64,000 nt of DNA. Origin: Bacteroidales bacterium (GTDB taxonomy: Bacteria > Bacteroidota > Bacteroidia > Bacteroidales > P3). The notes beneath the pieces are model-generated. The model saw only the letters and a program-made list of their open reading frames with translations, was not told where the DNA came from and made no database searches. Shown piece by piece: positions 1 to 64,000 of the stretch. The translations under genes were made by a program, and so were the position numbers. Numbering within the stretch: the stretch's first letter is position 1; each line of letters starts with the position of its first letter. The stretch is taken from positions 19,421 to 83,420 of the forward strand of contig JAFUWF010000030.1 in assembly GCA_017483575.1 (NCBI GenBank). The letters run 5' to 3'.

Positions 1-2191
1 GCAGGCGGTAGGTGCTGTCGCATCCGGCGGCGTTGGTGTAGACGAAGTCGTAGTCGCCGCTCCGGGTGAGGAGGCTGTCGAGGTAAAGCATCTGGATGCA
101 GGCCGCCGTGTCGACAAGGCGTAGGGTAGTGTCCAGCACCGTGAGGCGCAACGTCCTCACACTGTCGCAATGGGGCGTCAGCGTGTAGAGCCCCCCTTGC
201 GTGAGCAGGCTGTCACCCCAAGCGTAGGACTCCGCCTGGCATATCGTTGCCTCCAGGGTGTCGTATTGGAGACGGAGGAGGATTACGTCGGTGGCGGTGT
301 CGGCACAGCCTCCGTCGGGGTCGAGACTGCTGACGAGCCTGACGGTGTGCTGCCCCTCCTCCGTCCACTGCAGGGTGCAGTCCCTGCTGCGCGAAACAAG
401 GCTGTCGTCCACCAGCCAGCGCGTGAAGAGGCCCGCATAGAGCGAGTCGTCCACCAATCCGCTACGGTTTTTGAGGGAGAGCTTGAAGCGGCAGTCCTCC
501 CGCCCAAGCTCGTAGTCGAACCTCGCCAGGGGCGCAATTTCCCGCGGCCTGACGCACATGGTAACCGAACAAGTGGCATCGCCGATGAAGCCCAGGTCGC
601 AGTAGTAGACGTGGTTGTCCAGCGGCAGCGTCTTGCTGCGCCCGGTGCCCAGCACCACGCCCGCCAAGTCGTCGCGGCGCCAGCTGTAGGCAAAACCCTC
701 CGGAGCCTCCACCAGCACGGAATCGTTGCTCGTGCAGGAAATGAAATTCATCGTCTTCTTGGCGCAGGCCAACGTGTAGTAGGCATAGCCGAAATGGCCG
801 CCTTCGCTGCAGTCGAAGGTCGTCAGTCGCAGCTGCACCGTCTGACCGTGGTATTGCGAGAGGTCGATGCCCACGGTGGTCCAGTCTTTCCACAGTATCG
901 TTTCGCCAGACACACTGATTGTGTTCCACCCCAACCCCTCGTTGGCCACAAAATCGTACGAATTGCACCTCGCGGGAGCGATGAGGTTCATCGCGCTGTC
1001 CAGCATCTCTATCCTGAAGCGCGGCTGGTCCTGCGCCGTGTGGTTCGGGTCCTCCAGCACCGCGGCGTACCTCAGTATCAGCATGTCCCTCTCGTTCGTG
1101 TCCACCGTCACCATGTAGCTCATAGCCTCCGCCTGGGCCCCTGTCTGCCAGTTGCCCAGCCTGACCGACAGACTGTCGCCTTCGGGCACACATCGCAGGG
1201 CGGGGACGTTGGGATCCCTCGCCGCCGTGTCCCGGCACACCGTGTGGCGGCTCCCCATCTCCCTCTCCCCCTCGTCCACAGCGCCCACCACCTGATAGGG
1301 GTCATTGAACGTGCCGTAGTACGGAGTGCAACGGTTCGTGTAGAGTATCTCCATACTCGCGCAGTCCGAAGGGTCATACTGCGGGAGCAGCATCCACACC
1401 GATGTATAGGCATCGGCGCAGGACGACGCCCCCGTCGCCTCGCACTGCGACACCAGCCTCACCTGCCGCCTACCACCTTCCCCCACAGGCAGCGCCATGC
1501 GTTGTCCCTCGGGAATCAGGACGTAGACCGTCGAGTCCGCCCCCAACAATTCCACCCTCACCTCTGGCTCTCCCACCTCCTCCCAGGCGTACACCACCGA
1601 GTCCTCGTCAAAGGAAACCATGTGGAAATCCCACGCCTGGCACGGTGTCCTGCTGACCTTCACATTGTCGATATTCACAAACGAATACACACTCCCTCCG
1701 CTATAGTGCCTGAAAGCCACGTGCCTATAGCCATCGGGCAACGGCGACAAATCCACCGTCACCGTCTTCCAGCTGCTCCCCACCGTCACCGTCGTCAGCA
1801 CAACGAACGTCCCCGTATCCTGCACGTCGCTCATCGCCCCCACCTCCACAATCGCCTCCCCCAGGCTCGCATTGTTCATCAAGCTGCACTGCAGCCAGTA
1901 GCCACCGTTCAGGTCGTCCCCAAGGTCGGGCGTGCTCAGCACAACACCCCTCAGAGAACAGAAATACAACCTGTTCGCCGACGCCAGCCCCCCGAAGTAG
2001 ACGCTGGCGTACGAATACGTGTCTCCCCAGGCGTGCGCCAGCGTCCACCCTGTGGGCATCGTGTTCGGGTAGTGCACCTCGTACTCGTCAAAATTGATGC
2101 ACGTGTCCACCACCTCCCCCTGCCCCCACGCAGTCCCCCACGCCGCCGATAGCAGCAACACATACAGCATCCTATGGACAAAACCCTTCAT
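1..2191 (-). CDS. Large secreted adhesin-like multidomain protein (3' end beyond window)
   Basis: The frame starts at an ATG at 2191 and stays open for 730 codons to the left edge, so the C-terminus is missing. The N-terminus is a signal peptide (basic MKGFVHRM, hydrophobic core, cut near AWGQ). Residues about 25-170 resemble a MAM/choice-of-anchor jelly-roll ending in FVNIDNVKVSRTPC, and a second similar domain follows at about 370-530. Further on come Ig/PKD-like segments and the repeat typical of Bacteroidota surface proteins (CQAESYAWGDSLL, then CDSVRTLRLTVLD). It begins 46 bp after the stop of a similar gene on the same strand, so the two are probably co-transcribed. I infer T9SS export because the neighbour has a type B sorting domain, but the sorting domain of this protein would lie outside the window. 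A long open frame on the opposite strand lacks any such features. Confidence 0.8.
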   Translation of the reverse strand, partial: MKGFVHRMLYVLLLSAAWGTAWGQGEVVDTCINFDEYEVHYPNTMPTGWTLAHAWGDTYSYASVYFGGLASANRLYFCSLRGVVLSTPDLGDDLNGGYWLQCSLMNNASLGEAIVEVGAMSDVQDTGTFVVLTTVTVGSSWKTVTVDLSPLPDGYRHVAFRHYSGGSVYSFVNIDNVKVSRTPCQAWDFHMVSFDEDSVVYAWEEVGEPEVRVELLGADSTVYVLIPEGQRMALPVGEGGRRQVRLVSQCEATGASSCADAYTSVWMLLPQYDPSDCASMEILYTNRCTPYYGTFNDPYQVVGAVDEGEREMGSRHTVCRDTAARDPNVPALRCVPEGDSLSVRLGNWQTGAQAEAMSYMVTVDTNERDMLILRYAAVLEDPNHTAQDQPRFRIEMLDSAMNLIAPARCNSYDFVANEGLGWNTISVSGETILWKDWTTVGIDLSQYHGQTVQLRLTTFDCSEGGHFGYAYYTLACAKKTMNFISCTSNDSVLVEAPEGFAYSWRRDDLAGVVLGTGRSKTLPLDNHVYYCDLGFIGDATCSVTMCVRPREIAPLARFDYELGREDCRFKLSLKNRSGLVDDSLYAGLFTRWLVDDSLVSRSRDCTLQWTEEGQHTVRLVSSLDPDGGCADTATDVILLRLQYDTLEATICQAESYAWGDSLLTQGGLYTLTPHCDSVRTLRLTVLDTTLRLVDTAACIQMLYLDSLLTRSGDYDFVYTNAAGCDSTYRL

Positions 2192-2237
2192 ACACCCCAC
2201 ATAACGGAGAAAACCCTTTTTTATTGTACATCCCCCA

Positions 2238-5180
2238 TCATCGGAGGACCTCGATGGTGCCGTTGCAGCGGACGAGGCCGTGGAGGCTTTTGGCGGAGAA
2301 GCGGTAGTAGTAGGTGCCGTCGGGGCAGAAGGGGTTGTCGGGGTCCCAGAACTGGGATTCATCGTGGATGTCGCGGACGTGGTAGACGAGGTTGCCCCAA
2401 CGGCTGTAGATCCACAGTTCGTTCATGGAGAAGAGTCCGTATTCGAGGAGGTTGACGATGCGCCAGCGATCGTTGATGCCGTCGCCGTTGGGGGTGACGA
2501 GGTTGGGGAACTGGAGCAGCGAGGTAGCGATGGTGACGGTGCGGCGGGCGGTGTCGGTGCAGACATGCGTTGAGGGGCTGAGCAACAGAGTGTCCAGGTA
2601 GCTGAGTGGATAGGTTAATGAAGCCATGAGTTCCACGTCGAAGTTGCCCTGTGGCAAGTCGCCCGGCCAGCGGTAGCGGAAAGGCCCGGCGAGGGCGAAG
2701 CTGTCCACCTCCACCCCACCCTGCTCGCGCTGGATGAGCCAGAGGAAGTCGACATTATCGGCAGGGTCGCTGAGGTTGGTGAATTCCGTCTCCGGGTCCA
2801 TGTCCACGGGCTCTGGGAACCACACAAAATCCGCCGTCGGCGACGGCAGCACGGCCAGGGGCCAGAGGAGGGTGTCGGCACAGGAGGTGTTCCCTGCCTC
2901 CAGCGTCAAGTGGCCTTGCAACAAAGTATCCACATCGCGGAAGGCAAAGCTGGAAGATGCCGACCACTGTGTCTCTATGGTGTCAGCACCTTGCGTGAGG
3001 GTCCAACGCCAAGAGGAGGCCCATAGGGTGCTGTCGCTCGCCAAGAGGGTCTGGTTTGAACAGAGGACGATGGGTACCGTGTCCGCCCACACCTCGCCGT
3101 CCACGCTGTGGAACGCCCTTGCATGCACGATGCTGTCCACCAGCAGTACGAGCGTCACCACGCTGTCGGCCCCGTGCACGTCCGTCAGCGTGAAGGTCAC
3201 GCTGTCCGCCTTCGCAAAACCATGTCCCTCCCACTCCAACGGAAGCTCAGAGGCGCACACCCGCCGTTCCAGCCGGACATACTGGTTCTCAAACACATGC
3301 AGCATGTAGTGCAACAGCGTGTCGCAGCCGTCGTCGTTGGGCAACACCATCGTCGTATCCGTTGCCGATGCAAAGATGTGCCCCATGAAAGAGCGGGGCA
3401 ACTGGTTCTCCACCACGGTGTCGTGCACCACCACTTCGGGCCTTGCCAAAGCACGGCGGCTCATCACCATACGGCATTCGGGATTGAACATGTGCGACAA
3501 CTCGCAGAAGTAGCGTCCCGAACCCGTAGGCACGGTGAGAGTCTGCGTGGTGTCCAGGGTCGACGTATCCCCTTCGCGCCACCATCGGTAGCGGAAGCCC
3601 CAGGGCACGGAGAGCTCCACGCTGTCGGCCTCGCAACCCACCGTCCCCTCGCCTTCACACTCATGGATCTTGGTGCACTCCACCGAATAGTAAGCATTGC
3701 AATAGCTCGTTCCGTCGCGGGTGGTCACCGAAAGGTTCATCTTCCGTCCATGGAACGGACGCAGGTCCATTCCCAGCGAAGACCAGCCGATAACCCGGTG
3801 GCCGAACTGGACAAGTTCCCACCCTGTACTGTCGTACGAATTGAGGTGAACACTATAGCACGGCCCCTGACCGACAGATCCCAATGTATCGTCGAGCAAA
3901 ACGACGTCGAAACTCGGCGCACGTGTGCTGTCGGTACCTATCTTCGCCAGAGCGGCGTACTTGAACACCAGCAGCGAAGCCTCCGCGGTGTCTACCGTGA
4001 ATGTGTGCAGCATCGCGGCACCATTGTGTGTCCCCAAATGGTCGTATCCCAATCCGATGGAATAGTCCGCCCCCGGCGGGATGCGGAGATACCAGCGGCG
4101 CGGGAGTTCCACCACAACCGCCTGCTCGGTGTTATAATGGTGGTCATAGATATAGTAGTCACCGCTCGAAGAGGTGACAAACACCCTCCCCAGGCCCCGT
4201 TCCTGCCATGGGTCGAAGGTGGTGCCGTAGAAAGACTGTGATGTCAGCGTGTTCAATCCGTATCCGTCCACACAATGGTGGCTGTTGATATTGGAAGCCT
4301 CCGTCCGTACGGAAAAGAGCCACGAGCAGTTGTCGCCTTCCGCGCCGCATTGGGCTGTCAACGATGCCTGTACATATCCCATTCCGCCCCATGCCAGGGT
4401 ATATTCCGTCGTACCACCGGGCAGGGTATCCGTCCAGGAGGTGCCATCGTCGGCATCCAGATGGATGCTCACCACGGGGGTTCCAGCCTCTTCCCATCGC
4501 AACGTGAGCGAGTCTGTGTCGTTCCTCACAACCTTGAGGCCCCAAGCACCGCAGGGGTTGGAGGTGATGCGTACATCGTCGATATGTGTCTCCCACCAGT
4601 ATGGCAACAGGTCAGTAACCCTGAAGGCGAGTCTTGCGCCAGTGGGCACGAGAGAGAGGTCCACCGCACAGGGATGCCACCCTCCAGCGATGTCGCTGGC
4701 GGTTTGGGCCCGACCGATATCATAGCCATGGAATCGTTTCAACTGTACGAATGTAGTGCTGTCCGTTGCATCCGTCAGGTATCCCACGTCGACATAGACC
4801 AGGGGCGACGCGGTGCAGTACCAGAACTGCATCCACGCACCCTCGGCGCCATAGTCCACCCCCAGGTCAGGCATGACAGCGAACACACCCCCAGGTACGT
4901 GGTCCACCACCAGCGACTGTGGCCAGGAGTGGTGCACGGGGTCGCCGTTCATCCCGGCATAATCCGGAACGGACGCATATACCGCCGGATGCGCCAGATT
5001 GCCCATTCCGTACATCGTATCCGGAATTGCCGTCCACCCTGGCAGGAGCTGCCGATGCGGCAAGGCTGGCGAACCGCCGAAGACGATGCATGTGTCCACC
5101 TGCCCCCGCCCCATCAGCGGCAAGCCCTGGGCCAAAGCCAAGAAGACGACAGCAATCCTATTTAGATACAACCTTTTCAT
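2238..5180 (-). CDS. T9SS type B (gliding-motility C-terminal domain) secreted protein
   Basis: The start is set at the ATG at 5180 (MKRLYLNRIAVVFLALAQG), which opens a good signal peptide; an upstream ATG at 5243 would add an unlikely hydrophobic leader. The protein is about 980 residues. After the signal peptide come two jelly-roll regions of the MAM/choice-of-anchor kind (each ends in a motif like THIDDVRITSNPC), then Ig/PKD-like domains. The last 90 residues are a CHU_C-type sorting domain: NLVTPNGDGINDRW, then IYSRWGNLVYH and PDGTYYYRF. This domain directs export by the type IX secretion system and surface anchoring. It is paralogous in layout to the next gene downstream. Ligand and role are unknown; adhesion is an inference from domain type. 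Confidence 0.9.
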   Translation of the reverse strand: MKRLYLNRIAVVFLALAQGLPLMGRGQVDTCIVFGGSPALPHRQLLPGWTAIPDTMYGMGNLAHPAVYASVPDYAGMNGDPVHHSWPQSLVVDHVPGGVFAVMPDLGVDYGAEGAWMQFWYCTASPLVYVDVGYLTDATDSTTFVQLKRFHGYDIGRAQTASDIAGGWHPCAVDLSLVPTGARLAFRVTDLLPYWWETHIDDVRITSNPCGAWGLKVVRNDTDSLTLRWEEAGTPVVSIHLDADDGTSWTDTLPGGTTEYTLAWGGMGYVQASLTAQCGAEGDNCSWLFSVRTEASNINSHHCVDGYGLNTLTSQSFYGTTFDPWQERGLGRVFVTSSSGDYYIYDHHYNTEQAVVVELPRRWYLRIPPGADYSIGLGYDHLGTHNGAAMLHTFTVDTAEASLLVFKYAALAKIGTDSTRAPSFDVVLLDDTLGSVGQGPCYSVHLNSYDSTGWELVQFGHRVIGWSSLGMDLRPFHGRKMNLSVTTRDGTSYCNAYYSVECTKIHECEGEGTVGCEADSVELSVPWGFRYRWWREGDTSTLDTTQTLTVPTGSGRYFCELSHMFNPECRMVMSRRALARPEVVVHDTVVENQLPRSFMGHIFASATDTTMVLPNDDGCDTLLHYMLHVFENQYVRLERRVCASELPLEWEGHGFAKADSVTFTLTDVHGADSVVTLVLLVDSIVHARAFHSVDGEVWADTVPIVLCSNQTLLASDSTLWASSWRWTLTQGADTIETQWSASSSFAFRDVDTLLQGHLTLEAGNTSCADTLLWPLAVLPSPTADFVWFPEPVDMDPETEFTNLSDPADNVDFLWLIQREQGGVEVDSFALAGPFRYRWPGDLPQGNFDVELMASLTYPLSYLDTLLLSPSTHVCTDTARRTVTIATSLLQFPNLVTPNGDGINDRWRIVNLLEYGLFSMNELWIYSRWGNLVYHVRDIHDESQFWDPDNPFCPDGTYYYRFSAKSLHGLVRCNGTIEVLR

Positions 5181-5421
5181 TACAACAATTATATATATTT
5201 CAAACTCCCGCACAACAATTCCCCCTTTCACCAATATAGACACACTTTAGGCCTAAAAATTTCACGAGAGGTATCTTTTTAACTTTATTTAACCAAATTC
5301 TAAGTTTTAATATATAACAATTCAACAGGCAGGTAAAACAACATTTTCAAAAAAAATAATGACATAACACAATAAAGAGGGGCGAGGGGCGTTATTAAAG
5401 AAAATTTTTTTTATAAATAAA

Positions 5422-6201
5422 ATGAAGATTAGACACATACTCGCAGCCGCTCTCTCCATCGCGATGGCGGTATCCGCCACGGCCCAGAGCGGCCACGACC
5501 TGCTGGACGACGGCCTGCACGGCGCCGTCAAGCGCGTCGACGCCGTCATGTACGAGGCTCGCTACGATTTCAACGACAACCTCGAACGCGGCGACCAGCT
5601 GGAACACCTCGTCACCGAATACAACCAGAAAGGCCAACGCCGCAACCAGGTCTATCTCTCTGTCGTCGAGGACGTCATCTTCCGCACACGCTACAAGCAC
5701 GACGGCTTCGGACTCACCACCCTCGAGCACATCGTCGACAACGAGGACCGCATCATCGGCCGCACCTACTACGTCTACGACGCCGACCACACGCTAATCG
5801 AGGTCTACGTCGAGGATGCCGAGCGCCAGGTGGAGAGCCGTCTGCGCCTGAAGCACGACAAGATGGGCCGCATCGACCAGCGCAGCTTCAACGACCAGTT
5901 CAACGAAATCTACAAACGCGAGATCTACACCTTCAACGCCGACGGCACGGTGAACAAGGCCGTGGTCTACGACCGCACGAAGCAGAAGGTGCAGGAGAAG
6001 CGCTGGGAATACGACGAGCAGGGCGAGCCCGTCAGCTACACGCTCTACGACTACACCGAGGAGGAGCCAGAGATGTTCGTCACGGTCTACGAGTACGAGT
6101 ACGACTCCCACGGCAACTGGATCAAGTGCACAGAGTACGAGGTTCTCGGTGACCGCCGCCTCCCCAACTACACCACCATCCGCACAATAGAATATTTCTA
6201 A
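5422..6201 (+). CDS. Secreted protein with YD/RHS-like repeats
   Basis: A 259-residue protein with a clear signal peptide (MKIRHILAAALSIAMAVSATAQ). The body is made of short repeats of the type Y.YD..G.......Y, for example RYDFNDN, YTFNADGTVNKAVVYD, WEYDEQGEPVSYTLYD and YEYDSHGNWIKCTEY. These resemble the YD-type beta-hairpin repeats of RHS-like proteins but without the long toxin-shell architecture. Similar repeats make up the extracytoplasmic part of the large kinase at 53.3-57.1 kb. No catalytic motif is visible. It stands alone between divergent genes; the upstream 240 bp are AT-rich with no clear TAnnTTTG box. Function unknown; periplasmic or surface location inferred from the signal peptide. 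Confidence 0.8.
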   Translation: MKIRHILAAALSIAMAVSATAQSGHDLLDDGLHGAVKRVDAVMYEARYDFNDNLERGDQLEHLVTEYNQKGQRRNQVYLSVVEDVIFRTRYKHDGFGLTTLEHIVDNEDRIIGRTYYVYDADHTLIEVYVEDAERQVESRLRLKHDKMGRIDQRSFNDQFNEIYKREIYTFNADGTVNKAVVYDRTKQKVQEKRWEYDEQGEPVSYTLYDYTEEEPEMFVTVYEYEYDSHGNWIKCTEYEVLGDRRLPNYTTIRTIEYF

Positions 6202-6202
6202 C

Positions 6203-6263
6203 CTCCCGCCTGCGGCGTGATCCATAGATCCATAGATTTATAGATTTCCGCGAAGCGGGAGAA
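6203..6263. repeat. Short tandem 8-mer spacer enclosed by inverted arms
   Basis: The spacer between two genes holds tandem words ATCCATAG, ATCCATAG, ATTTATAG, ATT. They are enclosed by complementary ends CTCCCGC (6204-6210) and GCGGGAG (about 6256-6262). It belongs to the spacer-repeat class seen throughout the window and could fold as a hairpin. A terminator role is possible, but there is no T-run. Confidence 0.6.
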
Positions 6264-6270
6264 AGATGAA

Positions 6271-7158
6271 ATGGATTCAATGAAAAGTGGTTTCGTAAAT
6301 ATCATCGGCAACCCCAACGTGGGCAAGTCCACCCTCATGAACGCCCTCGTTGGCGAGAGACTGAGCATCATCACCTCCAAGGCCCAGACGACACGCAAAC
6401 GCGTGATGGGTATCGTCAACGGCGATGACTTCCAGATAGTCTACACCGACACGCCCGGCATCGTCAACCCCGCCAACAAGCTGCACGAGCAGATGATGGG
6501 TTTCATCGGCACCGCCCTCCAGGACGCCGACCTCTTCCTGCTCGTCACCGAAGTGGGCGAGACCTTCAAGAACCGCCGCGTGCTGGAGCGCGTCGTCGAC
6601 AGCGACACCCCCGTGCTGCTCATCATCAACAAGATAGACCTCTCCGACCAGGAGACCATCCGCCAGAAGATGGCCTACTGGCAGGCCGAGATACCGCGCG
6701 CCGTGGTCATCCCCTGCTCCGCCACCGAAGGCTTCAACGTCAGCAAGATATTCGACACCGTGCTCGAGCTGCTGCCCGAGCACCCAGCCTACTTCCCCAA
6801 GGACGAGCTGACCGACCGCACCATGCGCTTCTTCGTCAGCGAGATTGTGCGCGAGAAGATACTCCTCTACTACCAAAAGGAGATACCCTACAGCTGCGAG
6901 GTGGCCGTGGAGAGCTACGAGGAGAAGGACGGCATCGACAACATCTCGTGCCTCATCTTCGTCGAGCGCGAGAGCCAGAAAGCCATCCTCATCGGCCACC
7001 AGGGCAAAGCCATCAAGAAACTCGGCATCGAGGCCCGCAAGGACATCGAGGAATTCACCGGCAAGCGCTGCTTCCTCAGCCTCCACATCAAAGTCCTCAA
7101 AGACTGGCGCAACAGCGACCGCGCCCTCAAGCAGTTCGGCTACGCCGTGGAAGACTGA
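6271..7158 (+). CDS. era: GTPase Era
   Basis: Era binds the 3' end of 16S rRNA and assists maturation of the small ribosomal subunit at the inner face of the membrane. All GTPase motifs are present: G1 GNPNVGKST near residue 13, G2 around TTRKRVMG, G3 DTPG, G4 NKID and G5 SATEG. The C-terminal half holds the KH domain with GHQGKAIKKLG. Length 295 matches the family. A second in-frame ATG at 6280 (MKSGFVNIIG) is the start more like that of Bacteroidota homologues; the 6271 start adds three residues. It is preceded by the small repeat spacer and followed by a 313 bp gap before the restriction system. Confidence 0.97.
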   Translation: MDSMKSGFVNIIGNPNVGKSTLMNALVGERLSIITSKAQTTRKRVMGIVNGDDFQIVYTDTPGIVNPANKLHEQMMGFIGTALQDADLFLLVTEVGETFKNRRVLERVVDSDTPVLLIINKIDLSDQETIRQKMAYWQAEIPRAVVIPCSATEGFNVSKIFDTVLELLPEHPAYFPKDELTDRTMRFFVSEIVREKILLYYQKEIPYSCEVAVESYEEKDGIDNISCLIFVERESQKAILIGHQGKAIKKLGIEARKDIEEFTGKRCFLSLHIKVLKDWRNSDRALKQFGYAVED

Positions 7159-7471
7159 ACGTTTGTATTTTTGCAGTCACGAAATGAATGTTGAACCAAC
7201 AATTAATAATAGTATAAGATAACTGGATTATAAATAGATATTAACATAAGCGTTTGCTGTTTGTTCCGACCAGCCTGGAACGTGGAAAATTTCAACTGGG
7301 GTAAAAGGGTTACAAAAAGCGGATGCTCGCGTTGAGGCGGGCTTTTTGACTTTCCCTTTTACCGGTAATTCCACGACCGCAGGCTGGAGACGAGATGAGT
7401 TCGCCTCCTTTTTGTATGCGGTCTGGAATGTAGAAGGGACGGGCTGCAAACTGCAAAAAACAGCAAGCCCT
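7159..7471 (+). promoter_or_regulatory. Leader region of the type III restriction-modification genes
   Basis: This 313 bp gap has no supported gene. It contains a likely -7 box TATTTTTG at 7166-7173 right after era, without a good -33 TTTG. A possible 12-codon peptide (ATG at 7184) follows. A weak hairpin AAAAAGC...GCTTTTT lies at about 7314-7343. The leader to the mod start is therefore long, nearly 300 nt, and could host regulation of the methyltransferase. No known riboswitch was recognised. Confidence 0.4.
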
Positions 7472-9418
7472 ATGCCCATAAAGTCCCTTATCGGCGAGTT
7501 GCCCAAGATTGTCAGTGACGGCAACCGCGAGGCAGCCGCAATTCTCGAACGCCTTTCTTCCACCAACCGCATCACCCTCCAGACCAATGAGGTGGTGCTG
7601 CCCGCCAAGGCCAGCAGCGCCATGCACTTCAATGGTACGCAGGCTGCCAGCCTGCGGAACGACGACACCGCAGGCTGGCAGCCTGCGTACCAGAACCGCC
7701 TTATCTATGGCGACAATTTGCTGGCTATGCAGGCGCTGCTGGCTGGCGACCCGCAGACGGGCCTGCCGTCGCTGCGTGGCAAGGTGGACCTCATCTACAT
7801 CGATCCGCCCTTCGACAGCAAGGCCGACTACCGCACCAAGCTGACGCTCCCCGGCGGTGACATCAGTCAGAAGCCCACCACCATCGAGCAGTTCGCCTAT
7901 GCCGACACATGGAAGGACGGCACCGTCAGCTACCTGCGCATGCTCTACCCCCGCCTCGTCCTGATGCGCGAACTCCTCTCCGACCATGGCAGCATCTACG
8001 TTCATATCGACTGGCATGTGGGCCACTACGTCAAGGTGCTGATGGATGAGATATTCGGGAAAGAGAACTTTAGGAATGAGGTAGTGTGGCAATACTCTGG
8101 ATGGAATAAAAAACTAAAATGTTCATTTGAGAAGAGACATGATATATTACTCTTTTACTCGCTAAGTGAGGAATGTACATTTAATTCATACTTTGAACAA
8201 TGGGCATCGGAAGAGGAATACGTAAAAAGGCGAAAACAAAAACCATTGACAGACGAAGATGGGCGCAGATATGTACTTTCAGATGGGGGAAATGGTACAC
8301 GTGTTAGAAGATATTTGGACGAAGCAATAAAGGACGGTGTTGTTGTTGATGATGTTTGGAACCTTGACAAACTTAATAATTCTGCAAAAGAAGGAGTGGG
8401 CTATGCCACCCAGAAACCCGAGGCATTGTTAGAGCGCATCATCAAAGCCAGCAGCAACGAGGGCGACTTGGTATGCGACTTCTTTGGCGGCAGCGGCACC
8501 ACGGCGGCGGTGGCGGAGCGGCTGGGGCGTAGATGGATTACCTCCGACATAGGCAAGCCGGCCACGCTGGTGATGCGCAAGCGACTGATTGACCAGGAGG
8601 TGAGGCCATTCCTCTATCAGGCCATCGGCGACTACCAGAAGGAGATGATGCACGGCACGCGCCTCTTCCGCAACATCGGCGACTTGAGCCAGGTGGTGAT
8701 GCAGCTCTACGGCGCCCTGCCCTTTACACCTGACCAAGTGGCTGACCGTAATTATGGCTACATCAAGGATGAACGCACATTGGTCTACGTGGACAGCCCC
8801 AACAAGCTGACAGGCCGTGCCACCCTGCGTCGTGCCAGCGAAGCCACGCAGAGCCTGCTGGGCGGAGGCTGGCGGAAGTGCATCGTGCTGGCGTGGAACT
8901 TCAGCTTCGACATCAGCACCGCCATCGAAGAGTATAAGAACACCGTCGAGGTGCTGGTGATACCGCCCGACCTGATGGACAAGCTGAAGAAGCAGGGCTT
9001 CACCAAGCTGGTCCAAAGCGGTACGGTGCGCTTCAGCGGCCTGCAATACCTCGCGCTGCACCCCATCGAGAAGCACACCACCGCCGACGGCGACACGCTG
9101 ACCATCCGTCTGCGCGACTATGTGCAGCTATCGCCAGAGAACATTCCACTCGACGACAAGGATCGCGAGGCTGTACGCCGTCTGATGGCCGAAGACCCAC
9201 TGGCACTGATAGAATACTGGAGCATCGACCCCGACTACGACGGGGTGACTTTCCGCTCGATGTGGCAGGACTACCGCGAGAACACCGCCCAGGACCACGA
9301 CCCGTTGCACTGCGTCTACCGCGCCGACCTCACCGTGCCACACAAAGACAGCCGCGCCGTCTGCGTCAAAACCGTTGACGTCTTCGGATTCGAAAGCGTA
9401 GTAGTGGAAAGGGTGTAA
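7472..9418 (+). CDS. mod: Type III restriction-modification methyltransferase subunit (Mod)
   Basis: Mod methylates adenine at N6 in the recognition site and provides sequence specificity to the Mod-Res complex. Motif IV is [15 protein letters not shown] and, further C-terminal, motif I is [16 protein letters not shown]; this is the beta-class order with the target recognition domain between them. I chose the ATG at 7472 ([12 protein letters not shown]), since the upstream extension is not protein-like; this gives 648 residues, usual for the family. The gene carries an in-frame 24-bp inverted repeat at 7634-7691 just before the conserved [12 protein letters not shown] segment. About 8085-8400, the part encoding the recognition domain, is distinctly AT-rich compared with both flanks. 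The restriction subunit gene follows after 32 bp. Confidence 0.95.
7634..7691. repeat. Perfect 24-bp inverted repeat inside mod
   Basis: The arm 7634-7657 (GGTACGCAGGCTGCCAGCCT then GCGG) is the exact reverse complement of 7668-7691, with a 10-base loop. It is read through in frame and encodes a segment [20 protein letters not shown] that does not look like part of the methyltransferase core. It sits in the linker between the N-terminal region and NRLIYGDNL. Confidence 0.85.
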
Positions 9419-9444
9419 GGGTTATAGGTTATTGGTTATAGTTT
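9419..9444. repeat. Heptad tandem spacer between mod and res
   Basis: Three degenerate 7-bp words GGTTATA, GGTTATT, GGTTATA fill the 32-bp mod-res spacer. The same word family recurs upstream of tRNA-Leu at 19990-20069. The spacer contains no separate promoter that I can see. Confidence 0.6.
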
Positions 9445-9450
9445 TTTATT

Positions 9451-12249
9451 ATGCAATACAATCAAGACAATATATCGCTGCTGCTGGCACAGCAGCTGAC
9501 CAACAGGGTGAATACAGCTTGGGTGAGCGGTGAAATGATGGAACAGGTGACACCCGTCACCAGGGAACTGCTGCAGTACTGGTTTTGCGAGCCGTTCACC
9601 ACCGAACGTACTTACAACTTCCACGCCGGGCAACGGCAGGCCATACTGAATACTGTCTACCTGCACGAGGTGGCGAAAGTGCAGACCGTTGAGGAAAGCT
9701 ACGAAGCCGTGGTGTCCGACATGATGGGACAGGTGGATATGTCCACTTTGACACAGGTGAAGTATCAGATGCCCAAATACGCCATCAAAATGGCCACTGG
9801 CACCGGCAAGACATGGGTGATGCACGCCCTGGTGCTATGGCAACTGCTCAATGCACGACATACAGATATGCCCGACCGCTACACGCAGCGGTTCTTGCTC
9901 ATCGCCCCCGGAATCATCGTCTACGACCGACTGTTGGATGCCTACCTCGGCAAGATGGTGAATGGCGAACGGCACAGCGAGACCAGCGACCTGCAACGCT
10001 TTCAGGACCTCTTCCTGCCGCCGCAGTATCGCGAGGAGGTATTCAACTTTGTTCAGACCAATACCGTCAGCAAAGAGCAGGGCATTGGGCGCAAGGCTAC
10101 GGGCGAGGGACTGATAGCCATCACCAACTGGCACCTCTTCCTGCAGAAAGACGACGATGAGGAAGAGAATGACTTGGTGGACCAGCTGCTGCCCCTGCGG
10201 CCGGGCGTAGCGGCAGGCAACGCCCTCGACATGCTCGATCGCCGCTACCTGCGCGGCACCGAGGCGGAGTACCTGCACGATTTGGATGACTTGATGGTTA
10301 TCAACGATGAGGCACACCATGTGCATGAAAACGCCGGAGATAAGGAGGACGTGCAATGGCAGCAAGCACTGGACTATATGCTGGAAGGTAAGAGGATGCG
10401 GATGCAGGTGGACTTCAGCGCCACACCCTACGAGCAGAGAGGCAAGAACCGCAGGATATACTTCCCACACATAGTGGTCGACTTCAACCTGAAAGATGCC
10501 ATGCAGCGAGGCCTGGTGAAAACGCTGTCTCTCGACCAGCGGCAAGCCTTGACCGAGCTGACCGACCTCGATTACAGCGCCATCCGTGAAGGACGCTCGG
10601 TAATAGCACTCAGCGACGGGCAGAAACTGATGCTCAGAGCCGGACTGGAACGTCTGAACCGACTGCAACGCGATTTCGAGGGACAAAAACACCCAAAGAT
10701 GATGGTAGTATGCGAAGACACCAAAGTGACACCGCTGGTGGAACACTACCTTGTCAGCGAAGGTCTTGCACCCGAAGAAGTGCTGCGCGTGGACAGCGAC
10801 GCGAAGGGTCGCGTGAAAGAAGATGAGTGGAAGCAGGTGAGTGAGCGGCTAAGCAACATGGACGGATCTGCGACCCCACGGGTGGTGGTGAGTGTGATGA
10901 TGCTCCGCGAAGGTTTTGACGTGAACAACATCTGTGTCATAGTGCCGCTACGCAGCAGCCAAAGCGACATTTTGCTGGAACAAACAATAGGCCGTGGGCT
11001 GCGCTTGATGTGGCGCGAATCCGAATACACGGAGGCAAAAACTGAGAACCGGCACCGCCTGCTGCTGGAAAAACGCGAGCCTCTGAACTATATGGACATC
11101 CTCTTCATCGTGGAGCATCCGCGCTTCCGCAAGTTCTACGACGACCTTATCAACGACGGATTGGCAGCCGTGGACAGCAGCGAAGACTCGCCAAATGCCC
11201 TTGGCGACATGGTGACTGCCAAATTGAAGGAAAACTACAAGGACTATGACATCGCATGGATCAACATATTGCGCGACAGCGAAGAAATACTTGAAATGCC
11301 ACTGCCCGATGTGGAACAGATGGAGATATTTTCAGCATACACGTTGGAGCAACTGCGCCGCTATCTGGCCACCGACGGCGAGACCTTTGTCAGTCAAGCA
11401 GTAGCCATGAAGACCACCTTCGGCAAGTTCAACGTCAAGGCCGACCTCTTCACAGCCGACAGTTATCGTGAATACTTGCAAAAACTGCTTCGCACCGTCA
11501 CCCATGCACAGGACCGCGAGAAGCCCCTGATGCAGATTGGAGAGGCAATGCTGATGCAGACGCTGGACCGATATATCCATACGCGGCTGTTCGGACAGAC
11601 CTTCGACCCATTCAATGGCAATGACTGGAAGATACTGCTGGCACAGAACGGTGTGGTGACGCAACACATCATCAAAGTGATGGCAGCCGAGCTGTTCCGT
11701 TTGCAACAGGAGGTAATGACCACCGAAGCCGAAGTTGATGAGACCTGGTTCTCGCGAGTTGAAAAGGTGCCCATGCGAGAACAATACTCGCTCGAACTAC
11801 GCAAGACCATCTACACCCGCACCACTTTCCCCAGTCATGGAGGTGGATTGGAACGTGCCTTTATGGAATTCATTGATGCCGACAGCGACGTGGAACGGTG
11901 GATAAAAATTAGCGAAACTCGCCATCGTTTTGCCTCAATAGCCTATATGCGAGAAGACGGACTGATGGCCACCTATTACCCCGACTTCATTGTAGTTACA
12001 ATCGATAGAACATACATGGTTGAGACCAAAGGTGACGACAAAGTGCGTGACCGCAACGTGTTGCGCAAACGTCAGGCTGCCGTGGAATGGTGTGCCAAAG
12101 TCAGCAGCGTGCAAGAACGCCCATGGGAATACTTGCTATTAAGCGAAAGTGACTTTTATGGCCTTACGGGAGCCCATGCAACCTTCAATGATATTACATC
12201 ACGGTGTAAAGTGAGCAGAGCAATTGTACAAGCTTCGCTATTTGAATGA
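9451..12249 (+). CDS. res: Type III restriction endonuclease subunit (Res)
   Basis: Res is the ATP-dependent translocase and nuclease partner of Mod. Residues about 105-560 form the SF2 helicase core: Walker A ATGTGKTWVM, a DEAH-type Walker B INDEAHH, SATPYEQ (motif III) and the motif VI region EQTIGRGLRLMW. The C-terminus has a PD-(D/E)XK nuclease motif, YYPDF...MVETKGDD. At 932 residues it is in the usual range and all motifs are intact, so the system looks functional. The ATG at 9451 follows a short repeat spacer after mod, with which it is presumably co-transcribed. Confidence 0.95.
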   Translation: MQYNQDNISLLLAQQLTNRVNTAWVSGEMMEQVTPVTRELLQYWFCEPFTTERTYNFHAGQRQAILNTVYLHEVAKVQTVEESYEAVVSDMMGQVDMSTLTQVKYQMPKYAIKMATGTGKTWVMHALVLWQLLNARHTDMPDRYTQRFLLIAPGIIVYDRLLDAYLGKMVNGERHSETSDLQRFQDLFLPPQYREEVFNFVQTNTVSKEQGIGRKATGEGLIAITNWHLFLQKDDDEEENDLVDQLLPLRPGVAAGNALDMLDRRYLRGTEAEYLHDLDDLMVINDEAHHVHENAGDKEDVQWQQALDYMLEGKRMRMQVDFSATPYEQRGKNRRIYFPHIVVDFNLKDAMQRGLVKTLSLDQRQALTELTDLDYSAIREGRSVIALSDGQKLMLRAGLERLNRLQRDFEGQKHPKMMVVCEDTKVTPLVEHYLVSEGLAPEEVLRVDSDAKGRVKEDEWKQVSERLSNMDGSATPRVVVSVMMLREGFDVNNICVIVPLRSSQSDILLEQTIGRGLRLMWRESEYTEAKTENRHRLLLEKREPLNYMDILFIVEHPRFRKFYDDLINDGLAAVDSSEDSPNALGDMVTAKLKENYKDYDIAWINILRDSEEILEMPLPDVEQMEIFSAYTLEQLRRYLATDGETFVSQAVAMKTTFGKFNVKADLFTADSYREYLQKLLRTVTHAQDREKPLMQIGEAMLMQTLDRYIHTRLFGQTFDPFNGNDWKILLAQNGVVTQHIIKVMAAELFRLQQEVMTTEAEVDETWFSRVEKVPMREQYSLELRKTIYTRTTFPSHGGGLERAFMEFIDADSDVERWIKISETRHRFASIAYMREDGLMATYYPDFIVVTIDRTYMVETKGDDKVRDRNVLRKRQAAVEWCAKVSSVQERPWEYLLLSESDFYGLTGAHATFNDITSRCKVSRAIVQASLFE

Positions 12250-12336
12250 GCCTATGGGATTCACATTCCAGAATCAACAAACCTATAACGAAACAAACCT
12301 ATACCTACCATATACCGAGGCAAAGTTTGAGTAAAA

Positions 12337-12348
12337 GGGGGGGGGGGG
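12337..12348. repeat. 12-G homopolymer tract between convergent genes
   Basis: An uninterrupted run of 12 G lies in the 123-bp gap between the 3' ends of res and sdaA. It is outside any reading frame and away from promoters, so ON/OFF phase variation of a gene is not obvious. Long G runs are prone to slippage and to sequencing error. Confidence 0.7.
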
Positions 12349-12372
12349 TAACCCCTAAAGCCTCTATTGACA

Positions 12373-13578
12373 TCAGTCGTCCAACGCCAGGCCGCCGAGG
12401 GAGGTCTCTTTGTAGAGGCTCGGCAGGTCATGGCCGGTGAGTTTCATGGTTCTTACCACCTTGTCGAAGCTGATGATGTGGCGGCCGTCGGACATCATGG
12501 CGTAGATATTGATGTCGAGGGCGCGGAGGGCGGCCATGGCGTTGCGCTCGATGCAGGGTATCTGGACGAGGCCGCAGAGGGGGTCGCAGGTGAGGCCCAG
12601 GTTGTGCTCCATGGCCATCTCGGCGGCATATTCTATCTGCTTGGGGCCGCCGCCGAAGAGCTGGTTGCTGGCCACGGCGGCCATCACGCAGGCGCTGCCC
12701 ACCTCGGCCTGGCAGCCCGCCTCGGCACCGCTGATGGTGGCGTTGGTCTTGATGACGTTGGCGAAGAGGCCGGCGGTGGCCATGGCGCGGAGTATCTCGC
12801 GGTCGGTGAAGCCGTGGTTCTTCTTCAGATGGTACAGCACGGCGGGCAGTACGCCGCTGCTGCCGCAGGTGGGGGCGGTGACAATCTTGGCGCCGCAAGC
12901 GTTCTGCTCGCTGGTGGCGAGGGCGTAGGCGATGACGAGGGCGCGGCTCTGCAGCGAGGGCTTGAAGCCGCTGGCGCGGACGTGGTACTGGTGCGCCTTG
13001 GAGCGCAGGTGCAGGCCGCCGGCGATAACGCGGTCGTCCTGCAGGCCTTCCTCGATGGTCTGCTGCATCTGCTGCCACATCTCCTCAAGGTAGGGCCAGA
13101 GGCTGCCGTCCTCGCACTGCTCGACATATTCCCAGAAGGAGAGTCCTTCTTTGTCGATATGCTCCATGATGTCCTTCATGGTGTTGTGGGGGTAGACCTC
13201 GCCTTCGGGCGTGATGCCCAGCGGCACCTCGCCCTCCTCGGTGGCCAGGTAGCCGCCGCCGATGCTGTAGACGAGCCAGGAATCCACCACCCCACCCTTC
13301 GCGTCGAGGGCCTCGAAGAACATGCCGTTTGGATGGAAGGGCTTGACGATGTCCGCACTCCATACAATCTCCACCTCCTTCGGCGCGAGTCCGCGGGTGA
13401 TGGCCATATCGGTGTGGTGCCCACGGCCGGTGGCGGCGAGGGAGCCGTAGAGGGTGACGCGGTAGCGCGCAGCGTCCTTGGTGCGGGCGGCAAACATCTC
13501 CGCCGCGCGGTGCGGTCCCATGGTGTGGCTGCTGCTGGGACCGTAGCCTATCTTGTATATCTTCTTGATGGTTTCCAC
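12373..13578 (-). CDS. sdaA: L-serine ammonia-lyase (single-chain, Fe-S)
   Basis: This converts L-serine to pyruvate and ammonia with an oxygen-sensitive [4Fe-4S] cluster. The N-terminal beta domain begins with YKIGYGPSSSHTMGPHRAA. The alpha domain holds the conserved cysteine sites TAPTCGSSG, CDPLCGLVQ and PCIERNAMAA. Length 401 fits the fused single-chain form found in Bacteroidota. Its stop lies next to the poly-G tract, convergent to res. Upstream is a heptad-repeat spacer followed by another minus-strand gene. Confidence 0.96.
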   Translation of the reverse strand: METIKKIYKIGYGPSSSHTMGPHRAAEMFAARTKDAARYRVTLYGSLAATGRGHHTDMAITRGLAPKEVEIVWSADIVKPFHPNGMFFEALDAKGGVVDSWLVYSIGGGYLATEEGEVPLGITPEGEVYPHNTMKDIMEHIDKEGLSFWEYVEQCEDGSLWPYLEEMWQQMQQTIEEGLQDDRVIAGGLHLRSKAHQYHVRASGFKPSLQSRALVIAYALATSEQNACGAKIVTAPTCGSSGVLPAVLYHLKKNHGFTDREILRAMATAGLFANVIKTNATISGAEAGCQAEVGSACVMAAVASNQLFGGGPKQIEYAAEMAMEHNLGLTCDPLCGLVQIPCIERNAMAALRALDINIYAMMSDGRHIISFDKVVRTMKLTGHDLPSLYKETSLGGLALDD

Positions 13579-13614
13579 TTGATAAATTGAAAATTGAAAA
13601 TTGAGAATTGAGAA
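13579..13614. repeat. Heptad tandem spacer (ATTGAAA-type)
   Basis: The spacer between two minus-strand genes consists of degenerate 7-mers ATTGAAA, ATTGAAA, ATTGAGA, ATTGAGA, ATT. It extends from the sdaA start almost to the stop of the upstream gene, so it lies inside the presumed transcript or at its boundary. A related word occurs at 47325-47353. Confidence 0.65.
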
Positions 13615-15129
13615 TTATTCCTCTATCAGTATTATCTCGGAGATGCAGAGGTCGTTGTATTTGGCGCCGGGGGTGACGGCGGTGACGAGGAGGGTGATTT
13701 CCTTGACTTTCTGGCGGTAGTTAACCACTGGCCACGGGAAGACGTAGTTCATCCGGCGTTCCTCGACGGTCACCTTGATGGCGGCGTCGGTCAGCGCCTG
13801 CCAGGTGAAGGCCGTGGGTGTGCCGCCCATCAGCTCGGGGGTGACCCGCCTGTCTCGCGCCACGGAATAGGTCTCGCCCCAGTAGTACGGCTCGCGTGTG
13901 GTGAAATTGTAATACAGCGTGTCGATGCGGCTGTTGTTGAGCCAGGTCTGCCGGTCCTTGCAGTAGCCGTTGTAGAGCAGCAAGCCGTTGAGCATCACCG
14001 AGTCGTGGAAGCGGATGGTGACATAGAGTGAGTCGCCGCGTCCAGGGCGCAGCACCGTGGCCGTGGCGAGGTCCATGTCGCTAAGGTTGGCGGCGGGATA
14101 CTTCGGGTCGACGCCGGAGAGGGTAATCGTGTAGCGGTCGGGACTGATGCGGCGGCTGAGCAGGTCGGGCAGGTCCTCGTGGAGGGTGCCCCGCGTGCAG
14201 TAGCTCACCTCCAGCGGCTCGGCGGCGGCGAGGTCGAAGCGGCGCGACTCGAAAAGGTAGCCCCTACCCTGCTTGCGCATGTCCAGTCCGCTGACGCTGA
14301 CGGGCTGCCAGTAATGGACGATGTCCGAAGTGTCGAGCTCCACGTGGAAACGGTCGGCATGGCCGTCGCCCCAATAGGCGGCAGGCGAGAAGTCGTAGCG
14401 GAACTCACCGCAAGTGTAGCGACCAGCAGCGAACTCCGCCTGTACTTCGTAAAGGCCACTGCTCGTGTTGTTCTCGATACGGTAACGCACCGAGAGTTCC
14501 ACCACCTGGCGCGGCGCGATGTCGAGGCGCACATAGTACCAGCGGCGGCAGACGGCGGAGTGGTGGTAGAGGATGCTGTCGCCATACTTGGCCACCAGCT
14601 GGCGGGTGCGCTCGGCGGAGTAGGTGTCGGTGCTGTCCCATTTGAGCAATGGGTCCTCGTAGTCGAGGCCCTCCACCGCATCCAGCAGGAACTCGTCGAC
14701 ATAGGGGCGTTCGGGCGTCAGCACCGTGTCGGCCGAGCACTGCCACGCGAGGCTCCGACCGTCGAGGCTGAACATCACGTCGCGCACATAGCTGTCGCGC
14801 CAGCCACGCTCCACAATGCTCTCGCTCACAATGTCGAGACTCTCCCAGCGCTGCGCCCCCTGGCCGAGGTAGTCGACGGGGAAGCCGTAGGGCAAGGCCT
14901 TGAAGGCGCGGTCGGAGCGGTTGAAGAGCAGATAGCGCACCTCCACCTCGGTGTAGGTGGCGTGGAGCGTGAAGCGGCACTGCTCGTCGAGCAGTTGCAC
15001 CTCGGGCACATGCACCGCCATGGGCGTACGCGCCAACGTCAGGGCCGACCGCTCGGACACAGGGTCGCCATTGGCCCAGAGCAGCGTGTTGAAAGCCAGA
15101 AGAGATAAGATTATCAGTATTTTCCTCAT
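13615..15129 (-). CDS. Secreted protein with NADase-type glycan-binding (discoidin-like) C-terminal domain
   Basis: The start is set at the ATG at 15129 (MRKILIILSLLAFNTLLWANG), a signal peptide; the longer frame to 15297 has no such feature and overlaps the divergent promoter. The N-terminal two thirds (about 30-340) is a beta-rich region similar in arrangement to the next gene (VEVRYLLFNRSDRAFKALPY; compare VQYEFWNPEKKARRLLMGF). Residues about 365-504 resemble the NADase-type glycan-binding domain, a discoidin-like fold: AANLSDMDLATATV, TIRFHDSVMLNGLLLYNGY, ending LCISEIILIEE. No catalytic NADase part is present. A carbohydrate-binding periplasmic or surface role is inferred. It is divergent from the related gene at 15221. 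Confidence 0.75.
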   Translation of the reverse strand: MRKILIILSLLAFNTLLWANGDPVSERSALTLARTPMAVHVPEVQLLDEQCRFTLHATYTEVEVRYLLFNRSDRAFKALPYGFPVDYLGQGAQRWESLDIVSESIVERGWRDSYVRDVMFSLDGRSLAWQCSADTVLTPERPYVDEFLLDAVEGLDYEDPLLKWDSTDTYSAERTRQLVAKYGDSILYHHSAVCRRWYYVRLDIAPRQVVELSVRYRIENNTSSGLYEVQAEFAAGRYTCGEFRYDFSPAAYWGDGHADRFHVELDTSDIVHYWQPVSVSGLDMRKQGRGYLFESRRFDLAAAEPLEVSYCTRGTLHEDLPDLLSRRISPDRYTITLSGVDPKYPAANLSDMDLATATVLRPGRGDSLYVTIRFHDSVMLNGLLLYNGYCKDRQTWLNNSRIDTLYYNFTTREPYYWGETYSVARDRRVTPELMGGTPTAFTWQALTDAAIKVTVEERRMNYVFPWPVVNYRQKVKEITLLVTAVTPGAKYNDLCISEIILIEE

Positions 15130-15153
15130 GTTTCCTGCATTAATTATCAGATG

Positions 15154-15161
15154 CAAATTTA
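15154..15161 (-). promoter_or_regulatory. -7 promoter box for the glycan-binding gene
   Basis: On the minus strand the sequence reads TAAATTTG, matching the Bacteroidota TAnnTTTG box, 25 bp upstream of the start at 15129. No perfect -33 TTTG is present at the expected spacing. Confidence 0.5.
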
Positions 15162-15191
15162 CTAAAAAAATTTCATAATGGATTTTTTTTG

Positions 15192-15199
15192 TATCTTTG
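15192..15199 (+). promoter_or_regulatory. -7 promoter box for the YARHG gene
   Basis: TATCTTTG, followed by CAG, matches the Bacteroidota TAnnTTTG box and lies 22 bp before the start at 15221. It is back-to-back with the box of the divergent gene, about 30 bp away, so both genes share a compact divergent promoter. Confidence 0.6.
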
Positions 15200-15220
15200 C
15201 AGCGGAAAAAACCTATTGTA

Positions 15221-16384
15221 ATGAAGAGACTGAAAATATATGTGATGGCGCTGCTCCTCGCGATGACGGCGCTGCCCGCCGCGGCCAACGACGGCACCTA
15301 CTACACCAAGGGCAACCAGCTGGTGCCCCTCCAGGAGACCTCCATCGGCATCCGCCGCGAGGTGCTGACCATCAGCCTGATGGACAACGGCTACGCCCGT
15401 GTGGACGTGCAGTACGAGTTCTGGAACCCCGAGAAGAAGGCGCGCCGCCTGCTGATGGGCTTCGAGGCCGACCCGCCCTACAACTTCGACTACAAGTTCT
15501 ATCCCGACGGCCGCCATCCTGCCATCAGCAGTTTCACGGTGGAGATGAACGGCCGTACGCTGGCCTACCGCAATGCAGCCTGCGTGGCCGACACCAACTC
15601 CCTGGTGCCCATCGACACCACTCGGCCATACTTTGTCTTCGACGACAACCGGATTTACGAGGACGATGGCAAGGGCACCATGAACGATGAGGTTTACAAT
15701 ACAGGCATCTCGTTCGCCTATGTCTACTACTTCGAGGCCGAGTTCCAGCCGGGGCTCAACCGCGTGCACCACAGCTATGTCTACCGCATGTCCACCAACG
15801 TGGGCAGCCCGTTCATCGTGGACTACAAACTGACGCCCGCCGCGCGCTGGGCCGGGGGCAAGATCGGCGACTTCACGCTCACCATCCGTGCCGACAGTAC
15901 GGCCAAGCATTTCTATGTGTTCGACAGCGTGTTTGGAGGCACTGACTTCACCGTCAGCGAGGGCATGGGCAAGCTGCGCCGTCCGCAGCACTACGGCAAC
16001 CCCACCGAGGTGAGCCTCCGCAACGGCGCCATCACGCTCCACAAGACCGACTTCTCGCCCCGGAGCGAACTGTATATCACGGCCGTGGGCGTCGAAGGCA
16101 TCTATGTCGGAGAGAAGTGCATCACCGGTGGCACCTACGACCGCTCCAATCGCATCGACTGGGGCCCCTACGAGGGCATGCAGTGGGTGCCCGCCGACGC
16201 GGCCTTCCGCCAGCGCGTGATGCGCAACCTGCCCTACGCCCACCGCGGCCATGTCTTCAAGGACAAGAAGCTGAAAGCCTATTTCGAAAGCCTTTGGTGG
16301 TACATGCCCGACCCCGACTACAAGGACGACACCAGCGACTTCACCGAGGTGGACTGGATGTTTGTAAACGATAAAGAAGAATGA
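15221..16384 (+). CDS. Secreted YARHG-domain protein
   Basis: The start at 15221 (MKRLKIYVMALLLAMTALPA) gives a signal peptide cut near AANDG; the ATG at 15197 would sit inside the promoter. The protein is 387 residues. The central part is beta-rich, without catalytic motifs. The C-terminus (about 340-380) fits the YARHG domain: AHRGHVFKDKKLKAYFESLW followed by WYMPDPDYK. YARHG domains occur in extracellular bacterial proteins of unclear role. Its N-terminal region resembles that of the divergent neighbour, suggesting duplicated genes. The stop overlaps the next start (ATGA at 16381-16384), indicating translational coupling. Confidence 0.8.
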   Translation: MKRLKIYVMALLLAMTALPAAANDGTYYTKGNQLVPLQETSIGIRREVLTISLMDNGYARVDVQYEFWNPEKKARRLLMGFEADPPYNFDYKFYPDGRHPAISSFTVEMNGRTLAYRNAACVADTNSLVPIDTTRPYFVFDDNRIYEDDGKGTMNDEVYNTGISFAYVYYFEAEFQPGLNRVHHSYVYRMSTNVGSPFIVDYKLTPAARWAGGKIGDFTLTIRADSTAKHFYVFDSVFGGTDFTVSEGMGKLRRPQHYGNPTEVSLRNGAITLHKTDFSPRSELYITAVGVEGIYVGEKCITGGTYDRSNRIDWGPYEGMQWVPADAAFRQRVMRNLPYAHRGHVFKDKKLKAYFESLWWYMPDPDYKDDTSDFTEVDWMFVNDKEE

Positions 16385-17568
16385 CTATGGAAGAACCTGT
16401 TTTAAACGTCCATAACAAAGACGAACACCTGCCGATGCATGGCACATACAATCATGTCAAGCACGCGGTACTATGTGTTGTTGTGCTATTGTCCAGTTAT
16501 TATGCGATGGGGCAGGGACTCACCGAGGCAAAAAGCCGTGAACGAATCGAGCAATTGACAAATCTCATCGACCGCTATGGTAGGTTCACGTTTTATGCTG
16601 ACTGCAATCTGGCCGTATTTTCCGACAGCGTGGACTGGCAAGGGATTGTGGCCCTTGACGGCACCGTGCTGCTGCCGGCACGGTATAGGGTCTACAGGCA
16701 GACAATAGACAGCCGCGAGTCGCCCTATTTCCTCATCATGAGCTGGGAGAAAGTGGGACTGATTGACAAGGAGATGCGCTGCGTGCTACCGATGGAGTAT
16801 GACAATGTCTTCGCATGCATGGCAAGCTGCTATGCTCCCTATATCCACAGGTGGTTCCGAACAGGACGCGCCTGCCTGCGGAAAGAGGGAAAGTATGGCA
16901 TCGTGGACACGGCAGGAAGGATCATCGCGCCCTTCTCGTCCGGCGAGCCATTCGAGTTCGACGACGATGACGACCTATTTCCCCTCGACACCATTGATGC
17001 AGAGGAACCCACGCCGCCGATAAGCGCCCCTTACGAACACAGCTACCCCCTTTCGGAAGACCTCTTCGAGTTCGCTACCCGCAATCCCGGCGACCGAAGC
17101 GACTATATCACCGGCTACGTAGACCGCTACGGCAACACCACCGCCACGCCCGAACAACTCGCCACCATGGAGAAATGGACAAAGGGTGTGGTGGAGTACG
17201 ATGTGGAGCCCATCATGGTGACGGATGTCGTGCCTTACGTAGATGCGCGTAACTCGTATGCCACGGTGTACGCCTGCCTGAGCGATGCCGACACCATGGG
17301 CTATCTTCTCGTTCCGAGAGAAGATACCTCGTCGATGCGTATTTTCAGCAAGAGAGTGTCGGTGGACCCTTGGAACAATGCTGTTGGCATCTGCCCGAAG
17401 CGATACGACGCTGGCATGGACGACGTCAGGCAAACCGAAGCCCTGCTGCCCGAGGTGATGAAGGAGAGTGTGTTCCCCCAGCTTGGCCGGTGGCGCCATT
17501 ATATCGGAAACCCCGACAACTACACGAAATACACACGGACATACTCAACCTCGACACCCGCAAGGTAA
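16381..17568 (+). CDS. WG-repeat-like secreted protein with a duplicated AlaX leader
   Basis: The frame opens with ATGA overlap to the previous gene. The first 18 codons (MTMEEPVLNVHNKDEHLP) closely match the N-terminus of the AlaX-like gene 1.2 kb downstream (MEQEPVLNTHNKEEYPPMH). A signal-peptide-like segment only begins at the internal ATG at 16435 (MHGTYNHVKHAVLCVVVLLS, ending YYAMGQ), so the true export start may be there. The mature part has WG-like repeats: WQGIVALDGTVLLPARY, KVGLIDKEMRCVLPMEYD and KYGIVDTAGRIIAPF. An acidic stretch (EFDDDDDLF) follows. No enzyme motif is seen. Function unknown. Confidence 0.75.
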   Translation: MTMEEPVLNVHNKDEHLPMHGTYNHVKHAVLCVVVLLSSYYAMGQGLTEAKSRERIEQLTNLIDRYGRFTFYADCNLAVFSDSVDWQGIVALDGTVLLPARYRVYRQTIDSRESPYFLIMSWEKVGLIDKEMRCVLPMEYDNVFACMASCYAPYIHRWFRTGRACLRKEGKYGIVDTAGRIIAPFSSGEPFEFDDDDDLFPLDTIDAEEPTPPISAPYEHSYPLSEDLFEFATRNPGDRSDYITGYVDRYGNTTATPEQLATMEKWTKGVVEYDVEPIMVTDVVPYVDARNSYATVYACLSDADTMGYLLVPREDTSSMRIFSKRVSVDPWNNAVGICPKRYDAGMDDVRQTEALLPEVMKESVFPQLGRWRHYIGNPDNYTKYTRTYSTSTPAR

Positions 17569-17615
17569 TCAAAGCCATTGCCAGCTCATGTCAGTCATAT
17601 TGAAATTATAAAGAA

Positions 17616-18086
17616 ATGGAACAAGAACCTGTATTGAATACCCACAACAAAGAGGAGTACCCGCCGATGCATACGGCGGAGCACATACTGAACCAGACGA
17701 TGGTGAGGATGTTCGGATGCCCGCGGTCGCGGAATGCGCACATCGAGCGAAAGAAGAGCAAGTGCGACTACCAGCTGGCGGCCTGCCCTACGGAGGCACA
17801 GCTCCAGGAACTGGAGCACCGCGTCAACGAGGTCATCGCGCAGCACCTGTCCGTCAGCTATGAGTTCGTAAAACGCAACGAGGTGCCGCCGGAGGTGGAC
17901 CTCGGCAAACTGCCCGACGATGCCAGCGAGACGCTGCGCCTCGTCCGTATCGGCGACTACGACCTCTGCGCCTGCGTCGGCACACATGTCCGCAACACTT
18001 CTGAAATTGGCACCTTCAAAATCATCTCCCACGACTACAACGCCGACACCGGCTCCTGGCGCATGCGCTTCAAACTGTTAGAATAA
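17616..18086 (+). CDS. Alanyl-tRNA editing protein, AlaX-like
   Basis: This 156-residue stand-alone editing domain is related to the second additional domain of alanyl- and threonyl-tRNA synthetases and would hydrolyse mischarged tRNA. Zinc/catalytic motifs are visible: HTAEH (HxxxH) near residue 19 and CVGTH (CxxxH) near 127. The sequence PRSRNAHIERKKSKCDY is typical of the Bacteroidota members. The N-terminal MEQEPVLNTHNKEEYPP appears genuine since the motif directly follows. A terminator lies 7 bp after the stop. Confidence 0.85.
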   Translation: MEQEPVLNTHNKEEYPPMHTAEHILNQTMVRMFGCPRSRNAHIERKKSKCDYQLAACPTEAQLQELEHRVNEVIAQHLSVSYEFVKRNEVPPEVDLGKLPDDASETLRLVRIGDYDLCACVGTHVRNTSEIGTFKIISHDYNADTGSWRMRFKLLE

Positions 18087-18092
18087 AAAGAA

Positions 18093-18126
18093 AACAGGCG
18101 GCTCCGATGAGTCGCCTGTTTTTTTG
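18093..18126 (+). terminator. Rho-independent terminator after the AlaX-like gene
   Basis: AAACAGGCGGCT and AGTCGCCTGTTT form a strong stem around CCGATG, followed by a T-run (TTTTTTTG). A-rich flanks on the left mean it can also serve the convergent rplY transcript on the minus strand. Confidence 0.85.
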
Positions 18127-18143
18127 TCAATAAGTATCCGAAC

Positions 18144-18737
18144 TTATTCGGCAGCGGCCTCGCCTTCGCCCTCGCCATCACCGGCGGTGGCACTGGCACG
18201 GGTGCTGAGCACGTTGACAACCTCGCTGGTCTTCGGGTTGAGAATGCAGAAGTTCTCAGCGGGAATGTCCTGAACGCGGACACGCTGGTTGATGTCGAGA
18301 TTGGTGATGTCGATAAGGACCTCGCTGGGCATATTGGCGGGCAGGGCCTTAACATTGAGGCGTTTCTGCTTGTAAGCCAGCTTGCCACCCTTCATGACGC
18401 CCTTGCTGGTGCCGGTGGTATGCACGGGAATGGACATCACGACGGGTTTGTCGTCGGTCAGCTCATAGAAGTCAGCATGATAGACAATCTCGGTCACGGG
18501 GTGGAACTCAATGTCCTTCAGCATGGCCATGTGGTCGATACCGCCCAGATTGATTTTCACATAGCAGGGCTCGGGGTTGAACAGCACACGCTGGAAGGCG
18601 GTCTGATCGACGGCGAACAGATACTGCTCACCTTTACCGTACATAACGCAAGGCACTTTGGCGTCGCGACGCAGAGCCTTAGCATCCTTTTTCCCTACGT
18701 TCTCACGAAGAGAACCGCTCATTGATACTACTCTCAT
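18144..18737 (-). CDS. rplY: 50S ribosomal protein L25 / Ctc
   Basis: L25 binds 5S rRNA. The N-terminal L25 domain starts SGSLRENVGKKDAKALRRDA with KVPCVMYGKGEQ. The C-terminal TL5/Ctc extension includes PVHTTGTSKGVMKGGKLAYK and ends in an acidic alanine-rich tail (GDGEGEGEAAAE). Length 197 is usual for the Bacteroidota form. The ATG six codons in (MSGSL) is an alternative start. It lies downstream of prs on the same strand, separated by a repeat-filled spacer; this pairing of prs and rplY is common in bacteria. Confidence 0.95.
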   Translation of the reverse strand: MRVVSMSGSLRENVGKKDAKALRRDAKVPCVMYGKGEQYLFAVDQTAFQRVLFNPEPCYVKINLGGIDHMAMLKDIEFHPVTEIVYHADFYELTDDKPVVMSIPVHTTGTSKGVMKGGKLAYKQKRLNVKALPANMPSEVLIDITNLDINQRVRVQDIPAENFCILNPKTSEVVNVLSTRASATAGDGEGEGEAAAE

Positions 18738-18740
18738 TGT

Positions 18741-18845
18741 TTTAATTTGTTAGTTTGTTAATTTGTAAATTTGTTAATCATATCTGTAATGTATTCATGT
18801 GCTAATCTTCAACTTACAAATTAACACATTCACACATTCACACAT
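18741..18845. repeat. Spacer of 8-bp words between prs and rplY
   Basis: TTTGTTA-type words (TTTGTTAG, TTTGTTAA, TTTGTAAA, TTTGTTAA) fill the left part. CACATTCA words repeat on the right (ACACATTCACACATTCACAC). An ACAAATTAAC stretch complements the left words, so the spacer can partly pair with itself. Confidence 0.55.
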
Positions 18846-18850
18846 TCATC

Positions 18851-19837
18851 TTATTCGTTCATTCTGTGGATGACGCCCTTGCGGTGGAGGGTGGTCTCGT
18901 AGAGGTTGTCAAGGCTCTCGTAGTTTACCACGCGGCGGATGGCCTCGGCCAGCAGCCAGTCGCAACTCAGCACACGGATCTTGCTACTCTCACGTTTCAG
19001 CGGAATGGTGTCGGTCACCACCAGTTCCTCAAGCTCGGAGGCTTCCACCTTCTCGATGGCCTGGCCACTGAGCACGGGGTGGGTAATCATGGCACGCACA
19101 CTCTTGGCGCCGCTGGCCTTGATAATACCGGCAGCCTTACAGATAGTGGAGCCCGTGTCGATGATATCGTCCAGCAGGATAACATGCTTGTCCTTCACAT
19201 CGCCGATGAGACGCATTTCGCCAATCTCGTTGGGCTTGTTGCGATGCTTGTAGCAGATGACAAAACTGTTGTTCAGCGTCTTGGCATAGGTACCGGCGCG
19301 CTTGCTGCCACCCATGTCGGGGCTGGCGAACATCACGTCCTCGATATCGAACTTCTCGCGGATATAGGGCATGAAAAGACTCGAACCATAGAGGTGGTCG
19401 ACGGGAATGTTGAAGAAGCCCTGAATCTGGTCGGCATGGAGGTCCATGGTGATCACGCGGTCCACACCGGCGGTCATCAGCATGTCGGCGATGAGCTTCG
19501 AAGCAATGGGCACATGGGGTTTGTCTTTGCGGTCCTGACGCGCGAAACCATAATAAGGAATCACGGCGACAATCTTCTGGGCCGAGGCGCGCTTGGCGGC
19601 ATCGATCATCATCAGCAGCTCGAAGAGGTTGTCCGTCGGGGGGATGGTGCTCTGGATGATGAACACGATTCCGCCGCGTATGGTCTCCTCATAGGAAGGC
19701 TGAAACTCGCCGTCGGCATACTGGAAAACCGTAGAATTGCCCAGCGGAATGCCATAGATTTCCGCCACGCGGCGTGCCAGGTTTTCGGTGGCGCGACCCG
19801 CAAAAATAAACACCTTGTCAGAACGCATATCGCTCAT
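18851..19837 (-). CDS. prs: Ribose-phosphate pyrophosphokinase
   Basis: This makes PRPP from ribose 5-phosphate and ATP for nucleotide, histidine and tryptophan synthesis. Motifs are complete: FQYADGEFQPSYEETIRG, the flexible ATP loop YYGFARQDRKDKPHVPIA, DLHADQIQGFF, and the PRPP-binding loop VILLDDIIDTGSTI. Length 328 is typical. Both N-terminal ATGs (MSDMRSDKV) are possible. A very good promoter lies 66 bp upstream, divergent to that of tRNA-Leu. Confidence 0.97.
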   Translation of the reverse strand: MSDMRSDKVFIFAGRATENLARRVAEIYGIPLGNSTVFQYADGEFQPSYEETIRGGIVFIIQSTIPPTDNLFELLMMIDAAKRASAQKIVAVIPYYGFARQDRKDKPHVPIASKLIADMLMTAGVDRVITMDLHADQIQGFFNIPVDHLYGSSLFMPYIREKFDIEDVMFASPDMGGSKRAGTYAKTLNNSFVICYKHRNKPNEIGEMRLIGDVKDKHVILLDDIIDTGSTICKAAGIIKASGAKSVRAMITHPVLSGQAIEKVEASELEELVVTDTIPLKRESSKIRVLSCDWLLAEAIRRVVNYESLDNLYETTLHRKGVIHRMNE

Positions 19838-19902
19838 TACTATGTTGATTTTTAGTTGTATCGTTTATTTTTTCCTTCAATCTTACTGACTGAAAACGAG
19901 TG

Positions 19903-19933
19903 CAAAAATACACAAAAATATTGGTTCGGCAAA
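19903..19933 (-). promoter_or_regulatory. prs promoter (TTTG-N19-TAnnTTTG)
   Basis: On the minus strand the -33 TTTG is at 19930-19933 and the -7 TATTTTTG at 19903-19910, with exactly 19 bp between them. A second TATTTTTG at 19913-19920 may give an alternative start. Confidence 0.75.
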
Positions 19934-19940
19934 AAAAAGT

Positions 19941-19971
19941 TTTGCCACGTCAAAAAAAGTGTGTACTTTTG
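19941..19971 (+). promoter_or_regulatory. tRNA-Leu promoter
   Basis: The -33 TTTG is at 19941-19944 and the -7 TACTTTTG at 19964-19971, with a 19 bp spacer. The -33 boxes of this and the divergent prs promoter lie in one short inverted repeat GGCAAAA...TTTTGCC (19928-19946). Confidence 0.75.
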
Positions 19972-19989
19972 CACCCGATTTCGAGAGAG

Positions 19990-20069
19990 GTTACTGGTTA
20001 TAGGTTATGGGTTATTGACGGCTGACGCGCCCCACTTCCATAACCAATAAACAATAACCAATAACCTTT
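19990..20069. repeat. Palindromic heptad spacer in the tRNA-Leu leader
   Basis: The left arm has words GGTTATA, GGTTATG, GGTTATT. The right arm has the complementary words ATAACCA, ATAAACA, ATAACCA, ATAACC. They are separated by about 22 bases, and the arms can pair. It lies between the promoter and the tRNA start, so it is transcribed with the precursor and could affect 5' processing. The same word family occurs between mod and res. Confidence 0.7.
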
Positions 20070-20076
20070 AAGAAAG

Positions 20077-20162
20077 GCCCTGGTGGTGGAATGGTAGACA
20101 CGGTAGACTCAAAATCTGCTGCCGGCAACGGCGTGAGGGTTCAAGTCCCTCCCGGGGTACCA
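20077..20162 (+). tRNA. tRNA-Leu (anticodon CAA)
   Basis: The 86-nt gene has a 7-bp acceptor stem (GCCCTGG with CCGGGGT, ending in a G-U pair). The D-arm is GGTGGAATGGTAGACAC, the anticodon loop is CTCAAAA with anticodon CAA, and there is a long variable arm (TGCCGGCAACGGCG) of class II type. The T-arm is AGGGTTCAAGTCCCT. The 3' ACCA is encoded. The long variable arm and CAA identify tRNA-Leu. Confidence 0.95.
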
Positions 20163-20165
20163 ACA

Positions 20166-20208
20166 AAGCGGAGGCCCACTCGTTTCGAATGGGCCTCCGC
20201 TTCATTTA
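20166..20208 (+). terminator. Terminator after tRNA-Leu
   Basis: A 13-bp perfect stem, AAGCGGAGGCCCA (20166-20178) with TGGGCCTCCGCTT (20190-20202), has an 11-base loop and is followed by CATTTATT. It ends the tRNA transcript and may also stop the convergent minus-strand gene. Confidence 0.85.
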
Positions 20209-20214
20209 TTCTCC

Positions 20215-21144
20215 TCATTCATTTTGTGTTGCGGGGAAAGAAGAGTACTTGGAGAGCATCACAGAAAGGTCATGTTCAATTTCTTCACGGAATGCCTGAG
20301 GTGCCAACACTTCCGCATGAATGTTCATTGTCAGAATTTCCTGCTTGAGGTCATATGTCGGCTTGACGAACAGCGAGAAGATGCTGTACTCCCGTGTACG
20401 CTCCACTTCTTCCTGAGACTTGTGCAATGGCAAGCTCCGTAAGTATTTGGCTTGCCATTCGTCGACCTTGATGAGAATGGTTTGCGGCTCGTCTTTCACC
20501 GTCACATACGCACCAAATGTGCCGAAGAACACAGCCTCTGCATCGAAGTCTTCCGGCAGCTGGAATTTCTGGTTGGTCAGCTCTACGTCGCTGATGCGGT
20601 CGAGGGAGAAGATGCGCATGCCTTTCTCCGGCACGCTGCCATAGACGTACCAGCGACGCTTGTACATCTTCAGATTCCACGGCTGGAAGGCTTTGTATGG
20701 ATTCACCACCTCCTTGTCGAAGGGGTGGTAGAGGAAGTTGACTGCCACATTGTCCTGCATGGCGGCAAGCAGGGGAATAAGTGCCGGTGCTGTCGAAGGT
20801 ACGTCCTCAAGCAGGATGCGGTCGCGAAGTCGGTCGTTGCTGGAGATAATGTTGTTGAGGGAGATGGTTTCGAGAAGCCACTTGCGGAAATAGCCGAGGC
20901 TTTTGACGTCGTCGCTGTCTCGGACATAGTAGCGATTGTCGGAACGGTTGCAGGCTATCTCGATGCCGAAGAGCTCTTCTATGGCCTTGCGGTGGTCGTG
21001 GAAAGTGCGCAACGCATACTCCCCGCCACCGGAAATGCTATCGTTGTAGCGGTACTTGTCGTTGATTTCCTCGAAGGTCAGGCCTCGCTGTCCTGCACGA
21101 ACAAGGGTGTCAACGAGCCAGATGTATCTGTTAAGTGCGGTCAT
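20215..21144 (-). CDS. WYL-domain transcriptional regulator
   Basis: The N-terminus (about 1-75) is a helix-turn-helix-like region (YIWLVDTLVRAGQRGLTFEE, then ALRTFHDHRKAIEELFGIEI). The WYL domain begins near residue 125 with VNFLYHPFDKE and KMYKRRWYVYG, and a WCX-like C-terminal extension follows. WYL proteins sense nucleic-acid or nucleotide ligands and often control defence or repair genes. It is overlapped by 14 bp by the start-side gene 21131-21634 on the same strand, so the two are co-transcribed. Target unknown. Confidence 0.9.
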   Translation of the reverse strand: MTALNRYIWLVDTLVRAGQRGLTFEEINDKYRYNDSISGGGEYALRTFHDHRKAIEELFGIEIACNRSDNRYYVRDSDDVKSLGYFRKWLLETISLNNIISSNDRLRDRILLEDVPSTAPALIPLLAAMQDNVAVNFLYHPFDKEVVNPYKAFQPWNLKMYKRRWYVYGSVPEKGMRIFSLDRISDVELTNQKFQLPEDFDAEAVFFGTFGAYVTVKDEPQTILIKVDEWQAKYLRSLPLHKSQEEVERTREYSIFSLFVKPTYDLKQEILTMNIHAEVLAPQAFREEIEHDLSVMLSKYSSFPATQNE

Positions 21145-21634
21145 TATTTTTCTTCTGTATTTTTATGAGACTGATAACCTCTTTCTTGACGACATTAATA
21201 TCTGTTCTGCTCCCGGGTTTTATTTCAAAATGAGAAGTTGTGGGATTCTTGAGATTGAAGTGGAAGTTGTGTTCGATTCTCCAGTTGCCTGACAAGTGCG
21301 ATAGTAATTCGTCCAATGTCATTTCTTTCTCATAATAAACGTGTTTGCCGTTTTCTATGGGGCCTTTTCGTAAGAAAACAAAGGAAAAATGTCCTTCATT
21401 TTCAAGAGCGCATTCTAACTGTTCAAGTTTAACCATTCCATCGTATACACTCTTTCCTATTGTTTTATTCTGAGATTTAACCTCGAAATAGTGGCGTACA
21501 CCATCTTTCTCAGCGACAATGTCGACAGGGGTATTGGCAATAATTGTATATCCATCCCTGACCAACTTCTCAGCATACCATGTTTTTGCATTCACATCGG
21601 AATTATCGCTTGCTCTTTTTTTCTTTATTTTCAT
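21131..21634 (-). CDS. PD-(D/E)XK nuclease-like protein
   Basis: The start is placed at the ATG at 21634 (MKIKKKRASDNSDV), just after a TATCTTTG box. The protein is 167 residues. A restriction-like core is visible: EKLVRDGYTIIANTPVDIVA followed by HYFEVKSQN, i.e. the D...ExK pattern. The C-terminal part has no recognised motif (GNWRIEHNFHFNLKNP). Base composition is AT-richer than the flanking housekeeping genes. It is translationally coupled to the WYL regulator. A DNA-cleaving or DNA-binding role is inferred from the motif only. Confidence 0.65.
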   Translation of the reverse strand: MKIKKKRASDNSDVNAKTWYAEKLVRDGYTIIANTPVDIVAEKDGVRHYFEVKSQNKTIGKSVYDGMVKLEQLECALENEGHFSFVFLRKGPIENGKHVYYEKEMTLDELLSHLSGNWRIEHNFHFNLKNPTTSHFEIKPGSRTDINVVKKEVISLIKIQKKNNDRT

Positions 21635-21656
21635 AGATGTTTCATTTTGGACGGTG

Positions 21657-21664
21657 CAAAGATA
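21657..21664 (-). promoter_or_regulatory. -7 box for the PD-(D/E)XK / WYL pair
   Basis: The minus strand reads TATCTTTGCA 23 bp upstream of the chosen start; this supports starting at 21634 rather than at the upstream ATG at 21679. A consensus-spaced -33 TTTG is not present. Confidence 0.55.
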
Positions 21665-21781
21665 CGTCTTTTTCTTCAAAGAAATGAATTTTTTTCACTT
21701 CTGCAATATTTTCGCATAGCCATACGATAATTTTGCAACCGAAAAGAATAAGGAATTGTAATCAACAGAAAGGATAAGGAT

Positions 21782-22054
21782 ATGTTTACAAAGGAGTTGT
21801 TACTTGACGAAATAAAGTTTGGAGAGATCCTCTTCAGCGACGACAGCATGGATATGTTCCCGAGGAACGGTGAGGAGATAATTCTTGTAGATGTGTACCA
21901 AGAAAGGTACATCGCCCATATCCACCCCTCAGAGAATAGCATTGTGGGCGTGTGGGCCATGCACAAAAACAACGAGGCGCAGGAGGGTATGACTATCACT
22001 ATCAGGCTTATCGACCCCCTCCACAATACCTATCGAGTTTACTATGATGATTAA
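21782..22054 (+). CDS. Small protein of unknown function
   Basis: A 90-residue soluble protein, MFTKELLLDEIKFGEILFSD..., rich in acidic residues, with a beta-rich centre (ILVDVYQERYIAHIHP, SIVGVWAMHKNNEAQEGM). No family recognised. A TAATTTTG box at 21728-21735 lies about 50 bp upstream and suggests its own promoter. It is followed at 43 bp by another unknown gene on the same strand. An accessory-block gene next to tRNA-Leu. Confidence 0.6.
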   Translation: MFTKELLLDEIKFGEILFSDDSMDMFPRNGEEIILVDVYQERYIAHIHPSENSIVGVWAMHKNNEAQEGMTITIRLIDPLHNTYRVYYDD

Positions 22055-22097
22055 CAGACTTAATGTCTGATTGTTTAACAAATAAATAAAAAGTATT

Positions 22098-22649
22098 ATG
22101 AGCAACAACGCATTATCAATTGAAACATTGAACGAACTGCGCCTGTTGGGCGCTTGGAAGAAGATGTCCAAGGAATTTCCTTGGAATGAAGAACAGCTGG
22201 AGCGTTACAAAAACAACGTTGACTGGAACGATGTCTCTGGCAACCAGAATGTGGCATGGAATGTCTCGCTTCTGGAGCGTTTCAAAAACCAGTTGAACTG
22301 GAAGGAGTTGTCGGAGAACGACAGCCCTCACCTCTTCAAACCGGAGATTATCCGTGCTTTCGTTGACAAATGGGATTGGTCGGCATTCTCCAAGCGGTCG
22401 GAGTGGACTATCAGCATGATTGAGGAGTTCAAAGACCACATCGACTGGTCGGAGTTGGTGGACATCTACCTGGATGATGAAGGCATCTTCAACGAAACAT
22501 TCCTCATCAAGTACCACGACTACATCAAGTTCCAAGACTTCTCAATAAGTAGTTCCTGTCGGCATTTCAGAAACAGTCTATGGGAAAAACTATGCGAGGA
22601 AGTGTACAAGAAACTGGCCGATGAGGTTTCTGGCTTAACGAAGAAATAA
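22098..22649 (+). CDS. Protein with tandem LE+FK..+DW..+S repeats
   Basis: This 183-residue protein is built of about five 24-30 residue repeats. The motif reads LERYKNNVDWNDVSGN, LLERFKNQLNWKELSEN, IIRAFVDKWDWSAFSKRS, MIEEFKDHIDWSELVD and FLIKYHDYIKFQDFSIS. Each repeat has an amphipathic helix followed by DW and a hydrophobic-Ser pair, pointing to an alpha-helical solenoid. No signal peptide, so cytoplasmic. I do not recognise a named family. It sits in the AT-richer block downstream of tRNA-Leu. Confidence 0.7.
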   Translation: MSNNALSIETLNELRLLGAWKKMSKEFPWNEEQLERYKNNVDWNDVSGNQNVAWNVSLLERFKNQLNWKELSENDSPHLFKPEIIRAFVDKWDWSAFSKRSEWTISMIEEFKDHIDWSELVDIYLDDEGIFNETFLIKYHDYIKFQDFSISSSCRHFRNSLWEKLCEEVYKKLADEVSGLTKK

Positions 22650-22717
22650 TCCAATCTTTTAACAATTCGGGGTATACGACATGCCGCTATGCCCCGAATT
22701 GCCTCCGTAAAAATATC

Positions 22718-23419
22718 ATGTGTGTACATAAGATGGAAACAGAAGAAGCAAGATATGTGTTCCGCTATGAAGTGGAGACAATGCTATGGGAAAATCCATT
22801 CGATAAGACCGTAATAGACGAGGCAGAATACATCAAAGAACGGCGTAAGAATGCCTATCACGACCTGAAGCGCTTCTCCAATGAAGACCCATTGGTGGCG
22901 AGAAGGCAGGCCTTCAGTTATCTGCAAAGTATGCTCGAAGTGCTGTGCGAGAGTATCGGCAAACCATACTGCGACTACTGGCAGGCAGTCAAAGACCTTC
23001 AACCGTTGCTTCGTGCCGACCACCCGTTAGCCCATCAAAGAGTTGGGATAATCCAATTCGACGATGACCTGCTTTGTGGTGTGTCGCTCACCATGATAGT
23101 TGAGAAAGGTAAGAAACGCGATCACGTTGCCATATTCAACCTTGGCGTTTATGACGATGAGCACAAAGAGGATATACTCTCCGATGTGGCATATTCGATT
23201 GTGGAACTTGAGCGAGAAAGGAGATATTATCAACTTGCTCAAATACCGAAAGAGACAGAGAGGATTGCTCTTGCTGGCATTGGGATGCCTGACGTAGAAG
23301 TAATACCAAGCATTATGGACTGGCAAGATTTCTCCAACACATTTTGCGGAATAGACATAGACGATATTATCGATACGACCACCATTCTCAACCGTCAATG
23401 CGAACCGTTAATTTATTGA
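22718..23419 (+). CDS. Unknown cytoplasmic protein
   Basis: A 233-residue acidic protein without signal peptide or membrane segment. A second ATG at 22733 (METEEARYVFRYE) is an equally good start. The N-terminal half is helical (RRKNAYHDLKRFSNEDPLVA, SYLQSMLEVLCESIGKPYCD). The C-terminal half is mixed and ends ILNRQCEPLIY. No motif recognised. Third of three consecutive unknown plus-strand genes in the accessory block; 68 bp separate it from the previous one. Confidence 0.6.
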   Translation: MCVHKMETEEARYVFRYEVETMLWENPFDKTVIDEAEYIKERRKNAYHDLKRFSNEDPLVARRQAFSYLQSMLEVLCESIGKPYCDYWQAVKDLQPLLRADHPLAHQRVGIIQFDDDLLCGVSLTMIVEKGKKRDHVAIFNLGVYDDEHKEDILSDVAYSIVELERERRYYQLAQIPKETERIALAGIGMPDVEVIPSIMDWQDFSNTFCGIDIDDIIDTTTILNRQCEPLIY

Positions 23420-23457
23420 AACTGGACATTCCGCCGGCGGTTGTCCTGGGGGTCTGA

Positions 23458-24750
23458 TTATCTTTTCTCAACGCGGACGACATCGCTGCCGACGGCAGCG
23501 TGGACACGGAGGAGATAGAGTCCCGACGGGAGGAAGGAGAGGTCAAGCGTGGCGGTGTGTTCGAACGAGGCCACCCTGCGACCGGAGAGAGCGTAGACTT
23601 CGACCAGGAGCGGCTCGGGGCCTTCGACGGTCACCCATCCGCAGGTGGGGTTGGGATAAACGGAAACAACATGAATGCCATCCACATCGCCCAGACCGAC
23701 AGACGAACTGCCGGTGTCCGAGGGCACGGCGAGCGAGAGGACGAGCGTGTCGGCCATGCAGTGGCGGAGGGCGATGAGGGTTACTTGGACGGAGTCGACG
23801 TGCTCATAATCATGCACCGCAATGGAGTCGGACGCGGCCGTGAGGAGTTCGCTGCCGTCGCCGAAGAGCCACAGGAGGCTGTCGGCATGGAGAGAGGAGG
23901 AGACGAAGGTCAGGCGCGAGGAATCAGCATCCTCGAAACGGACCTCGAAGCGGGCCTCGGGCCTCGGACGCTGCCACGAGGCAAGATTCTCAAAGACAAC
24001 ACTGTGCACCGCGGCGCGGACGGTCTGCGCCACGCTCGCCTCGAGGCCGGCATCGAAGAGGATGCTGTCGGGGTCGCGGTAGAAAAACATCGTGTAGAAG
24101 GCGCAGGCGGCGGCGTAGGAGCCTGCCACCGTGGGGTGACTGTCGTCGGCCTGGTAGAGTTCCACCTCGGGATGGTTCACGCGCAGAAAGCGCCACACGC
24201 GGCCCACGGGACAGAGCGAGGCGTCGTTGGCCTCGGCCATATACATATATCTCATACAAAGCATGCTGTCCATGCCCTCGTAGGTGCCCAGCACGGGGAA
24301 ATAGGGGGCATTGCGGGAGTCGCCGTTCTTGTGGCCCCAGGTCATGTAGAACATAGGCTCGGCGCAGGGCGAATGACGATAGACCGAGTCGACGAGCCGC
24401 TGCGCGTAGGGGAACACCTCGGTCTCCACCTGCCCTTGCGGGAAGGAGGGCAGCTGGCTCTGTTCCTGCAGCACCACGAAGTCCCACCCGCCGCGGCGGA
24501 TGAGCTCCATCGACTGGTTGGAGCAGTGTTGCTGGAAGTTGCATCCGCCGGGCGTATTACTCTCGGCGACAACCGTTTCGCCCATCGAAGCCGCCACCTG
24601 CTGCACCATGCGCGGCAGGTTGTTCACCTCGGTGTAGCTGTTGCCCACGAAGAGGACATGCACCGACTCCTGCCCACGGCCCAAGGCGCAGAGCATCAGC
24701 CCCGCGGCCAGAAACATCCACTTCCTGCCAATACTACTGCACACGGACAT
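23458..24750 (-). CDS. T9SS-sorted SGNH/GDSL-type hydrolase
   Basis: The signal peptide (RKWMFLAAGLMLCALGRGQ) is followed by an SGNH-hydrolase-like domain at about 28-260: block I VHVLFVGNSYTEVNN, a Gly-containing block, DFVVLQEQSQLP, and block V DDSHPT with the catalytic Asp-His. Next come a PKD-like domain (LLWLFGDGSELLTA) and a C-terminal type A sorting domain (VSVYPNPTCGWVTVEG, ending LRVHAAVGSDVVRVEKR). An extracellular esterase acting on carbohydrate or lipid is inferred; substrate unknown. Its start overlaps the 3' end of the upstream lipoprotein gene by 17 bp, so the two form an operon. Confidence 0.88.
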   Translation of the reverse strand: MSVCSSIGRKWMFLAAGLMLCALGRGQESVHVLFVGNSYTEVNNLPRMVQQVAASMGETVVAESNTPGGCNFQQHCSNQSMELIRRGGWDFVVLQEQSQLPSFPQGQVETEVFPYAQRLVDSVYRHSPCAEPMFYMTWGHKNGDSRNAPYFPVLGTYEGMDSMLCMRYMYMAEANDASLCPVGRVWRFLRVNHPEVELYQADDSHPTVAGSYAAACAFYTMFFYRDPDSILFDAGLEASVAQTVRAAVHSVVFENLASWQRPRPEARFEVRFEDADSSRLTFVSSSLHADSLLWLFGDGSELLTAASDSIAVHDYEHVDSVQVTLIALRHCMADTLVLSLAVPSDTGSSSVGLGDVDGIHVVSVYPNPTCGWVTVEGPEPLLVEVYALSGRRVASFEHTATLDLSFLPSGLYLLRVHAAVGSDVVRVEKR

Positions 24751-25219
24751 ACTTCATCGTGTCCACCAGGACAGTGTGCGACGTGTTCTGATACACGGCA
24801 TAGTAGGACAATTCACTAGCCGTGAGGGTGGTCACGGTGCCACGCTCCACATCGTCCATAATGGTCATAACGAGCGCGTGCGAGCCCTCATCGTAGGTGT
24901 AGGTGCCGTCGAGGCTTCCGCCGGACTGGAAAATCATCTTCACCGTGCCGTTGGCATTGAACTGACGGTAGCCCTCGTCGCTCTCGCCGGTGGTCTCGTA
25001 GACGGAGTGCTCGCCGGTGTTGACGTCCGACGAATCGGTCATGATGCTCACCAACTGCCACCTGCCGACGATGGAGGAGCCGTCGAAGTTGTCGGCGACG
25101 GGCTCTTGCGGACGCCCTTCGTCGTCGTCATCGTCGGAACAAGCCGCCATTGAGACAGCCACAAACGTGCACATGGCCAGGGCCATAAACCTGAAATAAC
25201 TTCCTTTGTTGAACTTCAT
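24734..25219 (-). CDS. Lipoprotein with lipocalin-like domain
   Basis: The signal sequence ends in a lipobox, SMAAC, with the acylated Cys near residue 27, followed by an acidic stretch (SDDDDDEGR). Such acidic residues after the Cys are part of the surface-export signal of Bacteroidota lipoproteins. The rest (IVGRWQLVSIMTDSSD, GYRQFNANGTVKMIF, SLDGTYTYDEGSHALVMT) fits the small lipocalin-like domains common in this phylum. A consensus promoter lies just upstream. Co-transcribed with the SGNH hydrolase. Confidence 0.85.
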   Translation of the reverse strand: MKFNKGSYFRFMALAMCTFVAVSMAACSDDDDDEGRPQEPVADNFDGSSIVGRWQLVSIMTDSSDVNTGEHSVYETTGESDEGYRQFNANGTVKMIFQSGGSLDGTYTYDEGSHALVMTIMDDVERGTVTTLTASELSYYAVYQNTSHTVLVDTMKYVRVQ

Positions 25220-25250
25220 AGATAGTATCGTTTAATAAAAAATCACGATG

Positions 25251-25281
25251 CAAAGATACATCTTTTTTTTTACATGGCAAA
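25251..25281 (-). promoter_or_regulatory. Consensus promoter of the lipoprotein-hydrolase operon
   Basis: Minus strand: -33 TTTG at 25278-25281, a 19 bp spacer, and -7 TATCTTTG at 25251-25258, 32 bp before the start codon. This is a textbook match to the Bacteroides sigma-ABfr promoter. Confidence 0.85.
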
Positions 25282-25300
25282 AAAAACATGCAAAAAAAAT

Positions 25301-25452
25301 GTCCTCTGGGAGGGGTTTGGTAGGTACCTTGTTCGACTGTTCTCATATACTTCTCATATCGTTCTCATATACTTCTCATATACTTCTCATATACAGTATA
25401 TGAATACTATATGAGAACGATATGAGAACGATATGAATACTATATGAGAATG
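25301..25452. repeat. Palindromic 11-mer repeat element, copy 1
   Basis: The left arm has tandem words of the type ATACTTCTCAT. The right arm has the complement (TATATGAGAAC, CGATATGAGAAC). The outer end GTCCTCTGGGAGGGGT...TTGTTCGACTGTTCT (25301-25343) recurs in inverted orientation at 35385-35428. The element is placed between divergent promoters of the lipoprotein operon and korA. Confidence 0.75.
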
Positions 25453-25542
25453 GACGTATCGGGTGGGGGGAGGAGGAGGCCCGGAGAGCGGACGGAGGAG
25501 TGTGTAGGACAAGACTAACTTTACAGGTGTTGGAAAATATTT

Positions 25543-25573
25543 TTTGTCGGATTATTTTTATTTTGTATATTTG
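25543..25573 (+). promoter_or_regulatory. korAB promoter
   Basis: -33 TTTG at 25543-25546, 19 bp spacer, -7 TATATTTG at 25566-25573, 44 bp before the korA start. Consensus Bacteroidota promoter. Confidence 0.85.
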
Positions 25574-25616
25574 CACTTTCAAAACATAAAAAATTTGGTA
25601 AAATAAATATCATAAC

Positions 25617-27455
25617 ATGTCACAGAATCAGATAGTTAATAAAGAGGACCTCGTGGTCCGATTTGCTGGCGACTCGGGTGACGGCATGCAGCTCAGCGGC
25701 ACCCTGTTCTCCGACGCCTCGGCGCTGACTGGCAACGACATTGCCACGTTCCCCGATTACCCCGCTGAAATCCGCGCCCCGCACAACACCATTGCCGGCG
25801 TGAGCGGCTACCAGGTGCATGTGGGCAACCACATCTACTCCAGCGGCGACAAGTGCGACATCCTCGTCGCCATGAACCCCGCCGCCTTCAAGAGCCAGCT
25901 GAAATGGGCCAAGAAGGGCGCCACGGTCATTGTCGACATCGACACCTTCACCGACGAGGCCATGGAGAAGGCCGGCTACAAGGAGAATCCTTTCACCGAC
26001 GAGTTGGAGCGTGCCTACACCATCATCAAGGCCCCCATCACCTCGTTCACCGAGCGTATCGGCGAAGAGAAGGGCGTGGACAAGAAGACCGCCGACAAGA
26101 GCCGCAACATGTTCGCCCTCGGCATCATCTTCTACTCCACTCACAAAACCCTGGACCACACCTTTGCCTATCTGGAGCGCAAGTTCGCCAAGAAACCCGC
26201 AGTTATCGACCTCAACAAGGCCGTGCTGACCGAGGGCTATGAATATGCCGACAAGCTGGAGGTGATGCACTCGCACATCTTCGAGGTGTCGAAAGCCGAC
26301 CAGATGGAGAAGGGCCGCTATCGCAACATCACGGGCAACGTGGCCACCGCCTGGGGCCTCCTGGCCGCCAGCGAGAAGAGCGGTCGTCGCCTCTTCCTGG
26401 GCTCCTACCCCATCACCCCCGCCACCGACGTCATGGTCGAGTTGGCCAAGCACAAGAGCCTCGGCGCCCGCGTGTTCCAGGCCGAGGACGAGATTGCCGG
26501 TATCTGCTCCGCCATCGGCGCCAGCTACGCCGGTGCCCTGGCCTGCACCTCCACCTCCGGTCCCGGACTGAGCCTTAAGAGCGAAGCCCTGGGTCTGGCC
26601 GTGATGACCGAGCTGCCCCTCGTCGTCGTCGACGTGCAGCGCGGCGGTCCCAGCACGGGTCTGCCCACCAAGACCGAGCAGAGCGACCTCGACCAGGCCC
26701 TCTACGGCCGCAACGGCGAGGCCCCCCTGGTGGTCGTCGCCGCCAGCAGCAGCGCCAACTGCTTCTACTGGGCCTTCAACGCCGCCAAGATCGCCCTCGA
26801 ACACATGACCCCCGTCATCCTGCTCACCGACGGCTATCTCGGCAACGGCAGCCAGCTGTTCCGCATCCCCAGCATGAAGGACATGCCCGCCATCACCCCG
26901 CGTCTGGCCAAGGAGAACGACCCGAACTACCGTCCCTTCCGTCGCGACGAGGAGAAGTTCGCCCGCGAATGGGCCCTGCCCGGCATGGAAGGCCTGAGCC
27001 ACCGCGTCGGCGGCCTCGAGAAATGCCCCGACGGTCCTCTGAGCACCGACCCCGAGAACCACGCCCTCATGACCCGCAACCGCCAGGAGAAGGTCAACCG
27101 TGTGGCCAACTACATCCCCGACCAGCAGGTGTCCGGCAACCCCGACGCCGACCTGCTCGTCGTTGGCTGGGGTGGCACCGCCGGCGCTCTGACCCTCGCC
27201 GTCGAGGAGATGAACAACGAAGGCAAGAAGGTGGCCTACACCCACTTCAACTACATCTGCCCGCTGCCCAAAAACACCGGCGACATCCTGCGCAAGTACA
27301 AGAAGATTGTGGTCTGCGAGCTGAACAACGGCCAGTTCGCCGGCTACCTGCGCACCCAGTTCCCCGAGTGCCCCATGACCCAGTACAACAAGGTGATGGG
27401 CCTGCCCTTCGAGGTTGGCGAGCTGAAAGAGCACTTTAAAAAACTGATTGGATAA
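25617..27455 (+). CDS. korA: 2-oxoacid:ferredoxin oxidoreductase, alpha (gamma-alpha fused) subunit
   Basis: With KorB it oxidatively decarboxylates 2-oxoglutarate (or another 2-oxoacid) to the acyl-CoA, reducing ferredoxin. The N-terminal gamma-type domain (about 10-190) carries FAGDSGDGMQLSG. The alpha part begins near residue 235 with GNVATAWGLLAASEKSGRRL and has the conserved YPITPATDVM and TSTSGPGLSLKSEALGLAV. The C-terminal domain includes VVGWGGTAGALTLAVEE. 612 residues, normal for the two-subunit type in Bacteroidota. No ferredoxin-type Cys clusters, which fits Kor rather than the large pyruvate enzyme. Exact substrate is inferred from family resemblance. Confidence 0.93.
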   Translation: MSQNQIVNKEDLVVRFAGDSGDGMQLSGTLFSDASALTGNDIATFPDYPAEIRAPHNTIAGVSGYQVHVGNHIYSSGDKCDILVAMNPAAFKSQLKWAKKGATVIVDIDTFTDEAMEKAGYKENPFTDELERAYTIIKAPITSFTERIGEEKGVDKKTADKSRNMFALGIIFYSTHKTLDHTFAYLERKFAKKPAVIDLNKAVLTEGYEYADKLEVMHSHIFEVSKADQMEKGRYRNITGNVATAWGLLAASEKSGRRLFLGSYPITPATDVMVELAKHKSLGARVFQAEDEIAGICSAIGASYAGALACTSTSGPGLSLKSEALGLAVMTELPLVVVDVQRGGPSTGLPTKTEQSDLDQALYGRNGEAPLVVVAASSSANCFYWAFNAAKIALEHMTPVILLTDGYLGNGSQLFRIPSMKDMPAITPRLAKENDPNYRPFRRDEEKFAREWALPGMEGLSHRVGGLEKCPDGPLSTDPENHALMTRNRQEKVNRVANYIPDQQVSGNPDADLLVVGWGGTAGALTLAVEEMNNEGKKVAYTHFNYICPLPKNTGDILRKYKKIVVCELNNGQFAGYLRTQFPECPMTQYNKVMGLPFEVGELKEHFKKLIG

Positions 27456-27461
27456 TAGGAC

Positions 27462-27500
27462 TTCATAGGATTTCCTAGGGTTTCCTAGGGTTTCCTAGAA
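27462..27500. repeat. TTTCCTAGGG tandem spacer between korA and korB
   Basis: Tandem 10-bp words (ATTTCCTAGG, GTTTCCTAGG, GTTTCCTAGA) fill the 64-bp korA-korB spacer. CCTAGG is itself palindromic. It is within the operon transcript. Confidence 0.65.
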
Positions 27501-27519
27501 CACCAAAACAATAAAAACA

Positions 27520-28554
27520 ATGGAAAAGCATTTTGTTCCCAAAGCGGATAAAGAATACACCAAGGCTGATTTCCAGAGCGACCAGATGGTGAAGTGGTGC
27601 CCCGGCTGCGGCGACCACGCCATCCTCGCCGCCCTCCTGGCCACCTTCCCCAAGACGGGATATAAGAAAGAGAACGTTTGCATGGTCTCCGGTATCGGAT
27701 GCTCCAGCCGTATCCCCTACTATGTGGATACCTATGGCTTCCACAGCATCCACGGACGCGCCTGCGCCATTGCCACGGGCGTCAAGCTCGCCAACCCCGC
27801 CCTGAGCGTGTGGGTCAACATGGGCGACGGCGACTCCATGGCCATCGGCGGCAACCACCTCATCCACGCCGTGCGCCGCAACCAGGACCTCAACATCACC
27901 ATCTTCAACAACGAGATCTACGGCCTCACCAAGGGCCAGTACAGCCCCACGACGAAGTTCGGCCAGATCACCAAGACCTCGCCCTACGGCACCATCGACT
28001 ACCCCTTCAACCCCGGTGAGCTCGTCATGGGCGCCCAGGGCACCTTCTTCGCCCGTACGCTCGACTGCGTGCCCAACCTCTCTACCGACTGCATGACCCG
28101 CGCCGCCAAGCACGACGGCTGCTCCGTGGTCGAGGTGCTGCAGAACTGCGTCATCTTCAACGACAAGACCCATGCCGCCATCACCGACCGCGCCGTCCGC
28201 GACGATCGCACCATCGTGCTCGAGCACGGCAAGCCCATGCTCTTCGGCAAGAACAAGGAGAAAGGCCTGCGCTTCAACGGCCGCCAGCTCGAGGTTGTCA
28301 CCCTCGGCGAGAACGGCGTCACGATGGACGACATCATGGTCCACGACGAGACCACCGAGGACACCGGCATCCACATGATGCTGGCCCACATGGGTCCCGC
28401 ATCTAACCTGCCCGTGGCCCTCGGCGTCATCCGCAACGTCAAGAAAGTCTCCTACACCCAGCTCTACGAAGAGCAGATGGAAGAGCAGATGAACGTCGGC
28501 AAATACAAATGCATGGACGACCTGCTCAACAGTGGCGACACCTGGGAGGTGTGA
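27520..28554 (+). CDS. korB: 2-oxoacid:ferredoxin oxidoreductase, beta subunit
   Basis: The TPP-binding beta subunit. KWCPGCGDHAILAALL near the N-terminus and GIGCSSRIPYY carry cluster-ligand cysteines of this family. The TPP motif is MGDGDSMAIGGNHLIH with N in IFNNEIYGLTKGQYSPT. Length 344 is typical. It lies directly downstream of korA, separated only by a repeat spacer, so one operon. A hairpin followed by T-run after the stop ends the transcript. Confidence 0.94.
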   Translation: MEKHFVPKADKEYTKADFQSDQMVKWCPGCGDHAILAALLATFPKTGYKKENVCMVSGIGCSSRIPYYVDTYGFHSIHGRACAIATGVKLANPALSVWVNMGDGDSMAIGGNHLIHAVRRNQDLNITIFNNEIYGLTKGQYSPTTKFGQITKTSPYGTIDYPFNPGELVMGAQGTFFARTLDCVPNLSTDCMTRAAKHDGCSVVEVLQNCVIFNDKTHAAITDRAVRDDRTIVLEHGKPMLFGKNKEKGLRFNGRQLEVVTLGENGVTMDDIMVHDETTEDTGIHMMLAHMGPASNLPVALGVIRNVKKVSYTQLYEEQMEEQMNVGKYKCMDDLLNSGDTWEV

Positions 28555-28559
28555 CACAG

Positions 28560-28695
28560 ATAGTGGCCAGTAGCTAGTGGCCAGTAGTCAGTAGCCAGCA
28601 GTCAGTGATTGCTGGCTACTTCTTTTTTACTGACCACTGACCACTAACCACTAACCACTAACCACTAACCACTGACCACTAACCTCCAACCACTA
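28560..28695. repeat. Long degenerate heptad array downstream of korB
   Basis: The left part consists of words such as AGTGGCC, AGTAGTC, AGTAGCC and AGCAGTC. The right part has at least seven CTAACCA/CTGACCA words (28630-28690). Left and right words are roughly complementary. The array fills most of the gap between korB and the next promoter and contains a terminator hairpin. Confidence 0.75.
28590..28628 (+). terminator. korB terminator made from repeat words
   Basis: AGTAGCCAGCA (28590-28600) pairs perfectly with TGCTGGCTACT (28610-28620) over a 9-base loop, followed by TCTTTTTT. The stem arms are themselves copies of the local heptad words. Confidence 0.8.
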
Positions 28696-28703
28696 AAAAA
28701 AAT

Positions 28704-28734
28704 TTTGCCAGTTCCATCATTTTTTGTATTTTTG
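28704..28734 (+). promoter_or_regulatory. Subtilase gene promoter
   Basis: -33 TTTG at 28704-28707, 19 bp spacer, -7 TATTTTTG at 28727-28734, 25 bp before the start at 28759. This decides the start codon against the upstream ATG at 28705, which lies inside the promoter. Confidence 0.85.
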
Positions 28735-28758
28735 CATTTATTATATACATACCATCCG

Positions 28759-30891
28759 ATGAAGAAGATACTGTTTACCCTCTTAACAATGAGCATCTTA
28801 ATGGGTGCACAGGCACAAGTGAGGAAGTGTGCCATCGATACCAAGACCCTCGTGGCCGAAGAGATTGCCAACGGAGCCTCCAGCATCGACATGCTGGCGA
28901 AGATGGCCCCCGGCTTCGACCGTGCCGTGTTCGAGAAAGCCGGCATCACCTTCGGCGCCCAGGCCGGACAGATTGTGACCATGCGCGTCCCCGTGGACGC
29001 CCTACCCCTGCTGGAAAGCAACAAGCAGGTGCTGCAGTACAGCATCTCGCACAAGATCGCCCAGCAGGAGTGCGACCGCACCCGCGTCGACACCCGCACC
29101 GACAGCGTGCAGAACGGATTCGGCCTGGAGTGGGCCACGGACACCACCTTCACCGGTGAGAACGTCTACATCGGCATCACCGACTGGGGCTTCGACTACA
29201 CCCACCCCAACTACAACCACATGACCCGCGAAAACTTCCGCCTGGACATGGCCTGGGACCACTTCCGTCTGGCCGGCCCCGCCCCTGACGGCTTCGACTA
29301 CGGCACCCTCATCAGCGGCCACGGCCCCCTCTTCGCCGCCCAGGGCGACACCTCCAACCTCTACGGCTACGGTACCCACGGCACCCACGTGGCCGGCATC
29401 TGCGCCGGTCGCGGATACCAGGGCAAGAACATCGGCCAGGCCCCCAACGCACGCCTCCTCTTCTGCTCCTTCGGCCTCGGCGAGAAGGAATGGATGGACG
29501 GCGTGGCCTGGATGCGACAGGTGGCTCAGGACAGCTCCCGCCGCTTGGTCGTCAACAGCAGCTGGGGCATGTACTCCTTCAGCACCATCGACGGCACCTC
29601 GCTCCTCAGCCAGGCCATCAACGCCTGGGCCAACGCCGGCACCGTGTTCGTCACCAGCGGTGGCAACAACGGCCGCGAGACCATCCCCTTCCACATCAGC
29701 CACACCTTCCGCAACGACACCGTGGACACCCTCCGCACCGTCGTTGTCCGCGCCAGCCAGATCTACAACATCAGCGAGGCTGGCCAGGTGCTCATCATGT
29801 GGGGCGAGGAGGGCGAAGACTTCACCGCCGGCTTCCGCATCTGGAAAAACGACAGCACCTTCTGGTACAGCCCCATGTATAGCACCGCCAGCGGCGACAC
29901 CGCCATCTACGACACCCTCGACTGCGACGACCAGCGCGTGGCCTACCGCATCATGATTGAACACAGCAACATCTACAACAACCGCCCGCACATCCAGCTT
30001 GACGTCCGCAAGACCCTGATGGAGACCCACCTCTACATCACCGCCACCAGCGGCACCGTCCACGCCTGGAACCTCGCCGACAAGGAAAACCATGCCGGCA
30101 ACGAAGGCTGCACCTTCGGTGTGGCCCAGCATCCCGGATTCACCGGCGGCGACGCCCGCTACGGCGTCAGCGAACCCGCCTGCGCGGCCAAGTGCATCGC
30201 CGTGGCCGCACACACCGCCGACCACCTGAACACCAACAACGAGCTCGTCCTCGGCAGCCTCGCCGACTTCAGCAGCGCCGGACCCCTGATCAACGGCGTG
30301 ATGAAACCCGAGATTTCCGCCCCCGGCGTCAACGTCATCTCCTCCATCAGCGCCTGGACCGACGACTCCTACACCCCCAGCATGGTGCAGTCCGTCCTCG
30401 GACAACGATACTTCTGGGCCAAGATGAGCGGCACCTCCATGTCCGGCCCCGCCGTCACCGGCATCGTGGCACTCCTGCTGCAGGCCAACCCCCAACTCAG
30501 CGTCGACCAGGTCCGCGACGTCCTCTTCTCCACCGCCCGCAACGACGAGAAGACCGGTCCCCTCGTGGCCCGCGACAGCATGGACTTCCGCTGGGGCTGG
30601 GGCAAAGCCGACGCCCTCCGCGCCGTCAACAAAGCCCTCAGCTTGGTCAGCATCAACCAGGTCGAGAACCTCCGCACTCCCCTCAAGGTCTACCCCAACC
30701 CCGCCTCCTCCACGGTCACCGTGAAGACCCTCTGCGGCGAACAGCAGACCCTGAAAGTCTACACCATCGACGGACGTCTCGTCCTGCAGACCCCTGTCAA
30801 CCAGGAGGTCACCCTCAACCTCGACGGCTGGTCGCGCGGTGTCTATATCCTCCGCGTCGGTAGCCGCAGCGAGAAACTCATCGTCCGATAA
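28759..30891 (+). CDS. T9SS-sorted subtilisin-family (S8) serine protease
   Basis: The signal peptide is MKKILFTLLTMSILMGAQAQ. The S8 catalytic triad is visible: Asp in GITDWGFDYTHP (about residue 140), His in YGTHGTHVAGICAGRG (about 210) and Ser in SGTSMSGPAVTGI (about 560), with an insertion domain between His and Ser. The C-terminus is a type A T9SS sorting domain (LKVYPNPASSTVTVK, LKVYTIDGRLVLQ, GVYILRVGSRSEKLIVR). The protein of 710 residues is therefore an extracellular or surface protease. It has its own promoter. Its stop is 10 bp from the next gene, so some read-through into the following operon is likely. Confidence 0.95.
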   Translation: MKKILFTLLTMSILMGAQAQVRKCAIDTKTLVAEEIANGASSIDMLAKMAPGFDRAVFEKAGITFGAQAGQIVTMRVPVDALPLLESNKQVLQYSISHKIAQQECDRTRVDTRTDSVQNGFGLEWATDTTFTGENVYIGITDWGFDYTHPNYNHMTRENFRLDMAWDHFRLAGPAPDGFDYGTLISGHGPLFAAQGDTSNLYGYGTHGTHVAGICAGRGYQGKNIGQAPNARLLFCSFGLGEKEWMDGVAWMRQVAQDSSRRLVVNSSWGMYSFSTIDGTSLLSQAINAWANAGTVFVTSGGNNGRETIPFHISHTFRNDTVDTLRTVVVRASQIYNISEAGQVLIMWGEEGEDFTAGFRIWKNDSTFWYSPMYSTASGDTAIYDTLDCDDQRVAYRIMIEHSNIYNNRPHIQLDVRKTLMETHLYITATSGTVHAWNLADKENHAGNEGCTFGVAQHPGFTGGDARYGVSEPACAAKCIAVAAHTADHLNTNNELVLGSLADFSSAGPLINGVMKPEISAPGVNVISSISAWTDDSYTPSMVQSVLGQRYFWAKMSGTSMSGPAVTGIVALLLQANPQLSVDQVRDVLFSTARNDEKTGPLVARDSMDFRWGWGKADALRAVNKALSLVSINQVENLRTPLKVYPNPASSTVTVKTLCGEQQTLKVYTIDGRLVLQTPVNQEVTLNLDGWSRGVYILRVGSRSEKLIVR

Positions 30892-30901
30892 GCACCCGGT
30901 T

Positions 30902-31891
30902 ATGCTGAAGCTGTTCGAGAAAAGCACCGTCTTCCAGGTAGTCTTCATCTTCGTCGCTACCGCCCTGCTGTGGTCCGGCACCATCGCCGACCCGCAGCCC
31001 ATGGAGCCTGCCAGCGGCTTCGCCCCGCTCTACGCCCTTCTCTGCAGCCTCTCCCTACTCCCCACGCTCTGCACCGTCGTCGCCATGGTGCTGGTAGTCC
31101 TCTGCGGCTACTTCTTCAACCTCATGCTGACGCACGTCGGCCTGGCCTCGCAGAACAGCCTCCTCCCCACCCTCCTCTTCATCACCGCCGCCAGCGCCAG
31201 CGAGACCACCCTCTCGCCCATGCTCATTGCCTCGCTCATCACCATCGCCGTGGTCAACCTCCTCCTCCTGCGCAGCACCCTCCTCACCGTCTCCGCCGAC
31301 AAAATCTTCGGCGCCGCCGCCCTCATCGGCATCGCCTCCATGATCTACCTCCCCTCGCTCACCCTCATCGTGGCCTACCTCCTCATCGCCGTCAACTACC
31401 GCCTCTACAGCTGGCGCGACTGGATGGTGTTCCTCCTCGGTCTTCTGGCCCCCTACCTCTCTCTCTGGGCCGTGCTCCTCTTCACCGACGACCTCGTCCC
31501 CAGCTTCGAAGCCATCGCCGCCGACTTCTCCTCCATCAGCGTCTCCCTAGGGACATTCACACCCCTCCAGGCCGTCGCCAACGGATTCCTCGTGCTGGTC
31601 TTCGTCCTCAGCCTCATCATCGTCTGGCGCCGCCTTGGCGAGAAAACCATCGTCTGGCAGAAGAACGCCACCACCCTCATGCTCATCACCCTGGCGGCCG
31701 TAGCCATGCTGCCCCTCGGCCAGTTCTTCCCCGTGCGCCTCCATTTCTTCGCCATCCCCTTCGCCTTCTGCGTCACCCAGCGCCTCGGCCTCGTGCCCCG
31801 CGCCTCCCTGGCCACCCGCCGCACCTCCTGGCACAGCCACCTCTACGACCTTTTGCTCATCCTTATCGTCATCGCCGCCATCCTATGCTAG
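30902..31891 (+). CDS. DUF6427-family integral membrane protein
   Basis: The start at 30902 (MLKLFEKSTVFQVVFIFVAT) is typical of this Bacteroidota family. The 329-residue protein has about nine or ten hydrophobic segments (for example LCTVVAMVLVVLCGYFFNLM, LIASLITIAVVNLLLL, GFLVLVFVLSLIIVWRRL, LLLILIVIAAILC). The FNLMLTHVGLASQNSLLP region is typical. Function unknown; inner-membrane location is clear. The stop overlaps the rnhB start by 7 bp. Confidence 0.85.
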   Translation: MLKLFEKSTVFQVVFIFVATALLWSGTIADPQPMEPASGFAPLYALLCSLSLLPTLCTVVAMVLVVLCGYFFNLMLTHVGLASQNSLLPTLLFITAASASETTLSPMLIASLITIAVVNLLLLRSTLLTVSADKIFGAAALIGIASMIYLPSLTLIVAYLLIAVNYRLYSWRDWMVFLLGLLAPYLSLWAVLLFTDDLVPSFEAIAADFSSISVSLGTFTPLQAVANGFLVLVFVLSLIIVWRRLGEKTIVWQKNATTLMLITLAAVAMLPLGQFFPVRLHFFAIPFAFCVTQRLGLVPRASLATRRTSWHSHLYDLLLILIVIAAILC

Positions 31892-32529
31892 AGCCCAATA
31901 TCATACCAGGACGCCTCGAAGCCGGATGCGACGAGGCCGGGCGCGGCCCCCTCGCGGGCCCCGTCGTGGCCGCCGCTGTCCTCCTCCCTCCCTCCTATTC
32001 CAATCCCCTCCTCAACGACTCCAAGCAACTCTCCGAGCGGCAACGCAACCTCCTCCGTCCCGAAATCGAGCGGCAGGCCCTCGCCTGGGCCGTCGCCGTG
32101 GTCGATGCCGAGGAAATCGACAGCCTCAACATCCTCCACGCCTCCACCCACGCCATGTGCCTCGCCGCCAACGCCCTCCTGGGCACCCCGAGCCCCCAGG
32201 TCACCTCCGGCGGCACCGCCCTCGGCACCTGCCGCCCCGAGTTCCTCATCGTCGACGGCAACCGCTTCTACAACGAGACCTCCCTCCCCTACCAGTGCGT
32301 CGTCAAGGGCGACGCCAAATACATGCCCGTGGCCGCCGCCAGCATCCTCGCCAAAACCCATCGCGACGAGATCATGCTCCGGCTCCACAACCAATACCCC
32401 CTCTACGGCTGGGACCACAACAAGGGCTACCCCACCGCCGACCACTACCGCGCCATCGAGCAGTACGGCCCCACACCACTCCACCGCCGCTCCTTCGCCC
32501 TCTATCGTCAACACACCCTCTTCGAATAA
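31885..32529 (+). CDS. rnhB: Ribonuclease HII
   Basis: RNase HII removes RNA primers and single ribonucleotides from DNA. The catalytic pattern is present: CDEAGRGPLAGPVVAAAV (DEAGRG with Asp and Glu), DSKQLSERQR, the Asp in FLIVDGNRF and VKGDAKYMPVAAASILAK. The start ATG at 31885 overlaps the stop of the upstream gene; 214 residues is normal length. Downstream is the DUF6913 gene at 16 bp. It lies in a housekeeping operon. Confidence 0.95.
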   Translation: MLEPNIIPGRLEAGCDEAGRGPLAGPVVAAAVLLPPSYSNPLLNDSKQLSERQRNLLRPEIERQALAWAVAVVDAEEIDSLNILHASTHAMCLAANALLGTPSPQVTSGGTALGTCRPEFLIVDGNRFYNETSLPYQCVVKGDAKYMPVAAASILAKTHRDEIMLRLHNQYPLYGWDHNKGYPTADHYRAIEQYGPTPLHRRSFALYRQHTLFE

Positions 32530-32545
32530 TAAAAACAAATAAGAT

Positions 32546-33085
32546 ATGCTGGAATTCATCAAAAACTTCAGACGCAAGCAGATTATCCGCGACCTCAAGG
32601 CCGCCCCTCGTGACAAGCGCATCGAAAACATCCAGGAAATCAAAACCATCGGTGTCATCTGCCGCCTCGACAACGAGCAGAACTGGAACATCCTCAACCA
32701 CTTCGCCAAGGTGATGGAAAACCAAGGCAAGAAGGTCCACATCATCGCCATCCAGGAACAGGACATCAACTTCGTCGTCACCCACCAGGCCACCACCATC
32801 TGCCGCTCCAAGACCGACATCAACTTCTGGGGCCTCCCCGCCTGGAACTCCATCCAGGACTTCGCCTCCAACACCTACGACCTCCTCATCGACACCATCG
32901 GCGAAGAGAACTTCTTTTCCCAGTACCTAGCCCTGCGCACCCCGGCCTCCCTCAAGGTCGTCTACGCCACCCCCGCCGAGGACCCCACCGAGATCTTCGA
33001 CCTCATCATCCGTGGCGACGGGCGCGTGGAACTCAAGAACTTCTTCAACAACGTCATCGAATACCTCGGAATGATCAAAAAATAG
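32546..33085 (+). CDS. DUF6913-family protein
   Basis: A 179-residue cytoplasmic protein. The N-terminal basic helix (LEFIKNFRRKQIIRDLKAAP) is followed by a Rossmann-like alternation (IKTIGVICRLDNEQNWNIL, GKKVHIIAIQEQDINF), ending in YDLLIDTIGEEN and IRGDGRVELKNFFNNVIEYL. This matches a Bacteroidota-specific family usually found just upstream of dapA, as here (9 bp spacing). Biochemical role unknown. Confidence 0.8.
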   Translation: MLEFIKNFRRKQIIRDLKAAPRDKRIENIQEIKTIGVICRLDNEQNWNILNHFAKVMENQGKKVHIIAIQEQDINFVVTHQATTICRSKTDINFWGLPAWNSIQDFASNTYDLLIDTIGEENFFSQYLALRTPASLKVVYATPAEDPTEIFDLIIRGDGRVELKNFFNNVIEYLGMIKK

Positions 33086-33094
33086 CACTCACTC

Positions 33095-33988
33095 ATGAAA
33101 CAACAACCCATATTCTCCGGCACCGGCGTAGCCCTCATCACCCCCTTCCGCCGCCAACAGGAAACCGTCGACTTCACCAAGCTCGAAGCCCTCATCGAGC
33201 ACATCATAGCCTCCGGCGTCGACTACATCGTGGCCCTCGGCACCACCTCCGAAGCCGCCACCATGACCCCCGCCGAACGCTCCGCCGTCCAGGAATTCAT
33301 CGTCGAAACCGTCAGCGGTCGACTCCCCATCATGCTCGGCCTCGGCGGCAACAACACCCTCAACCTCACCGACACCATAGCCTCCACCAACTTCGACGGC
33401 ATCTCCGGCATCCTCTCCGTCACCCCCTTCTACAACAAGCCCAACCAGCGCGGCCTCCTCGAGCACTACCGCAACATCGCCGAAGCCTCGCCCGTGCCCG
33501 TCGTCATCTACAACGTCCCCGGCCGCACCGGCGTCAACCTCGCCGCCGAAACCACCCTCACCCTCGCTCGCGAATGCCCCAACATCATCGGCATCAAGGA
33601 GGCCTCCGGCAACATCCAGCAGGCCATGGAGATCCTCCGCCAGCGCCCGGCAGGCTTCCGCGTCATCTCCGGCGACGACGCCCTCACCTACCCCCTCCTC
33701 GCCCTCGGCGCCGACGGCGTCATCTCCGTCATGGCCAACGCCCTCCCCAAGGAGATGTCCGACATGGTACGCTTCGCCCTCAAAGGCGACCTCAAGAAGG
33801 CCCTCCCCCTCCAGATGAAGATGCTCCCCCTCATGAACGCCATCTTCGACGAAGGCAACCCCACCGGCATCAAGGCTCTCCTCGAAATCCAAGGCTCCAT
33901 CACCAACATACTCCGCCTCCCCCTCGTCAAAGCCTCCAAAACCCTCACCAACAAACTCTCCGCCCTCTACAATGAATTTAAAAACTAG
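33095..33988 (+). CDS. dapA: 4-hydroxy-tetrahydrodipicolinate synthase
   Basis: This condenses pyruvate and aspartate semialdehyde, the first committed step of lysine/diaminopimelate synthesis. A TIM barrel of 297 residues. The pyruvate-site motif GTTSEAATM, the catalytic Tyr in VVIYNVPGRTGVN and the Schiff-base Lys in IIGIKEASG are all present. The 3' end overlaps the next gene start by 17 bp, showing tight translational coupling. Confidence 0.96.
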   Translation: MKQQPIFSGTGVALITPFRRQQETVDFTKLEALIEHIIASGVDYIVALGTTSEAATMTPAERSAVQEFIVETVSGRLPIMLGLGGNNTLNLTDTIASTNFDGISGILSVTPFYNKPNQRGLLEHYRNIAEASPVPVVIYNVPGRTGVNLAAETTLTLARECPNIIGIKEASGNIQQAMEILRQRPAGFRVISGDDALTYPLLALGADGVISVMANALPKEMSDMVRFALKGDLKKALPLQMKMLPLMNAIFDEGNPTGIKALLEIQGSITNILRLPLVKASKTLTNKLSALYNEFKN

Positions 33989-34709
33989 ACTCGACGACGT
34001 ACGCGCCGAATACCTCCGGCGCCTCTCCCCCTCCGATGCCGCCGACACCTCGCTCCTCGCCCTCATCGAGCAGCACATCACGGCACGCATGGGCAAAATG
34101 CTGCGCCCACAACTCCTCCTCCTCGCCGCCGACACCCTCGGCCAGGCCGACACCCCCCGCACCACGCTCCTCGCCGTCGCCGTCGAAATGCTCCACAACG
34201 CCTCCCTCCTCCACGACGACGTCATCGACCACGACGACACCCGTCGCGGACAACCCTCCGTCAACGCCCGCTTCGGCAACACCGCCGCCGTCCTCGCCGG
34301 CGACTACCTCCTCTCCCAGGTAATGGCCATCCTCCACCAAGTCGGCGACCGCGACGCCTCCTCCCTCGTCAACCGCACCGTCACCTCCATGGTCCAGGCC
34401 GAACTCCTCCAACTCGAAAGTCATGAAGCCATGAAGTCGCAAAGTCATGAAGTCTCCACGACTCCACGGCTCCACGACTCCACGACCTACCTCCGCATCA
34501 TCGACGGCAAAACCGCCTCCCTCTTCGCCTGCGCCTGCGCCCTCGGCAACCCCCTCTACTACGACTTCGGCCTCCACTACGGACGCCTCTTCCAGCTCCG
34601 CGACGACATCGCCGACCACGAGGACAACCCCTTCACCGCCACCCTCATCGAACAGGAACAGCAAGCCCTCCTTGCAATAAAAGACCACCTTCCGGTACAA
34701 AACATATAA
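33972..34709 (+). CDS. Polyprenyl diphosphate synthase, shortened and carrying an in-frame repeat insert
   Basis: A trans-prenyltransferase making the polyprenyl chain for quinones. The first Asp-rich motif is HDDVIDHDDTRRG and the second is FQLRDDIADH; YLRIIDGKTASLF precedes it. Two oddities are visible. The loop between VQAELLQL and TYLRIIDGKT contains about 22 residues encoded by tandem repeats (34417-34486). Only about 35 residues follow the second motif, where long-chain synthases usually have about 75, so the protein (245 residues) is short. It may still be active because both motifs and the core helices are present, but this is uncertain. Confidence 0.85.
   Translation: MNLKTRLDDVRAEYLRRLSPSDAADTSLLALIEQHITARMGKMLRPQLLLLAADTLGQADTPRTTLLAVAVEMLHNASLLHDDVIDHDDTRRGQPSVNARFGNTAAVLAGDYLLSQVMAILHQVGDRDASSLVNRTVTSMVQAELLQLESHEAMKSQSHEVSTTPRLHDSTTYLRIIDGKTASLFACACALGNPLYYDFGLHYGRLFQLRDDIADHEDNPFTATLIEQEQQALLAIKDHLPVQNI
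34417..34486. repeat. In-frame palindromic octad repeat inside polyprenyl synthase gene
   Basis: The left arm has words GTCATGAA, GCCATGAA, GTCGCAAA, GTCATGAA. The right arm is four units TCCACGAC, TCCACGGC, TCCACGAC, TCCACGAC (34455-34486). The right arm reversed and complemented (GTCGTGGA units, one GCCGTGGA) matches the left words except for A/G transitions. The insert is in frame and gives a low-complexity peptide. Confidence 0.8.
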
Positions 34710-34730
34710 AACAATAAAAATCATAAAACA

Positions 34731-35225
34731 ATGAAAAAAATCCTCCTCCTCATCGCCGCCCTCTGCATGGGCAACGCCATCATGGCCCAAAACGCCACCC
34801 TCCCGCAGAACATCACCCTCCGCACCATCGACGGACAGACCGTCCAGTCCTCCGTCATCCAGAATGGCGGCCGCCCCGTCATCATCTCCTTCTGGGCCAC
34901 ATGGTGCAAACCCTGCAACCGCGAACTCAACAACATCAAGGAAGTCTACGAAGAATGGCAGGAAGAAACCGGCGTCAAAATCGTAGCCGTCTCCATCGAC
35001 GACGCACGCTCCGCCGCTCGCGTCAAACCCCATGCCGAAGGCAACGACTGGCCCTACGAGGTCTACCTCGACCAGAACTCCGACCTCAAACGCGCCATGG
35101 GCGTCGTCAACGTCCCCCACACCTTCGTCATCAACGGCGAAGGCGAAATCGTCTGGCAACACACAGGCTATCAGGACGGCGGCGAAGAAGAACTCATCGA
35201 ACACGTCCGCCAACTCCTCAAATAA
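34731..35225 (+). CDS. Periplasmic TlpA-like thioredoxin-family protein
   Basis: A 164-residue protein with signal peptide MKKILLLIAALCMGNAIMAQ. The thioredoxin fold has the redox motif WATWCKPCNREL and the cis-Pro region VPHTFVING. It probably reduces disulfides in periplasmic or outer-membrane client proteins. It is 21 bp after the polyprenyl synthase gene. Other thiol-dependent secreted candidates (Omp28-like with CSNC) lie downstream. Confidence 0.92.
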   Translation: MKKILLLIAALCMGNAIMAQNATLPQNITLRTIDGQTVQSSVIQNGGRPVIISFWATWCKPCNRELNNIKEVYEEWQEETGVKIVAVSIDDARSAARVKPHAEGNDWPYEVYLDQNSDLKRAMGVVNVPHTFVINGEGEIVWQHTGYQDGGEEELIEHVRQLLK

Positions 35226-35295
35226 CCCTCCTCCCCCTCCCTTCCCACAGCGCACAAAACCCTGTCCGACAGCCCCCAAATTCGACCCAAGTCAT

Positions 35296-35428
35296 ATAGT
35301 ATTCATATACTTCCCATATAGTATTCATATACCATATATAAATACTATATGGGAAGTATATGTATACTATATGTATACTATATAAGAACAGTCGAACAAA
35401 ACACCTCTCAAAACCCTCTTTGGGACAA
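35296..35428. repeat. Palindromic repeat element, copy 2 (inverted)
   Basis: Tandem words TAGTATTCATATACTTCCCA are followed by their complement (ATACTATATGGGAAGTATAT...). The right outer end AGAACAGTCGAAC (35385-35397), followed by CAAAACACCTCTC...CTTTGGGAC, is the reverse complement-like match of the left end of the copy at 25301. It lies in the 292-bp gap upstream of the DUF6029 gene; the rest of that gap is a C-rich stretch (35226-35295) and the promoter. Confidence 0.75.
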
Positions 35429-35434
35429 ATATAT

Positions 35435-35466
35435 TTTGTCTAATTCAAAAAAAAATACTATCTTTG
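35435..35466 (+). promoter_or_regulatory. DUF6029 gene promoter
   Basis: -33 TTTG at 35435-35438, 20 bp spacer, -7 TATCTTTG at 35459-35466. It supports the start at 35518 over the ATG at 35464, which lies within the -7 box. Confidence 0.75.
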
Positions 35467-35517
35467 CATTTTAAATTTGAAAATAAAATATTATATCATT
35501 CAGTGATTGATAATCTT

Positions 35518-37185
35518 ATGAAAAGGAAGAAAGTATTAGCATTGACGCTCTTCGCCGCCATGGCGGCGGCAGCGCAGGGACAGGGGTTGCTGGGTGGCCA
35601 TGTGACGGGCAACGTGCAGCTGGACGGCCAGATGAGCAGCGCCGACAGTACCATCGGGGCACAGGACGTGCCGGAGAAGCTGTTGCTGAACGCCCGTGCC
35701 GACATTCTGTACACCAACGGCGACTTCAGTGCCGGCCTGCGATTCGAGATGTACCAGAACCCGTTGCTGGGCTTCGACGCCCGCTACAAGGGCCAGGGCC
35801 TGGCCAACTACTTCGTGGCCTACAACGGCGAGCGCCTCAGTGTGACGGCCGGCAACTTCTACGAGCAGTTCGGTTCCGGCATGATCCTCCGCGCGTATGA
35901 GGACCGCTACCTGGGCTTGGACAACTCGCTCTTCGGACTGAATGTGCAGTACCGTCCCGTGGACGGCGTCACCCTCAAGGCCTTGGCCGGCAAGCAGCGC
36001 ATCTTCTGGGAATACGGCGACGGCCTGGTGCGGGGCGTGGATGCCGAGGTGAACCTCGGAAGCCTGGTGAAAGCCATCGGCGAGAGCAAGTTCCGCGCCA
36101 CCCTGGGTGCCGGATTCGTAAGCAAATACGAGGACGACGAGGCCGTTCCCGCGGCCGCGAACCCCGAGATGCGGCTCAACCTGCCGCTGAATGTCGGCGC
36201 CGCCTCCTTCCGTGCCGACCTGGGCTACGGCAACTGGAGCCTCCAGGCCGAGTACGTGCGCAAGGGCCAGGACCCCAGCGCCATGAACGGATACATCTAC
36301 CGCCCCGGCGAAGCCCTGCTGCTGGGCCTCACCTACTCGCAGCGCGGCTTCAGCGCTAGCCTGCAGGCCAAGCGGATTGACAACATGGGATTCAAGAGCG
36401 TGCGCTCGCAGAGCGGTGAGATGCTCTACATCAACTACCTGCCGGCCATCACGAAGAACCATACCTATGCCTTCCTCTCCATGTATCCGTATGCCACGCA
36501 GGTAAACGGCGAGCAGGGCGTGCAGGCCGACGTGATGTACAAAATCAAGAAAGGGACCCTCCTCGGTGGCAAGTACGGCACCGACGTGCACCTGAACAGT
36601 TCCGTCGTCATGGGCCTGGACACCACCGTCACCGGCGGCGCCGGCACCGAGGGCTACGACGTGGCCGGCGGCCTGGGCCAGACGCTCTACGGCGACGTAT
36701 CCGTCGAGGTGGCCAAGAAGCTCAGCAAAAATGTCAAAGCCACCGTCACCTACGCCTACCAGGTGTTCAACCCCGTGGTGGAGAACGAACCCGGCAGCCT
36801 GCACCACAACAACATCGCCGTGGCCGACGTCTCCTGGAAGGTCAACAAGAAACACTCCCTGCGTTTCGAAGCCGAATGGATGGGCAGCGACAGCCACTAC
36901 GATGCCAACGATCCCGAGCACAACGACCGCCGCGCCGGCGACTGGGTGATGGGCCTGGTGGAGTGGAACATCGGCACGCACTGGTTCATCTCCGCCAGCG
37001 ACCAGTACGCCTACAACGACGGCACCGGCAACTACCCGAGCGTGGCCGTGGGCTACACCCGTGGCGCCACCCGTCTGCAGGTGGGCTACGGCAAACAGCG
37101 CGAAGGCCTCCTGTGCATCGGCGGCGTGTGCCGTACGGTTCCTGCCAGCAACGGACTGACGTTCAGCCTGACCACAAGTTTCTGA
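35518..37185 (+). CDS. DUF6029-family outer-membrane protein
   Basis: The signal peptide MKRKKVLALTLFAAMAAAAQ is cut before GQGLLGG. The 555-residue mature protein alternates short beta strands with aromatic girdle residues and ends in SNGLTFSLTTSF with a terminal Phe, as in beta-barrels. Sequence blocks such as LLGFDARYKGQGLANYFVAY, GNFYEQFGSGMILRAYEDR and FWEYGDGLVRGVD fit the Bacteroidota DUF6029 family. It is probably an outer-membrane barrel of unknown cargo. The Omp28-like lipoprotein gene follows at 42 bp. Confidence 0.88.
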   Translation: MKRKKVLALTLFAAMAAAAQGQGLLGGHVTGNVQLDGQMSSADSTIGAQDVPEKLLLNARADILYTNGDFSAGLRFEMYQNPLLGFDARYKGQGLANYFVAYNGERLSVTAGNFYEQFGSGMILRAYEDRYLGLDNSLFGLNVQYRPVDGVTLKALAGKQRIFWEYGDGLVRGVDAEVNLGSLVKAIGESKFRATLGAGFVSKYEDDEAVPAAANPEMRLNLPLNVGAASFRADLGYGNWSLQAEYVRKGQDPSAMNGYIYRPGEALLLGLTYSQRGFSASLQAKRIDNMGFKSVRSQSGEMLYINYLPAITKNHTYAFLSMYPYATQVNGEQGVQADVMYKIKKGTLLGGKYGTDVHLNSSVVMGLDTTVTGGAGTEGYDVAGGLGQTLYGDVSVEVAKKLSKNVKATVTYAYQVFNPVVENEPGSLHHNNIAVADVSWKVNKKHSLRFEAEWMGSDSHYDANDPEHNDRRAGDWVMGLVEWNIGTHWFISASDQYAYNDGTGNYPSVAVGYTRGATRLQVGYGKQREGLLCIGGVCRTVPASNGLTFSLTTSF

Positions 37186-37227
37186 ACGGTGTAGTGTTTA
37201 GTATTTAGAGTTTAGAGTCAAAAGATA

Positions 37228-38058
37228 ATGATTATGAAAAAGATATTTCTCGGAATGATAGGGCTGATGGGCCTGATGGGCCTGTGGGGGTGCGACAAAA
37301 TCGACGAAAGCGAATACACAATCTACGACGGCGCCGTCGTCAGCTGGACGGCCGGCAGCCCGATAGCCAACCCCGTGCAGCGGGTCTACGTGGAGAAGTA
37401 CACCGGACCGCGTTGCAGCAACTGCCCGACAGCCGATGTCACGCTGGCCGGCATACACAACGACAACGTGGTGGTGGTCTCCATCAACCATCCCACCGGA
37501 CAAGGCATCCCCTACCCCGGCGAGCCCGACATGCGTACCGATGGCGGCACGGCCTGGGACCAATACTTCGGCATCAACGCCATACCCGCGGCCTACATCA
37601 ACCGCGACCGCAGCACCCAGTATCTGGGCGAGATGGGCAATATCGTCAGCGCCGTCAACAGCGCCCTGGCCGAGGCCCCCTCGGTGGCCCTCGAGGTGAG
37701 CGCCACGCACAGCGCCAAGGTGGACATCACGGTGGACCTGCAGTTCCTGCGTCCGTTCAGCGACGGCGTCACCCTCACGGCGGCCCTCATCGAGGACTCC
37801 CTGGTGTACAAGCAGTTGATGCCCGACAACAGCGTGGATGAGGCCTATGCCCACAACCACATGCTGCGCAAGGTCATCACCGGTTTCTGGGGTCGCGACA
37901 TCGATGGCAACGCCTCCGAAGGCGAAGCCGTCCGCGGCACGCTGAGTTTCACACCCGCCGACGACATCAACCTGGCAAACAGCCACATCGTGGTCTTCGT
38001 CAGCGACAAAGCATCGCGCAAAGTGCTGAACTGCGCCAGCTGCAGAATCAGCGAGTAG
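37228..38058 (+). CDS. Omp28-related lipoprotein
   Basis: The start is at 37228 or at the second Met 37234 (MKKIFLGMIGLMGLMGLWGC). The lipobox LWGC is near residue 22. Residues about 55-150 resemble a thioredoxin-like fold with a CxxC (VEKYTGPRCSNCPTADVTL) and cis-Pro INAIPAAYINR. The C-terminal half is an immunoglobulin-like region of the Omp28 family. Porphyromonas Omp28 is a surface lipoprotein. It is preceded by a short TTTAGAG-type tandem spacer (37189-37217). Confidence 0.85.
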   Translation: MIMKKIFLGMIGLMGLMGLWGCDKIDESEYTIYDGAVVSWTAGSPIANPVQRVYVEKYTGPRCSNCPTADVTLAGIHNDNVVVVSINHPTGQGIPYPGEPDMRTDGGTAWDQYFGINAIPAAYINRDRSTQYLGEMGNIVSAVNSALAEAPSVALEVSATHSAKVDITVDLQFLRPFSDGVTLTAALIEDSLVYKQLMPDNSVDEAYAHNHMLRKVITGFWGRDIDGNASEGEAVRGTLSFTPADDINLANSHIVVFVSDKASRKVLNCASCRISE

Positions 38059-38089
38059 CGTTTAATGATACGTGTTTAGTGCCTAAAGG

Positions 38090-41000
38090 ATGAACCGAAG
38101 GATTCTGGGACTGGCGTTGCCGAACATCATCACCAACATCACCGTGCCGTTGCTGGGCATGGTGGACACGGCGATTATGGGCCACCTGTCGAAGGAGGGC
38201 CTGGGGGCCATAGCCATCGGGGCATCGCTTTTCAACCTCATCTATTGGAACTTCGGATTCCTGCGCATGGGCACCAGCGGCATCACGGCGCAGGCCTACG
38301 GCGCCAGGCGTTGGGACGAGGCCGTGAAGACCCTCATCCGTGCCTGCACCATCGCCCTGTGCATAGCGCTGACGCTCATAGCGCTGCAATGGCCCATCGG
38401 GCTGCTGGTGCCGGTCTTCTTCGAGGGCAGCGACAAGGTGTTGTCCATGGCGCTGACCTACTTCCAGGTGCGCATCTGGGCCGCTCCCGCCACCCTGGGG
38501 CTCTATGCCATCAAGGGCTGGTTCATCGGCATGCAGGACTCCAAGACCCCCATGTGGATAGCCATCGCGCTGAACATCGTCAACATCATCTTCTCCCTGC
38601 TCTTCGTCATGGTGTTCCACTGGGACATCGCCGGCGTGGCCCTGGGCACCGTCGTGGCCCAGTACTCCGGCCTGGCGATGGGCATCGTCTTCCTGCGGAA
38701 GAAGCTGAGAGAGGAAAGTGGAAAGTGGAAAGTGGAGTGTCCTCAGCTTTCCACCTTCCACTTTCCACTTTCCACTCTTTCCAGCGTGCTGCGCTGGGAA
38801 GACATGCGCCGCTTCTTCAAGGTCAACGGCGACATCTTCCTGCGGACGGTGTGCCTGTCCGCTGTGTTCACCTTCATCACCGCCGCCGGCAGCCACATCA
38901 GCGACGAGGTGCTGGCGGTGAACAACCTGCTGATGCAGTTCTTCACCCTCTTCAGCTACATCATGGACGGCTTCGCCTACGCCGGCGAGAGCCTGGTGGG
39001 CCGCTACATCGGTGCCCGCGAGCCGAAGAACCTGCGCTCAGCGGTGCGCCTGCTCATCCTCTGGGGGCTGGTGCTGACGGTGGTCTTCACCGGAGCCTAC
39101 GCCCTGGGCGGCGAGTGGTTCCTCCGCATCTTCACCGACCAGCAGGCCGTCATCGACGCCGCCGGCGACTACCTCTTCTGGGTGCTCATCGTTCCCGTAT
39201 GCGGCTTCGCAGCCTTCCTCTTCGACGGCATCTTCATCGGCGCCACCGCCAGCCGCACCATGCGCAACGCCATGTTCGTGGCCACAGCCGCCTTCTTCGC
39301 CGTGTACTACGGGCTGAAGGCCGCCTACGCCCCCCTCGACACCCACACCTGGAACAACATCCTCTGGACTGCCTTCATGGTCTTCCTCACCCTGCGCGGC
39401 CTGCTGCAATGGTTGAGGCTCAAGAAAGATGTCTACGGACTGATCATACTCGCCCTGCTGACGTTCACCTTCGTGCCAACCCACGCCCAGACGGGCTGGA
39501 CCGATGCCTTTGCCCGGCCCAAGGTGGCCGTGGTGCTCTCCGGCGGCGGCGCCAAGGGCGTGGCCCACATCAGCGCCCTGCGCGCCATCGAGGATGCCGG
39601 CCTGCCCATCGACATCATCACAGGCACCTCCATGGGCTCCCTTATCGGCGGCCTCTACGCCATCGGCTGGAGCACCGACGAGCTGGACTCGCTGGTACGC
39701 TCGCAGGACTGGACCTTCCTCCTCACCGACCGCGTCAACCCCGAGTCCGTGGACATCGACACCCGCCGCATACAGAACACCTACGCCCTCTGGCACGCCT
39801 TCACCCCCGGCAATGCCAACCGCAATTCCGGCGCCGGATTCATCCGCGGCACCAACCTGGACCACCTCTTCGACCGTCTGCTCGAAGGCTATCTGGATTC
39901 CATCGACTTCAACACCCTGCCCATCCCCTTCGCCTGCGTGGCCACGGACGTCATCACCAATACCGAGGTCGACTTCCACTCCGGCTACCTCAAGCAGGCC
40001 ATGCGCGCCTCCATGTCCATCCCCGGCGTCTTCTCGCCCGTGCGCATGGGCGACCTCCTGCTGGTGGACGGCGGCCTGCGCAACAACTACCCCGCCGACA
40101 TCGCACGCCAGATGGGGGCCGACATCATCATCGGCGTCACCGTCCAGGGCGACACCCTCGCGGCCGACGACGTCACCGGGCCCATCGACCTCCTGATGCA
40201 GGTCATCGACATCAACTGCAAGAACAAGTACAACGACAACATAGCGATGAGCGACATCGTGATGCACGTCGACGTCAGCGGCTACTCCGCCGCCTCGTTC
40301 ACCGCCGACGCCATCGACACCCTCCTGCGCCGCGGCGCCGAGGAGGCCGCCCGCCATCGCGACGCGCTCGTCGCCCTGCGCAACGACATAGCCACCAAAC
40401 GCCCGCGTTGGAACACCCAGCGCACCGTCAGCCCCACCTCCGTCGACCAAGCGGAAAACAAACACTCCTACAAACTCACCGCCCCTCCCACCCCCCTGCT
40501 CTACAACCCCATCGTCGGCGTGGCCTTCCGCTTCGACAACGAGGAGACCGGCGCCCTGCAGATCGGGGCCCGCTTCCCGTTCAAATGGGGCATCCCGATG
40601 GAAGTCAACGGCCACCTGCGCCTCGGCAAGCGCATCCAGTTCCATGCCGAGCAGTTCCTCTACCCCCGCGGCGTCACCTCGCCCTCCCTCTCCTACACCT
40701 ACTTCCGCAACGACATCGACATCTACTCCGACGGCATCCGCAGCTACAACTCCAAGTACAACCAGCACCGCCTGAGCCTGATGCCCATCAACTCGCGTTT
40801 CCGCAACTACAAACTCCGCGCCGGTATCATCTTCGACTACTACGACTTCTTCGACCCCATCCTCTCCGCCGGCGGATCGACCATTGTGGTCGACGACTCG
40901 CGCTTCTTCTCCTACCATTTTGAATCCACCCTTTACACCGAGAACGACTACTACACCCCCACGCGCGGCATCTTCTTCATCGCCTCCTACACCTACCGCA

Positions 41001-41482
41001 CCGACAACCTGCTGACCTACATGGACAATGCCGGCATCAGCGAGGTTCGCACCATCTGGCGCAACTCCTTTGCCCTCTCGTCCGCCTTCACCCTCTCCCC
41101 CTGCCTCTTCGGAAGACTCGTCATCGCGCAGGACGACGTCCCCTACCCTTTCGCCAACGCCCTCGGATCCTACCAGAACATTGTCGACCAGCAACTTGCC
41201 TTCCCCGGCGTGCACAGCCTCACCTTCGTCGACCCCCTCTTCGTCGCCGCGCAACTGCGTCTGCAGTTCAACTTCCACAAGAACCAGTACCTCATCTTCC
41301 GCGCCGCCGCGGCTCGAAAGTCCCGCGATTTTGAGGAGCTGCTCCGCATCGAGCCCAACATCTACGGCTTCGCCATCGGCTACTGCTACAATTCCTTCCT
41401 CGGCCCCATCTCCGCCGACCTCGGCTACTCCACCCTCGCCCCGGGCCTCAACTTCTACCTCAACATCGGACATTATTTTTAA
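38090..41482 (+). CDS. Fusion: DinF-like MATE transporter + patatin-like phospholipase with outer-membrane barrel
   Basis: One uninterrupted frame of 1130 codons. Residues 1-440 are a full-length DinF-type MATE exporter (RRILGLALPNIITNITVPLL, MVDTAIMGHLSKEGLG, about 12 membrane segments). Residues 447-467 (DVYGLIILALLTFTFVPTHAQ minus its last residue count) read like a signal peptide. From about 478 follows a patatin domain: VVLSGGGAKGVAH, GTSMGSLIGG (nucleophile Ser) and DGGLRNNYPAD (catalytic Asp). The C-terminal about 350 residues form a BamA-like barrel ending NFYLNIGHYF. The two halves normally work in different membranes. A TTG at 39413 could start the second protein separately; no in-frame ATG fits. 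The MATE part also carries an in-frame repeat insert at 38714-38780. Confidence 0.85.
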   Translation: MNRRILGLALPNIITNITVPLLGMVDTAIMGHLSKEGLGAIAIGASLFNLIYWNFGFLRMGTSGITAQAYGARRWDEAVKTLIRACTIALCIALTLIALQWPIGLLVPVFFEGSDKVLSMALTYFQVRIWAAPATLGLYAIKGWFIGMQDSKTPMWIAIALNIVNIIFSLLFVMVFHWDIAGVALGTVVAQYSGLAMGIVFLRKKLREESGKWKVECPQLSTFHFPLSTLSSVLRWEDMRRFFKVNGDIFLRTVCLSAVFTFITAAGSHISDEVLAVNNLLMQFFTLFSYIMDGFAYAGESLVGRYIGAREPKNLRSAVRLLILWGLVLTVVFTGAYALGGEWFLRIFTDQQAVIDAAGDYLFWVLIVPVCGFAAFLFDGIFIGATASRTMRNAMFVATAAFFAVYYGLKAAYAPLDTHTWNNILWTAFMVFLTLRGLLQWLRLKKDVYGLIILALLTFTFVPTHAQTGWTDAFARPKVAVVLSGGGAKGVAHISALRAIEDAGLPIDIITGTSMGSLIGGLYAIGWSTDELDSLVRSQDWTFLLTDRVNPESVDIDTRRIQNTYALWHAFTPGNANRNSGAGFIRGTNLDHLFDRLLEGYLDSIDFNTLPIPFACVATDVITNTEVDFHSGYLKQAMRASMSIPGVFSPVRMGDLLLVDGGLRNNYPADIARQMGADIIIGVTVQGDTLAADDVTGPIDLLMQVIDINCKNKYNDNIAMSDIVMHVDVSGYSAASFTADAIDTLLRRGAEEAARHRDALVALRNDIATKRPRWNTQRTVSPTSVDQAENKHSYKLTAPPTPLLYNPIVGVAFRFDNEETGALQIGARFPFKWGIPMEVNGHLRLGKRIQFHAEQFLYPRGVTSPSLSYTYFRNDIDIYSDGIRSYNSKYNQHRLSLMPINSRFRNYKLRAGIIFDYYDFFDPILSAGGSTIVVDDSRFFSYHFESTLYTENDYYTPTRGIFFIASYTYRTDNLLTYMDNAGISEVRTIWRNSFALSSAFTLSPCLFGRLVIAQDDVPYPFANALGSYQNIVDQQLAFPGVHSLTFVDPLFVAAQLRLQFNFHKNQYLIFRAAAARKSRDFEELLRIEPNIYGFAIGYCYNSFLGPISADLGYSTLAPGLNFYLNIGHYF
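38714..38780. repeat. In-frame palindromic heptad repeat inside the MATE coding region
   Basis: The left arm is GAAAGTG three times plus GAG. The right arm is CTTTCCAC, CTTCCAC, TTTCCAC, TTTCCAC, its complement. It encodes ESGKWKVECPQLSTFHFPLS in the cytoplasmic linker between the two MATE halves (after FLRKKLRE, before LRWEDMRRFF). Confidence 0.85.
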
Positions 41483-41509
41483 CATCGTATCATACAAAGC
41501 ACCAACATA

Positions 41510-42142
41510 ATGAAAGCAAACGACCTCTATAACCTATTTGCACAGCAAGTGGTTGAATATCACAAGACCGACAACGTCGACGCCCCCCAGCACAACCCCT
41601 ACCCCGACGGCACCTACGAAGCCCTCCTCTGGGAGAAGTCCTGGGTGGACACCGTGCAATGGCACCTCGAGGACCTTGTTCGTCCGGACGACGTGGACCC
41701 CGTCTACGCCCTCCAACTCAAGCGCCGCATCGACCGTTCCAACCAGCACCGCACCGACCTCGTGGAACGCATCGACGACCACTACTACAGCCACTTCAAA
41801 GACATCGCCCCCCTCCCCGACGCCCGCCTCAACACCGAGACTCCCGCCTGGGCCATCGACCGCCTCTCCATCCTCGCCCTCAAGGTCTACCACTTCCAGA
41901 TCGAGGCCAACCGCGGCGACGCCGACCACCGCGCCCGCTGCCAGGCCAAGCTCGACACCCTCCTCACCCAGCGCACCGACCTCACCCTGGCCATCGACCA
42001 GCTCCTCGACGACCTCGCCGCCGGACGCCGCCAGATGAAACTCTATCGCCAGATGAAGATGTACAACGACCCCAGCCTGAACCCCATGCTGTATGGGGAA
42101 CGCGACCATAAGGGAGCGAACGCGGACAACATCAAGAAATGA
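41510..42142 (+). CDS. DUF4254-family protein
   Basis: A 210-residue soluble, helical, acidic protein: NLFAQQVVEYHKTDNVDAPQ, then LLWEKSWVDTVQWHLEDLVR, IDRSNQHRTDLVERID and AWAIDRLSILALKVYH. This fits the Bacteroidota DUF4254 family, which is typically encoded directly before a GT9 glycosyltransferase, as here with a 4-bp overlap (42139-42142). Biochemical role unknown; a link to LPS or glycan synthesis is inferred from context. Confidence 0.9.
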   Translation: MKANDLYNLFAQQVVEYHKTDNVDAPQHNPYPDGTYEALLWEKSWVDTVQWHLEDLVRPDDVDPVYALQLKRRIDRSNQHRTDLVERIDDHYYSHFKDIAPLPDARLNTETPAWAIDRLSILALKVYHFQIEANRGDADHRARCQAKLDTLLTQRTDLTLAIDQLLDDLAAGRRQMKLYRQMKMYNDPSLNPMLYGERDHKGANADNIKK

Positions 42143-43140
42143 AGCACGTCCTCGTCATCCGCCTCTCCGCCCTCGGCGACGTGGCCATCATGGTGCCGCT
42201 GGTGGAACGCTATGCCTCCGCCAACCCCAACCTGCACTTCACCGTCGCCGGACCTCCCCTGCTGCAACCGCTCTTCGAAGGCATGCCCAACGTGGAATAC
42301 CTGGGACTCAAGAAGAAACAGAGCTTCATCAAGATATACCATACCCTCCACGCCGTAGGCGCCGACACCGTCGTCGACCTCCACAAGGTGAACCGCGTAG
42401 GCTTCGCCCTCACGCTCTTGCGCCTGCGCCACCTCCTCGACTTCCACTTCCGCATCCACGCCCTCCGCAAGGGCAAGCTCTCGCGCTGGCTCTTCCTCCA
42501 CCACCTCAGAAAGACGCCCCGCCGCTCGCAGTACCTCCGCTACGACGATGTCTTCCGCCGCGCCGGACTGAAAAAAATGGAAAGCGGAAAGTGCAAAGTG
42601 GAAAGCAGGCTGCCGCGTCAGGGAAACTTCCACTTCTCAATCGGCATCGCCCCCTTCGCGCAGCACCAGGGCAAAATCTGGCCGCACGAATACACGCAGC
42701 AACTGATCAAGCTCCTCGCCGACCGCGGCTACCAGGTCCTCCTCTTCGGCAGCAAAGAGGAAGCCCCCCTCCTCGAATCCTGGACGCACCTCGAACCCTC
42801 CCTGGTCACCTCCGTGGCCGGCAAGCAGACCTTCCGCGAGGAACTGGACATCATCAAGTCGCTCACCCTCATGGTCTCCATGGACAGCGCGAACATGCAC
42901 TTCGCCTCGGCCCTCGGAGTCCCGGTGGTCAGTATCTGGGGCGCCACGCATCCCGACTTCGGTTTCTACCCCTACAACCAGCAACGCTCCAATGCCCTCT
43001 GCGCCAACCTTCCCTGCCAACCCTGCTCGGCCTTCGGCAACCGTCCCTGCCGCTTCGGCGACTACCGCTGCCTCCATGCCGTCACCCCCCAGGGCGTCCT
43101 CGAAAAAATCATCGCCCTTACAGGCCAATCTTTGCAATAA
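42139..43140 (+). CDS. Glycosyltransferase family 9 (heptosyltransferase-like)
   Basis: A GT-B fold glycosyltransferase. The N-terminal domain starts MKHVLVIRLSALGDVAIMVP with the family-typical LSALGD. The C-terminal domain has IGIAPFAQHQGKIWP, FGSKEE, and the donor-site region MVSMDSANMHFASALGVPVV and IWGATHPDFGFYP. Likely adds a sugar to the LPS core on the inner membrane face. 333 residues. The inter-domain linker (around 42571-42633) carries an in-frame repeat insert related to that in the MATE gene. Start overlaps the DUF4254 stop. Confidence 0.93.
   Translation: MKHVLVIRLSALGDVAIMVPLVERYASANPNLHFTVAGPPLLQPLFEGMPNVEYLGLKKKQSFIKIYHTLHAVGADTVVDLHKVNRVGFALTLLRLRHLLDFHFRIHALRKGKLSRWLFLHHLRKTPRRSQYLRYDDVFRRAGLKKMESGKCKVESRLPRQGNFHFSIGIAPFAQHQGKIWPHEYTQQLIKLLADRGYQVLLFGSKEEAPLLESWTHLEPSLVTSVAGKQTFREELDIIKSLTLMVSMDSANMHFASALGVPVVSIWGATHPDFGFYPYNQQRSNALCANLPCQPCSAFGNRPCRFGDYRCLHAVTPQGVLEKIIALTGQSLQ
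42571..42638. repeat. In-frame repeat insert in the GT9 gene
   Basis: Degenerate words ATGGAAAGCGGAAAGTGCAA, then GTGGAAAGC, are followed after a short loop by AACTTCCACTTCTC, partly complementary. The encoded peptide MESGKCKVES...GNFHFS matches the MATE insert ESGKWKVE...TFHFPLS. It lies in the linker between the two GT-B domains. Confidence 0.75.
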
Positions 43141-43152
43141 TACCCTTACCAT

Positions 43153-43197
43153 CTCCCCACCAACTCCCTACCAACTCCCTACCAACTCCCACCACGG
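43153..43197. repeat. 11-bp tandem spacer (CTACCAACTCC)
   Basis: CACCAACTCC, CTACCAACTCC, CTACCAACTCC, CACC follow the GT9 stop and fill the gap to the convergent DUF4105 gene. No hairpin or T-run is seen. Confidence 0.65.
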
Positions 43198-43201
43198 TAG
43201 G

Positions 43202-44389
43202 TCACTGCTGGCGGAGGTAGCCGACGATGCGGAAAGCGAGGGTGAGGATGAGCAGCAAGATGGCGGGCGAGAGGCCACAGCAGACAGTCCATACTGCCGC
43301 CACAACGAAGCATCCGACCAGAAGCCATAGCGACCACAGAGGGCTGCGATTGAGGCGGATGGCGACGAGCAGCAGCAGGGGGTTGGCCCAGAGGATGTTG
43401 AGGTTCCACTGGGTGCAGTAGTGGTCGGTGCCCACCCACATGAATACGAGGAACAGGCCTACCAGTCCGGCCAGAACGAAAAGCACACGGTCCATCCAGG
43501 GGCGCCACCATTGTTTCCACGACATAACCACCACCAGAACAAGCAAAAGCGCAAAGACCACCACCGGTGGGAAGCTGGCGGAGAGGGGCTGTCGGGTTTC
43601 GGGGAGGAGTTGCTGCGACGGGCTGACGATGTAGGCGTTGCCGCATTCGCCGCGCCAGAGGGTGGCGGCATAGATGTCGCGCATCTGCAGGGGGAGGAAC
43701 ATGCGCTCCATGTCCGTGGCGCGGTGGTCGGCGGGGAGGCCGAAGAGCATGTCGATACCGAGACGCCACCACTCAAGGGTGCCCTTGAGGTTGTCACTCA
43801 CCAGGCGACGGTAGCTGCGGGGAGCGGCCTGCCAGTCGGAGCCGAGGATGGTGTCGTTCTTGCCCATGGCGAGTACCACCATGTCGCGGACACGCGTAGC
43901 GCAGTTGTCGCGGAAGAAGTCGTAGCGGTAGTAGCGGTACTCGGGCCGGTAGTTCTCTTCCAGCAACATGTAGAGGTTCGCCGTCTGGCGCGCGTCGAAG
44001 TGGAGGCGTTGCTGCGAGACGAAGCGTCCTTCCGAGGCGTATTCGGACATGAAATGGCTGAAGTTTGTGCGGCCGAGCTGGTAGTCCAGCTGGCCGCGCA
44101 TGAACTTCCAGTAGAAGTGGGGCGTGTCGAAATCGAAGGTGCCGTAGTTGTACACCTGGTCGATTCCGCGCGCGGGGTCGCTGATGCGTATGGCGCTGTG
44201 GCCGAAGGTGGTGTAGAAATCGTTGCCGGGGCCGCAGGTGAGCACGTAGGCACAGGCGCTGTCGCTCAGCGGACTCTGGGCGTGGGCAAGATTCAGAGAT
44301 GAAAAATGAAAAACAAGAAACAGGCACACAACCTTGAGAAAGCAACTCTGTATTTTCATCTTGACTGTTTTCATTATCTTATTTTCCAT
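43202..44389 (-). CDS. DUF4105 (Lnb N-terminal periplasmic domain) membrane protein
   Basis: A signal peptide (CFLKVVCLFLVFHFSSLNLAHAQ minus ends; cut near AHAQ) is followed by the DUF4105 domain at about 40-190: YVLTCGPGNDFYTTFGHSAI with conserved His and Cys, YNYGTFDFDTPHFYWKFMRG and YRYDFFRDNCATRVRDMV. The C-terminal part has four or five membrane segments (VVVFALLLVLVVVMSWKQW and others). Possible starts are Met1 (44389), Met6 or Met11; the first lies inside a heptad repeat tract. The Lnb-type domain has a papain-like His/Cys pair; acyl- or amidohydrolase function is only inferred. Confidence 0.85.
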   Translation of the reverse strand: MENKIMKTVKMKIQSCFLKVVCLFLVFHFSSLNLAHAQSPLSDSACAYVLTCGPGNDFYTTFGHSAIRISDPARGIDQVYNYGTFDFDTPHFYWKFMRGQLDYQLGRTNFSHFMSEYASEGRFVSQQRLHFDARQTANLYMLLEENYRPEYRYYRYDFFRDNCATRVRDMVVLAMGKNDTILGSDWQAAPRSYRRLVSDNLKGTLEWWRLGIDMLFGLPADHRATDMERMFLPLQMRDIYAATLWRGECGNAYIVSPSQQLLPETRQPLSASFPPVVVFALLLVLVVVMSWKQWWRPWMDRVLFVLAGLVGLFLVFMWVGTDHYCTQWNLNILWANPLLLLVAIRLNRSPLWSLWLLVGCFVVAAVWTVCCGLSPAILLLILTLAFRIVGYLRQQ

Positions 44390-44428
44390 TTTTCATTTCT
44401 CATTTTTCATTTATCATTTATCATTTAT
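44373..44428. repeat. Heptad tandem tract upstream of and into the DUF4105 gene
   Basis: Read on the minus strand: GATAAAT three times, GAAAAAT, GAGAAAT, GAAAAAT, GGAAAAT, about seven heptads. They fill the 40 bp between mscS and the DUF4105 start and continue into its first codons. A complementary GAAAAATGAAAAAC stretch lies about 60 bp into the gene (44298-44320), within the signal-peptide region. Confidence 0.75.
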
Positions 44429-44429
44429 C

Positions 44430-45512
44430 TCACTCTCCCTCGCCGATGGCCTCGTTGGCAATGTGGGGACGGAGCTTGTCGATGTCGGGCTCCTGGCGGG
44501 GTTCCATGTGGATGGGAGCGTTCTCTTTGGCGTTGTGGACCGTAACCTGCGGGAAGGGGATGTCGACGCCGGCCTCGTTGAAGGCGATGTAGATGTCCTC
44601 GCGGATGTGTTTCCACACCACCCAGTAGTCCTCCACAGTGACCCAGAGCCACAGGGTGATGTCCACGGAGCTACTGTTCAGGTCGCTGACGGCGATGGTG
44701 GGGGGCTTGGGGTCCCACTTGATGAGTTTTTCGCTGCGCACGACGTCCCAAAGGACCTGTTTGGCCTTGGCGAGGTCGGTGCCGTAGGCCACAGAGGCCA
44801 CCACATCGAGGCGGATGATGGGTTCCTTGGTGTGGTTGATGAGGCTCTTGGTGGCGAGTTCGCTGTTGGGGATGATGACGGTGCGGCCGTTGAAGGGGCG
44901 CATGATGGTGTGGAAGATACGGATTTCCTTGATGTAGCCCTTGTAGGAGCCGCACTCGATGTAGTCGTCTACCTTGAAGGGTTTCATGAGGAGGAGGATG
45001 ACGCCGCCGGCGAAGTTCTGCAGCGTGCCCTGCATGGCCATGCCTACGGCGAGGCCCATGGCGCCGAGGAGGGCGATGAAAGAGGTGGCTTTGATGCCGA
45101 TGACGTCCATGGCCATGATGACAATCATGGCTTTCAGCAACACGTCGACCAGGGAGCCGAGGAAGGTCTTGAGCGACCCTTCGGCGCCGCGCTTGTCGAG
45201 GGCTTTGACGATGAGTTTCTTGAGCCACTTGGCCAGCTTCATGCCAGCCCAGAGGATGAGGATGGCCACGAGGAGTTTGGGGACGAACTCGACGGTGAGT
45301 TTGGTGAGGGCGGAGAGGCCGTCGCGGATAATGGTGTTTTCGCCGGTGACAATGTCCTTGACGTCGGAGATGCTGAGGTTGGCAAGGCTGTCCTTCACCG
45401 TGGTAATGGTGCTGTCAACGGCCTTGATGGGTTCCGGCACAACAGCATCAGTAGGATTCGACTGCGCCGCAGCGGCAATCATGGCAGGTGTGTTGTCGTC
45501 TAAAAGTATCAT
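44430..45512 (-). CDS. Mechanosensitive ion channel, MscS family
   Basis: An inner-membrane channel opening under membrane tension. An N-terminal amphipathic leader of about 75 residues is followed by three membrane segments (FVPKLLVAILILWAGM; VLLKAMIVIMAMDVIGI; the pore helix GAMGLAVGMAMQGTLQNFAG with typical Gly/Ala spacing). The beta domain follows (PFKVDDYIECGSYKGYI, IIPNSELATKSLINHT). The C-terminal alpha/beta domain ends in VDIPFPQVTVH. 360 residues. Upstream it is divergent from the AlkZ-related gene. Confidence 0.95.
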   Translation of the reverse strand: MILLDDNTPAMIAAAAQSNPTDAVVPEPIKAVDSTITTVKDSLANLSISDVKDIVTGENTIIRDGLSALTKLTVEFVPKLLVAILILWAGMKLAKWLKKLIVKALDKRGAEGSLKTFLGSLVDVLLKAMIVIMAMDVIGIKATSFIALLGAMGLAVGMAMQGTLQNFAGGVILLLMKPFKVDDYIECGSYKGYIKEIRIFHTIMRPFNGRTVIIPNSELATKSLINHTKEPIIRLDVVASVAYGTDLAKAKQVLWDVVRSEKLIKWDPKPPTIAVSDLNSSSVDITLWLWVTVEDYWVVWKHIREDIYIAFNEAGVDIPFPQVTVHNAKENAPIHMEPRQEPDIDKLRPHIANEAIGEGE

Positions 45513-45544
45513 AAATATTACATTTTATATTTTCAAACAAACTG

Positions 45545-45552
45545 CAAAAATA
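45545..45552 (-). promoter_or_regulatory. -7 box of the mscS gene
   Basis: Minus strand TATTTTTG, 33 bp before the start at 45512. No -33 TTTG at 19 bp spacing. Confidence 0.5.
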
Positions 45553-45584
45553 CAACTTTTTCTTCAAATAAGAAAAAAAATTCG

Positions 45585-45592
45585 TACTTTTG
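45585..45592 (+). promoter_or_regulatory. -7 box of the AlkZ-related gene
   Basis: TACTTTTG, 16 bp before the start at 45608. It overlaps the alternative ATG at 45590 and so favours the 45608 start. Confidence 0.55.
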
Positions 45593-45607
45593 CAAAAATT
45601 TAGATGC

Positions 45608-46273
45608 ATGAAAAGAGAGGTACACAACTGTCCGGAGTTGATGGAGGCCATCGAGGAGATGGGGTTCCTGCCGTTGCTGGGCGGCGACATCCGGGGGTTC
45701 TCGGCCGACGAGCTGGTGGCACCGGAGTGCCGCTATGTGGCGTTGCCCGACGGCGGCTGGGAATGGCCCTTGTGGAATTGGAAGGGCCCCATCGTCACCG
45801 AAGGGGGCTTCGTCTACGGCAAGTTCTTCAACGGCAAGGCGGGATTCATCACGCGCCGTTGGTGGCCCGACTTCTGCAACTACCGCCGCAGCCTACATCC
45901 CCTGCCCGCCGAGGACTCCATCGAGGGCACCATCCTTGCCATCCTGCAGGTGAACGGCAGCATGATTACGCGCGACCTGCGCCGCGCCTGCGGTTTCGAC
46001 GGCCCGAAGATGAGGGGCAAGTTCGACTCCTACGTCACACGCCTCCAGGCCGCCTGCCGCATCGTCACCGAGGACTTCGTCTACCCCCGCGACAAGCACG
46101 ACCGCCCCTACGGCTGGGGCTGGGCGCTGCTCAGCACGCCGGAGAAGCTCCTCGGCCACGAGGCCTGCCAATGTAAGCACACGCCCGAGCAGTCGTACCG
46201 GTTCCTACTGGCCCACATGCACAAACTGCTGCCCTCAGCCACGGAGAAACAGCTGGCTAAAATCCTAGGTTGA
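45608..46273 (+). CDS. AlkZ-related protein
   Basis: The start at 45608 (MKREVHNCPELMEAIEEMG) follows the promoter box. The 221-residue protein resembles the AlkZ-related family, a relative of the winged-helix DNA glycosylase AlkZ: GFLPLLGGDIRGFSADELV, WEWPLWNWKGPIV, YGKFFNGKAGFITRRWWPD, FCNYRRS and a winged-helix-like C-terminus (ILQVNGSMITRDLRRACGF). The catalytic QxQ motif of true AlkZ is not evident, so repair activity is uncertain. Its 3' end overlaps the convergent DUF362 gene by 17 bp. Confidence 0.8.
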   Translation: MKREVHNCPELMEAIEEMGFLPLLGGDIRGFSADELVAPECRYVALPDGGWEWPLWNWKGPIVTEGGFVYGKFFNGKAGFITRRWWPDFCNYRRSLHPLPAEDSIEGTILAILQVNGSMITRDLRRACGFDGPKMRGKFDSYVTRLQAACRIVTEDFVYPRDKHDRPYGWGWALLSTPEKLLGHEACQCKHTPEQSYRFLLAHMHKLLPSATEKQLAKILG

Positions 46274-47324
46274 CAATGTGGTACTTCCGGGAGCCGAGGC
46301 CGATGGCTTCGGCGTGCTCGATGGTGTGGACTCCGTGCTGGTGGTCGATGCGCGAGAGCAGGTCGGTGGGGTCGTTGGTGGCTGAGAGTCCTCCAGTGGA
46401 GGACGATGGCGACGCGGCTTGTCCGCTTGGAGCCTTCATATTGTTGATGATGTCGATGCAGGCCTGGTCGAGGGCCACGGGGTCGGTGGAGGCGAGGATA
46501 CCGTAGTCCTCAAGCTTCACGGGCTCGGGGTGGTCGACGCAGTCGCAGTCGATGGACATATTGTTCATCACGCTGATGTAGACGATGCCCTTCTTGGCGC
46601 GGAAGTAGTCGGTCACAGCCTGTGCGGCGGCGGCCATGCTCTCGAGGAAGCCATCCTGGTCGCCGATGAACTGGGGAGTCCAAAGTTTGGCGATGTCCAG
46701 CTTCTCCATCTTGCCGGCCGAATGGATGTAGGCCTTGCCGTTGGCGCTGCCGCAGCCGATGGAGAGGTTCTTGAGGGCTCCGCCGTAGCCGCCCATGGGA
46801 TGGCCTTTGAAGTGGTTGAGGGCAATCATGAAGTCGTAGTTAGCCATGTGGCTGCCGACGATGTCGTACTTGATGTGGGTAGTGTCGCGCACGGGGATGC
46901 GCATCTCGCCTTCCTCGTCCATGATGTCGACCTTGAACAGGGGTGTGAAGCCGTGGCGCTCGATGACCTTCCAGTGGTTGGCGGAGGTGGTGCGCTCGTC
47001 CTGCTTGTCGGCGGGGGCGTTGCCATAGGCGGTGTTGCACTCCACGATGGTGCCGTTCACCTTCTCAACGAGAAGTTTGATTAACTCGGGCTTCAGGTAG
47101 TTGGGGTTGCTGCCCTCGCCGGTGCTGATCTTCACGGCCACGTTGCCTTCGGCCTGCACGCCCAGGGCTTCGTAGATTTTCACGAGAGACTCGGGACTGA
47201 TGTCGCGGGTCAGGTAGACGGCGGCGCCCTCGTCGACAGGCGTGGTGTCCTGCGGTTCGGCGTTGTTGCTCTTGCAGCCCACCATCATCAGGGCCGCGGC
47301 GAATAATAGTGTCAGTTTTTTCAT
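46257..47324 (-). CDS. DUF362-domain lipoprotein
   Basis: The start at 47324 gives MKKLTLLFAAALMMVGCKSN, a signal sequence with lipobox MVGC. The DUF362 domain spans the rest: VAVKISTGEGSNPNYLKPEL, HFKGHPMGGYGGALKNLSIG, and the C-terminal HGVHTIEHAEAIGLGSRKY. There are cysteines (SIDCDCVDHPEP) but no complete 2x4Fe-4S ferredoxin motif. Near the C-terminus a Ser/Gly-rich stretch (APSGQAASPSSSTGGLSA) interrupts an otherwise conserved region and is encoded around a small palindrome. Function unknown. Confidence 0.88.
   Translation of the reverse strand: MKKLTLLFAAALMMVGCKSNNAEPQDTTPVDEGAAVYLTRDISPESLVKIYEALGVQAEGNVAVKISTGEGSNPNYLKPELIKLLVEKVNGTIVECNTAYGNAPADKQDERTTSANHWKVIERHGFTPLFKVDIMDEEGEMRIPVRDTTHIKYDIVGSHMANYDFMIALNHFKGHPMGGYGGALKNLSIGCGSANGKAYIHSAGKMEKLDIAKLWTPQFIGDQDGFLESMAAAAQAVTDYFRAKKGIVYISVMNNMSIDCDCVDHPEPVKLEDYGILASTDPVALDQACIDIINNMKAPSGQAASPSSSTGGLSATNDPTDLLSRIDHQHGVHTIEHAEAIGLGSRKYHIVNLGF
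46382..46440. repeat. Probable in-frame palindromic insert in the DUF362 gene
   Basis: The segment contains the palindrome GTCCTCCAGTGGAGGAC (46390-46406) and codes for a Ser/Gly/Ala stretch between INNMK and NDPTDLLSRIDHQHG, where relatives would need only a short linker. It resembles in placement the other in-frame inserts of this window, but its word structure is less clear. Confidence 0.5.
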
Positions 47325-47353
47325 AATGGTATATTCAATTTTCAACTTTCAAT

Positions 47354-48517
47354 TTACAAGCTGTTGGTGATTATTTCTGCAATGTCTTTCTCGCTGAGCG
47401 GAGCATAGGCCTGGTCGAGGCCTTCGTTCACGGCGATGTGGTGCGCCATCTCGCCGATGCGCTTGTCGTCGATGCCAACCTCGCGCAGGTGCATGGGAAT
47501 GCCGATGCTCTCGAAGAACTTATACGTGGCGTCGATGGCCTTCTCGGCAATCTCGCGTTCGGGCAGCGTGGCGTCGATGCCGAAGACGTTAATGCCGTAC
47601 TTGACGAATCGCGGCAGGGAGTGGTCGTTGAGTATGTGGCGCATCCAGCGCGGTGTGATGATGGCCAGGCCTTCGCCGTGGGTGATGTCGTAGTAGGCGC
47701 TGAGGGCGTGTTCGATGCCGTGGCAGGGCCATCCGCTGGGACTGTTGCCAAGGGAGAGGATGCGGTTGCAGCCGTAGGTGCAGCAGAGCATCATCTCGGC
47801 GCGGGCGGTGTAGTCCTCGGGGTTCTCCAGGCAGCGGCGGCCGTTGACCATGAGGCTGCGGAGCATGGACTCGCAGAAGCCGTCGTTCAGGAGCGTGGTG
47901 TCCTCGGTGAAGTACTGCTCGATGGTGTGGTTCATGGCGTCGGCGATGCCGGCAGCAGTCTGCTTGCGGCTGACTGTGAAGGTGTAGGTGGGGTCGAGGA
48001 AGGATGTATGCGGGTAGAGCAGGGGGTCGATGTAGCCTATCTTGTCGTTGGTCTCGGTGCGCGAGATGACACCACCGGCGTCGTACTCGCTGCCCGTGGC
48101 GGCCAGGGTGATGATGTCTACAATGGGCAGGGCAGCTTGGGCCTTGACCTTGTAGGAGATGAGGTCCCAGGGGTCACCGTCGTAGCAGGCACCGGCGGCG
48201 ATGGCCTTGGAGCAGTCGAGGACGCTACCGCCGCCCACGGCGAGGATGACGTCGACTGTATGCTCTTTGCAGAGGCGCACGCCGTCCAGCACGCTGGGGT
48301 CGTACTTGGGGTTGGGCTGAATGCCGCTGAGTTCGATGATTTCGTAGCCCTTCAGCAGGTCTTTTACGCGGTCGTAAAGACCGATTTTCTTGATGCTTCC
48401 GCCACCGTAGGTGAGGAGGACTCGTTTGCCGAACTGCTCCATCACTTCGGGCAGTTTCTCCACGACGCCTTTGCCGAAGATGAGGCGCGTGGGGGTCATG
48501 TAATTGAAATTCTGCAT
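47354..48517 (-). CDS. Iron-containing alcohol dehydrogenase (butanol dehydrogenase type)
   Basis: A group III NAD(P)-dependent enzyme reducing aldehydes. The N-terminal nucleotide-binding domain has RLIFGKGVVEKLPEVM, LTYGGGSIKKIGLYD, and VGGGSVLDCSKAIAAG. Metal ligands are Asp in AAGIADAMNHTIEQYF, the first His there, and the histidines in WPCHGIEHALSAYYDITHGE. 387 residues, normal. A consensus promoter is upstream. A heptad spacer (47325-47353) separates it from DUF362, and the two may be co-transcribed. In an anaerobe it likely balances redox or removes aldehydes. Confidence 0.95.
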   Translation of the reverse strand: MQNFNYMTPTRLIFGKGVVEKLPEVMEQFGKRVLLTYGGGSIKKIGLYDRVKDLLKGYEIIELSGIQPNPKYDPSVLDGVRLCKEHTVDVILAVGGGSVLDCSKAIAAGACYDGDPWDLISYKVKAQAALPIVDIITLAATGSEYDAGGVISRTETNDKIGYIDPLLYPHTSFLDPTYTFTVSRKQTAAGIADAMNHTIEQYFTEDTTLLNDGFCESMLRSLMVNGRRCLENPEDYTARAEMMLCCTYGCNRILSLGNSPSGWPCHGIEHALSAYYDITHGEGLAIITPRWMRHILNDHSLPRFVKYGINVFGIDATLPEREIAEKAIDATYKFFESIGIPMHLREVGIDDKRIGEMAHHIAVNEGLDQAYAPLSEKDIAEIITNSL

Positions 48518-48561
48518 AATGATTATATTATTTTTATTATTTTACCCTCGATTATTTTTTG

Positions 48562-48592
48562 CAAAGATACGAAATTTCCTTTACTGAACAAA
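48562..48592 (-). promoter_or_regulatory. Promoter of the alcohol dehydrogenase gene
   Basis: Minus strand -33 TTTG at 48589-48592, 19 bp spacer, -7 TATCTTTG at 48562-48569; 45 bp from the start codon. Consensus match. Confidence 0.85.
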
Positions 48593-48652
48593 AACAAACT
48601 GCTCCAGCCCAGCACCCGTGTGTAGAAATCCAGGCTCCGGCGGTGGTTTATA

Positions 48653-49489
48653 CTAAACCAATAAATCTCCTTGCGCTACGATAACAGCTGTGCCACCCAC
48701 ATAAAGTGTGCCGTCGGCAGTTATGCGCGAGGCCACCACAGAGGGGCGGCCCATGGCTTCGCCTTGCAGGAAGTGGCAATCGGTAGGGGCGGCAATAAGG
48801 CCGTTCTTCGCCATATAGTAGGTGAGGGCGGCATTGGCGGTGCCGGTGGCGGACTCCTCGGGCACGCCGTAGAGGGGTGCAAAGTCGCGTACGTGGGCTG
48901 TATACTTGTCGTCGCATTGCACAAAGGCGTGGATGCTCACCGCCTCGAGTCTGCGCGTCAGGGCGGTCACGGCCTCCATGTCGGGCTGCAGGGCGTTCAG
49001 AGCTGCGAGGTTCTCGACGGGCAGCATCACGTCGGGCAGGCCGGCATAGACAATCTGCGGACGGAGGCCGGTGGCTCGTGTTCCCACGGCGCGATAGACG
49101 GCCTCTGTATCCTCGTCGTTCAGCGTGGCAACGATACGTGGCGTTGCCATCTGCATCATCACCTGGGTGCCGGATTCGATTTCGAGGTCGCCCGCCTGCG
49201 TGTGGCACAAGCAACGCCCACTGGCCATGCCCAAGTGGTGCAGCAGGAAGAAGCTGGCGATGGTGGCATGGCCGCAGAGTTCCACCTCGGCCTTGGGGGT
49301 GAAGTAGCGCAGCGTAAACTCTTGGTTGCCGTCCTGCCGCACGAAAGCCGTCTCGCTGTAGCGCAGCTCCGCCGCCACCTGCAGCATCAGGTTCTCGTCG
49401 GGATAATCCTTTCCGTCCAGCAGGACCACGCCCGCCGGATTTCCGCCGAAAGGCTTGTCTGTGAACGCATCAACGATATAGTATCTCAT
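48653..49489 (-). CDS. PhzF-family isomerase/epimerase
   Basis: A 278-residue protein with the diaminopimelate-epimerase-like double fold of the PhzF family: YYIVDAFTDKPFGGNPAGVV, catalytic Glu in LRYSETAFV, YFTPKAEVELCGHATIAS, and the second domain FAPLYGVPEESATGTANAAL and RPSVVASRI. Most members act on unknown metabolites; true phenazine genes are absent here, so no phenazine role is implied. Its upstream region (49490-49540) has weak GCGTTATTGT tandem words. Confidence 0.93.
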   Translation of the reverse strand: MRYYIVDAFTDKPFGGNPAGVVLLDGKDYPDENLMLQVAAELRYSETAFVRQDGNQEFTLRYFTPKAEVELCGHATIASFFLLHHLGMASGRCLCHTQAGDLEIESGTQVMMQMATPRIVATLNDEDTEAVYRAVGTRATGLRPQIVYAGLPDVMLPVENLAALNALQPDMEAVTALTRRLEAVSIHAFVQCDDKYTAHVRDFAPLYGVPEESATGTANAALTYYMAKNGLIAAPTDCHFLQGEAMGRPSVVASRITADGTLYVGGTAVIVAQGDLLV

Positions 49490-49672
49490 TTGCGTAAAGT
49501 GTTATTGCGTTATTGTGGGAATGTGTAAATCATTGATTATTTGTGTCTATTCCAAGAATCCTTCTGCAAGTATCCAGCTCGCCAAGCATGTCGGCATCCT
49601 TCTGCTGCCAAGGAATGCACTCATCCAGTTTTTTGTCTCTTGTTTCATCTTTATTCACTTTTACAATGGTTG

Positions 49673-50983
49673 TCAGTCTTCTTGGGAACGGAAACGGCCT
49701 TCGATACAAGAGAGGGGATAGTTTTCCATCCATTGTTGGTCAACGTAAGGCAGCATGCTGAAGCGGAGTCCATGGAGGGATTGTTCTGAAAACTCACCAG
49801 TGATGAATGTGTGAAGGGATTTGGACCTGACATTCTGCTCGGCCTTGACCTCGCAGGGGAAGACCTGCCCGTCGTATTGTACAAGGAAATCTATTTCAAG
49901 CGTGGAATTGTCCTTGCTATAGTAATAGGCTGGAATTCCTCCAATAGCGACCAGCTCTTGGAGAAAGTAATTTTCAGTGTAGGCCCCTTTGAACTCGGTG
50001 AAAGCATTGTTGCCAAGGAGCATGTCCTGCGGACGTGACTCGGAAAGCAGCGCCAGAAGACCGCAATCAAGCAGGTAGACCTTGAAAGCTGCATTGTCTT
50101 TATAGAACTTGAGTGGGTATTTCGGCGCCGAGACGCGATGGACCTTATAGATGAGGCCTGCGTCCACGAGCCACTGGATGGCAGCTTCATAGTCGGCAGC
50201 GCGGGCTCCTTTCTTGAGGGCGCCAAAGATGAATTTCTTGTTTTCCTTCGCAAGTTGGGCCGGGATGCTTTCCCATACCTGACGTATGCGGTGAATCATA
50301 GTCTTGCCGTGTTTGCCGAAATCAAAATAGTAGGTCTGCAGAATATCGTTTTGTGCTTTGCGAACAGCCTTAGGATCATCGGTTTCTACCCATTTGGAGA
50401 CAGCCTCGGGCATACCACCGACAAAGTAGTACTGGCGAAGCATTTCGATGAGGAGATCGTGTAGACTGCGGAGCAAAGACCAGTCGGCAGAGAGTATTGC
50501 ATCGCAGAGTTGAGGCCGGTTCATGGCCAATAGGAATTCAGTGAAGGTCATGGGGTACATCCTAATGGTGTTGACTTTGCCCACAGGGAAGCTCTCATCT
50601 TCACCCAGTGCGAGACCTAAAAGCGAACCTGCAGCAGCTACGTGGAGCTGGCGCATGTCTTCACAGAAATATTTCAAGGAGGCTATGCCGTTAGGAACCT
50701 CCTGTATCTCGTCGAAAAAGAGCAGCGTTTGTCCGATTTGGATTTTAACCTCGTAGTTGATTTCGATGGCATGAATGATACGGGGAATATTGAAGTCCTG
50801 AAAAAGAGTCTCGGCGAAAGCGTTGTTGTGGCAATTGACATACACGAGGTTCTGAAACTCGTTACGGCCGAATTCTTTGAGAATATAGGTTTTGCCCACC
50901 TGGCGTGCCCCCAAGAGTATGAGCGGCTTGCGGTCGGCGGCGTCTTTCCACACTTTAAGTTTCTTATAGACAGTTCGTTCCAT
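49673..50983 (-). CDS. AAA ATPase with DUF4143 domain (copy A)
   Basis: A 436-residue ATPase. Walker A LLGARQVGKTYIL near residue 28, Walker B TLLFFDEIQEVP near 90, sensor region HVAAAGSLLGLALGE, and the C-terminal DUF4143 nuclease-like domain from about residue 200 (FVGGMPEAVSKWVE, ENYFLQELVA, STLEIDFLVQYDGQVFPCEV with the D...E-K-like EVKAEQN). Such proteins are frequent, multi-copy and of uncertain role in Bacteroidota. It is related to the gene at 51443-52789. Upstream are three phased repeats. Confidence 0.93.
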   Translation of the reverse strand: MERTVYKKLKVWKDAADRKPLILLGARQVGKTYILKEFGRNEFQNLVYVNCHNNAFAETLFQDFNIPRIIHAIEINYEVKIQIGQTLLFFDEIQEVPNGIASLKYFCEDMRQLHVAAAGSLLGLALGEDESFPVGKVNTIRMYPMTFTEFLLAMNRPQLCDAILSADWSLLRSLHDLLIEMLRQYYFVGGMPEAVSKWVETDDPKAVRKAQNDILQTYYFDFGKHGKTMIHRIRQVWESIPAQLAKENKKFIFGALKKGARAADYEAAIQWLVDAGLIYKVHRVSAPKYPLKFYKDNAAFKVYLLDCGLLALLSESRPQDMLLGNNAFTEFKGAYTENYFLQELVAIGGIPAYYYSKDNSTLEIDFLVQYDGQVFPCEVKAEQNVRSKSLHTFITGEFSEQSLHGLRFSMLPYVDQQWMENYPLSCIEGRFRSQED

Positions 50984-51009
50984 TGAATTCCGTATAATAT
51001 TTCCAAATG

Positions 51010-51100
51010 CAAAAATACATTTTTATTAGGGAATATTCAAATAAAAATGCATTTTTATGAGGAAATAAATCAAAAAATACAACATTTTTATGAGCGAATA
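51010..51100 (-). promoter_or_regulatory. Promoter and three phased repeats upstream of ATPase copy A
   Basis: Minus -7 TATTTTTG at 51010-51017 and -33 TTTG at 51038-51041 (20 bp). Three 18-bp direct repeats CATTTTTATKAGSGAATA-like lie at 51018-51035, 51050-51067 and 51083-51100, spaced 32 and 33 bp, about three helical turns. They look like an operator for a protein binding one DNA face. Confidence 0.65.
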
Positions 51101-51442
51101 CAGCACACAACTGTTGCACATTGCATTGGCAGACGATGCAACCTCCTGCCTTATTGGTGAGGACTTCGATCATTGCCTCAACAAGCTGACTCGCTGCATT
51201 TTTTTCATTCCAGTGGTGCTCGCAGGTTTACCACGGCAGGCACACCACTTTGTGGTTCTATCCAGCAGCGCGTTGTTTGGGGTGGGAAATCGCCACTCGA
51301 AGCGGCACTGCACCGGGGATTTCTCAAATCCATTTAAAATGTCCGTCCTTCCAAGAGTGCTTGTGTTCCACATTTTAAAATACCATGCTTCAATAACGTT
51401 CATAGCAGCGAGAGCCATCAAACTTCTTTGATTGGCCGAGGG
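51101..51442. other. Gap with decayed gene material between the two ATPases
   Basis: No intact gene is supported in this 342 bp. The last third holds the decayed AlbA_2 N-terminus described separately. The rest shows no convincing frame on either strand; a plus-strand frame at 51090-51431 is antisense to the remnant and not protein-like. Confidence 0.5.
51322..51386 (-). pseudogene. Decayed AlbA_2 (Schlafen-type) N-terminal remnant, copy 1
   Basis: From an ATG at 51386 the minus strand reads M-V-F-stop-NVEHKHSWKDGHFKWI-stop. This aligns with the usual start of AlbA_2 ATP-binding regulators (VEYKQSW.DEYLKWI). Two in-frame stops and no remainder of the gene make it a remnant. Homologous to 53130-53196 over about 69 bp. 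Confidence 0.65.
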
Positions 51443-52789
51443 TTAAAAGCATGTCCTGAGAGCATACATGGGAATAATCTCTATATGTCTTACTGAATTG
51501 TTGTCTTGGGTATCAATATGGTCAAATTTTGAGAAATTTTCCAACGAAGTGCGGATGGCATTTGACAGGTGGCGCATACGCATAAAAAAATATAAACTCT
51601 GCATTCCACCTTGGGTATTGGCTTTCACTTCGATAGGAAGAACCTTACCGTTTCTCGCCATCAGGTAATCCACTTCGGCATTTCCATTTTTCGATTGGTG
51701 CTGCCAGTAGTGCAATGATGGCTTCACAAAACAATCTCCATATTTTATCAACTCCAAACCTGCAAACATCTCTGACAACGGGCCTTTATTGACCAAATGT
51801 GCTGTGTCAGAAAGCAGAATATCCGCTGCTGGTATGCCGAGCATTGTGAGCAATAGCCCGGTATCGAGGAAAAGGAATTTCCGATAGCTGATGTTCTCCT
51901 CCGCTCCGAGTGGCAGTCCATTGCCGGCAGTATGGGTGACGGGAGTTGCCAGTCCAGCTAAAGCAAGCATTGACAAGGCCTCTTTGATACTTGCAGAATG
52001 AGTGTCACGCGATACTTGGGCGTAAACGAATTTTTTGCCGGCTTGTAGGGCTACAGATCTGAGTACCATCCTGAGCAATACAGGGGAAACCCGCTTGTTG
52101 TATTTAGAGAAATCGTCTTGATAGGTGTCGAGTATATCGTTGTGAATACGTCTTACAGAAGCGAAATCGTTGCTTTCAATCCATTCTACTACGGCTGTAG
52201 GCATACCACCCACCAGCAAAAACGAGCGCAACTGCTCTATCAAACGGATATGGAGAGGGGAGACAAGTGGCACGTCTGGAGAAGCCGCGTTCTTCGCGTC
52301 AACCTGTATGCCGTGTCCCTGTGCCAGCAAAAACTCATCAAATGAAAAAGGATACATGTACAAGGAACGAATACGTCCCACGGCAAAAGATGGGAGTTCC
52401 TCCAATGCAAATTCAAGAAGCGAGCCTGCTGCTATCACATGCAATTCAGGATAGTCTTCCTTGAAGTAACGCAGTGACCTAATGGCCGCTTGGCATGATT
52501 GTATCTCGTCTATGAACAAAAGGGTTTCCCCCGGAACAATCGGGACAGAAAGCGTGGCACTGAGATTTGCACACGTTTTTTTGACGTCAACATCATCCGT
52601 GAACAAATTCCTCAACGACTGCTGTCGTTCTAAATTGATTTCCAAGTAGTATTTGAACGTTTTACCCAATTCCCGTACGGCGGTAGTTTTTCCTACCTGA
52701 CGCGCTCCTCGGACGAGTAACGGCATTCTTCTTGGTGCGTTTTTCCATTCAATAAGTTGCTCATCTATATGTCTTTGATAGTATCTCAT
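51443..52789 (-). CDS. AAA ATPase with DUF4143 domain (copy B)
   Basis: The start at 52789 (MRYYQRHIDEQLIEWKNAP) is the first ATG; a TTG seven codons upstream is also in frame. Walker A LLVRGARQVGKTTAV, Walker B TLLFIDEIQSC, HVIAAGSLLEFALEEL, then the DUF4143 part (FLLVGGMPTAVVEWIE, KNGNAEVDYLMARNGKVLPI followed by EVKANTQGG). 448 residues. It is a diverged paralogue of copy A, and is bracketed by two similar AlbA_2 remnants in direct orientation. Confidence 0.93.
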   Translation of the reverse strand: MRYYQRHIDEQLIEWKNAPRRMPLLVRGARQVGKTTAVRELGKTFKYYLEINLERQQSLRNLFTDDVDVKKTCANLSATLSVPIVPGETLLFIDEIQSCQAAIRSLRYFKEDYPELHVIAAGSLLEFALEELPSFAVGRIRSLYMYPFSFDEFLLAQGHGIQVDAKNAASPDVPLVSPLHIRLIEQLRSFLLVGGMPTAVVEWIESNDFASVRRIHNDILDTYQDDFSKYNKRVSPVLLRMVLRSVALQAGKKFVYAQVSRDTHSASIKEALSMLALAGLATPVTHTAGNGLPLGAEENISYRKFLFLDTGLLLTMLGIPAADILLSDTAHLVNKGPLSEMFAGLELIKYGDCFVKPSLHYWQHQSKNGNAEVDYLMARNGKVLPIEVKANTQGGMQSLYFFMRMRHLSNAIRTSLENFSKFDHIDTQDNNSVRHIEIIPMYALRTCF

Positions 52790-52807
52790 GTTTTTAGAAT
52801 TTGAATG

Positions 52808-52880
52808 CAAAAATACGAATATTTTCTAATATCCAATTCAAAAATACGATAAAACACAAATAATCCCATGCAAAAATGGA
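52808..52880 (-). promoter_or_regulatory. Three phased repeats upstream of ATPase copy B
   Basis: CAAAAATACGA occurs at 52808 and 52839, and CAAAAATGGA at 52871, i.e. spaced 31 and 32 bp. On the minus strand the first two are TATTTTTG -7 boxes. The arrangement parallels that upstream of copy A. Confidence 0.6.
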
Positions 52881-53256
52881 TGAAAAGATGTCAAAAACCA
52901 ACCCAAAGGAGACGCGTCTCTCCACAAAAGCGTATGTTAACTAGTTATGTGCGCTGTTCGATGACCACAGTGTATTGCGCTAAAAAGGTTGACACAAAAG
53001 TCAACGAAAATGCAAAAGAATGCAAAGGCGCAAAAATCAATTACGATAAAATGCAGATAAAGTTTTGTCAAATTACGCTAAAATGCAATTCATCCTCTTT
53101 TGAACTACGGTATTGTTCAACCGCAACGAGGCAGCAAATCCATTTAAGGTATTCGTCCTTCCAGGACTGCTTGTATTCCACATTTTGAGATTCCATGCCT
53201 CAATAACGTGGAATATGGGGAAATATTGTGTGAGTAAGACATTGGGATATATATAG
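52881..53256. other. Gap upstream of ATPase copy B
   Basis: No intact gene. It contains a GTTGAC-ACAAAA-GTCAAC palindrome (52989-53004 approximately), several GCAAAA words, the AlbA_2 remnant at 53068-53196, and the terminator of the signalling operon just beyond. A plus-strand frame here is antisense to the remnant. Confidence 0.5.
53068..53196 (-). pseudogene. Truncated AlbA_2 (Schlafen-type) gene, copy 2
   Basis: An ATG at 53196 opens MESQNVEYKQSWKDEYLKWI, the hallmark N-terminus of AlbA_2-domain putative transcriptional regulators. After CCLVAVE the sequence leaves the family and stops at 53068 after 42 codons. The usual continuation (GFANA.GG) is lost, so only the first 20 or so codons remain. 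Confidence 0.75.
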
Positions 53257-53295
53257 AAAAAAGTCTCGAGGACGATTTGTCAACGAGACTTTTTT
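53257..53295 (-). terminator. Terminator of the signalling operon
   Basis: AAAAAAGTCTCG (53257-53268) pairs with CGAGACTTTTT (53284-53295) over a 15-base loop. It sits 28 bp after the last stop of the operon; A- and T-runs at both sides make it bidirectional. Confidence 0.85.
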
Positions 53296-53323
53296 GAAAT
53301 GAAGAAAGTAATTGGGCCTGTAC

Positions 53324-56300
53324 TTATATTCTTACAGAATACAAAGATGTGCCATTTTTGTCATACAGATTGCCTGTTACGTATGGTTTGTGGTTTAACT
53401 GTTCTTCCACGCCCTTTGTTATCTGCTGGACAGCTTGCTTAAGTGCGTTTAGTTGTTCTGATGACAATTGGCTTTTTGAGTAGGTCGGTACAATAAATCT
53501 TATCTCACAATCTTTATTGCCCGTTGCACGTATGTATTGCATAGTCAAATGCATGGCATCAGCGCCAAAATCATAAGGACATTCACGGTTTAACTCAGTT
53601 ACAAGTTCTCTCCAGTCAAATTGTTGTTGTACAATCTCCCACTCATACCCATTCCAACGCTGTGTAGCCAAAAGAGTACCGTTGGCCTTATAGTATTTGC
53701 GAGTTAAAGCAAGAGTACCTTCATCATTGTAAGTGATGACTATTTTGTGGAAACCAGCACTAACATTGACAGGATTTCCCTTTGTATCAAATACGGCATC
53801 TTCAACTACATTGTTGGAATTATCAGCATATTTATATGTTTCTTTATGGAAGCCGTTAACCATTATGGGTTGTCCGTTTGTTCCGAAATAAGCATCTTCG
53901 ATTTTTCGGTCGTACTGGTCATACAGATATGTCTGCTTATGATAGCCATCTGAACATAAAACAGGCTTGTCCTTTTTATCAAAGAACGACGTTGATGTCA
54001 TGTTATTTCTTCTGTCGAATTCATATCTGCGTATAGACCATGTTTCGCCCACGTAGTTTGTATAATTTCCTTTGCTGTCTTGTGCAGCGACCATTGTCAT
54101 GTTACCACGTCTATCATATTGAGCAATACCTACTGGTGGCATTTTGGAGGGGTCTGTGGGCTTCCCATCAATACCAAAGAAACATTGACGGATGATATGT
54201 CCAAATACATCATATTCATAAGTGGCACTACTCCATCCCTCGTCTATTGTGCAAGGCTTTTCATCGGTTCCATAGAAATGCCGTTCTACAAGATTACCTT
54301 TACTATCAAAAGTATTTTTACGTATTGCCCAATGTTCGTCACAAAGAATCAATCGTCCGTCTTTTCCGTATCTACGTTCTTCTGTTAATTGCTTTCTACT
54401 GTTGTATATATACTTGTATCTGTGCGTATTCTCGGCATTGAGAGTGGCTCCCTGTTTGTTGAAAACGGACATTTCGACAATATTGTTAAATTCGTCATAT
54501 TTGTATTGCCGTATGACCTTATTGTATGCAAGAGTTCCATCCGTTCCTATTGGCCTATCTTCAAGTTGGTTACCCCTGCTATCATACTTATATTCACGAC
54601 CTGCAATTCCATCAACCGACGTCAAGCTTCCTTGTAAATTGTAGTATTTTTCAGAGGTAATATTGCCATTGTCATCATATGCATATATCACTTTTGCATA
54701 GTGCAATCCTGATGGTGATATGGGTTCTCCCTTGACATCAAAAAATGCACGTTCAATATGATTACCATTATCATCATACACATCGTTCCATCCTGCAGTT
54801 CCTTCTCTGTTTAGACATGGCGTAGTACCATCTGGCCCAAAGAATGCAATTTTAATTGCATTACCTCGCTTGTCATAATCAACTCTTAGTATGGCGATAT
54901 TATTGGCATCAATTGTTGGCTGCAAAGACTTGTCCAACGATGTCATGGACGTTTGCAAACCTCGTTCATTATATTCATATAATGCGCCACAAGTACCATC
55001 GTTCATTTCGCATGGGGATTTGTCCTTACCATAATAGACCACCTTTGTTTGATTGCCGACCGAGTCGTATTCTGCATTCATTCCCGCAAACAAATTGTTG
55101 TATAATGCCAATTCACCATCAATATCATAGAACCAGACTTCTACAATATTTCCATGAGCATCATTAATTCTTTCATCGCGAAATACCCCATTTTCATTAA
55201 TTGTAGGATTGCCGTCAATGTCAAACACTTCCAGAGTGGAGATGAAGCCATTTTGATCGTATTTCAATTTAGCAGAAGCATAGCCACCTTCCTTAAAATA
55301 GGTAGGCTGTCCATCTACATCAAGACCACTTTGCTTCACCACAAGTCCATCTTCTACATCCATCACATATACTGCAATATTCATATCCCTACGATATACT
55401 GGATTGCCATCCAGATCCTCGTAGTACTGTCTTATGGTGTTTCCCCATTTATCAACCTCGTTTCGACACACAGGAGCCTCTAAATCTTTTTCCCCTGCGG
55501 GTTCGCGGTCTGGAGTAAGATACTGGGATTTAACAGGGTCATCTTGGTCATTATACTCCGTTGTTCTGATTCCGAGGCCATATTTAGTGGCGACAGGGGA
55601 TCCATCTTGGTTCAGGAACACTTCTTCTATTACACGTCCCTTTTTGTCGTACTTGTATTTTCGACCATACAATCCTTCTCCATCAGCCACAATTGTATTT
55701 TGAAATCCAGCATACTTTAGTTCTGTCACATGGCCTTTCTCATCGTGAGAAAGAAGGTATCTGGAGATACGGCTTCTCTTGCCGCCGTCTTTGCTGCTTG
55801 AAGTAAATGTTCCAATGGTTTCGGACTGAAGTACTTTCTCTGTGTTCAATGAATCGGCATAGCGGAATATGACAACGGTTTGGTCGCGATTGTAATCACG
55901 CACCATGTCAACTTTACCACACTCATCATAGAACTCAACATAATCAATCTTTCCATCTTCTGTATAGTAGTATCGGCTGTCAGCAGGCCTATCGACGTAG
56001 CCTGTTGTGTGGTGAGCAATGACGCTGCCTTTACTATTGATGTGCGACATACGAAGCAGCTTTCTCTTGCTATACTCCATACGGTAGGAGTCGGTACGAT
56101 GTGCAACTTCATTTTTTGACAGTTTGTGTACGCCTTGTGGAACACCCCACACTTCAACGTAATCTTTGAAATACTTCACTTTTGTACGGTTGTAGTCCCA
56201 TACGTAAAAGCCGGAACCTATAATCAAGGCGATGACTGCAGCTGCCGCGAACTTCATCCAGGTCTTGGGCTTCCACGGATAGATGGCACTATGAAGGGCT

Positions 56301-57109
56301 TTCTTAAACTCTTCACAGCTTTGGTAGCGGTCATCAGGATTCTTGGCAGTTGCTTTGTCCACTACTGCCTGAACTTTGTCGGAAACATACTTGTAATAGG
56401 TACGCATCCTTGGCAATGGCTCTTCGACCACTTTTTGATTGATGTCCTGTTCTGTGAGTGTAGTTGTGTCATACGGCGCATTTCCTGTAAGCATTTGATG
56501 CAGCAGTACACCCAGCGAGTAAATATCCGACCGTTCGTCAAGATGTTCCCCCTTCACTTGTTCCGGACTCATATAGGAGGGCGTACCCATAACAAGATTG
56601 TCCGACTCTTCATCAGCATTCTTGTTGATGATTTTCGCGATACCAAAGTCGAGAATCTTGGGGGTGCCATCGGTAGATATGACGATGTTTGCAGGTTTGA
56701 TGTCACGGTGCAGAATGCCTTTTTTGTGAGCGTATCCCACACCATCAAGAATAGGCTCAAACATCGGACAAATTCTGTCTTCAACAATCAGGCCGTTGAC
56801 ATTCTTGATGTATGATTCGAGACTTTCACCTTCTGCATACTCCATAATGAGGTAGATATTACCTTCCTTGTCTATGTGAAAATCAAGGAATGAAACAATA
56901 TTATGGTGATGCAGACCGGCAAGATGTTCCGCCTCATCTTTGAGCATTTTGCGGGTAAAGTCATTGACCATATCCGCGTTAATAACTTTAATTGCCGCCT
57001 TCTGGGTGTTGATGTTTTTGTGTTCAGCCAGATACACGGCACCCATACCGCCCTTACCAATCATAGAGATGATGCGGTAGTTAAGTATTTCTTTGCCAAT
57101 TATATTCAT
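53324..57109 (-). CDS. Transmembrane Ser/Thr kinase with large YD-like repeat sensor
   Basis: Residues about 10-270 are a complete Hanks-type kinase: GKGGMGAVYLAEH, AAIKVI (Lys), HRDIKPANIV, DFGIAK, GTPSYMSPEQ. One membrane segment follows at about 283-303 (KFAAAAVIALIIGSGFYVW). The remaining 900 residues should be extracytoplasmic. They consist of about 17 repeats of 40-50 residues with the pattern Y.YD..GN..E..FF...G.P (for example YEYDVFGHIIRQCFFGIDGK, TYLYDQYDRKIEDAYFGTNG). A short C-terminal domain (SSEQLNALKQAVQQITKGVE) ends the protein. It is the last gene of the operon. The repeats resemble those of the secreted protein at 5.4 kb. Ligand unknown. Confidence 0.92.
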   Translation of the reverse strand: MNIIGKEILNYRIISMIGKGGMGAVYLAEHKNINTQKAAIKVINADMVNDFTRKMLKDEAEHLAGLHHHNIVSFLDFHIDKEGNIYLIMEYAEGESLESYIKNVNGLIVEDRICPMFEPILDGVGYAHKKGILHRDIKPANIVISTDGTPKILDFGIAKIINKNADEESDNLVMGTPSYMSPEQVKGEHLDERSDIYSLGVLLHQMLTGNAPYDTTTLTEQDINQKVVEEPLPRMRTYYKYVSDKVQAVVDKATAKNPDDRYQSCEEFKKALHSAIYPWKPKTWMKFAAAAVIALIIGSGFYVWDYNRTKVKYFKDYVEVWGVPQGVHKLSKNEVAHRTDSYRMEYSKRKLLRMSHINSKGSVIAHHTTGYVDRPADSRYYYTEDGKIDYVEFYDECGKVDMVRDYNRDQTVVIFRYADSLNTEKVLQSETIGTFTSSSKDGGKRSRISRYLLSHDEKGHVTELKYAGFQNTIVADGEGLYGRKYKYDKKGRVIEEVFLNQDGSPVATKYGLGIRTTEYNDQDDPVKSQYLTPDREPAGEKDLEAPVCRNEVDKWGNTIRQYYEDLDGNPVYRRDMNIAVYVMDVEDGLVVKQSGLDVDGQPTYFKEGGYASAKLKYDQNGFISTLEVFDIDGNPTINENGVFRDERINDAHGNIVEVWFYDIDGELALYNNLFAGMNAEYDSVGNQTKVVYYGKDKSPCEMNDGTCGALYEYNERGLQTSMTSLDKSLQPTIDANNIAILRVDYDKRGNAIKIAFFGPDGTTPCLNREGTAGWNDVYDDNGNHIERAFFDVKGEPISPSGLHYAKVIYAYDDNGNITSEKYYNLQGSLTSVDGIAGREYKYDSRGNQLEDRPIGTDGTLAYNKVIRQYKYDEFNNIVEMSVFNKQGATLNAENTHRYKYIYNSRKQLTEERRYGKDGRLILCDEHWAIRKNTFDSKGNLVERHFYGTDEKPCTIDEGWSSATYEYDVFGHIIRQCFFGIDGKPTDPSKMPPVGIAQYDRRGNMTMVAAQDSKGNYTNYVGETWSIRRYEFDRRNNMTSTSFFDKKDKPVLCSDGYHKQTYLYDQYDRKIEDAYFGTNGQPIMVNGFHKETYKYADNSNNVVEDAVFDTKGNPVNVSAGFHKIVITYNDEGTLALTRKYYKANGTLLATQRWNGYEWEIVQQQFDWRELVTELNRECPYDFGADAMHLTMQYIRATGNKDCEIRFIVPTYSKSQLSSEQLNALKQAVQQITKGVEEQLNHKPYVTGNLYDKNGTSLYSVRI

Positions 57110-57121
57110 TGTGAAAGATTT

Positions 57122-57586
57122 TTACATTTTTCTTATTTCTTCTTCCACACCATCCATGACCTGAAGAATCTTATAGAAGATGTTTGTGAATGACGATGAC
57201 GTAGTGAGATACATCTCGGACTTTATGATGTAGAATTCATTTGCCGGGAAGATTTTACACATTTTATAATCATTATCACCGTTAAAAAGAAGCAGTTTTG
57301 TCCGTGTAATGGCATCGTTGTAATTAAAATACTTCGAGAGCTTCACGAACATTGGATTTTCATCTGTTGCCGACACCCTTACAAAATAGGTATCGCCCTG
57401 ACGTTTGAACTTTATATCCCCATCGTCATCTATCATTGGCTGAAAACCTTCGGCTTTCAAATACGATTGAATGCTGTTTCTTAAAGCAAGTTGTGAGCTT
57501 GAAAGGGTTTTGCTTTGAGCCAAGACGGAACCGCCAAAGCAAACAATTACCATAATGAATAATGCAATCTTTTTCATTTTTTTCAA
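57122..57586 (-). CDS. Small secreted protein of the signalling operon
   Basis: The signal peptide MKKMKKIALFIMVIVCFGGS ends at VLAQ; Met4 is an alternative start. The mature 130 residues (LRNSIQSYLKAEGFQPMIDD, GDIKFKRQGDTYFVRVSAT, KYFNYNDAITRTKLLLFNG) recall YbjN/type III chaperone-like alpha-beta folds, but I do not make a family call. 12 bp from the kinase gene and 24 bp from the FHA gene, so co-transcribed. Probably periplasmic, where the sensor part of the kinase also is. Confidence 0.7.
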   Translation of the reverse strand: MKKMKKIALFIMVIVCFGGSVLAQSKTLSSSQLALRNSIQSYLKAEGFQPMIDDDGDIKFKRQGDTYFVRVSATDENPMFVKLSKYFNYNDAITRTKLLLFNGDNDYKMCKIFPANEFYIIKSEMYLTTSSSFTNIFYKILQVMDGVEEEIRKM

Positions 57587-57610
57587 TTTTTATTATTTTA
57601 CATCGTTTTT

Positions 57611-58114
57611 TTACATTGCTGCCGAAATAGACAGAATAACATTTATTGCAAACCCAATCCAAGCGATGGTGCTGGCTTGAGAGGCTTTGTGTGGAGATTC
57701 TTCTTTCCATACAAAATACATAATCCAACCAGCAAGAGGTATGAGGAATGCAAGGATGCCCCAGCCGACGCCGATATTGTCCTCTTTTACATAGACAACC
57801 TCTTGTCCTCCCGGGTGAGGATTATAGCTTGTCTCTCCCTCGAATGGTCGAACGCCCTGCAATGGCAACATAGAATAAACCTGCGCCCAAGGAAGGGGGA
57901 CTTTGCCTGCCAGCAGTATTTCCGTACCTGCCGCAACCGATACTTTCTGTCCGTGGATAATTCTGCCACCAATGACAGAGCCGTTCTTGCCTACATCCTC
58001 ATAGACATATTGGCCACCGACAACGCTTATTCGTGCATGTTCACGACTCACTTTGTCGTGTGGGATGATTATGTCGCAACTGCTACTGCGACCTATTGTT
58101 ATTGTTGATTTCAT
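57611..58114 (-). CDS. FHA-domain protein with C-terminal membrane anchor
   Basis: An FHA phosphothreonine-binding domain occupies residues 1-90: TIGRSSSCDIIIPHDKVSRE and HARISV, then VYEDVGKNGSVIGGRII. The conserved Arg-Ser-His-Asn pattern is present. The C-terminus has two hydrophobic segments (GWGILAFLIPLAGWIMYFVW; ASTIAWIGFAINVILSISAA), a tail also found on the kinase encoded next to it (58111-59451). The start overlaps that gene's stop by 4 bp (TCAT/ATGA type). It likely recruits phosphorylated partners to the membrane. Confidence 0.9.
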   Translation of the reverse strand: MKSTITIGRSSSCDIIIPHDKVSREHARISVVGGQYVYEDVGKNGSVIGGRIIHGQKVSVAAGTEILLAGKVPLPWAQVYSMLPLQGVRPFEGETSYNPHPGGQEVVYVKEDNIGVGWGILAFLIPLAGWIMYFVWKEESPHKASQASTIAWIGFAINVILSISAAM

Positions 58115-59451
58115 GTGCTATAAATGATAATATTAATAATGAAATTGATTACAAAACCCACCCACGCGATAGATGATGCTGTTGATGCCTTCTTGGGATG
58201 GTCTTCCTTCCACACTCCCCAAAGAATCCAACCAACTAAGGGCACCAAGAAACAGACAATGCCGAGAAAAACTCCGATACGCTCATTGGATGGTTGAGGC
58301 GGGGGTGGAGGGTCTTTTATTACACGGCCAGGAGTCCAACCGCGCATCTTGAGTTTGCTAACCACATCATTCCAATTAAGCGGACACTCAGCCCGTGCTG
58401 CCAACAGAACTTCCGGAAGATTGACCGTTCCATCATAGTCAATGACCATTGAACTATTCCGAAGCGGGCGACCGTCAACGCCAGTTCCATTAGTGCTTTT
58501 ATCTGTTATCTCGATGGAGTATTTTGTATCTCCACCTGTCAGGGGAAATTCAAGTCCCTTGATGACAAGATGGTGGCGGCTGACATACTGATTGTTTATC
58601 TGTATATCGTTGTCACCGCTACTTCCAACGGTAATTCTTGGGATTGGTTTGCCAGAAACCACTTCCAATGCTTCTTTGAAATCAGAGGCCGATTGGTATC
58701 GCAACGTCATGTTTTTGTCAACCGATTTGAGGAAGACCTCATCGATAGCAGAAGGAACAGCATGATTGGTTTGCGACGGAATAGGCATGCTTCCCTGAAG
58801 GATATTTGTTCTCGTTGCAAAATCATTGTTTCCTTTCTGAACAGCATGTTGTCCTGTGAGAAGATAATAAAAAACGCAACCGAGAGAATAGATGTCTGTG
58901 CGGTGATCAATATTCAGGCCGATGGCCTGTTCTGGACTCATGTATCCATCAGTACCAATAATCTGACCAACCGTTTGTCCTGTTCCTCCGACATGGGCAT
59001 CCTTGGCAATTCCAAAGTCGATGACGCATACACTTCCATCGGGACGGATCATAATGTTGGATGGCTTGATGTCGCGATGAATGCGATGCCTATCGTGAAC
59101 ATACTGCAAAGCTTCCAGTATTTTAGACATCAGACTCACAGCTTCGTCAAGGGGATAGGCACCAAACTTGCTGACATGCTGCTCGATGGTTTCTCCTTCA
59201 ATGAATTCCATAGGGAGGTAATAATTGCCCGAGTTGTCTGTATACGGGTCACCGACAATATGGACAATTGATGGGTGGTCCATCAGCCGCAGAGTGTTCA
59301 CTTCAGACTGAAACAAAGCCCGATAGGCGGGTTGATATGTTACTTTGTTGCTCATCATTTTGAGAGCAACAATCCTCCCGTTGGAATCCTGCGCTTTATA
59401 AACGCAGCCCATGCCGCCATGCCCGAGTTCTCCGATGATATTGTACGACAT
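58111..59451 (-). CDS. Ser/Thr kinase - FHA fusion with membrane tail
   Basis: Residues 1-260 are a Hanks-type kinase: GHGGMGCVYKAQD, VALKMM, HRDIKPSNIMIRPDG, DFGIAKDAH, GTDGYMSPEQ. Residues about 272-375 form an FHA domain (ITVGSSGDNDIQINNQYVSR, HHLVIKG, STNGTGVDGRPL), where the usual Arg after the first Gly is replaced (GSSGDND), so binding may be altered. Two C-terminal hydrophobic segments (GVFLGIVCFLVPLVGWILWG; SIAWVGFVINFIINIIIY) match those of the neighbouring FHA protein. Kinase plus FHA in one chain suggests self-recruitment after autophosphorylation. Confidence 0.93.
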   Translation of the reverse strand: MSYNIIGELGHGGMGCVYKAQDSNGRIVALKMMSNKVTYQPAYRALFQSEVNTLRLMDHPSIVHIVGDPYTDNSGNYYLPMEFIEGETIEQHVSKFGAYPLDEAVSLMSKILEALQYVHDRHRIHRDIKPSNIMIRPDGSVCVIDFGIAKDAHVGGTGQTVGQIIGTDGYMSPEQAIGLNIDHRTDIYSLGCVFYYLLTGQHAVQKGNNDFATRTNILQGSMPIPSQTNHAVPSAIDEVFLKSVDKNMTLRYQSASDFKEALEVVSGKPIPRITVGSSGDNDIQINNQYVSRHHLVIKGLEFPLTGGDTKYSIEITDKSTNGTGVDGRPLRNSSMVIDYDGTVNLPEVLLAARAECPLNWNDVVSKLKMRGWTPGRVIKDPPPPPQPSNERIGVFLGIVCFLVPLVGWILWGVWKEDHPKKASTASSIAWVGFVINFIINIIIYST

Positions 59452-59457
59452 GATGTT

Positions 59458-61101
59458 TTATCGCGTAACTTTTATAACAAAGGATTTGTCGGTATTTAGC
59501 AACGGTATGGATATGATGGCCTTTGCAGGTTCAGTGGGCACCTTTTTGTTGATTATATCGATCTCACATACATTCCCGTGTTTGCAATTGTAAGAGTACC
59601 ATTCCGTCTCCTTGTGGCCAACCTTTATTCCATGAGTGGGAGAATATAAAGTATCATTGGTCGCTCGTCCTTTTGAACTTTTCAAAACAACATGAGTGGT
59701 TCCTCGTCTACCAACACGTATTTCGCCGGAGGTCTTTTCTTCTTCATCCTTTGAAGCATCATAAATTTCTTCCATGGCAATTCTCGGTTTGGAAGGTTCC
59801 TTGGTTACCTCATTGTTTTCTGCTTCTGTATTTTTTACTGCATTTTCAACAGGTATCATACAGAAATAGACACTGTCGCCGTTTTTGAATTCGATTGTTA
59901 CAGCCTTGTCGGTAAATGGTTTGTCGTTGAAAGCGAAACGAGGGCGTCCATTAAATTCAGACCTAGAGAAATATTCCACAGGTGTAATTGTTATGTCATC
60001 GACAGTAATGTTTCCACATACGACAGGAATACGTTTGGTTTCTCCTTTCTTGTTAACAAGCATTATGTAGGCACCCCCGAAGTCGCTATGCATCTCAATC
60101 TCTAATCGGGCAGTGTTCTTTGCCCACACAATGGTGTCAGTGCAAGGTATCGGAATCCTATTGTCTGTTATTGGGGGAATACTATCTGTTCCCTCTGGAT
60201 TTGGTGTCGGGTGTAAATGCTTCCATAATGCATATCCACCTATTCCAAGCAATAATAATGCTGCCAAGCAAGGTAGTACATACGGAAACAGAATTCTGTT
60301 CTTTGTACCACAACCATTTGTACCCGGTGCAGGTGTAATGGCAAATTCGACAATCAGACAGGTGATGTTGTCGAGACCTCCATTTTTTCGGGCGCGTTGA
60401 ATCAACTCTGAAACACGTTCCCGCTGGGTCATACCTGTCTGGTTGCTTGCCACCTTCATTATTTCATGGTCGGATACCATACCGCTCAAGCCATCGGAGC
60501 ATAGTAGGAAACAATCTCCTGCCTCTGGATTAATTGGGTCGGGAAGAACGGTAGCTGGTTGCATTGAGGGCAACCCCAAGGCATTTGTTATTTCATTCTT
60601 GCGTGGATGATGCTCGGCTTGCTCCTTTGTAATAGCCCCTTCATCAACAAGCATCTGCACATAGCTTTGGTCTTTTGTCAACTGCGTAATAGTCTTGCTT
60701 CTGACAAGGTAGATTCTGCTGTCGCCGACAGAACCCATATAAACCTTGCCATTGCGGACAATCAGCATGACACAAGTAGAACCCATACCCGTAAGTTCGG
60801 GCTGCTGTGATGTGCGCTGTAAAATAGCAGAATTGGCTGCGTTGCATGCCTCAATAATTGCCTTGCGTGGGTCGTCGAAATAATTGCTTTCGAGGAACAA
60901 TTGGATTGTTTCCACAGCGAGATGCGACGCTACAGCACCGCCGACGTGGCCACCCATACCGTCGCAAACCACAGAGACAAGTCCGTTTTTGCACTCAAAA
61001 TGAACATACCAGTCTTCGTTGGCTTTGCGTTTGCAACCCACATCGGTATCACCGACGACATTGCAATAACTATATTGGTTAGTGTCTTTCATACTTGACA
61101 T
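59458..61101 (-). CDS. PP2C-type phosphatase with membrane segment and periplasmic domain
   Basis: Residues about 10-255 are a PP2C (PPM) phosphatase reversing Ser/Thr phosphorylation: GDTDVGCKRKANEDWYV, VVCDGMGGHVGGAVAS, GSVGDSRIYLV, LLCSDGLSGMVSD and GGLDNITCLIVEF supply the metal-binding Asp residues. A membrane segment at about 270-290 (ILFPYVLPCLAALLLLGIGG) leads to an extracytoplasmic region of about 250 residues without recognised domain (EYFSRSEFNGRPRFAFNDKP, GTTHVVLKSSKGRATNDTLY). It lies 6 bp upstream of the kinase-FHA gene. It is the natural antagonist of the two kinases. Confidence 0.93.
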   Translation of the reverse strand: MSSMKDTNQYSYCNVVGDTDVGCKRKANEDWYVHFECKNGLVSVVCDGMGGHVGGAVASHLAVETIQLFLESNYFDDPRKAIIEACNAANSAILQRTSQQPELTGMGSTCVMLIVRNGKVYMGSVGDSRIYLVRSKTITQLTKDQSYVQMLVDEGAITKEQAEHHPRKNEITNALGLPSMQPATVLPDPINPEAGDCFLLCSDGLSGMVSDHEIMKVASNQTGMTQRERVSELIQRARKNGGLDNITCLIVEFAITPAPGTNGCGTKNRILFPYVLPCLAALLLLGIGGYALWKHLHPTPNPEGTDSIPPITDNRIPIPCTDTIVWAKNTARLEIEMHSDFGGAYIMLVNKKGETKRIPVVCGNITVDDITITPVEYFSRSEFNGRPRFAFNDKPFTDKAVTIEFKNGDSVYFCMIPVENAVKNTEAENNEVTKEPSKPRIAMEEIYDASKDEEEKTSGEIRVGRRGTTHVVLKSSKGRATNDTLYSPTHGIKVGHKETEWYSYNCKHGNVCEIDIINKKVPTEPAKAIISIPLLNTDKSFVIKVTR

Positions 61102-61104
61102 TGA

Positions 61105-61683
61105 TTAAAATTCCGGAATTGCAAGAAAAACCAACTTTGTCTCTCCTAAAACCAAGACATCGTTTGTTTTTAAGTCTATAGGTTCGTCCATAACATAAAC
61201 CTGACCATTTACAAAACTGCCGTTAGACGATCCTTGGTCTTTCGCCTTAAACACGCCCTTTGCTTCGACAAATTGTATCAGGAAGTGTTTGGCAGACATG
61301 TGCGTGTCATTGGGGAATGGTATGTCACAGGTAGAATCGCGTCCAATGGTGGTTCGTCCTTCATAGACTTTGTATATCTCGCCAGCCGGATTGGCGCTAT
61401 ACGATACCAAGAGTCCAACCACTTTTCGACCGCCATCAGGATTGGAGGCACCCGTGCCGTTGAGGTTACGAATAACGGTGTGTCCTCCACCAAAATCATC
61501 TTGATAAGGGGCGGTTGCTCCAGTCTCACCACCAACCCAATCGCCAGTGGGGCGGGTTGCACCATCGAAGCCACCAGTTGCATTATTTACTCTGGTGTGG
61601 CTGCTCTCGGGGCAGAACGGACAGTTGTCGCCATAGATACTAGAATCGTACTGATGGCCGTTGGGACATTTTTTTGTTGCCAT
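61105..61683 (-). CDS. Zinc-ribbon - FHA protein
   Basis: The N-terminus has a zinc-ribbon-like motif, KKCPNGHQYDSSIYGDNCPF followed by CPE. A flexible Gly/Thr-rich linker with several Thr (GATRPTGDWVGGETGATAPY, GGGHTVIRNLNGTG) follows. The FHA domain is at about 100-185: TIGRDSTCDIPFPNDTHMSA, KHFLIQF, GSSNGSFVNGQVY. The layout (N-terminal Thr-containing tail plus FHA) recalls GarA/OdhI, whose tail is phosphorylated by a kinase and then bound by the FHA domain; here this is an inference. It is cytoplasmic. 3 bp from the phosphatase gene. Confidence 0.9.
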   Translation of the reverse strand: MATKKCPNGHQYDSSIYGDNCPFCPESSHTRVNNATGGFDGATRPTGDWVGGETGATAPYQDDFGGGHTVIRNLNGTGASNPDGGRKVVGLLVSYSANPAGEIYKVYEGRTTIGRDSTCDIPFPNDTHMSAKHFLIQFVEAKGVFKAKDQGSSNGSFVNGQVYVMDEPIDLKTNDVLVLGETKLVFLAIPEF

Positions 61684-61705
61684 ATTATTTATTTTTAAGT
61701 TGTTA

Positions 61706-63214
61706 TTAATAGACGTTCTTGATGAAATTTGCAGCAGGTTGCGGTTTGATTGCCTGATTGTGTTGGGCTGGTATTTGTTGTATTTCGCCCGAAGGACTTA
61801 CAGACTGGAATTCTGCGCCAGACACAATTATACCCGCGAATCTGCCTTTGGTGTCAAAGACTGGCGATCCACTGGCCCCATGGGTGACATTAATGTTATG
61901 ACCATACAAGAATTCATTGACGCTCTGATTCACACTACCGCTCTCGTTCGTGGCCTGAACGCCTTGTTGGGTCAACGCCCACTCCAGACCTTTGGGGAAA
62001 CCGATTGTATATAGATTCTTCCCCATTGACAAATGTTTGTCATCTGCCAGGTTATCCAAATTGACTAAATTAGTAACAGAAGAAGGAGTTTCTTTCGTAT
62101 TCAACTGAATTACGGCGACATCCAAGTTGTTGTTATCGCTAACCTTCAATAGAGTACACGGCAGCAAATCTTTCTCGCTGCCAAGATGGGCATCGTTCAT
62201 CGCGATAGAAAGAGATTGAACATATCGGACTTGGAGTACATTGATGACGGGACGTGCTTGATTGCCGTATGCTTGTATCAGAATGCGAGAGAGCGCCGTT
62301 TTGATGTAATTGGCAATAGCCTCTTCATTTCCCATCAAAGAAACCACGTGTTTGTTGGTGGCAATCCTACCATCAGACGACACAAAAAAGCCTGTTCCAG
62401 TTGCACCAGCAACGCCCGCCTGTAATTCGCCTTTCTCATCAATGTAATAATTGTCCGGCAACGCACTTACAACGTCACTCAAATCATAATCGCCCACAGT
62501 TGCTTTAAATGTGTATTGATTGTATATTAAAACAACACTTTTCTTATACATCGCATATATCTCCTCGGGCTTCAGGTCTTTGTCCCCGAAATGTTTAATT
62601 CCCAGGAATACGGCACCTGCGATAACAATGCAACCTGCCAGAATGGCTACAAGTCGCTGCCATTTGAATGTTGGTTTGGGGGGTACTGGCGGTTTATAGA
62701 TGCTTTCCCAGTCAAGAGGATAGTTGCGTGTAATGGTGACTTTATCACCGGGATGCAACTCTTTACTTGTAATCTTAATGCCATTAACATAAGTTCCATT
62801 GGTCGAACCTCTGTCCTCTATAACAATGGAGCCTGTTTCAGTTTTGTAAATAACCGCATGTTCGCGGGATACGTCGTCCTGAGTCAGTCGGATATTGCAA
62901 CCCGGATTCTTGCCAATAGTTCTTCTGTCAACTCCTGGCAAGGAGGGTTTGATTTTAGTTTCCCCTGACTTGGCGATAATGCCCCGTAACGAGGTTGTTT
63001 CTGAACCAAACCTAATCGTGTCTTTGGCAGTAACGGGAGTTTCAACCGATATCCTTTTGTTATTCACAAAAGTGCCATTTGTGGAATTGAGGTCTTTCAG
63101 AGTTCCTCGTTCTCCCGATGCATCAATCGTCAATACAGCATGTGTACCAGAAACCGTGTCATTTGGGAAAACACAGTCATTCGTTTTGGAGCGCCCTATT
63201 TTAATTGTCTTCAT
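61706..63214 (-). CDS. FHA-FHA-transmembrane-trypsin-like protease
   Basis: Two N-terminal FHA domains: residues 1-85 (KIGRSKTNDCVFPNDTVSGT, LNSTNGTFVNNKRI) and about 92-165 (TIGKNPGCNIRLTQDDVSRE, RGSTNGTYVNGIKI). A membrane segment at about 188-208 (VAILAGCIVIAGAVFLGI) puts the C-terminus outside. That part is a trypsin/HtrA-like S1 protease: His in GRIATNKHVVSL, Asp in NNNLDVAVIQL, Ser in HGASGSPVFDTKG, with no PDZ domain. So phosphothreonine binding inside the cell could control proteolysis in the periplasm. 13 bp from the first operon gene, 22 bp from the next. Confidence 0.93.
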   Translation of the reverse strand: MKTIKIGRSKTNDCVFPNDTVSGTHAVLTIDASGERGTLKDLNSTNGTFVNNKRISVETPVTAKDTIRFGSETTSLRGIIAKSGETKIKPSLPGVDRRTIGKNPGCNIRLTQDDVSREHAVIYKTETGSIVIEDRGSTNGTYVNGIKITSKELHPGDKVTITRNYPLDWESIYKPPVPPKPTFKWQRLVAILAGCIVIAGAVFLGIKHFGDKDLKPEEIYAMYKKSVVLIYNQYTFKATVGDYDLSDVVSALPDNYYIDEKGELQAGVAGATGTGFFVSSDGRIATNKHVVSLMGNEEAIANYIKTALSRILIQAYGNQARPVINVLQVRYVQSLSIAMNDAHLGSEKDLLPCTLLKVSDNNNLDVAVIQLNTKETPSSVTNLVNLDNLADDKHLSMGKNLYTIGFPKGLEWALTQQGVQATNESGSVNQSVNEFLYGHNINVTHGASGSPVFDTKGRFAGIIVSGAEFQSVSPSGEIQQIPAQHNQAIKPQPAANFIKNVY

Positions 63215-63227
63215 ATATTGATTGTTG

Positions 63228-63683
63228 TTATTCCTCTGTCCAGAATTTCTTTACGGTAAAGATAAGCAGTTGTACCACACCATCCCTTTTGAACAGAACT
63301 CTTATTTTGTTATCGCCCATATCGAAAATATAGTGATAGTTGTTTCCAACATCGGATACAACATCCATAGAGAGTGTTTTCTCGTCTTCGTTATACTCGC
63401 TATCTGACACATAATAAGAGGACGACATATCTGGTGTGGTGTGCTCAAACATTGTCAGTTTGGCATTTATTTTGAACATGGAATTCTCGTCGTATCCATT
63501 TTGATATTCCAGTTCTTCTGTCACATCATTGTATATGTAATAATCACGATGGGTACAACTTGCATAGATTTGTGCCTGCACTGTGTTTGTAAACAGGCAT
63601 AATGAAAATAATAGGATAACGCATTTCGAGATGCCTTTCAAACGAATGGCATCTGGGAACTTTTTCTGATTTGTTGTGTTCAT
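63228..63683 (-). CDS. Small secreted protein, first gene of the signalling operon
   Basis: A 151-residue protein with an N-terminal signal peptide after a basic stretch (GISKCVILLFSLCLFTNTVQ, cut near AQ). The mature part is beta-rich and acidic (SCTHRDYYIYNDVTEELEYQ, KTLSMDVVSDVGNNYHYIFD) and ends VKKFWTEE. No family recognised. The spacing of 13 bp to the FHA-protease gene indicates one transcript. A possible substrate or regulator of the periplasmic protease; this is only a guess from position. Confidence 0.65.
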   Translation of the reverse strand: MNTTNQKKFPDAIRLKGISKCVILLFSLCLFTNTVQAQIYASCTHRDYYIYNDVTEELEYQNGYDENSMFKINAKLTMFEHTTPDMSSSYYVSDSEYNEDEKTLSMDVVSDVGNNYHYIFDMGDNKIRVLFKRDGVVQLLIFTVKKFWTEE

Positions 63684-63739
63684 CTCGGCCTATTTTGTGC
63701 CTCCCTGAGTTCCCGGCGGACGGCGTTATTATTACATAT

Positions 63740-63777
63740 AAAAAAGCATAGAACTCAGTTGTTTTCAGTTCTACGCT
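63740..63777 (-). terminator. Terminator-like hairpin in the leader of the signalling operon
   Basis: On the minus strand AGCGTAGAACT and AGTTCTATGCT pair (one G-T) around an 11-base loop, followed by TTTTTT. It lies 57 bp upstream of the first operon gene. If transcription starts to its right, it would act as an attenuator. I see no clear TAnnTTTG box on either side. Confidence 0.6.
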
Positions 63778-63954
63778 AATTAGGTATCGCCAAACACTTT
63801 TCCGATATAAAACTGATTTGAACCTTATCTATGCCCCCAATATGCTGCAGTCTGAAGACTAAAGGAGTGTTCTATAAATTAAAATATTGTTAATCTTGTA
63901 ATTGCATCAAATATTATTCGTTTTTTTACGTTATTACGAGAAAAGACGCGCAAC

Positions 63955-64000
63955 ATGAAATATCTTGACAATCAACAGGTATCAATATTCGACCGAGAGA
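63955..64000 (+). CDS. Possible start of a gene running off the right edge
   Basis: An ATG at 63955 opens MKYLDNQQVSIFDRE before the window ends. Only 15 codons are visible, so no family can be assigned. The upstream sequence holds a TAATCTTG, one mismatch from the -7 consensus, about 60 bp before. It is divergent from the signalling operon. Confidence 0.35.
   Translation, partial: MKYLDNQQVSIFDRE

Follow-up and report, generated by a model that had tools for sequence, protein, structure and literature searches.

Look-alike heptamer arrays in two unrelated genes

The window, a 64,000-nucleotide stretch of a Bacteroidales genome (contig JAFUWF010000030.1, positions 19,421 to 83,420), carries two plus-strand genes for unrelated proteins that share a similar repetitive peptide. 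The first (38090..41482) encodes an 1130-aa product in which a MATE transporter (PF01554) lies in the same reading frame as patatin and Omp85 domains; the second (42139..43140) encodes a 333-aa glycosyltransferase of family 9 (GT9; PF01075). The MATE array spans 75 bp (38706-38780, plus strand) and, as defined by inverted-repeat detection, consists of a G-rich arm with three GGAAAGT units (38706..38741), encoding ESGKWKVE, followed by a C-rich arm with four ACTTTCC units (38742..38780), encoding LSTFHFPLST. The top arm pairs returned by the repeat finder are 29 nt with 93% complementarity and 20 nt with 100%, and the reading frame is open throughout, placing a palindrome in frame inside a conserved gene.

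The GT9 array (42579..42606, plus strand) comprises four degenerate heptamers, in the order GGAAAGC, GGAAAGT, GCAAAGT and GGAAAGC, that encode ESGKCKVES. Two further features of the same strand were picked out from the sequence: a GC-rich core, GGCTGCCGCGTCAG (42608..42621), which fits the GCTGNCGC motif in the loops of other paired arrays, and TTCCACTTCTC (42628..42638), possibly the weak remnant of a C-rich arm. The reading frame is open here as well; the repeat finder reported no inverted pair in GT9, and the in-frame palindrome is only partial.

The initial annotation held that one palindromic element had entered both genes in the same phase, a reading that is supported in part. The peptides it quoted are correct, their resemblance is real and both frames are open, and its observation that the same kind of DNA lies in frame at linkers of two unrelated proteins extends to other genes as well (of 65 array clusters located in 464 kb of sampled genome, 37 are intragenic). 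A word followed by its complement describes the MATE arms (GGAAAGT/ACTTTCC) well and GT9 poorly. Equal phase is uninformative: since 7 cannot be divided by 3, the frames of a heptamer array all read out one cyclic peptide, GKWKVES for the three frames of (GGAAAGT)n and TFHFPLS for the three of the complement. The notion of one element gives way to 58 heptamers in 170 clusters from 26 sampled genomes, and in this genome 43 of 67 clusters have no detected second arm.

Within the window, the 17-mer GGAAAGTGGAAAGTG has 12 matches with at most three mismatches, against 1.58 expected and with none of 100 shuffles reaching 12, and the MATE and GT9 arrays hold 11 of them; the bare 8-mer GGAAAGTG occurs 8 times, a count reached in 2 of 100 shuffles. 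Across the whole assembly the 17-mer has 27 matches with at most one mismatch (overlapping matches counted), versus 0 for a reversed control. A single GGAAAGT family was nevertheless rejected after a lag scan showed many heptamers.

Period-7 arrays in the genome and in the genus

In the 464-kb sample the scan yielded 76 arrays at lag 7 and none at lags 4, 5, 6 and 13. Lags 8, 9, 10 and 11 gave 4, 12, 9 and 30 arrays, and, multiples of 7 apart, no lag between 2 and 20 gave more than 30. Period 7 is preferred, not exclusive, as periods 8, 9, 10 and 11 occur too. Head-to-tail 7-nt units thus exceed other unit lengths, are dispersed at many loci and include many different heptamers in this one genome. 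The 67 clusters of the sample extrapolate to about 280 in the whole assembly. With gene positions taken from a simple hexamer gene finder rather than from annotation, called genes make up about 82% of the sample, so that the intragenic share is below the genomic share but clusters are far from excluded from genes, where they sit in linkers, in loops and in N-termini resembling signal peptides; 20 of the 65 clusters are intergenic.

Four further arrays of the window illustrate the range, the last three of them intergenic. A paired array of the GGTTATT type (19986..20072, plus strand), whose loop holds GGCTGACGC, ends 4 bases before a tRNA gene (20077-20159), and another of the GGTTAGT/GGTCAGT type lies at 28575..28699 (plus strand). 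An array of TTGAAAA/TTGAGAA units, with no second arm detected, occupies 13583..13616 (plus strand), and a TAAATGA-type array at 44400..44430 has its G-rich strand on the minus strand and a weak paired arm from 44295. An Rfam scan of the window at gathering thresholds returned nothing but a tRNA. A role as terminators was rejected, given that 19 of 20 intergenic clusters in this genome lie between co-directional genes, one between divergent and none between convergent genes; the 57 typed intergenic runs of 25 relatives comprise 47 between co-directional, 5 between convergent and 5 between divergent genes, co-directional spacers making up about 63% of the intergenic bases there.

The lag-7 excess over neighbouring lags recurs in many separate assemblies, with 50 lag-7 arrays in 20 relatives once one run of Ns is removed. 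Most stretches in one set from the relatives surround MATE, and G007 was represented by a stretch chosen for its array-like hit; the others were chosen regardless of arrays, except C26:140001-160000, which had known hits. No lag-7 array was present in 155 kb from four congeneric species poor in arrays, nor in 15-20-kb stretches of G027, G021, G009 and G024, of which G027 and G021 are rich by pattern hits. Abundance among species of the genus ranges from 0 to 622 pattern hits, counts that overlap within arrays and from which only the between-genome spread is used, the reversed pattern being nearly the same pattern and no valid control.

The 170 clusters draw on 58 of 1172 heptamer classes, and no sequence is common to all copies in the 26 genomes. 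The classes form a connected network: single-base steps link 54 of the 58, compared with a mean of 32 and a maximum of 44 in 30 random sets. A unit is common to both arrays in 6.5% of comparisons within genomes versus 3.3% of those between genomes, a value as high being reached in none of 300 permutations.

Arm pairing, polarity and loop motif

About one third of clusters are inverted pairs, in which a G-rich arm is followed by a short loop and a complementary C-rich arm. The G-rich arm comes first in all 24 pairs of this genome and in 21 of 22 pairs of relatives, a set that counts one pair (L313) twice and whose exception (L393) shares an arm with another pair. The motif GCTGACGC is present in 6 of the 24 loops, against 0.15 in random windows, and was chosen from those same loops; its occurrence in 3 of the relatives' 22 loops is hardly an independent test, two of the three being L313 counted twice and seen beforehand. 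The GCTGNCGC motif is found in 10 of 24 loops here (0.50 in random windows) and in 5 of 22 in relatives (0.38). Fixed polarity and a recurring loop motif go beyond the expectation for slippage alone and point to a defined element. Target duplication was not seen in the 24 pairs, whose flanks share words of mean length 3.29 versus 3.31 with shuffled partners (boundaries being uncertain by a few bases), and GTAG/CGTC end tags were found in 4 of the 24, against 4.8 expected.

Consequences for the host proteins

At the linker in question, 9 of 30 MATE genes and 9 of 30 GT9 genes (the window's own counted in each) carry a lag-7 array, with differing heptamers, while at any one other lag from 4 to 13 at most two genes of either family do so; lag-7 arrays occur in 0.2% of other windows of the same MATE genes and 0.4% of those of the GT9 genes. 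The idea that the inserts would be absent from orthologues was borne out only to the extent that some lack the array: there is no clean absence, the arrays of the others are built from other heptamers, and lengths do not differ. In related species these two linkers bear unrelated peptides and are not longer than other linkers. Within the genus, linker length does not differ between genes with and without a lag-7 array for MATE (p 0.48) or GT9 (p 0.24), although the comparison group is not purely array-free, some of its linkers holding 8- or 9-base or degenerate repeats. The word 'insert' does not suit GT9, whose 23-aa linker falls within the 17-25 aa of genus linkers without a lag-7 array.

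Wider protein comparisons give a mixed picture. At their arrays MATE is about 19 residues longer than a distant plant MATE protein, GT9 about 3 residues shorter and CoaBC 6 residues shorter; the first of two MurD arrays is 3 residues shorter and the second aligns without gaps to solved MurD, whereas IleRS gains 10 residues and AnmK 3. Judged by these alignments, rewriting without lengthening would be frequent at linkers, though some other genes depart from it.

Orientation within genes is filtered by stop codons. Where only one strand of an intragenic heptamer is free of stops, that strand is the sense strand in 19 cases versus 3 in this genome and in 31 versus 3 in the 25 relatives (50 versus 6 in total), genes being placed by the hexamer gene finder throughout. 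Heptamers open on both strands are split 14:10 here and 11:5 in the relatives. The avoidance of stops fits tolerated passengers, and the intragenic arrays are best read as such rather than as domains selected for their peptide.

Origin and maintenance of the arrays

We consider it probable that slippage and template switching maintain the arrays, that copying carries them from locus to locus, and that those in genes are tolerated passengers that often rewrite linkers. Replication slippage would keep the heptamers within one array alike. Template switching across the hairpin, a process that perfects palindromes in the system described in PMC4060949, would copy one arm from the other, such that complementarity is kept while the sequence drifts. 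Ectopic copying between arrays may then spread some heptamers genome-wide, giving rise to species preferences. Finally, selection would clear constrained DNA and leave arrays in intergenic spacers, domain linkers, loops and signal peptides, in the stop-free orientation; the anatomy of the arrays and the stop-codon filter are directly observed. Among the genomes compared, none form a near-identical strain pair, and no individual array was seen to be gained, lost or rewritten.

No machinery that accounts for abundance was found among transposase, reverse transcriptase, SbcD and MutS. Across 41 genomes, abundance does not follow Y1 transposase (rho 0.18, p 0.27), reverse transcriptase (rho -0.20, p 0.20) or SbcD (rho -0.10, p 0.55). 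Loss of MutS1 was rejected as a general cause: the protein is missing above the cut-off only in G021, G026 and G061, of which G061 has the most pattern hits and G026 few, a comparison made without a statistic.

A credible, if tentative, alternative is a mobile palindromic element of the REP, MITE or Rickettsia type that inserts heptamer-armed hairpins, the solo arrays being decayed copies and the heptamers subfamilies. The fixed arm polarity, the recurring GCTGNCGC loop motif, the great variation in abundance between congeneric species and the 10-residue gain in IleRS are as such an element would have them. Against it stand the lack of target duplication, of end tags and of a sequence common to all copies, and the linkers of GT9, MurD and CoaBC, which are not lengthened. 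Nor does the copy number of Y1, the only transposase family tested, track abundance, and 12 of 41 genomes have no Y1 match, including the array-rich G061, G006, G008 and G019 (72-88% complete).

Far less probable is end addition at breaks, in which an enzyme of RNA-templated or terminal-transferase-like type would extend both 3' ends by heptamers, leaving G-rich units on the left and their complement on the right. This would account for G-first polarity and species-preferred units, but RVT_1 has no match in this genome (assembly 78% complete) or in 25 further genomes of the 41 from the genus, several of them array-rich, and the many heptamers that one genome holds at once are unlike the output of one template. 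We give still less credence to selection of the peptides as functional linkers, with the heptamers following from convergent amino-acid needs; the placement in linkers, loops and signal-peptide-like N-termini would suit it, whereas the intergenic clusters, the use of both-strand-open heptamers both ways to give two unrelated peptides, and the unrelated peptides of orthologues at the same place would not. Chance, compositional low complexity or assembly artefact has a negligible claim, for although shuffles can match the 8-mer count and the single 20-kb stretches sampled from pattern-rich G027 and G021 show no array, the lag-7 excess appears in many separate assemblies and is lacking in the array-poor congeners.

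If maintenance by slippage and template switching is right, the continuing supply and replacement of protein segments in a group of uncultured gut bacteria comes from a repeat born of replication and not from a classical transposon. With hundreds of arrays per genome and different heptamers at orthologous sites, it would amount to a natural experiment on which protein parts are freely changeable. The arrays would also bear on why 7 is the preferred bacterial repeat length and on how hairpin arms remain complementary during sequence drift. A further reading, which we regard as rather unlikely, is that paired arrays are written at constant length over tolerant DNA, coding linkers and signal peptides included, by a process that acts in trans, has a 7-nt step and is largely blind to sequence; such writing would be a main source of new loop and linker sequence in the genus, each species having its own changing heptamer set.

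Relationship to known repeats

Both heptamer repeats and palindromic elements lying in frame have precedents; their combination was not found in the literature searched. In one survey, as told in PMC4679880, heptamers outnumbered the other long repeats in the majority of genomes. The heptanucleotide SSRs of Xanthomonas and Nostoc (GGGNATC), as described in PMC4692102, resemble the present arrays in being dispersed tandem heptamers, patchy among relatives, and lie preferentially between aligned genes; they involve one or few heptamers and a strong non-coding bias, in contrast to the many heptamers, inverted pairs, loop motif and 37 of 65 intragenic clusters found here. TAACTGA direct repeats, reported from Beggiatoaceae, cyanobacteria and five Bacteroidetes, often occur just before start codons, with stops limiting one orientation (PMC4679880). 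They share stop-limited placing with our arrays, but by that account involve one heptamer, repeats of its single-base variants being rare, where here variants form a network, and TAACTGA is absent from the 15 commonest array units of the 26 genomes.

Rickettsia palindromic elements (RPE), to which the initial annotation drew a parallel, are in-frame palindromes of 105-146 bp with terminal inverted repeats, situated in intergenic DNA as well as in conserved proteins (PMC2229807). The likeness holds for the in-frame palindrome in MATE, partly for GT9, and for the intergenic copies. According to the descriptions consulted, RPE copies share sequence, whereas the arrays (75 bp in MATE) have changing heptamer arms of many classes in host linkers that often keep their length; lengthening of the RPE kind is lacking in MATE and GT9 within the genus and in MurD and CoaBC, IleRS and AnmK being the genes with gains. 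In-frame palindromic repeats occur outside Rickettsia as well: PMC3733652 reports REPs within genes of several species and, in recB of two Xanthomonas species, different REPs at about the same site; CGTC repeats as a class span five phyla, Bacteroidetes among them. GTAG- and CGTC-tagged REPs are, as here, short hairpins, some of them intragenic, but are described with an end tag, which the arrays lack along with a conserved stem sequence. BrickBuilt, a minisatellite MITE of the related Porphyromonas gingivalis, likewise sets a tandem repeat inside an inverted-repeat element, differing in its 23-base unit and, as reported, its always intergenic placement (PMC4596501).

The GGAAAGT unit itself is not special to this group, since the exact threefold array was found in at least 116 stretches, with contigs of many phyla among the 80 matches listed; a viral scan returned 15 stretches with the GGAAAGT 21-mer.

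Heptamer Repeats in Two Coding Linkers

The gene for a MATE transporter (38090-41482) holds an array of three GGAAAGT heptamers followed by four of ACTTTCC (38706-38780), and the gene for a family 9 glycosyltransferase (GT9; 42139-43140) holds four degenerate GGAAAGT heptamers (42579-42606), followed by GGCTGCCGCGTCAG and a short pyrimidine stretch. The repeat stretches that the initial annotation recognized in these two genes are borne out: the window contains 12 matches to GGAAAGTGGAAAGTG with up to three mismatches, versus 1.58 expected, and 11 of the 12 fall within the two arrays, while the whole assembly contains 27 matches to a GGAAAGT 17-mer versus none for the reversed control. The same annotation held that one palindromic element had entered both genes in the same phase, after the manner of the Rickettsia palindromic elements (RPE), and here the phase carries no weight as evidence. 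Because 7 is not a multiple of 3, all frames of a heptamer array encode the same seven codons; (GGAAAGT)n gives GKWKVES in every frame and its complement TFHFPLS in every frame, and any two arrays in two genes always appear to have entered in the same phase.

Two features adjoin these arrays. An 11-mer array, ACTCCCTACCA, lies directly 3' of the GT9 stop codon (43148-43193). The MATE sequence shares its one reading frame (38090-41482) with a patatin-Omp85 protein, which may be a real fusion or the result of a lost stop; the frames of most listed full-length MATE relatives span about 446-510 aa, and one spans 610 aa.

Abundance and Distribution

Self-matching stretches were counted at each lag in 464 kb of the 1.96-Mb genome (400 kb plus the window). 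Lag 7 gave 76 stretches, lags 4, 5, 6 and 13 none, and lags 8, 9, 10 and 11 gave 4, 12, 9 and 30, respectively, one TATATAGTATACATA palindrome family accounting for 20 of the 30 lag-11 arrays. The heptamers are diverse (TTTTCAA, TTCTCAA, ACTCTCC, ACCTCCG, AATAACC, ACTTTCC and others), and GGAAAGT arrays are one family among many. In a 2007 survey, as recounted in PMC4679880, heptanucleotides were the commonest class of long simple repeats in most genomes, and 7 nt was put forward as the repeat length with which the polymerase interacts.

Among 20 relatives in the genus there are 51 lag-7 stretches, one a run of N; an equal number of genomes taken from other families in the order gave four in 267 kb, one again being N. 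Density varies inside the genus, from 8-33 lag-7 arrays per 100 kb in the five species sampled best to none in 155 kb from four other species. Of 61 genomes, 15 contain the GGAAAGT 17-mer, and every one of these belongs to the genus; the exact 21-mer also occurs, among the matches listed, in named contigs of many phyla. A degenerate pyrimidine-arm pattern matches 0 to 622 times per genome across 41 genomes. Order-wide, three TTYTCAA units in tandem occur in 35 of 295 genomes and 30 of 184 genera, and the 18 stretches fetched around such sites hold further heptamers too, some in arrays whose unit drifts along the length. Reversed control patterns match strongly in three genomes of the genus (G036, G002 and G022; 56+41 matches in G036) and three of the order (G202, G159 and G158), since AGGTGAA and AACTYTT, the words that make them up, are themselves heptamer units.

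Arrays with units of 8 and 10 bases (TTTGTTAA, TTTCCTAGGG and GACTCCAC, at 18746-18850, 27462-27500 and 34454-34487) demonstrate that periods besides 7 exist in the window. The 11-base TATATAGTATACATATAG repeats (25340-25440 and 35354-35385) look like a separate palindrome family, to which the window contributes three lag-11 stretches and the remaining sample 17. TGGGAGTTGGT-type arrays, akin to the ACTCCCTACCA array, also occur elsewhere in the sample.

Probable Turnover at the Same Linkers

For each of MATE and GT9, 30 genes were aligned, comprising the window's own and the 29 best from genomes with a match (59 searched). The linker carries a lag-7 array in 9 of 30 for both proteins; other lags from 4 to 13 appear there at most twice each, and elsewhere in these genes 0.2% (MATE) and 0.4% (GT9) of windows pass the lag-7 test. 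The units differ by eye: at the MATE linker GGAAAGT in the window, AACTCAA in G023, TTTTCAA in G001, an 8-base unit in G008 and 9-base units in G022; at the GT9 linker GGAAAGT in the window and G080, TTGAGAA together with its complement in G019 and AGGTGAA in G036. The MATE linkers of G022 and G081 (stretches L090 and L094) carry, again by eye, a 9-base repeat of ATTCGGAGT type instead of a heptamer.

The 9 genes with an array and the 21 others do not differ in linker length (p = 0.48 for MATE, 0.24 for GT9), though some of the 21 themselves hold degenerate, 8- or 9-base repeats. In comparisons with solved structures, MurD is ungapped at its second array and 3 residues shorter at its first, CoaBC is 6 and GT9 about 3 shorter, AnmK gains 3 and IleRS 10, and MATE gains about 19 relative to a distant plant protein. 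Replacement that adds no length is therefore common, although clear exceptions exist.

Placement and the Open Frame

By our own gene finder, 37 of 65 clusters lie inside genes, 29 internally, 5 near the N-terminus and 3 at the C-terminus, with 20 between genes and 8 at edges. N-terminal clusters look, from their sequence, to form part of signal peptides, e.g. MKKIALIIFIFQFSIFNLLHAQ. Further array-bearing proteins, named via solved relatives, are MurD (two arrays), AnmK, IleRS and CoaBC. An open frame of at least 2519 aa with five clusters reaches the end of another sampled stretch (L293, C26:140001-160000; 12442-19998).

Among 46 coding arrays of the window's genome, 22 are built of a heptamer that contains a stop on one strand but not on the other, and the sense strand is the open one in 19 of these and the closed one in 3 (p = 0.0009). 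Where neither strand has a stop (24 arrays), 14 are G-rich and 10 C-rich. In 25 relatives the corresponding counts are 31 versus 3 (p = 8e-7) and 11 versus 5, two arrays having stops on both strands. By eye, the closed-sense array at C5:137941-137976 has TTCAAAA amid TTGAAAA units where an in-frame TGA would fall, and the GT9 gene of G019 has TTTAAAA in a similar place. Coding arrays thus resemble passengers selected for an open frame.

The nearest heptamer cases are TAACTGA (PMC4679880) and GGGNATC arrays (PMC4692102), and the nearest in-frame cases are the RPE (PMC2229807) and intragenic REPs (PMC3733652). Searches among open-licence papers turned up none on paired heptamer arrays rewriting coding linkers.

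Paired Arrays and Probable Heptamer Drift

Inverted pairs of G-rich and complementary C-rich arms make up 24 of 67 clusters in the sample, the G-rich arm first in all 24, and 22 of 122 in the 25 relatives, G-rich first in 21. In the window's genome GCTGACGC occurs in 6 and GCTGNCGC in 10 of 24 loops, versus 0.15 and 0.50 in random windows, the motif having been picked from the same loops; in the relatives' loops, with one pair counted twice, the counts are 3 of 22 versus 0.06 and 5 of 22 versus 0.38. GCTGNCGC fits the GT9 stretch GGCTGCCGCGTCAG; the MATE loop does not fit it.

Inspection of 24 pairs revealed neither a target duplication nor a GTAG/CGTC tag. Y1 transposases occur in 29 of 41 genomes, RVT_1 in 15 (none in the window's genome), and SbcD and MutS1 exceed the cut-off in 18 and 38; none of the four explains array abundance across the 41 genomes, MutS1 being judged by inspection only. 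Local slippage would account for uniform units within an array. Hairpin template switching, which is known to perfect palindromes (PMC4060949), would keep the arms matched, and the sharing of units across loci would require copying between them. The 170 clusters draw on 58 heptamer classes out of 1172, and single-base steps join 54 of these into one network (30 random sets: mean 32, maximum 44). Two arrays have a unit in common in 6.5% of within-genome versus 3.3% of between-genome comparisons, a value that none of 300 permutations reached.
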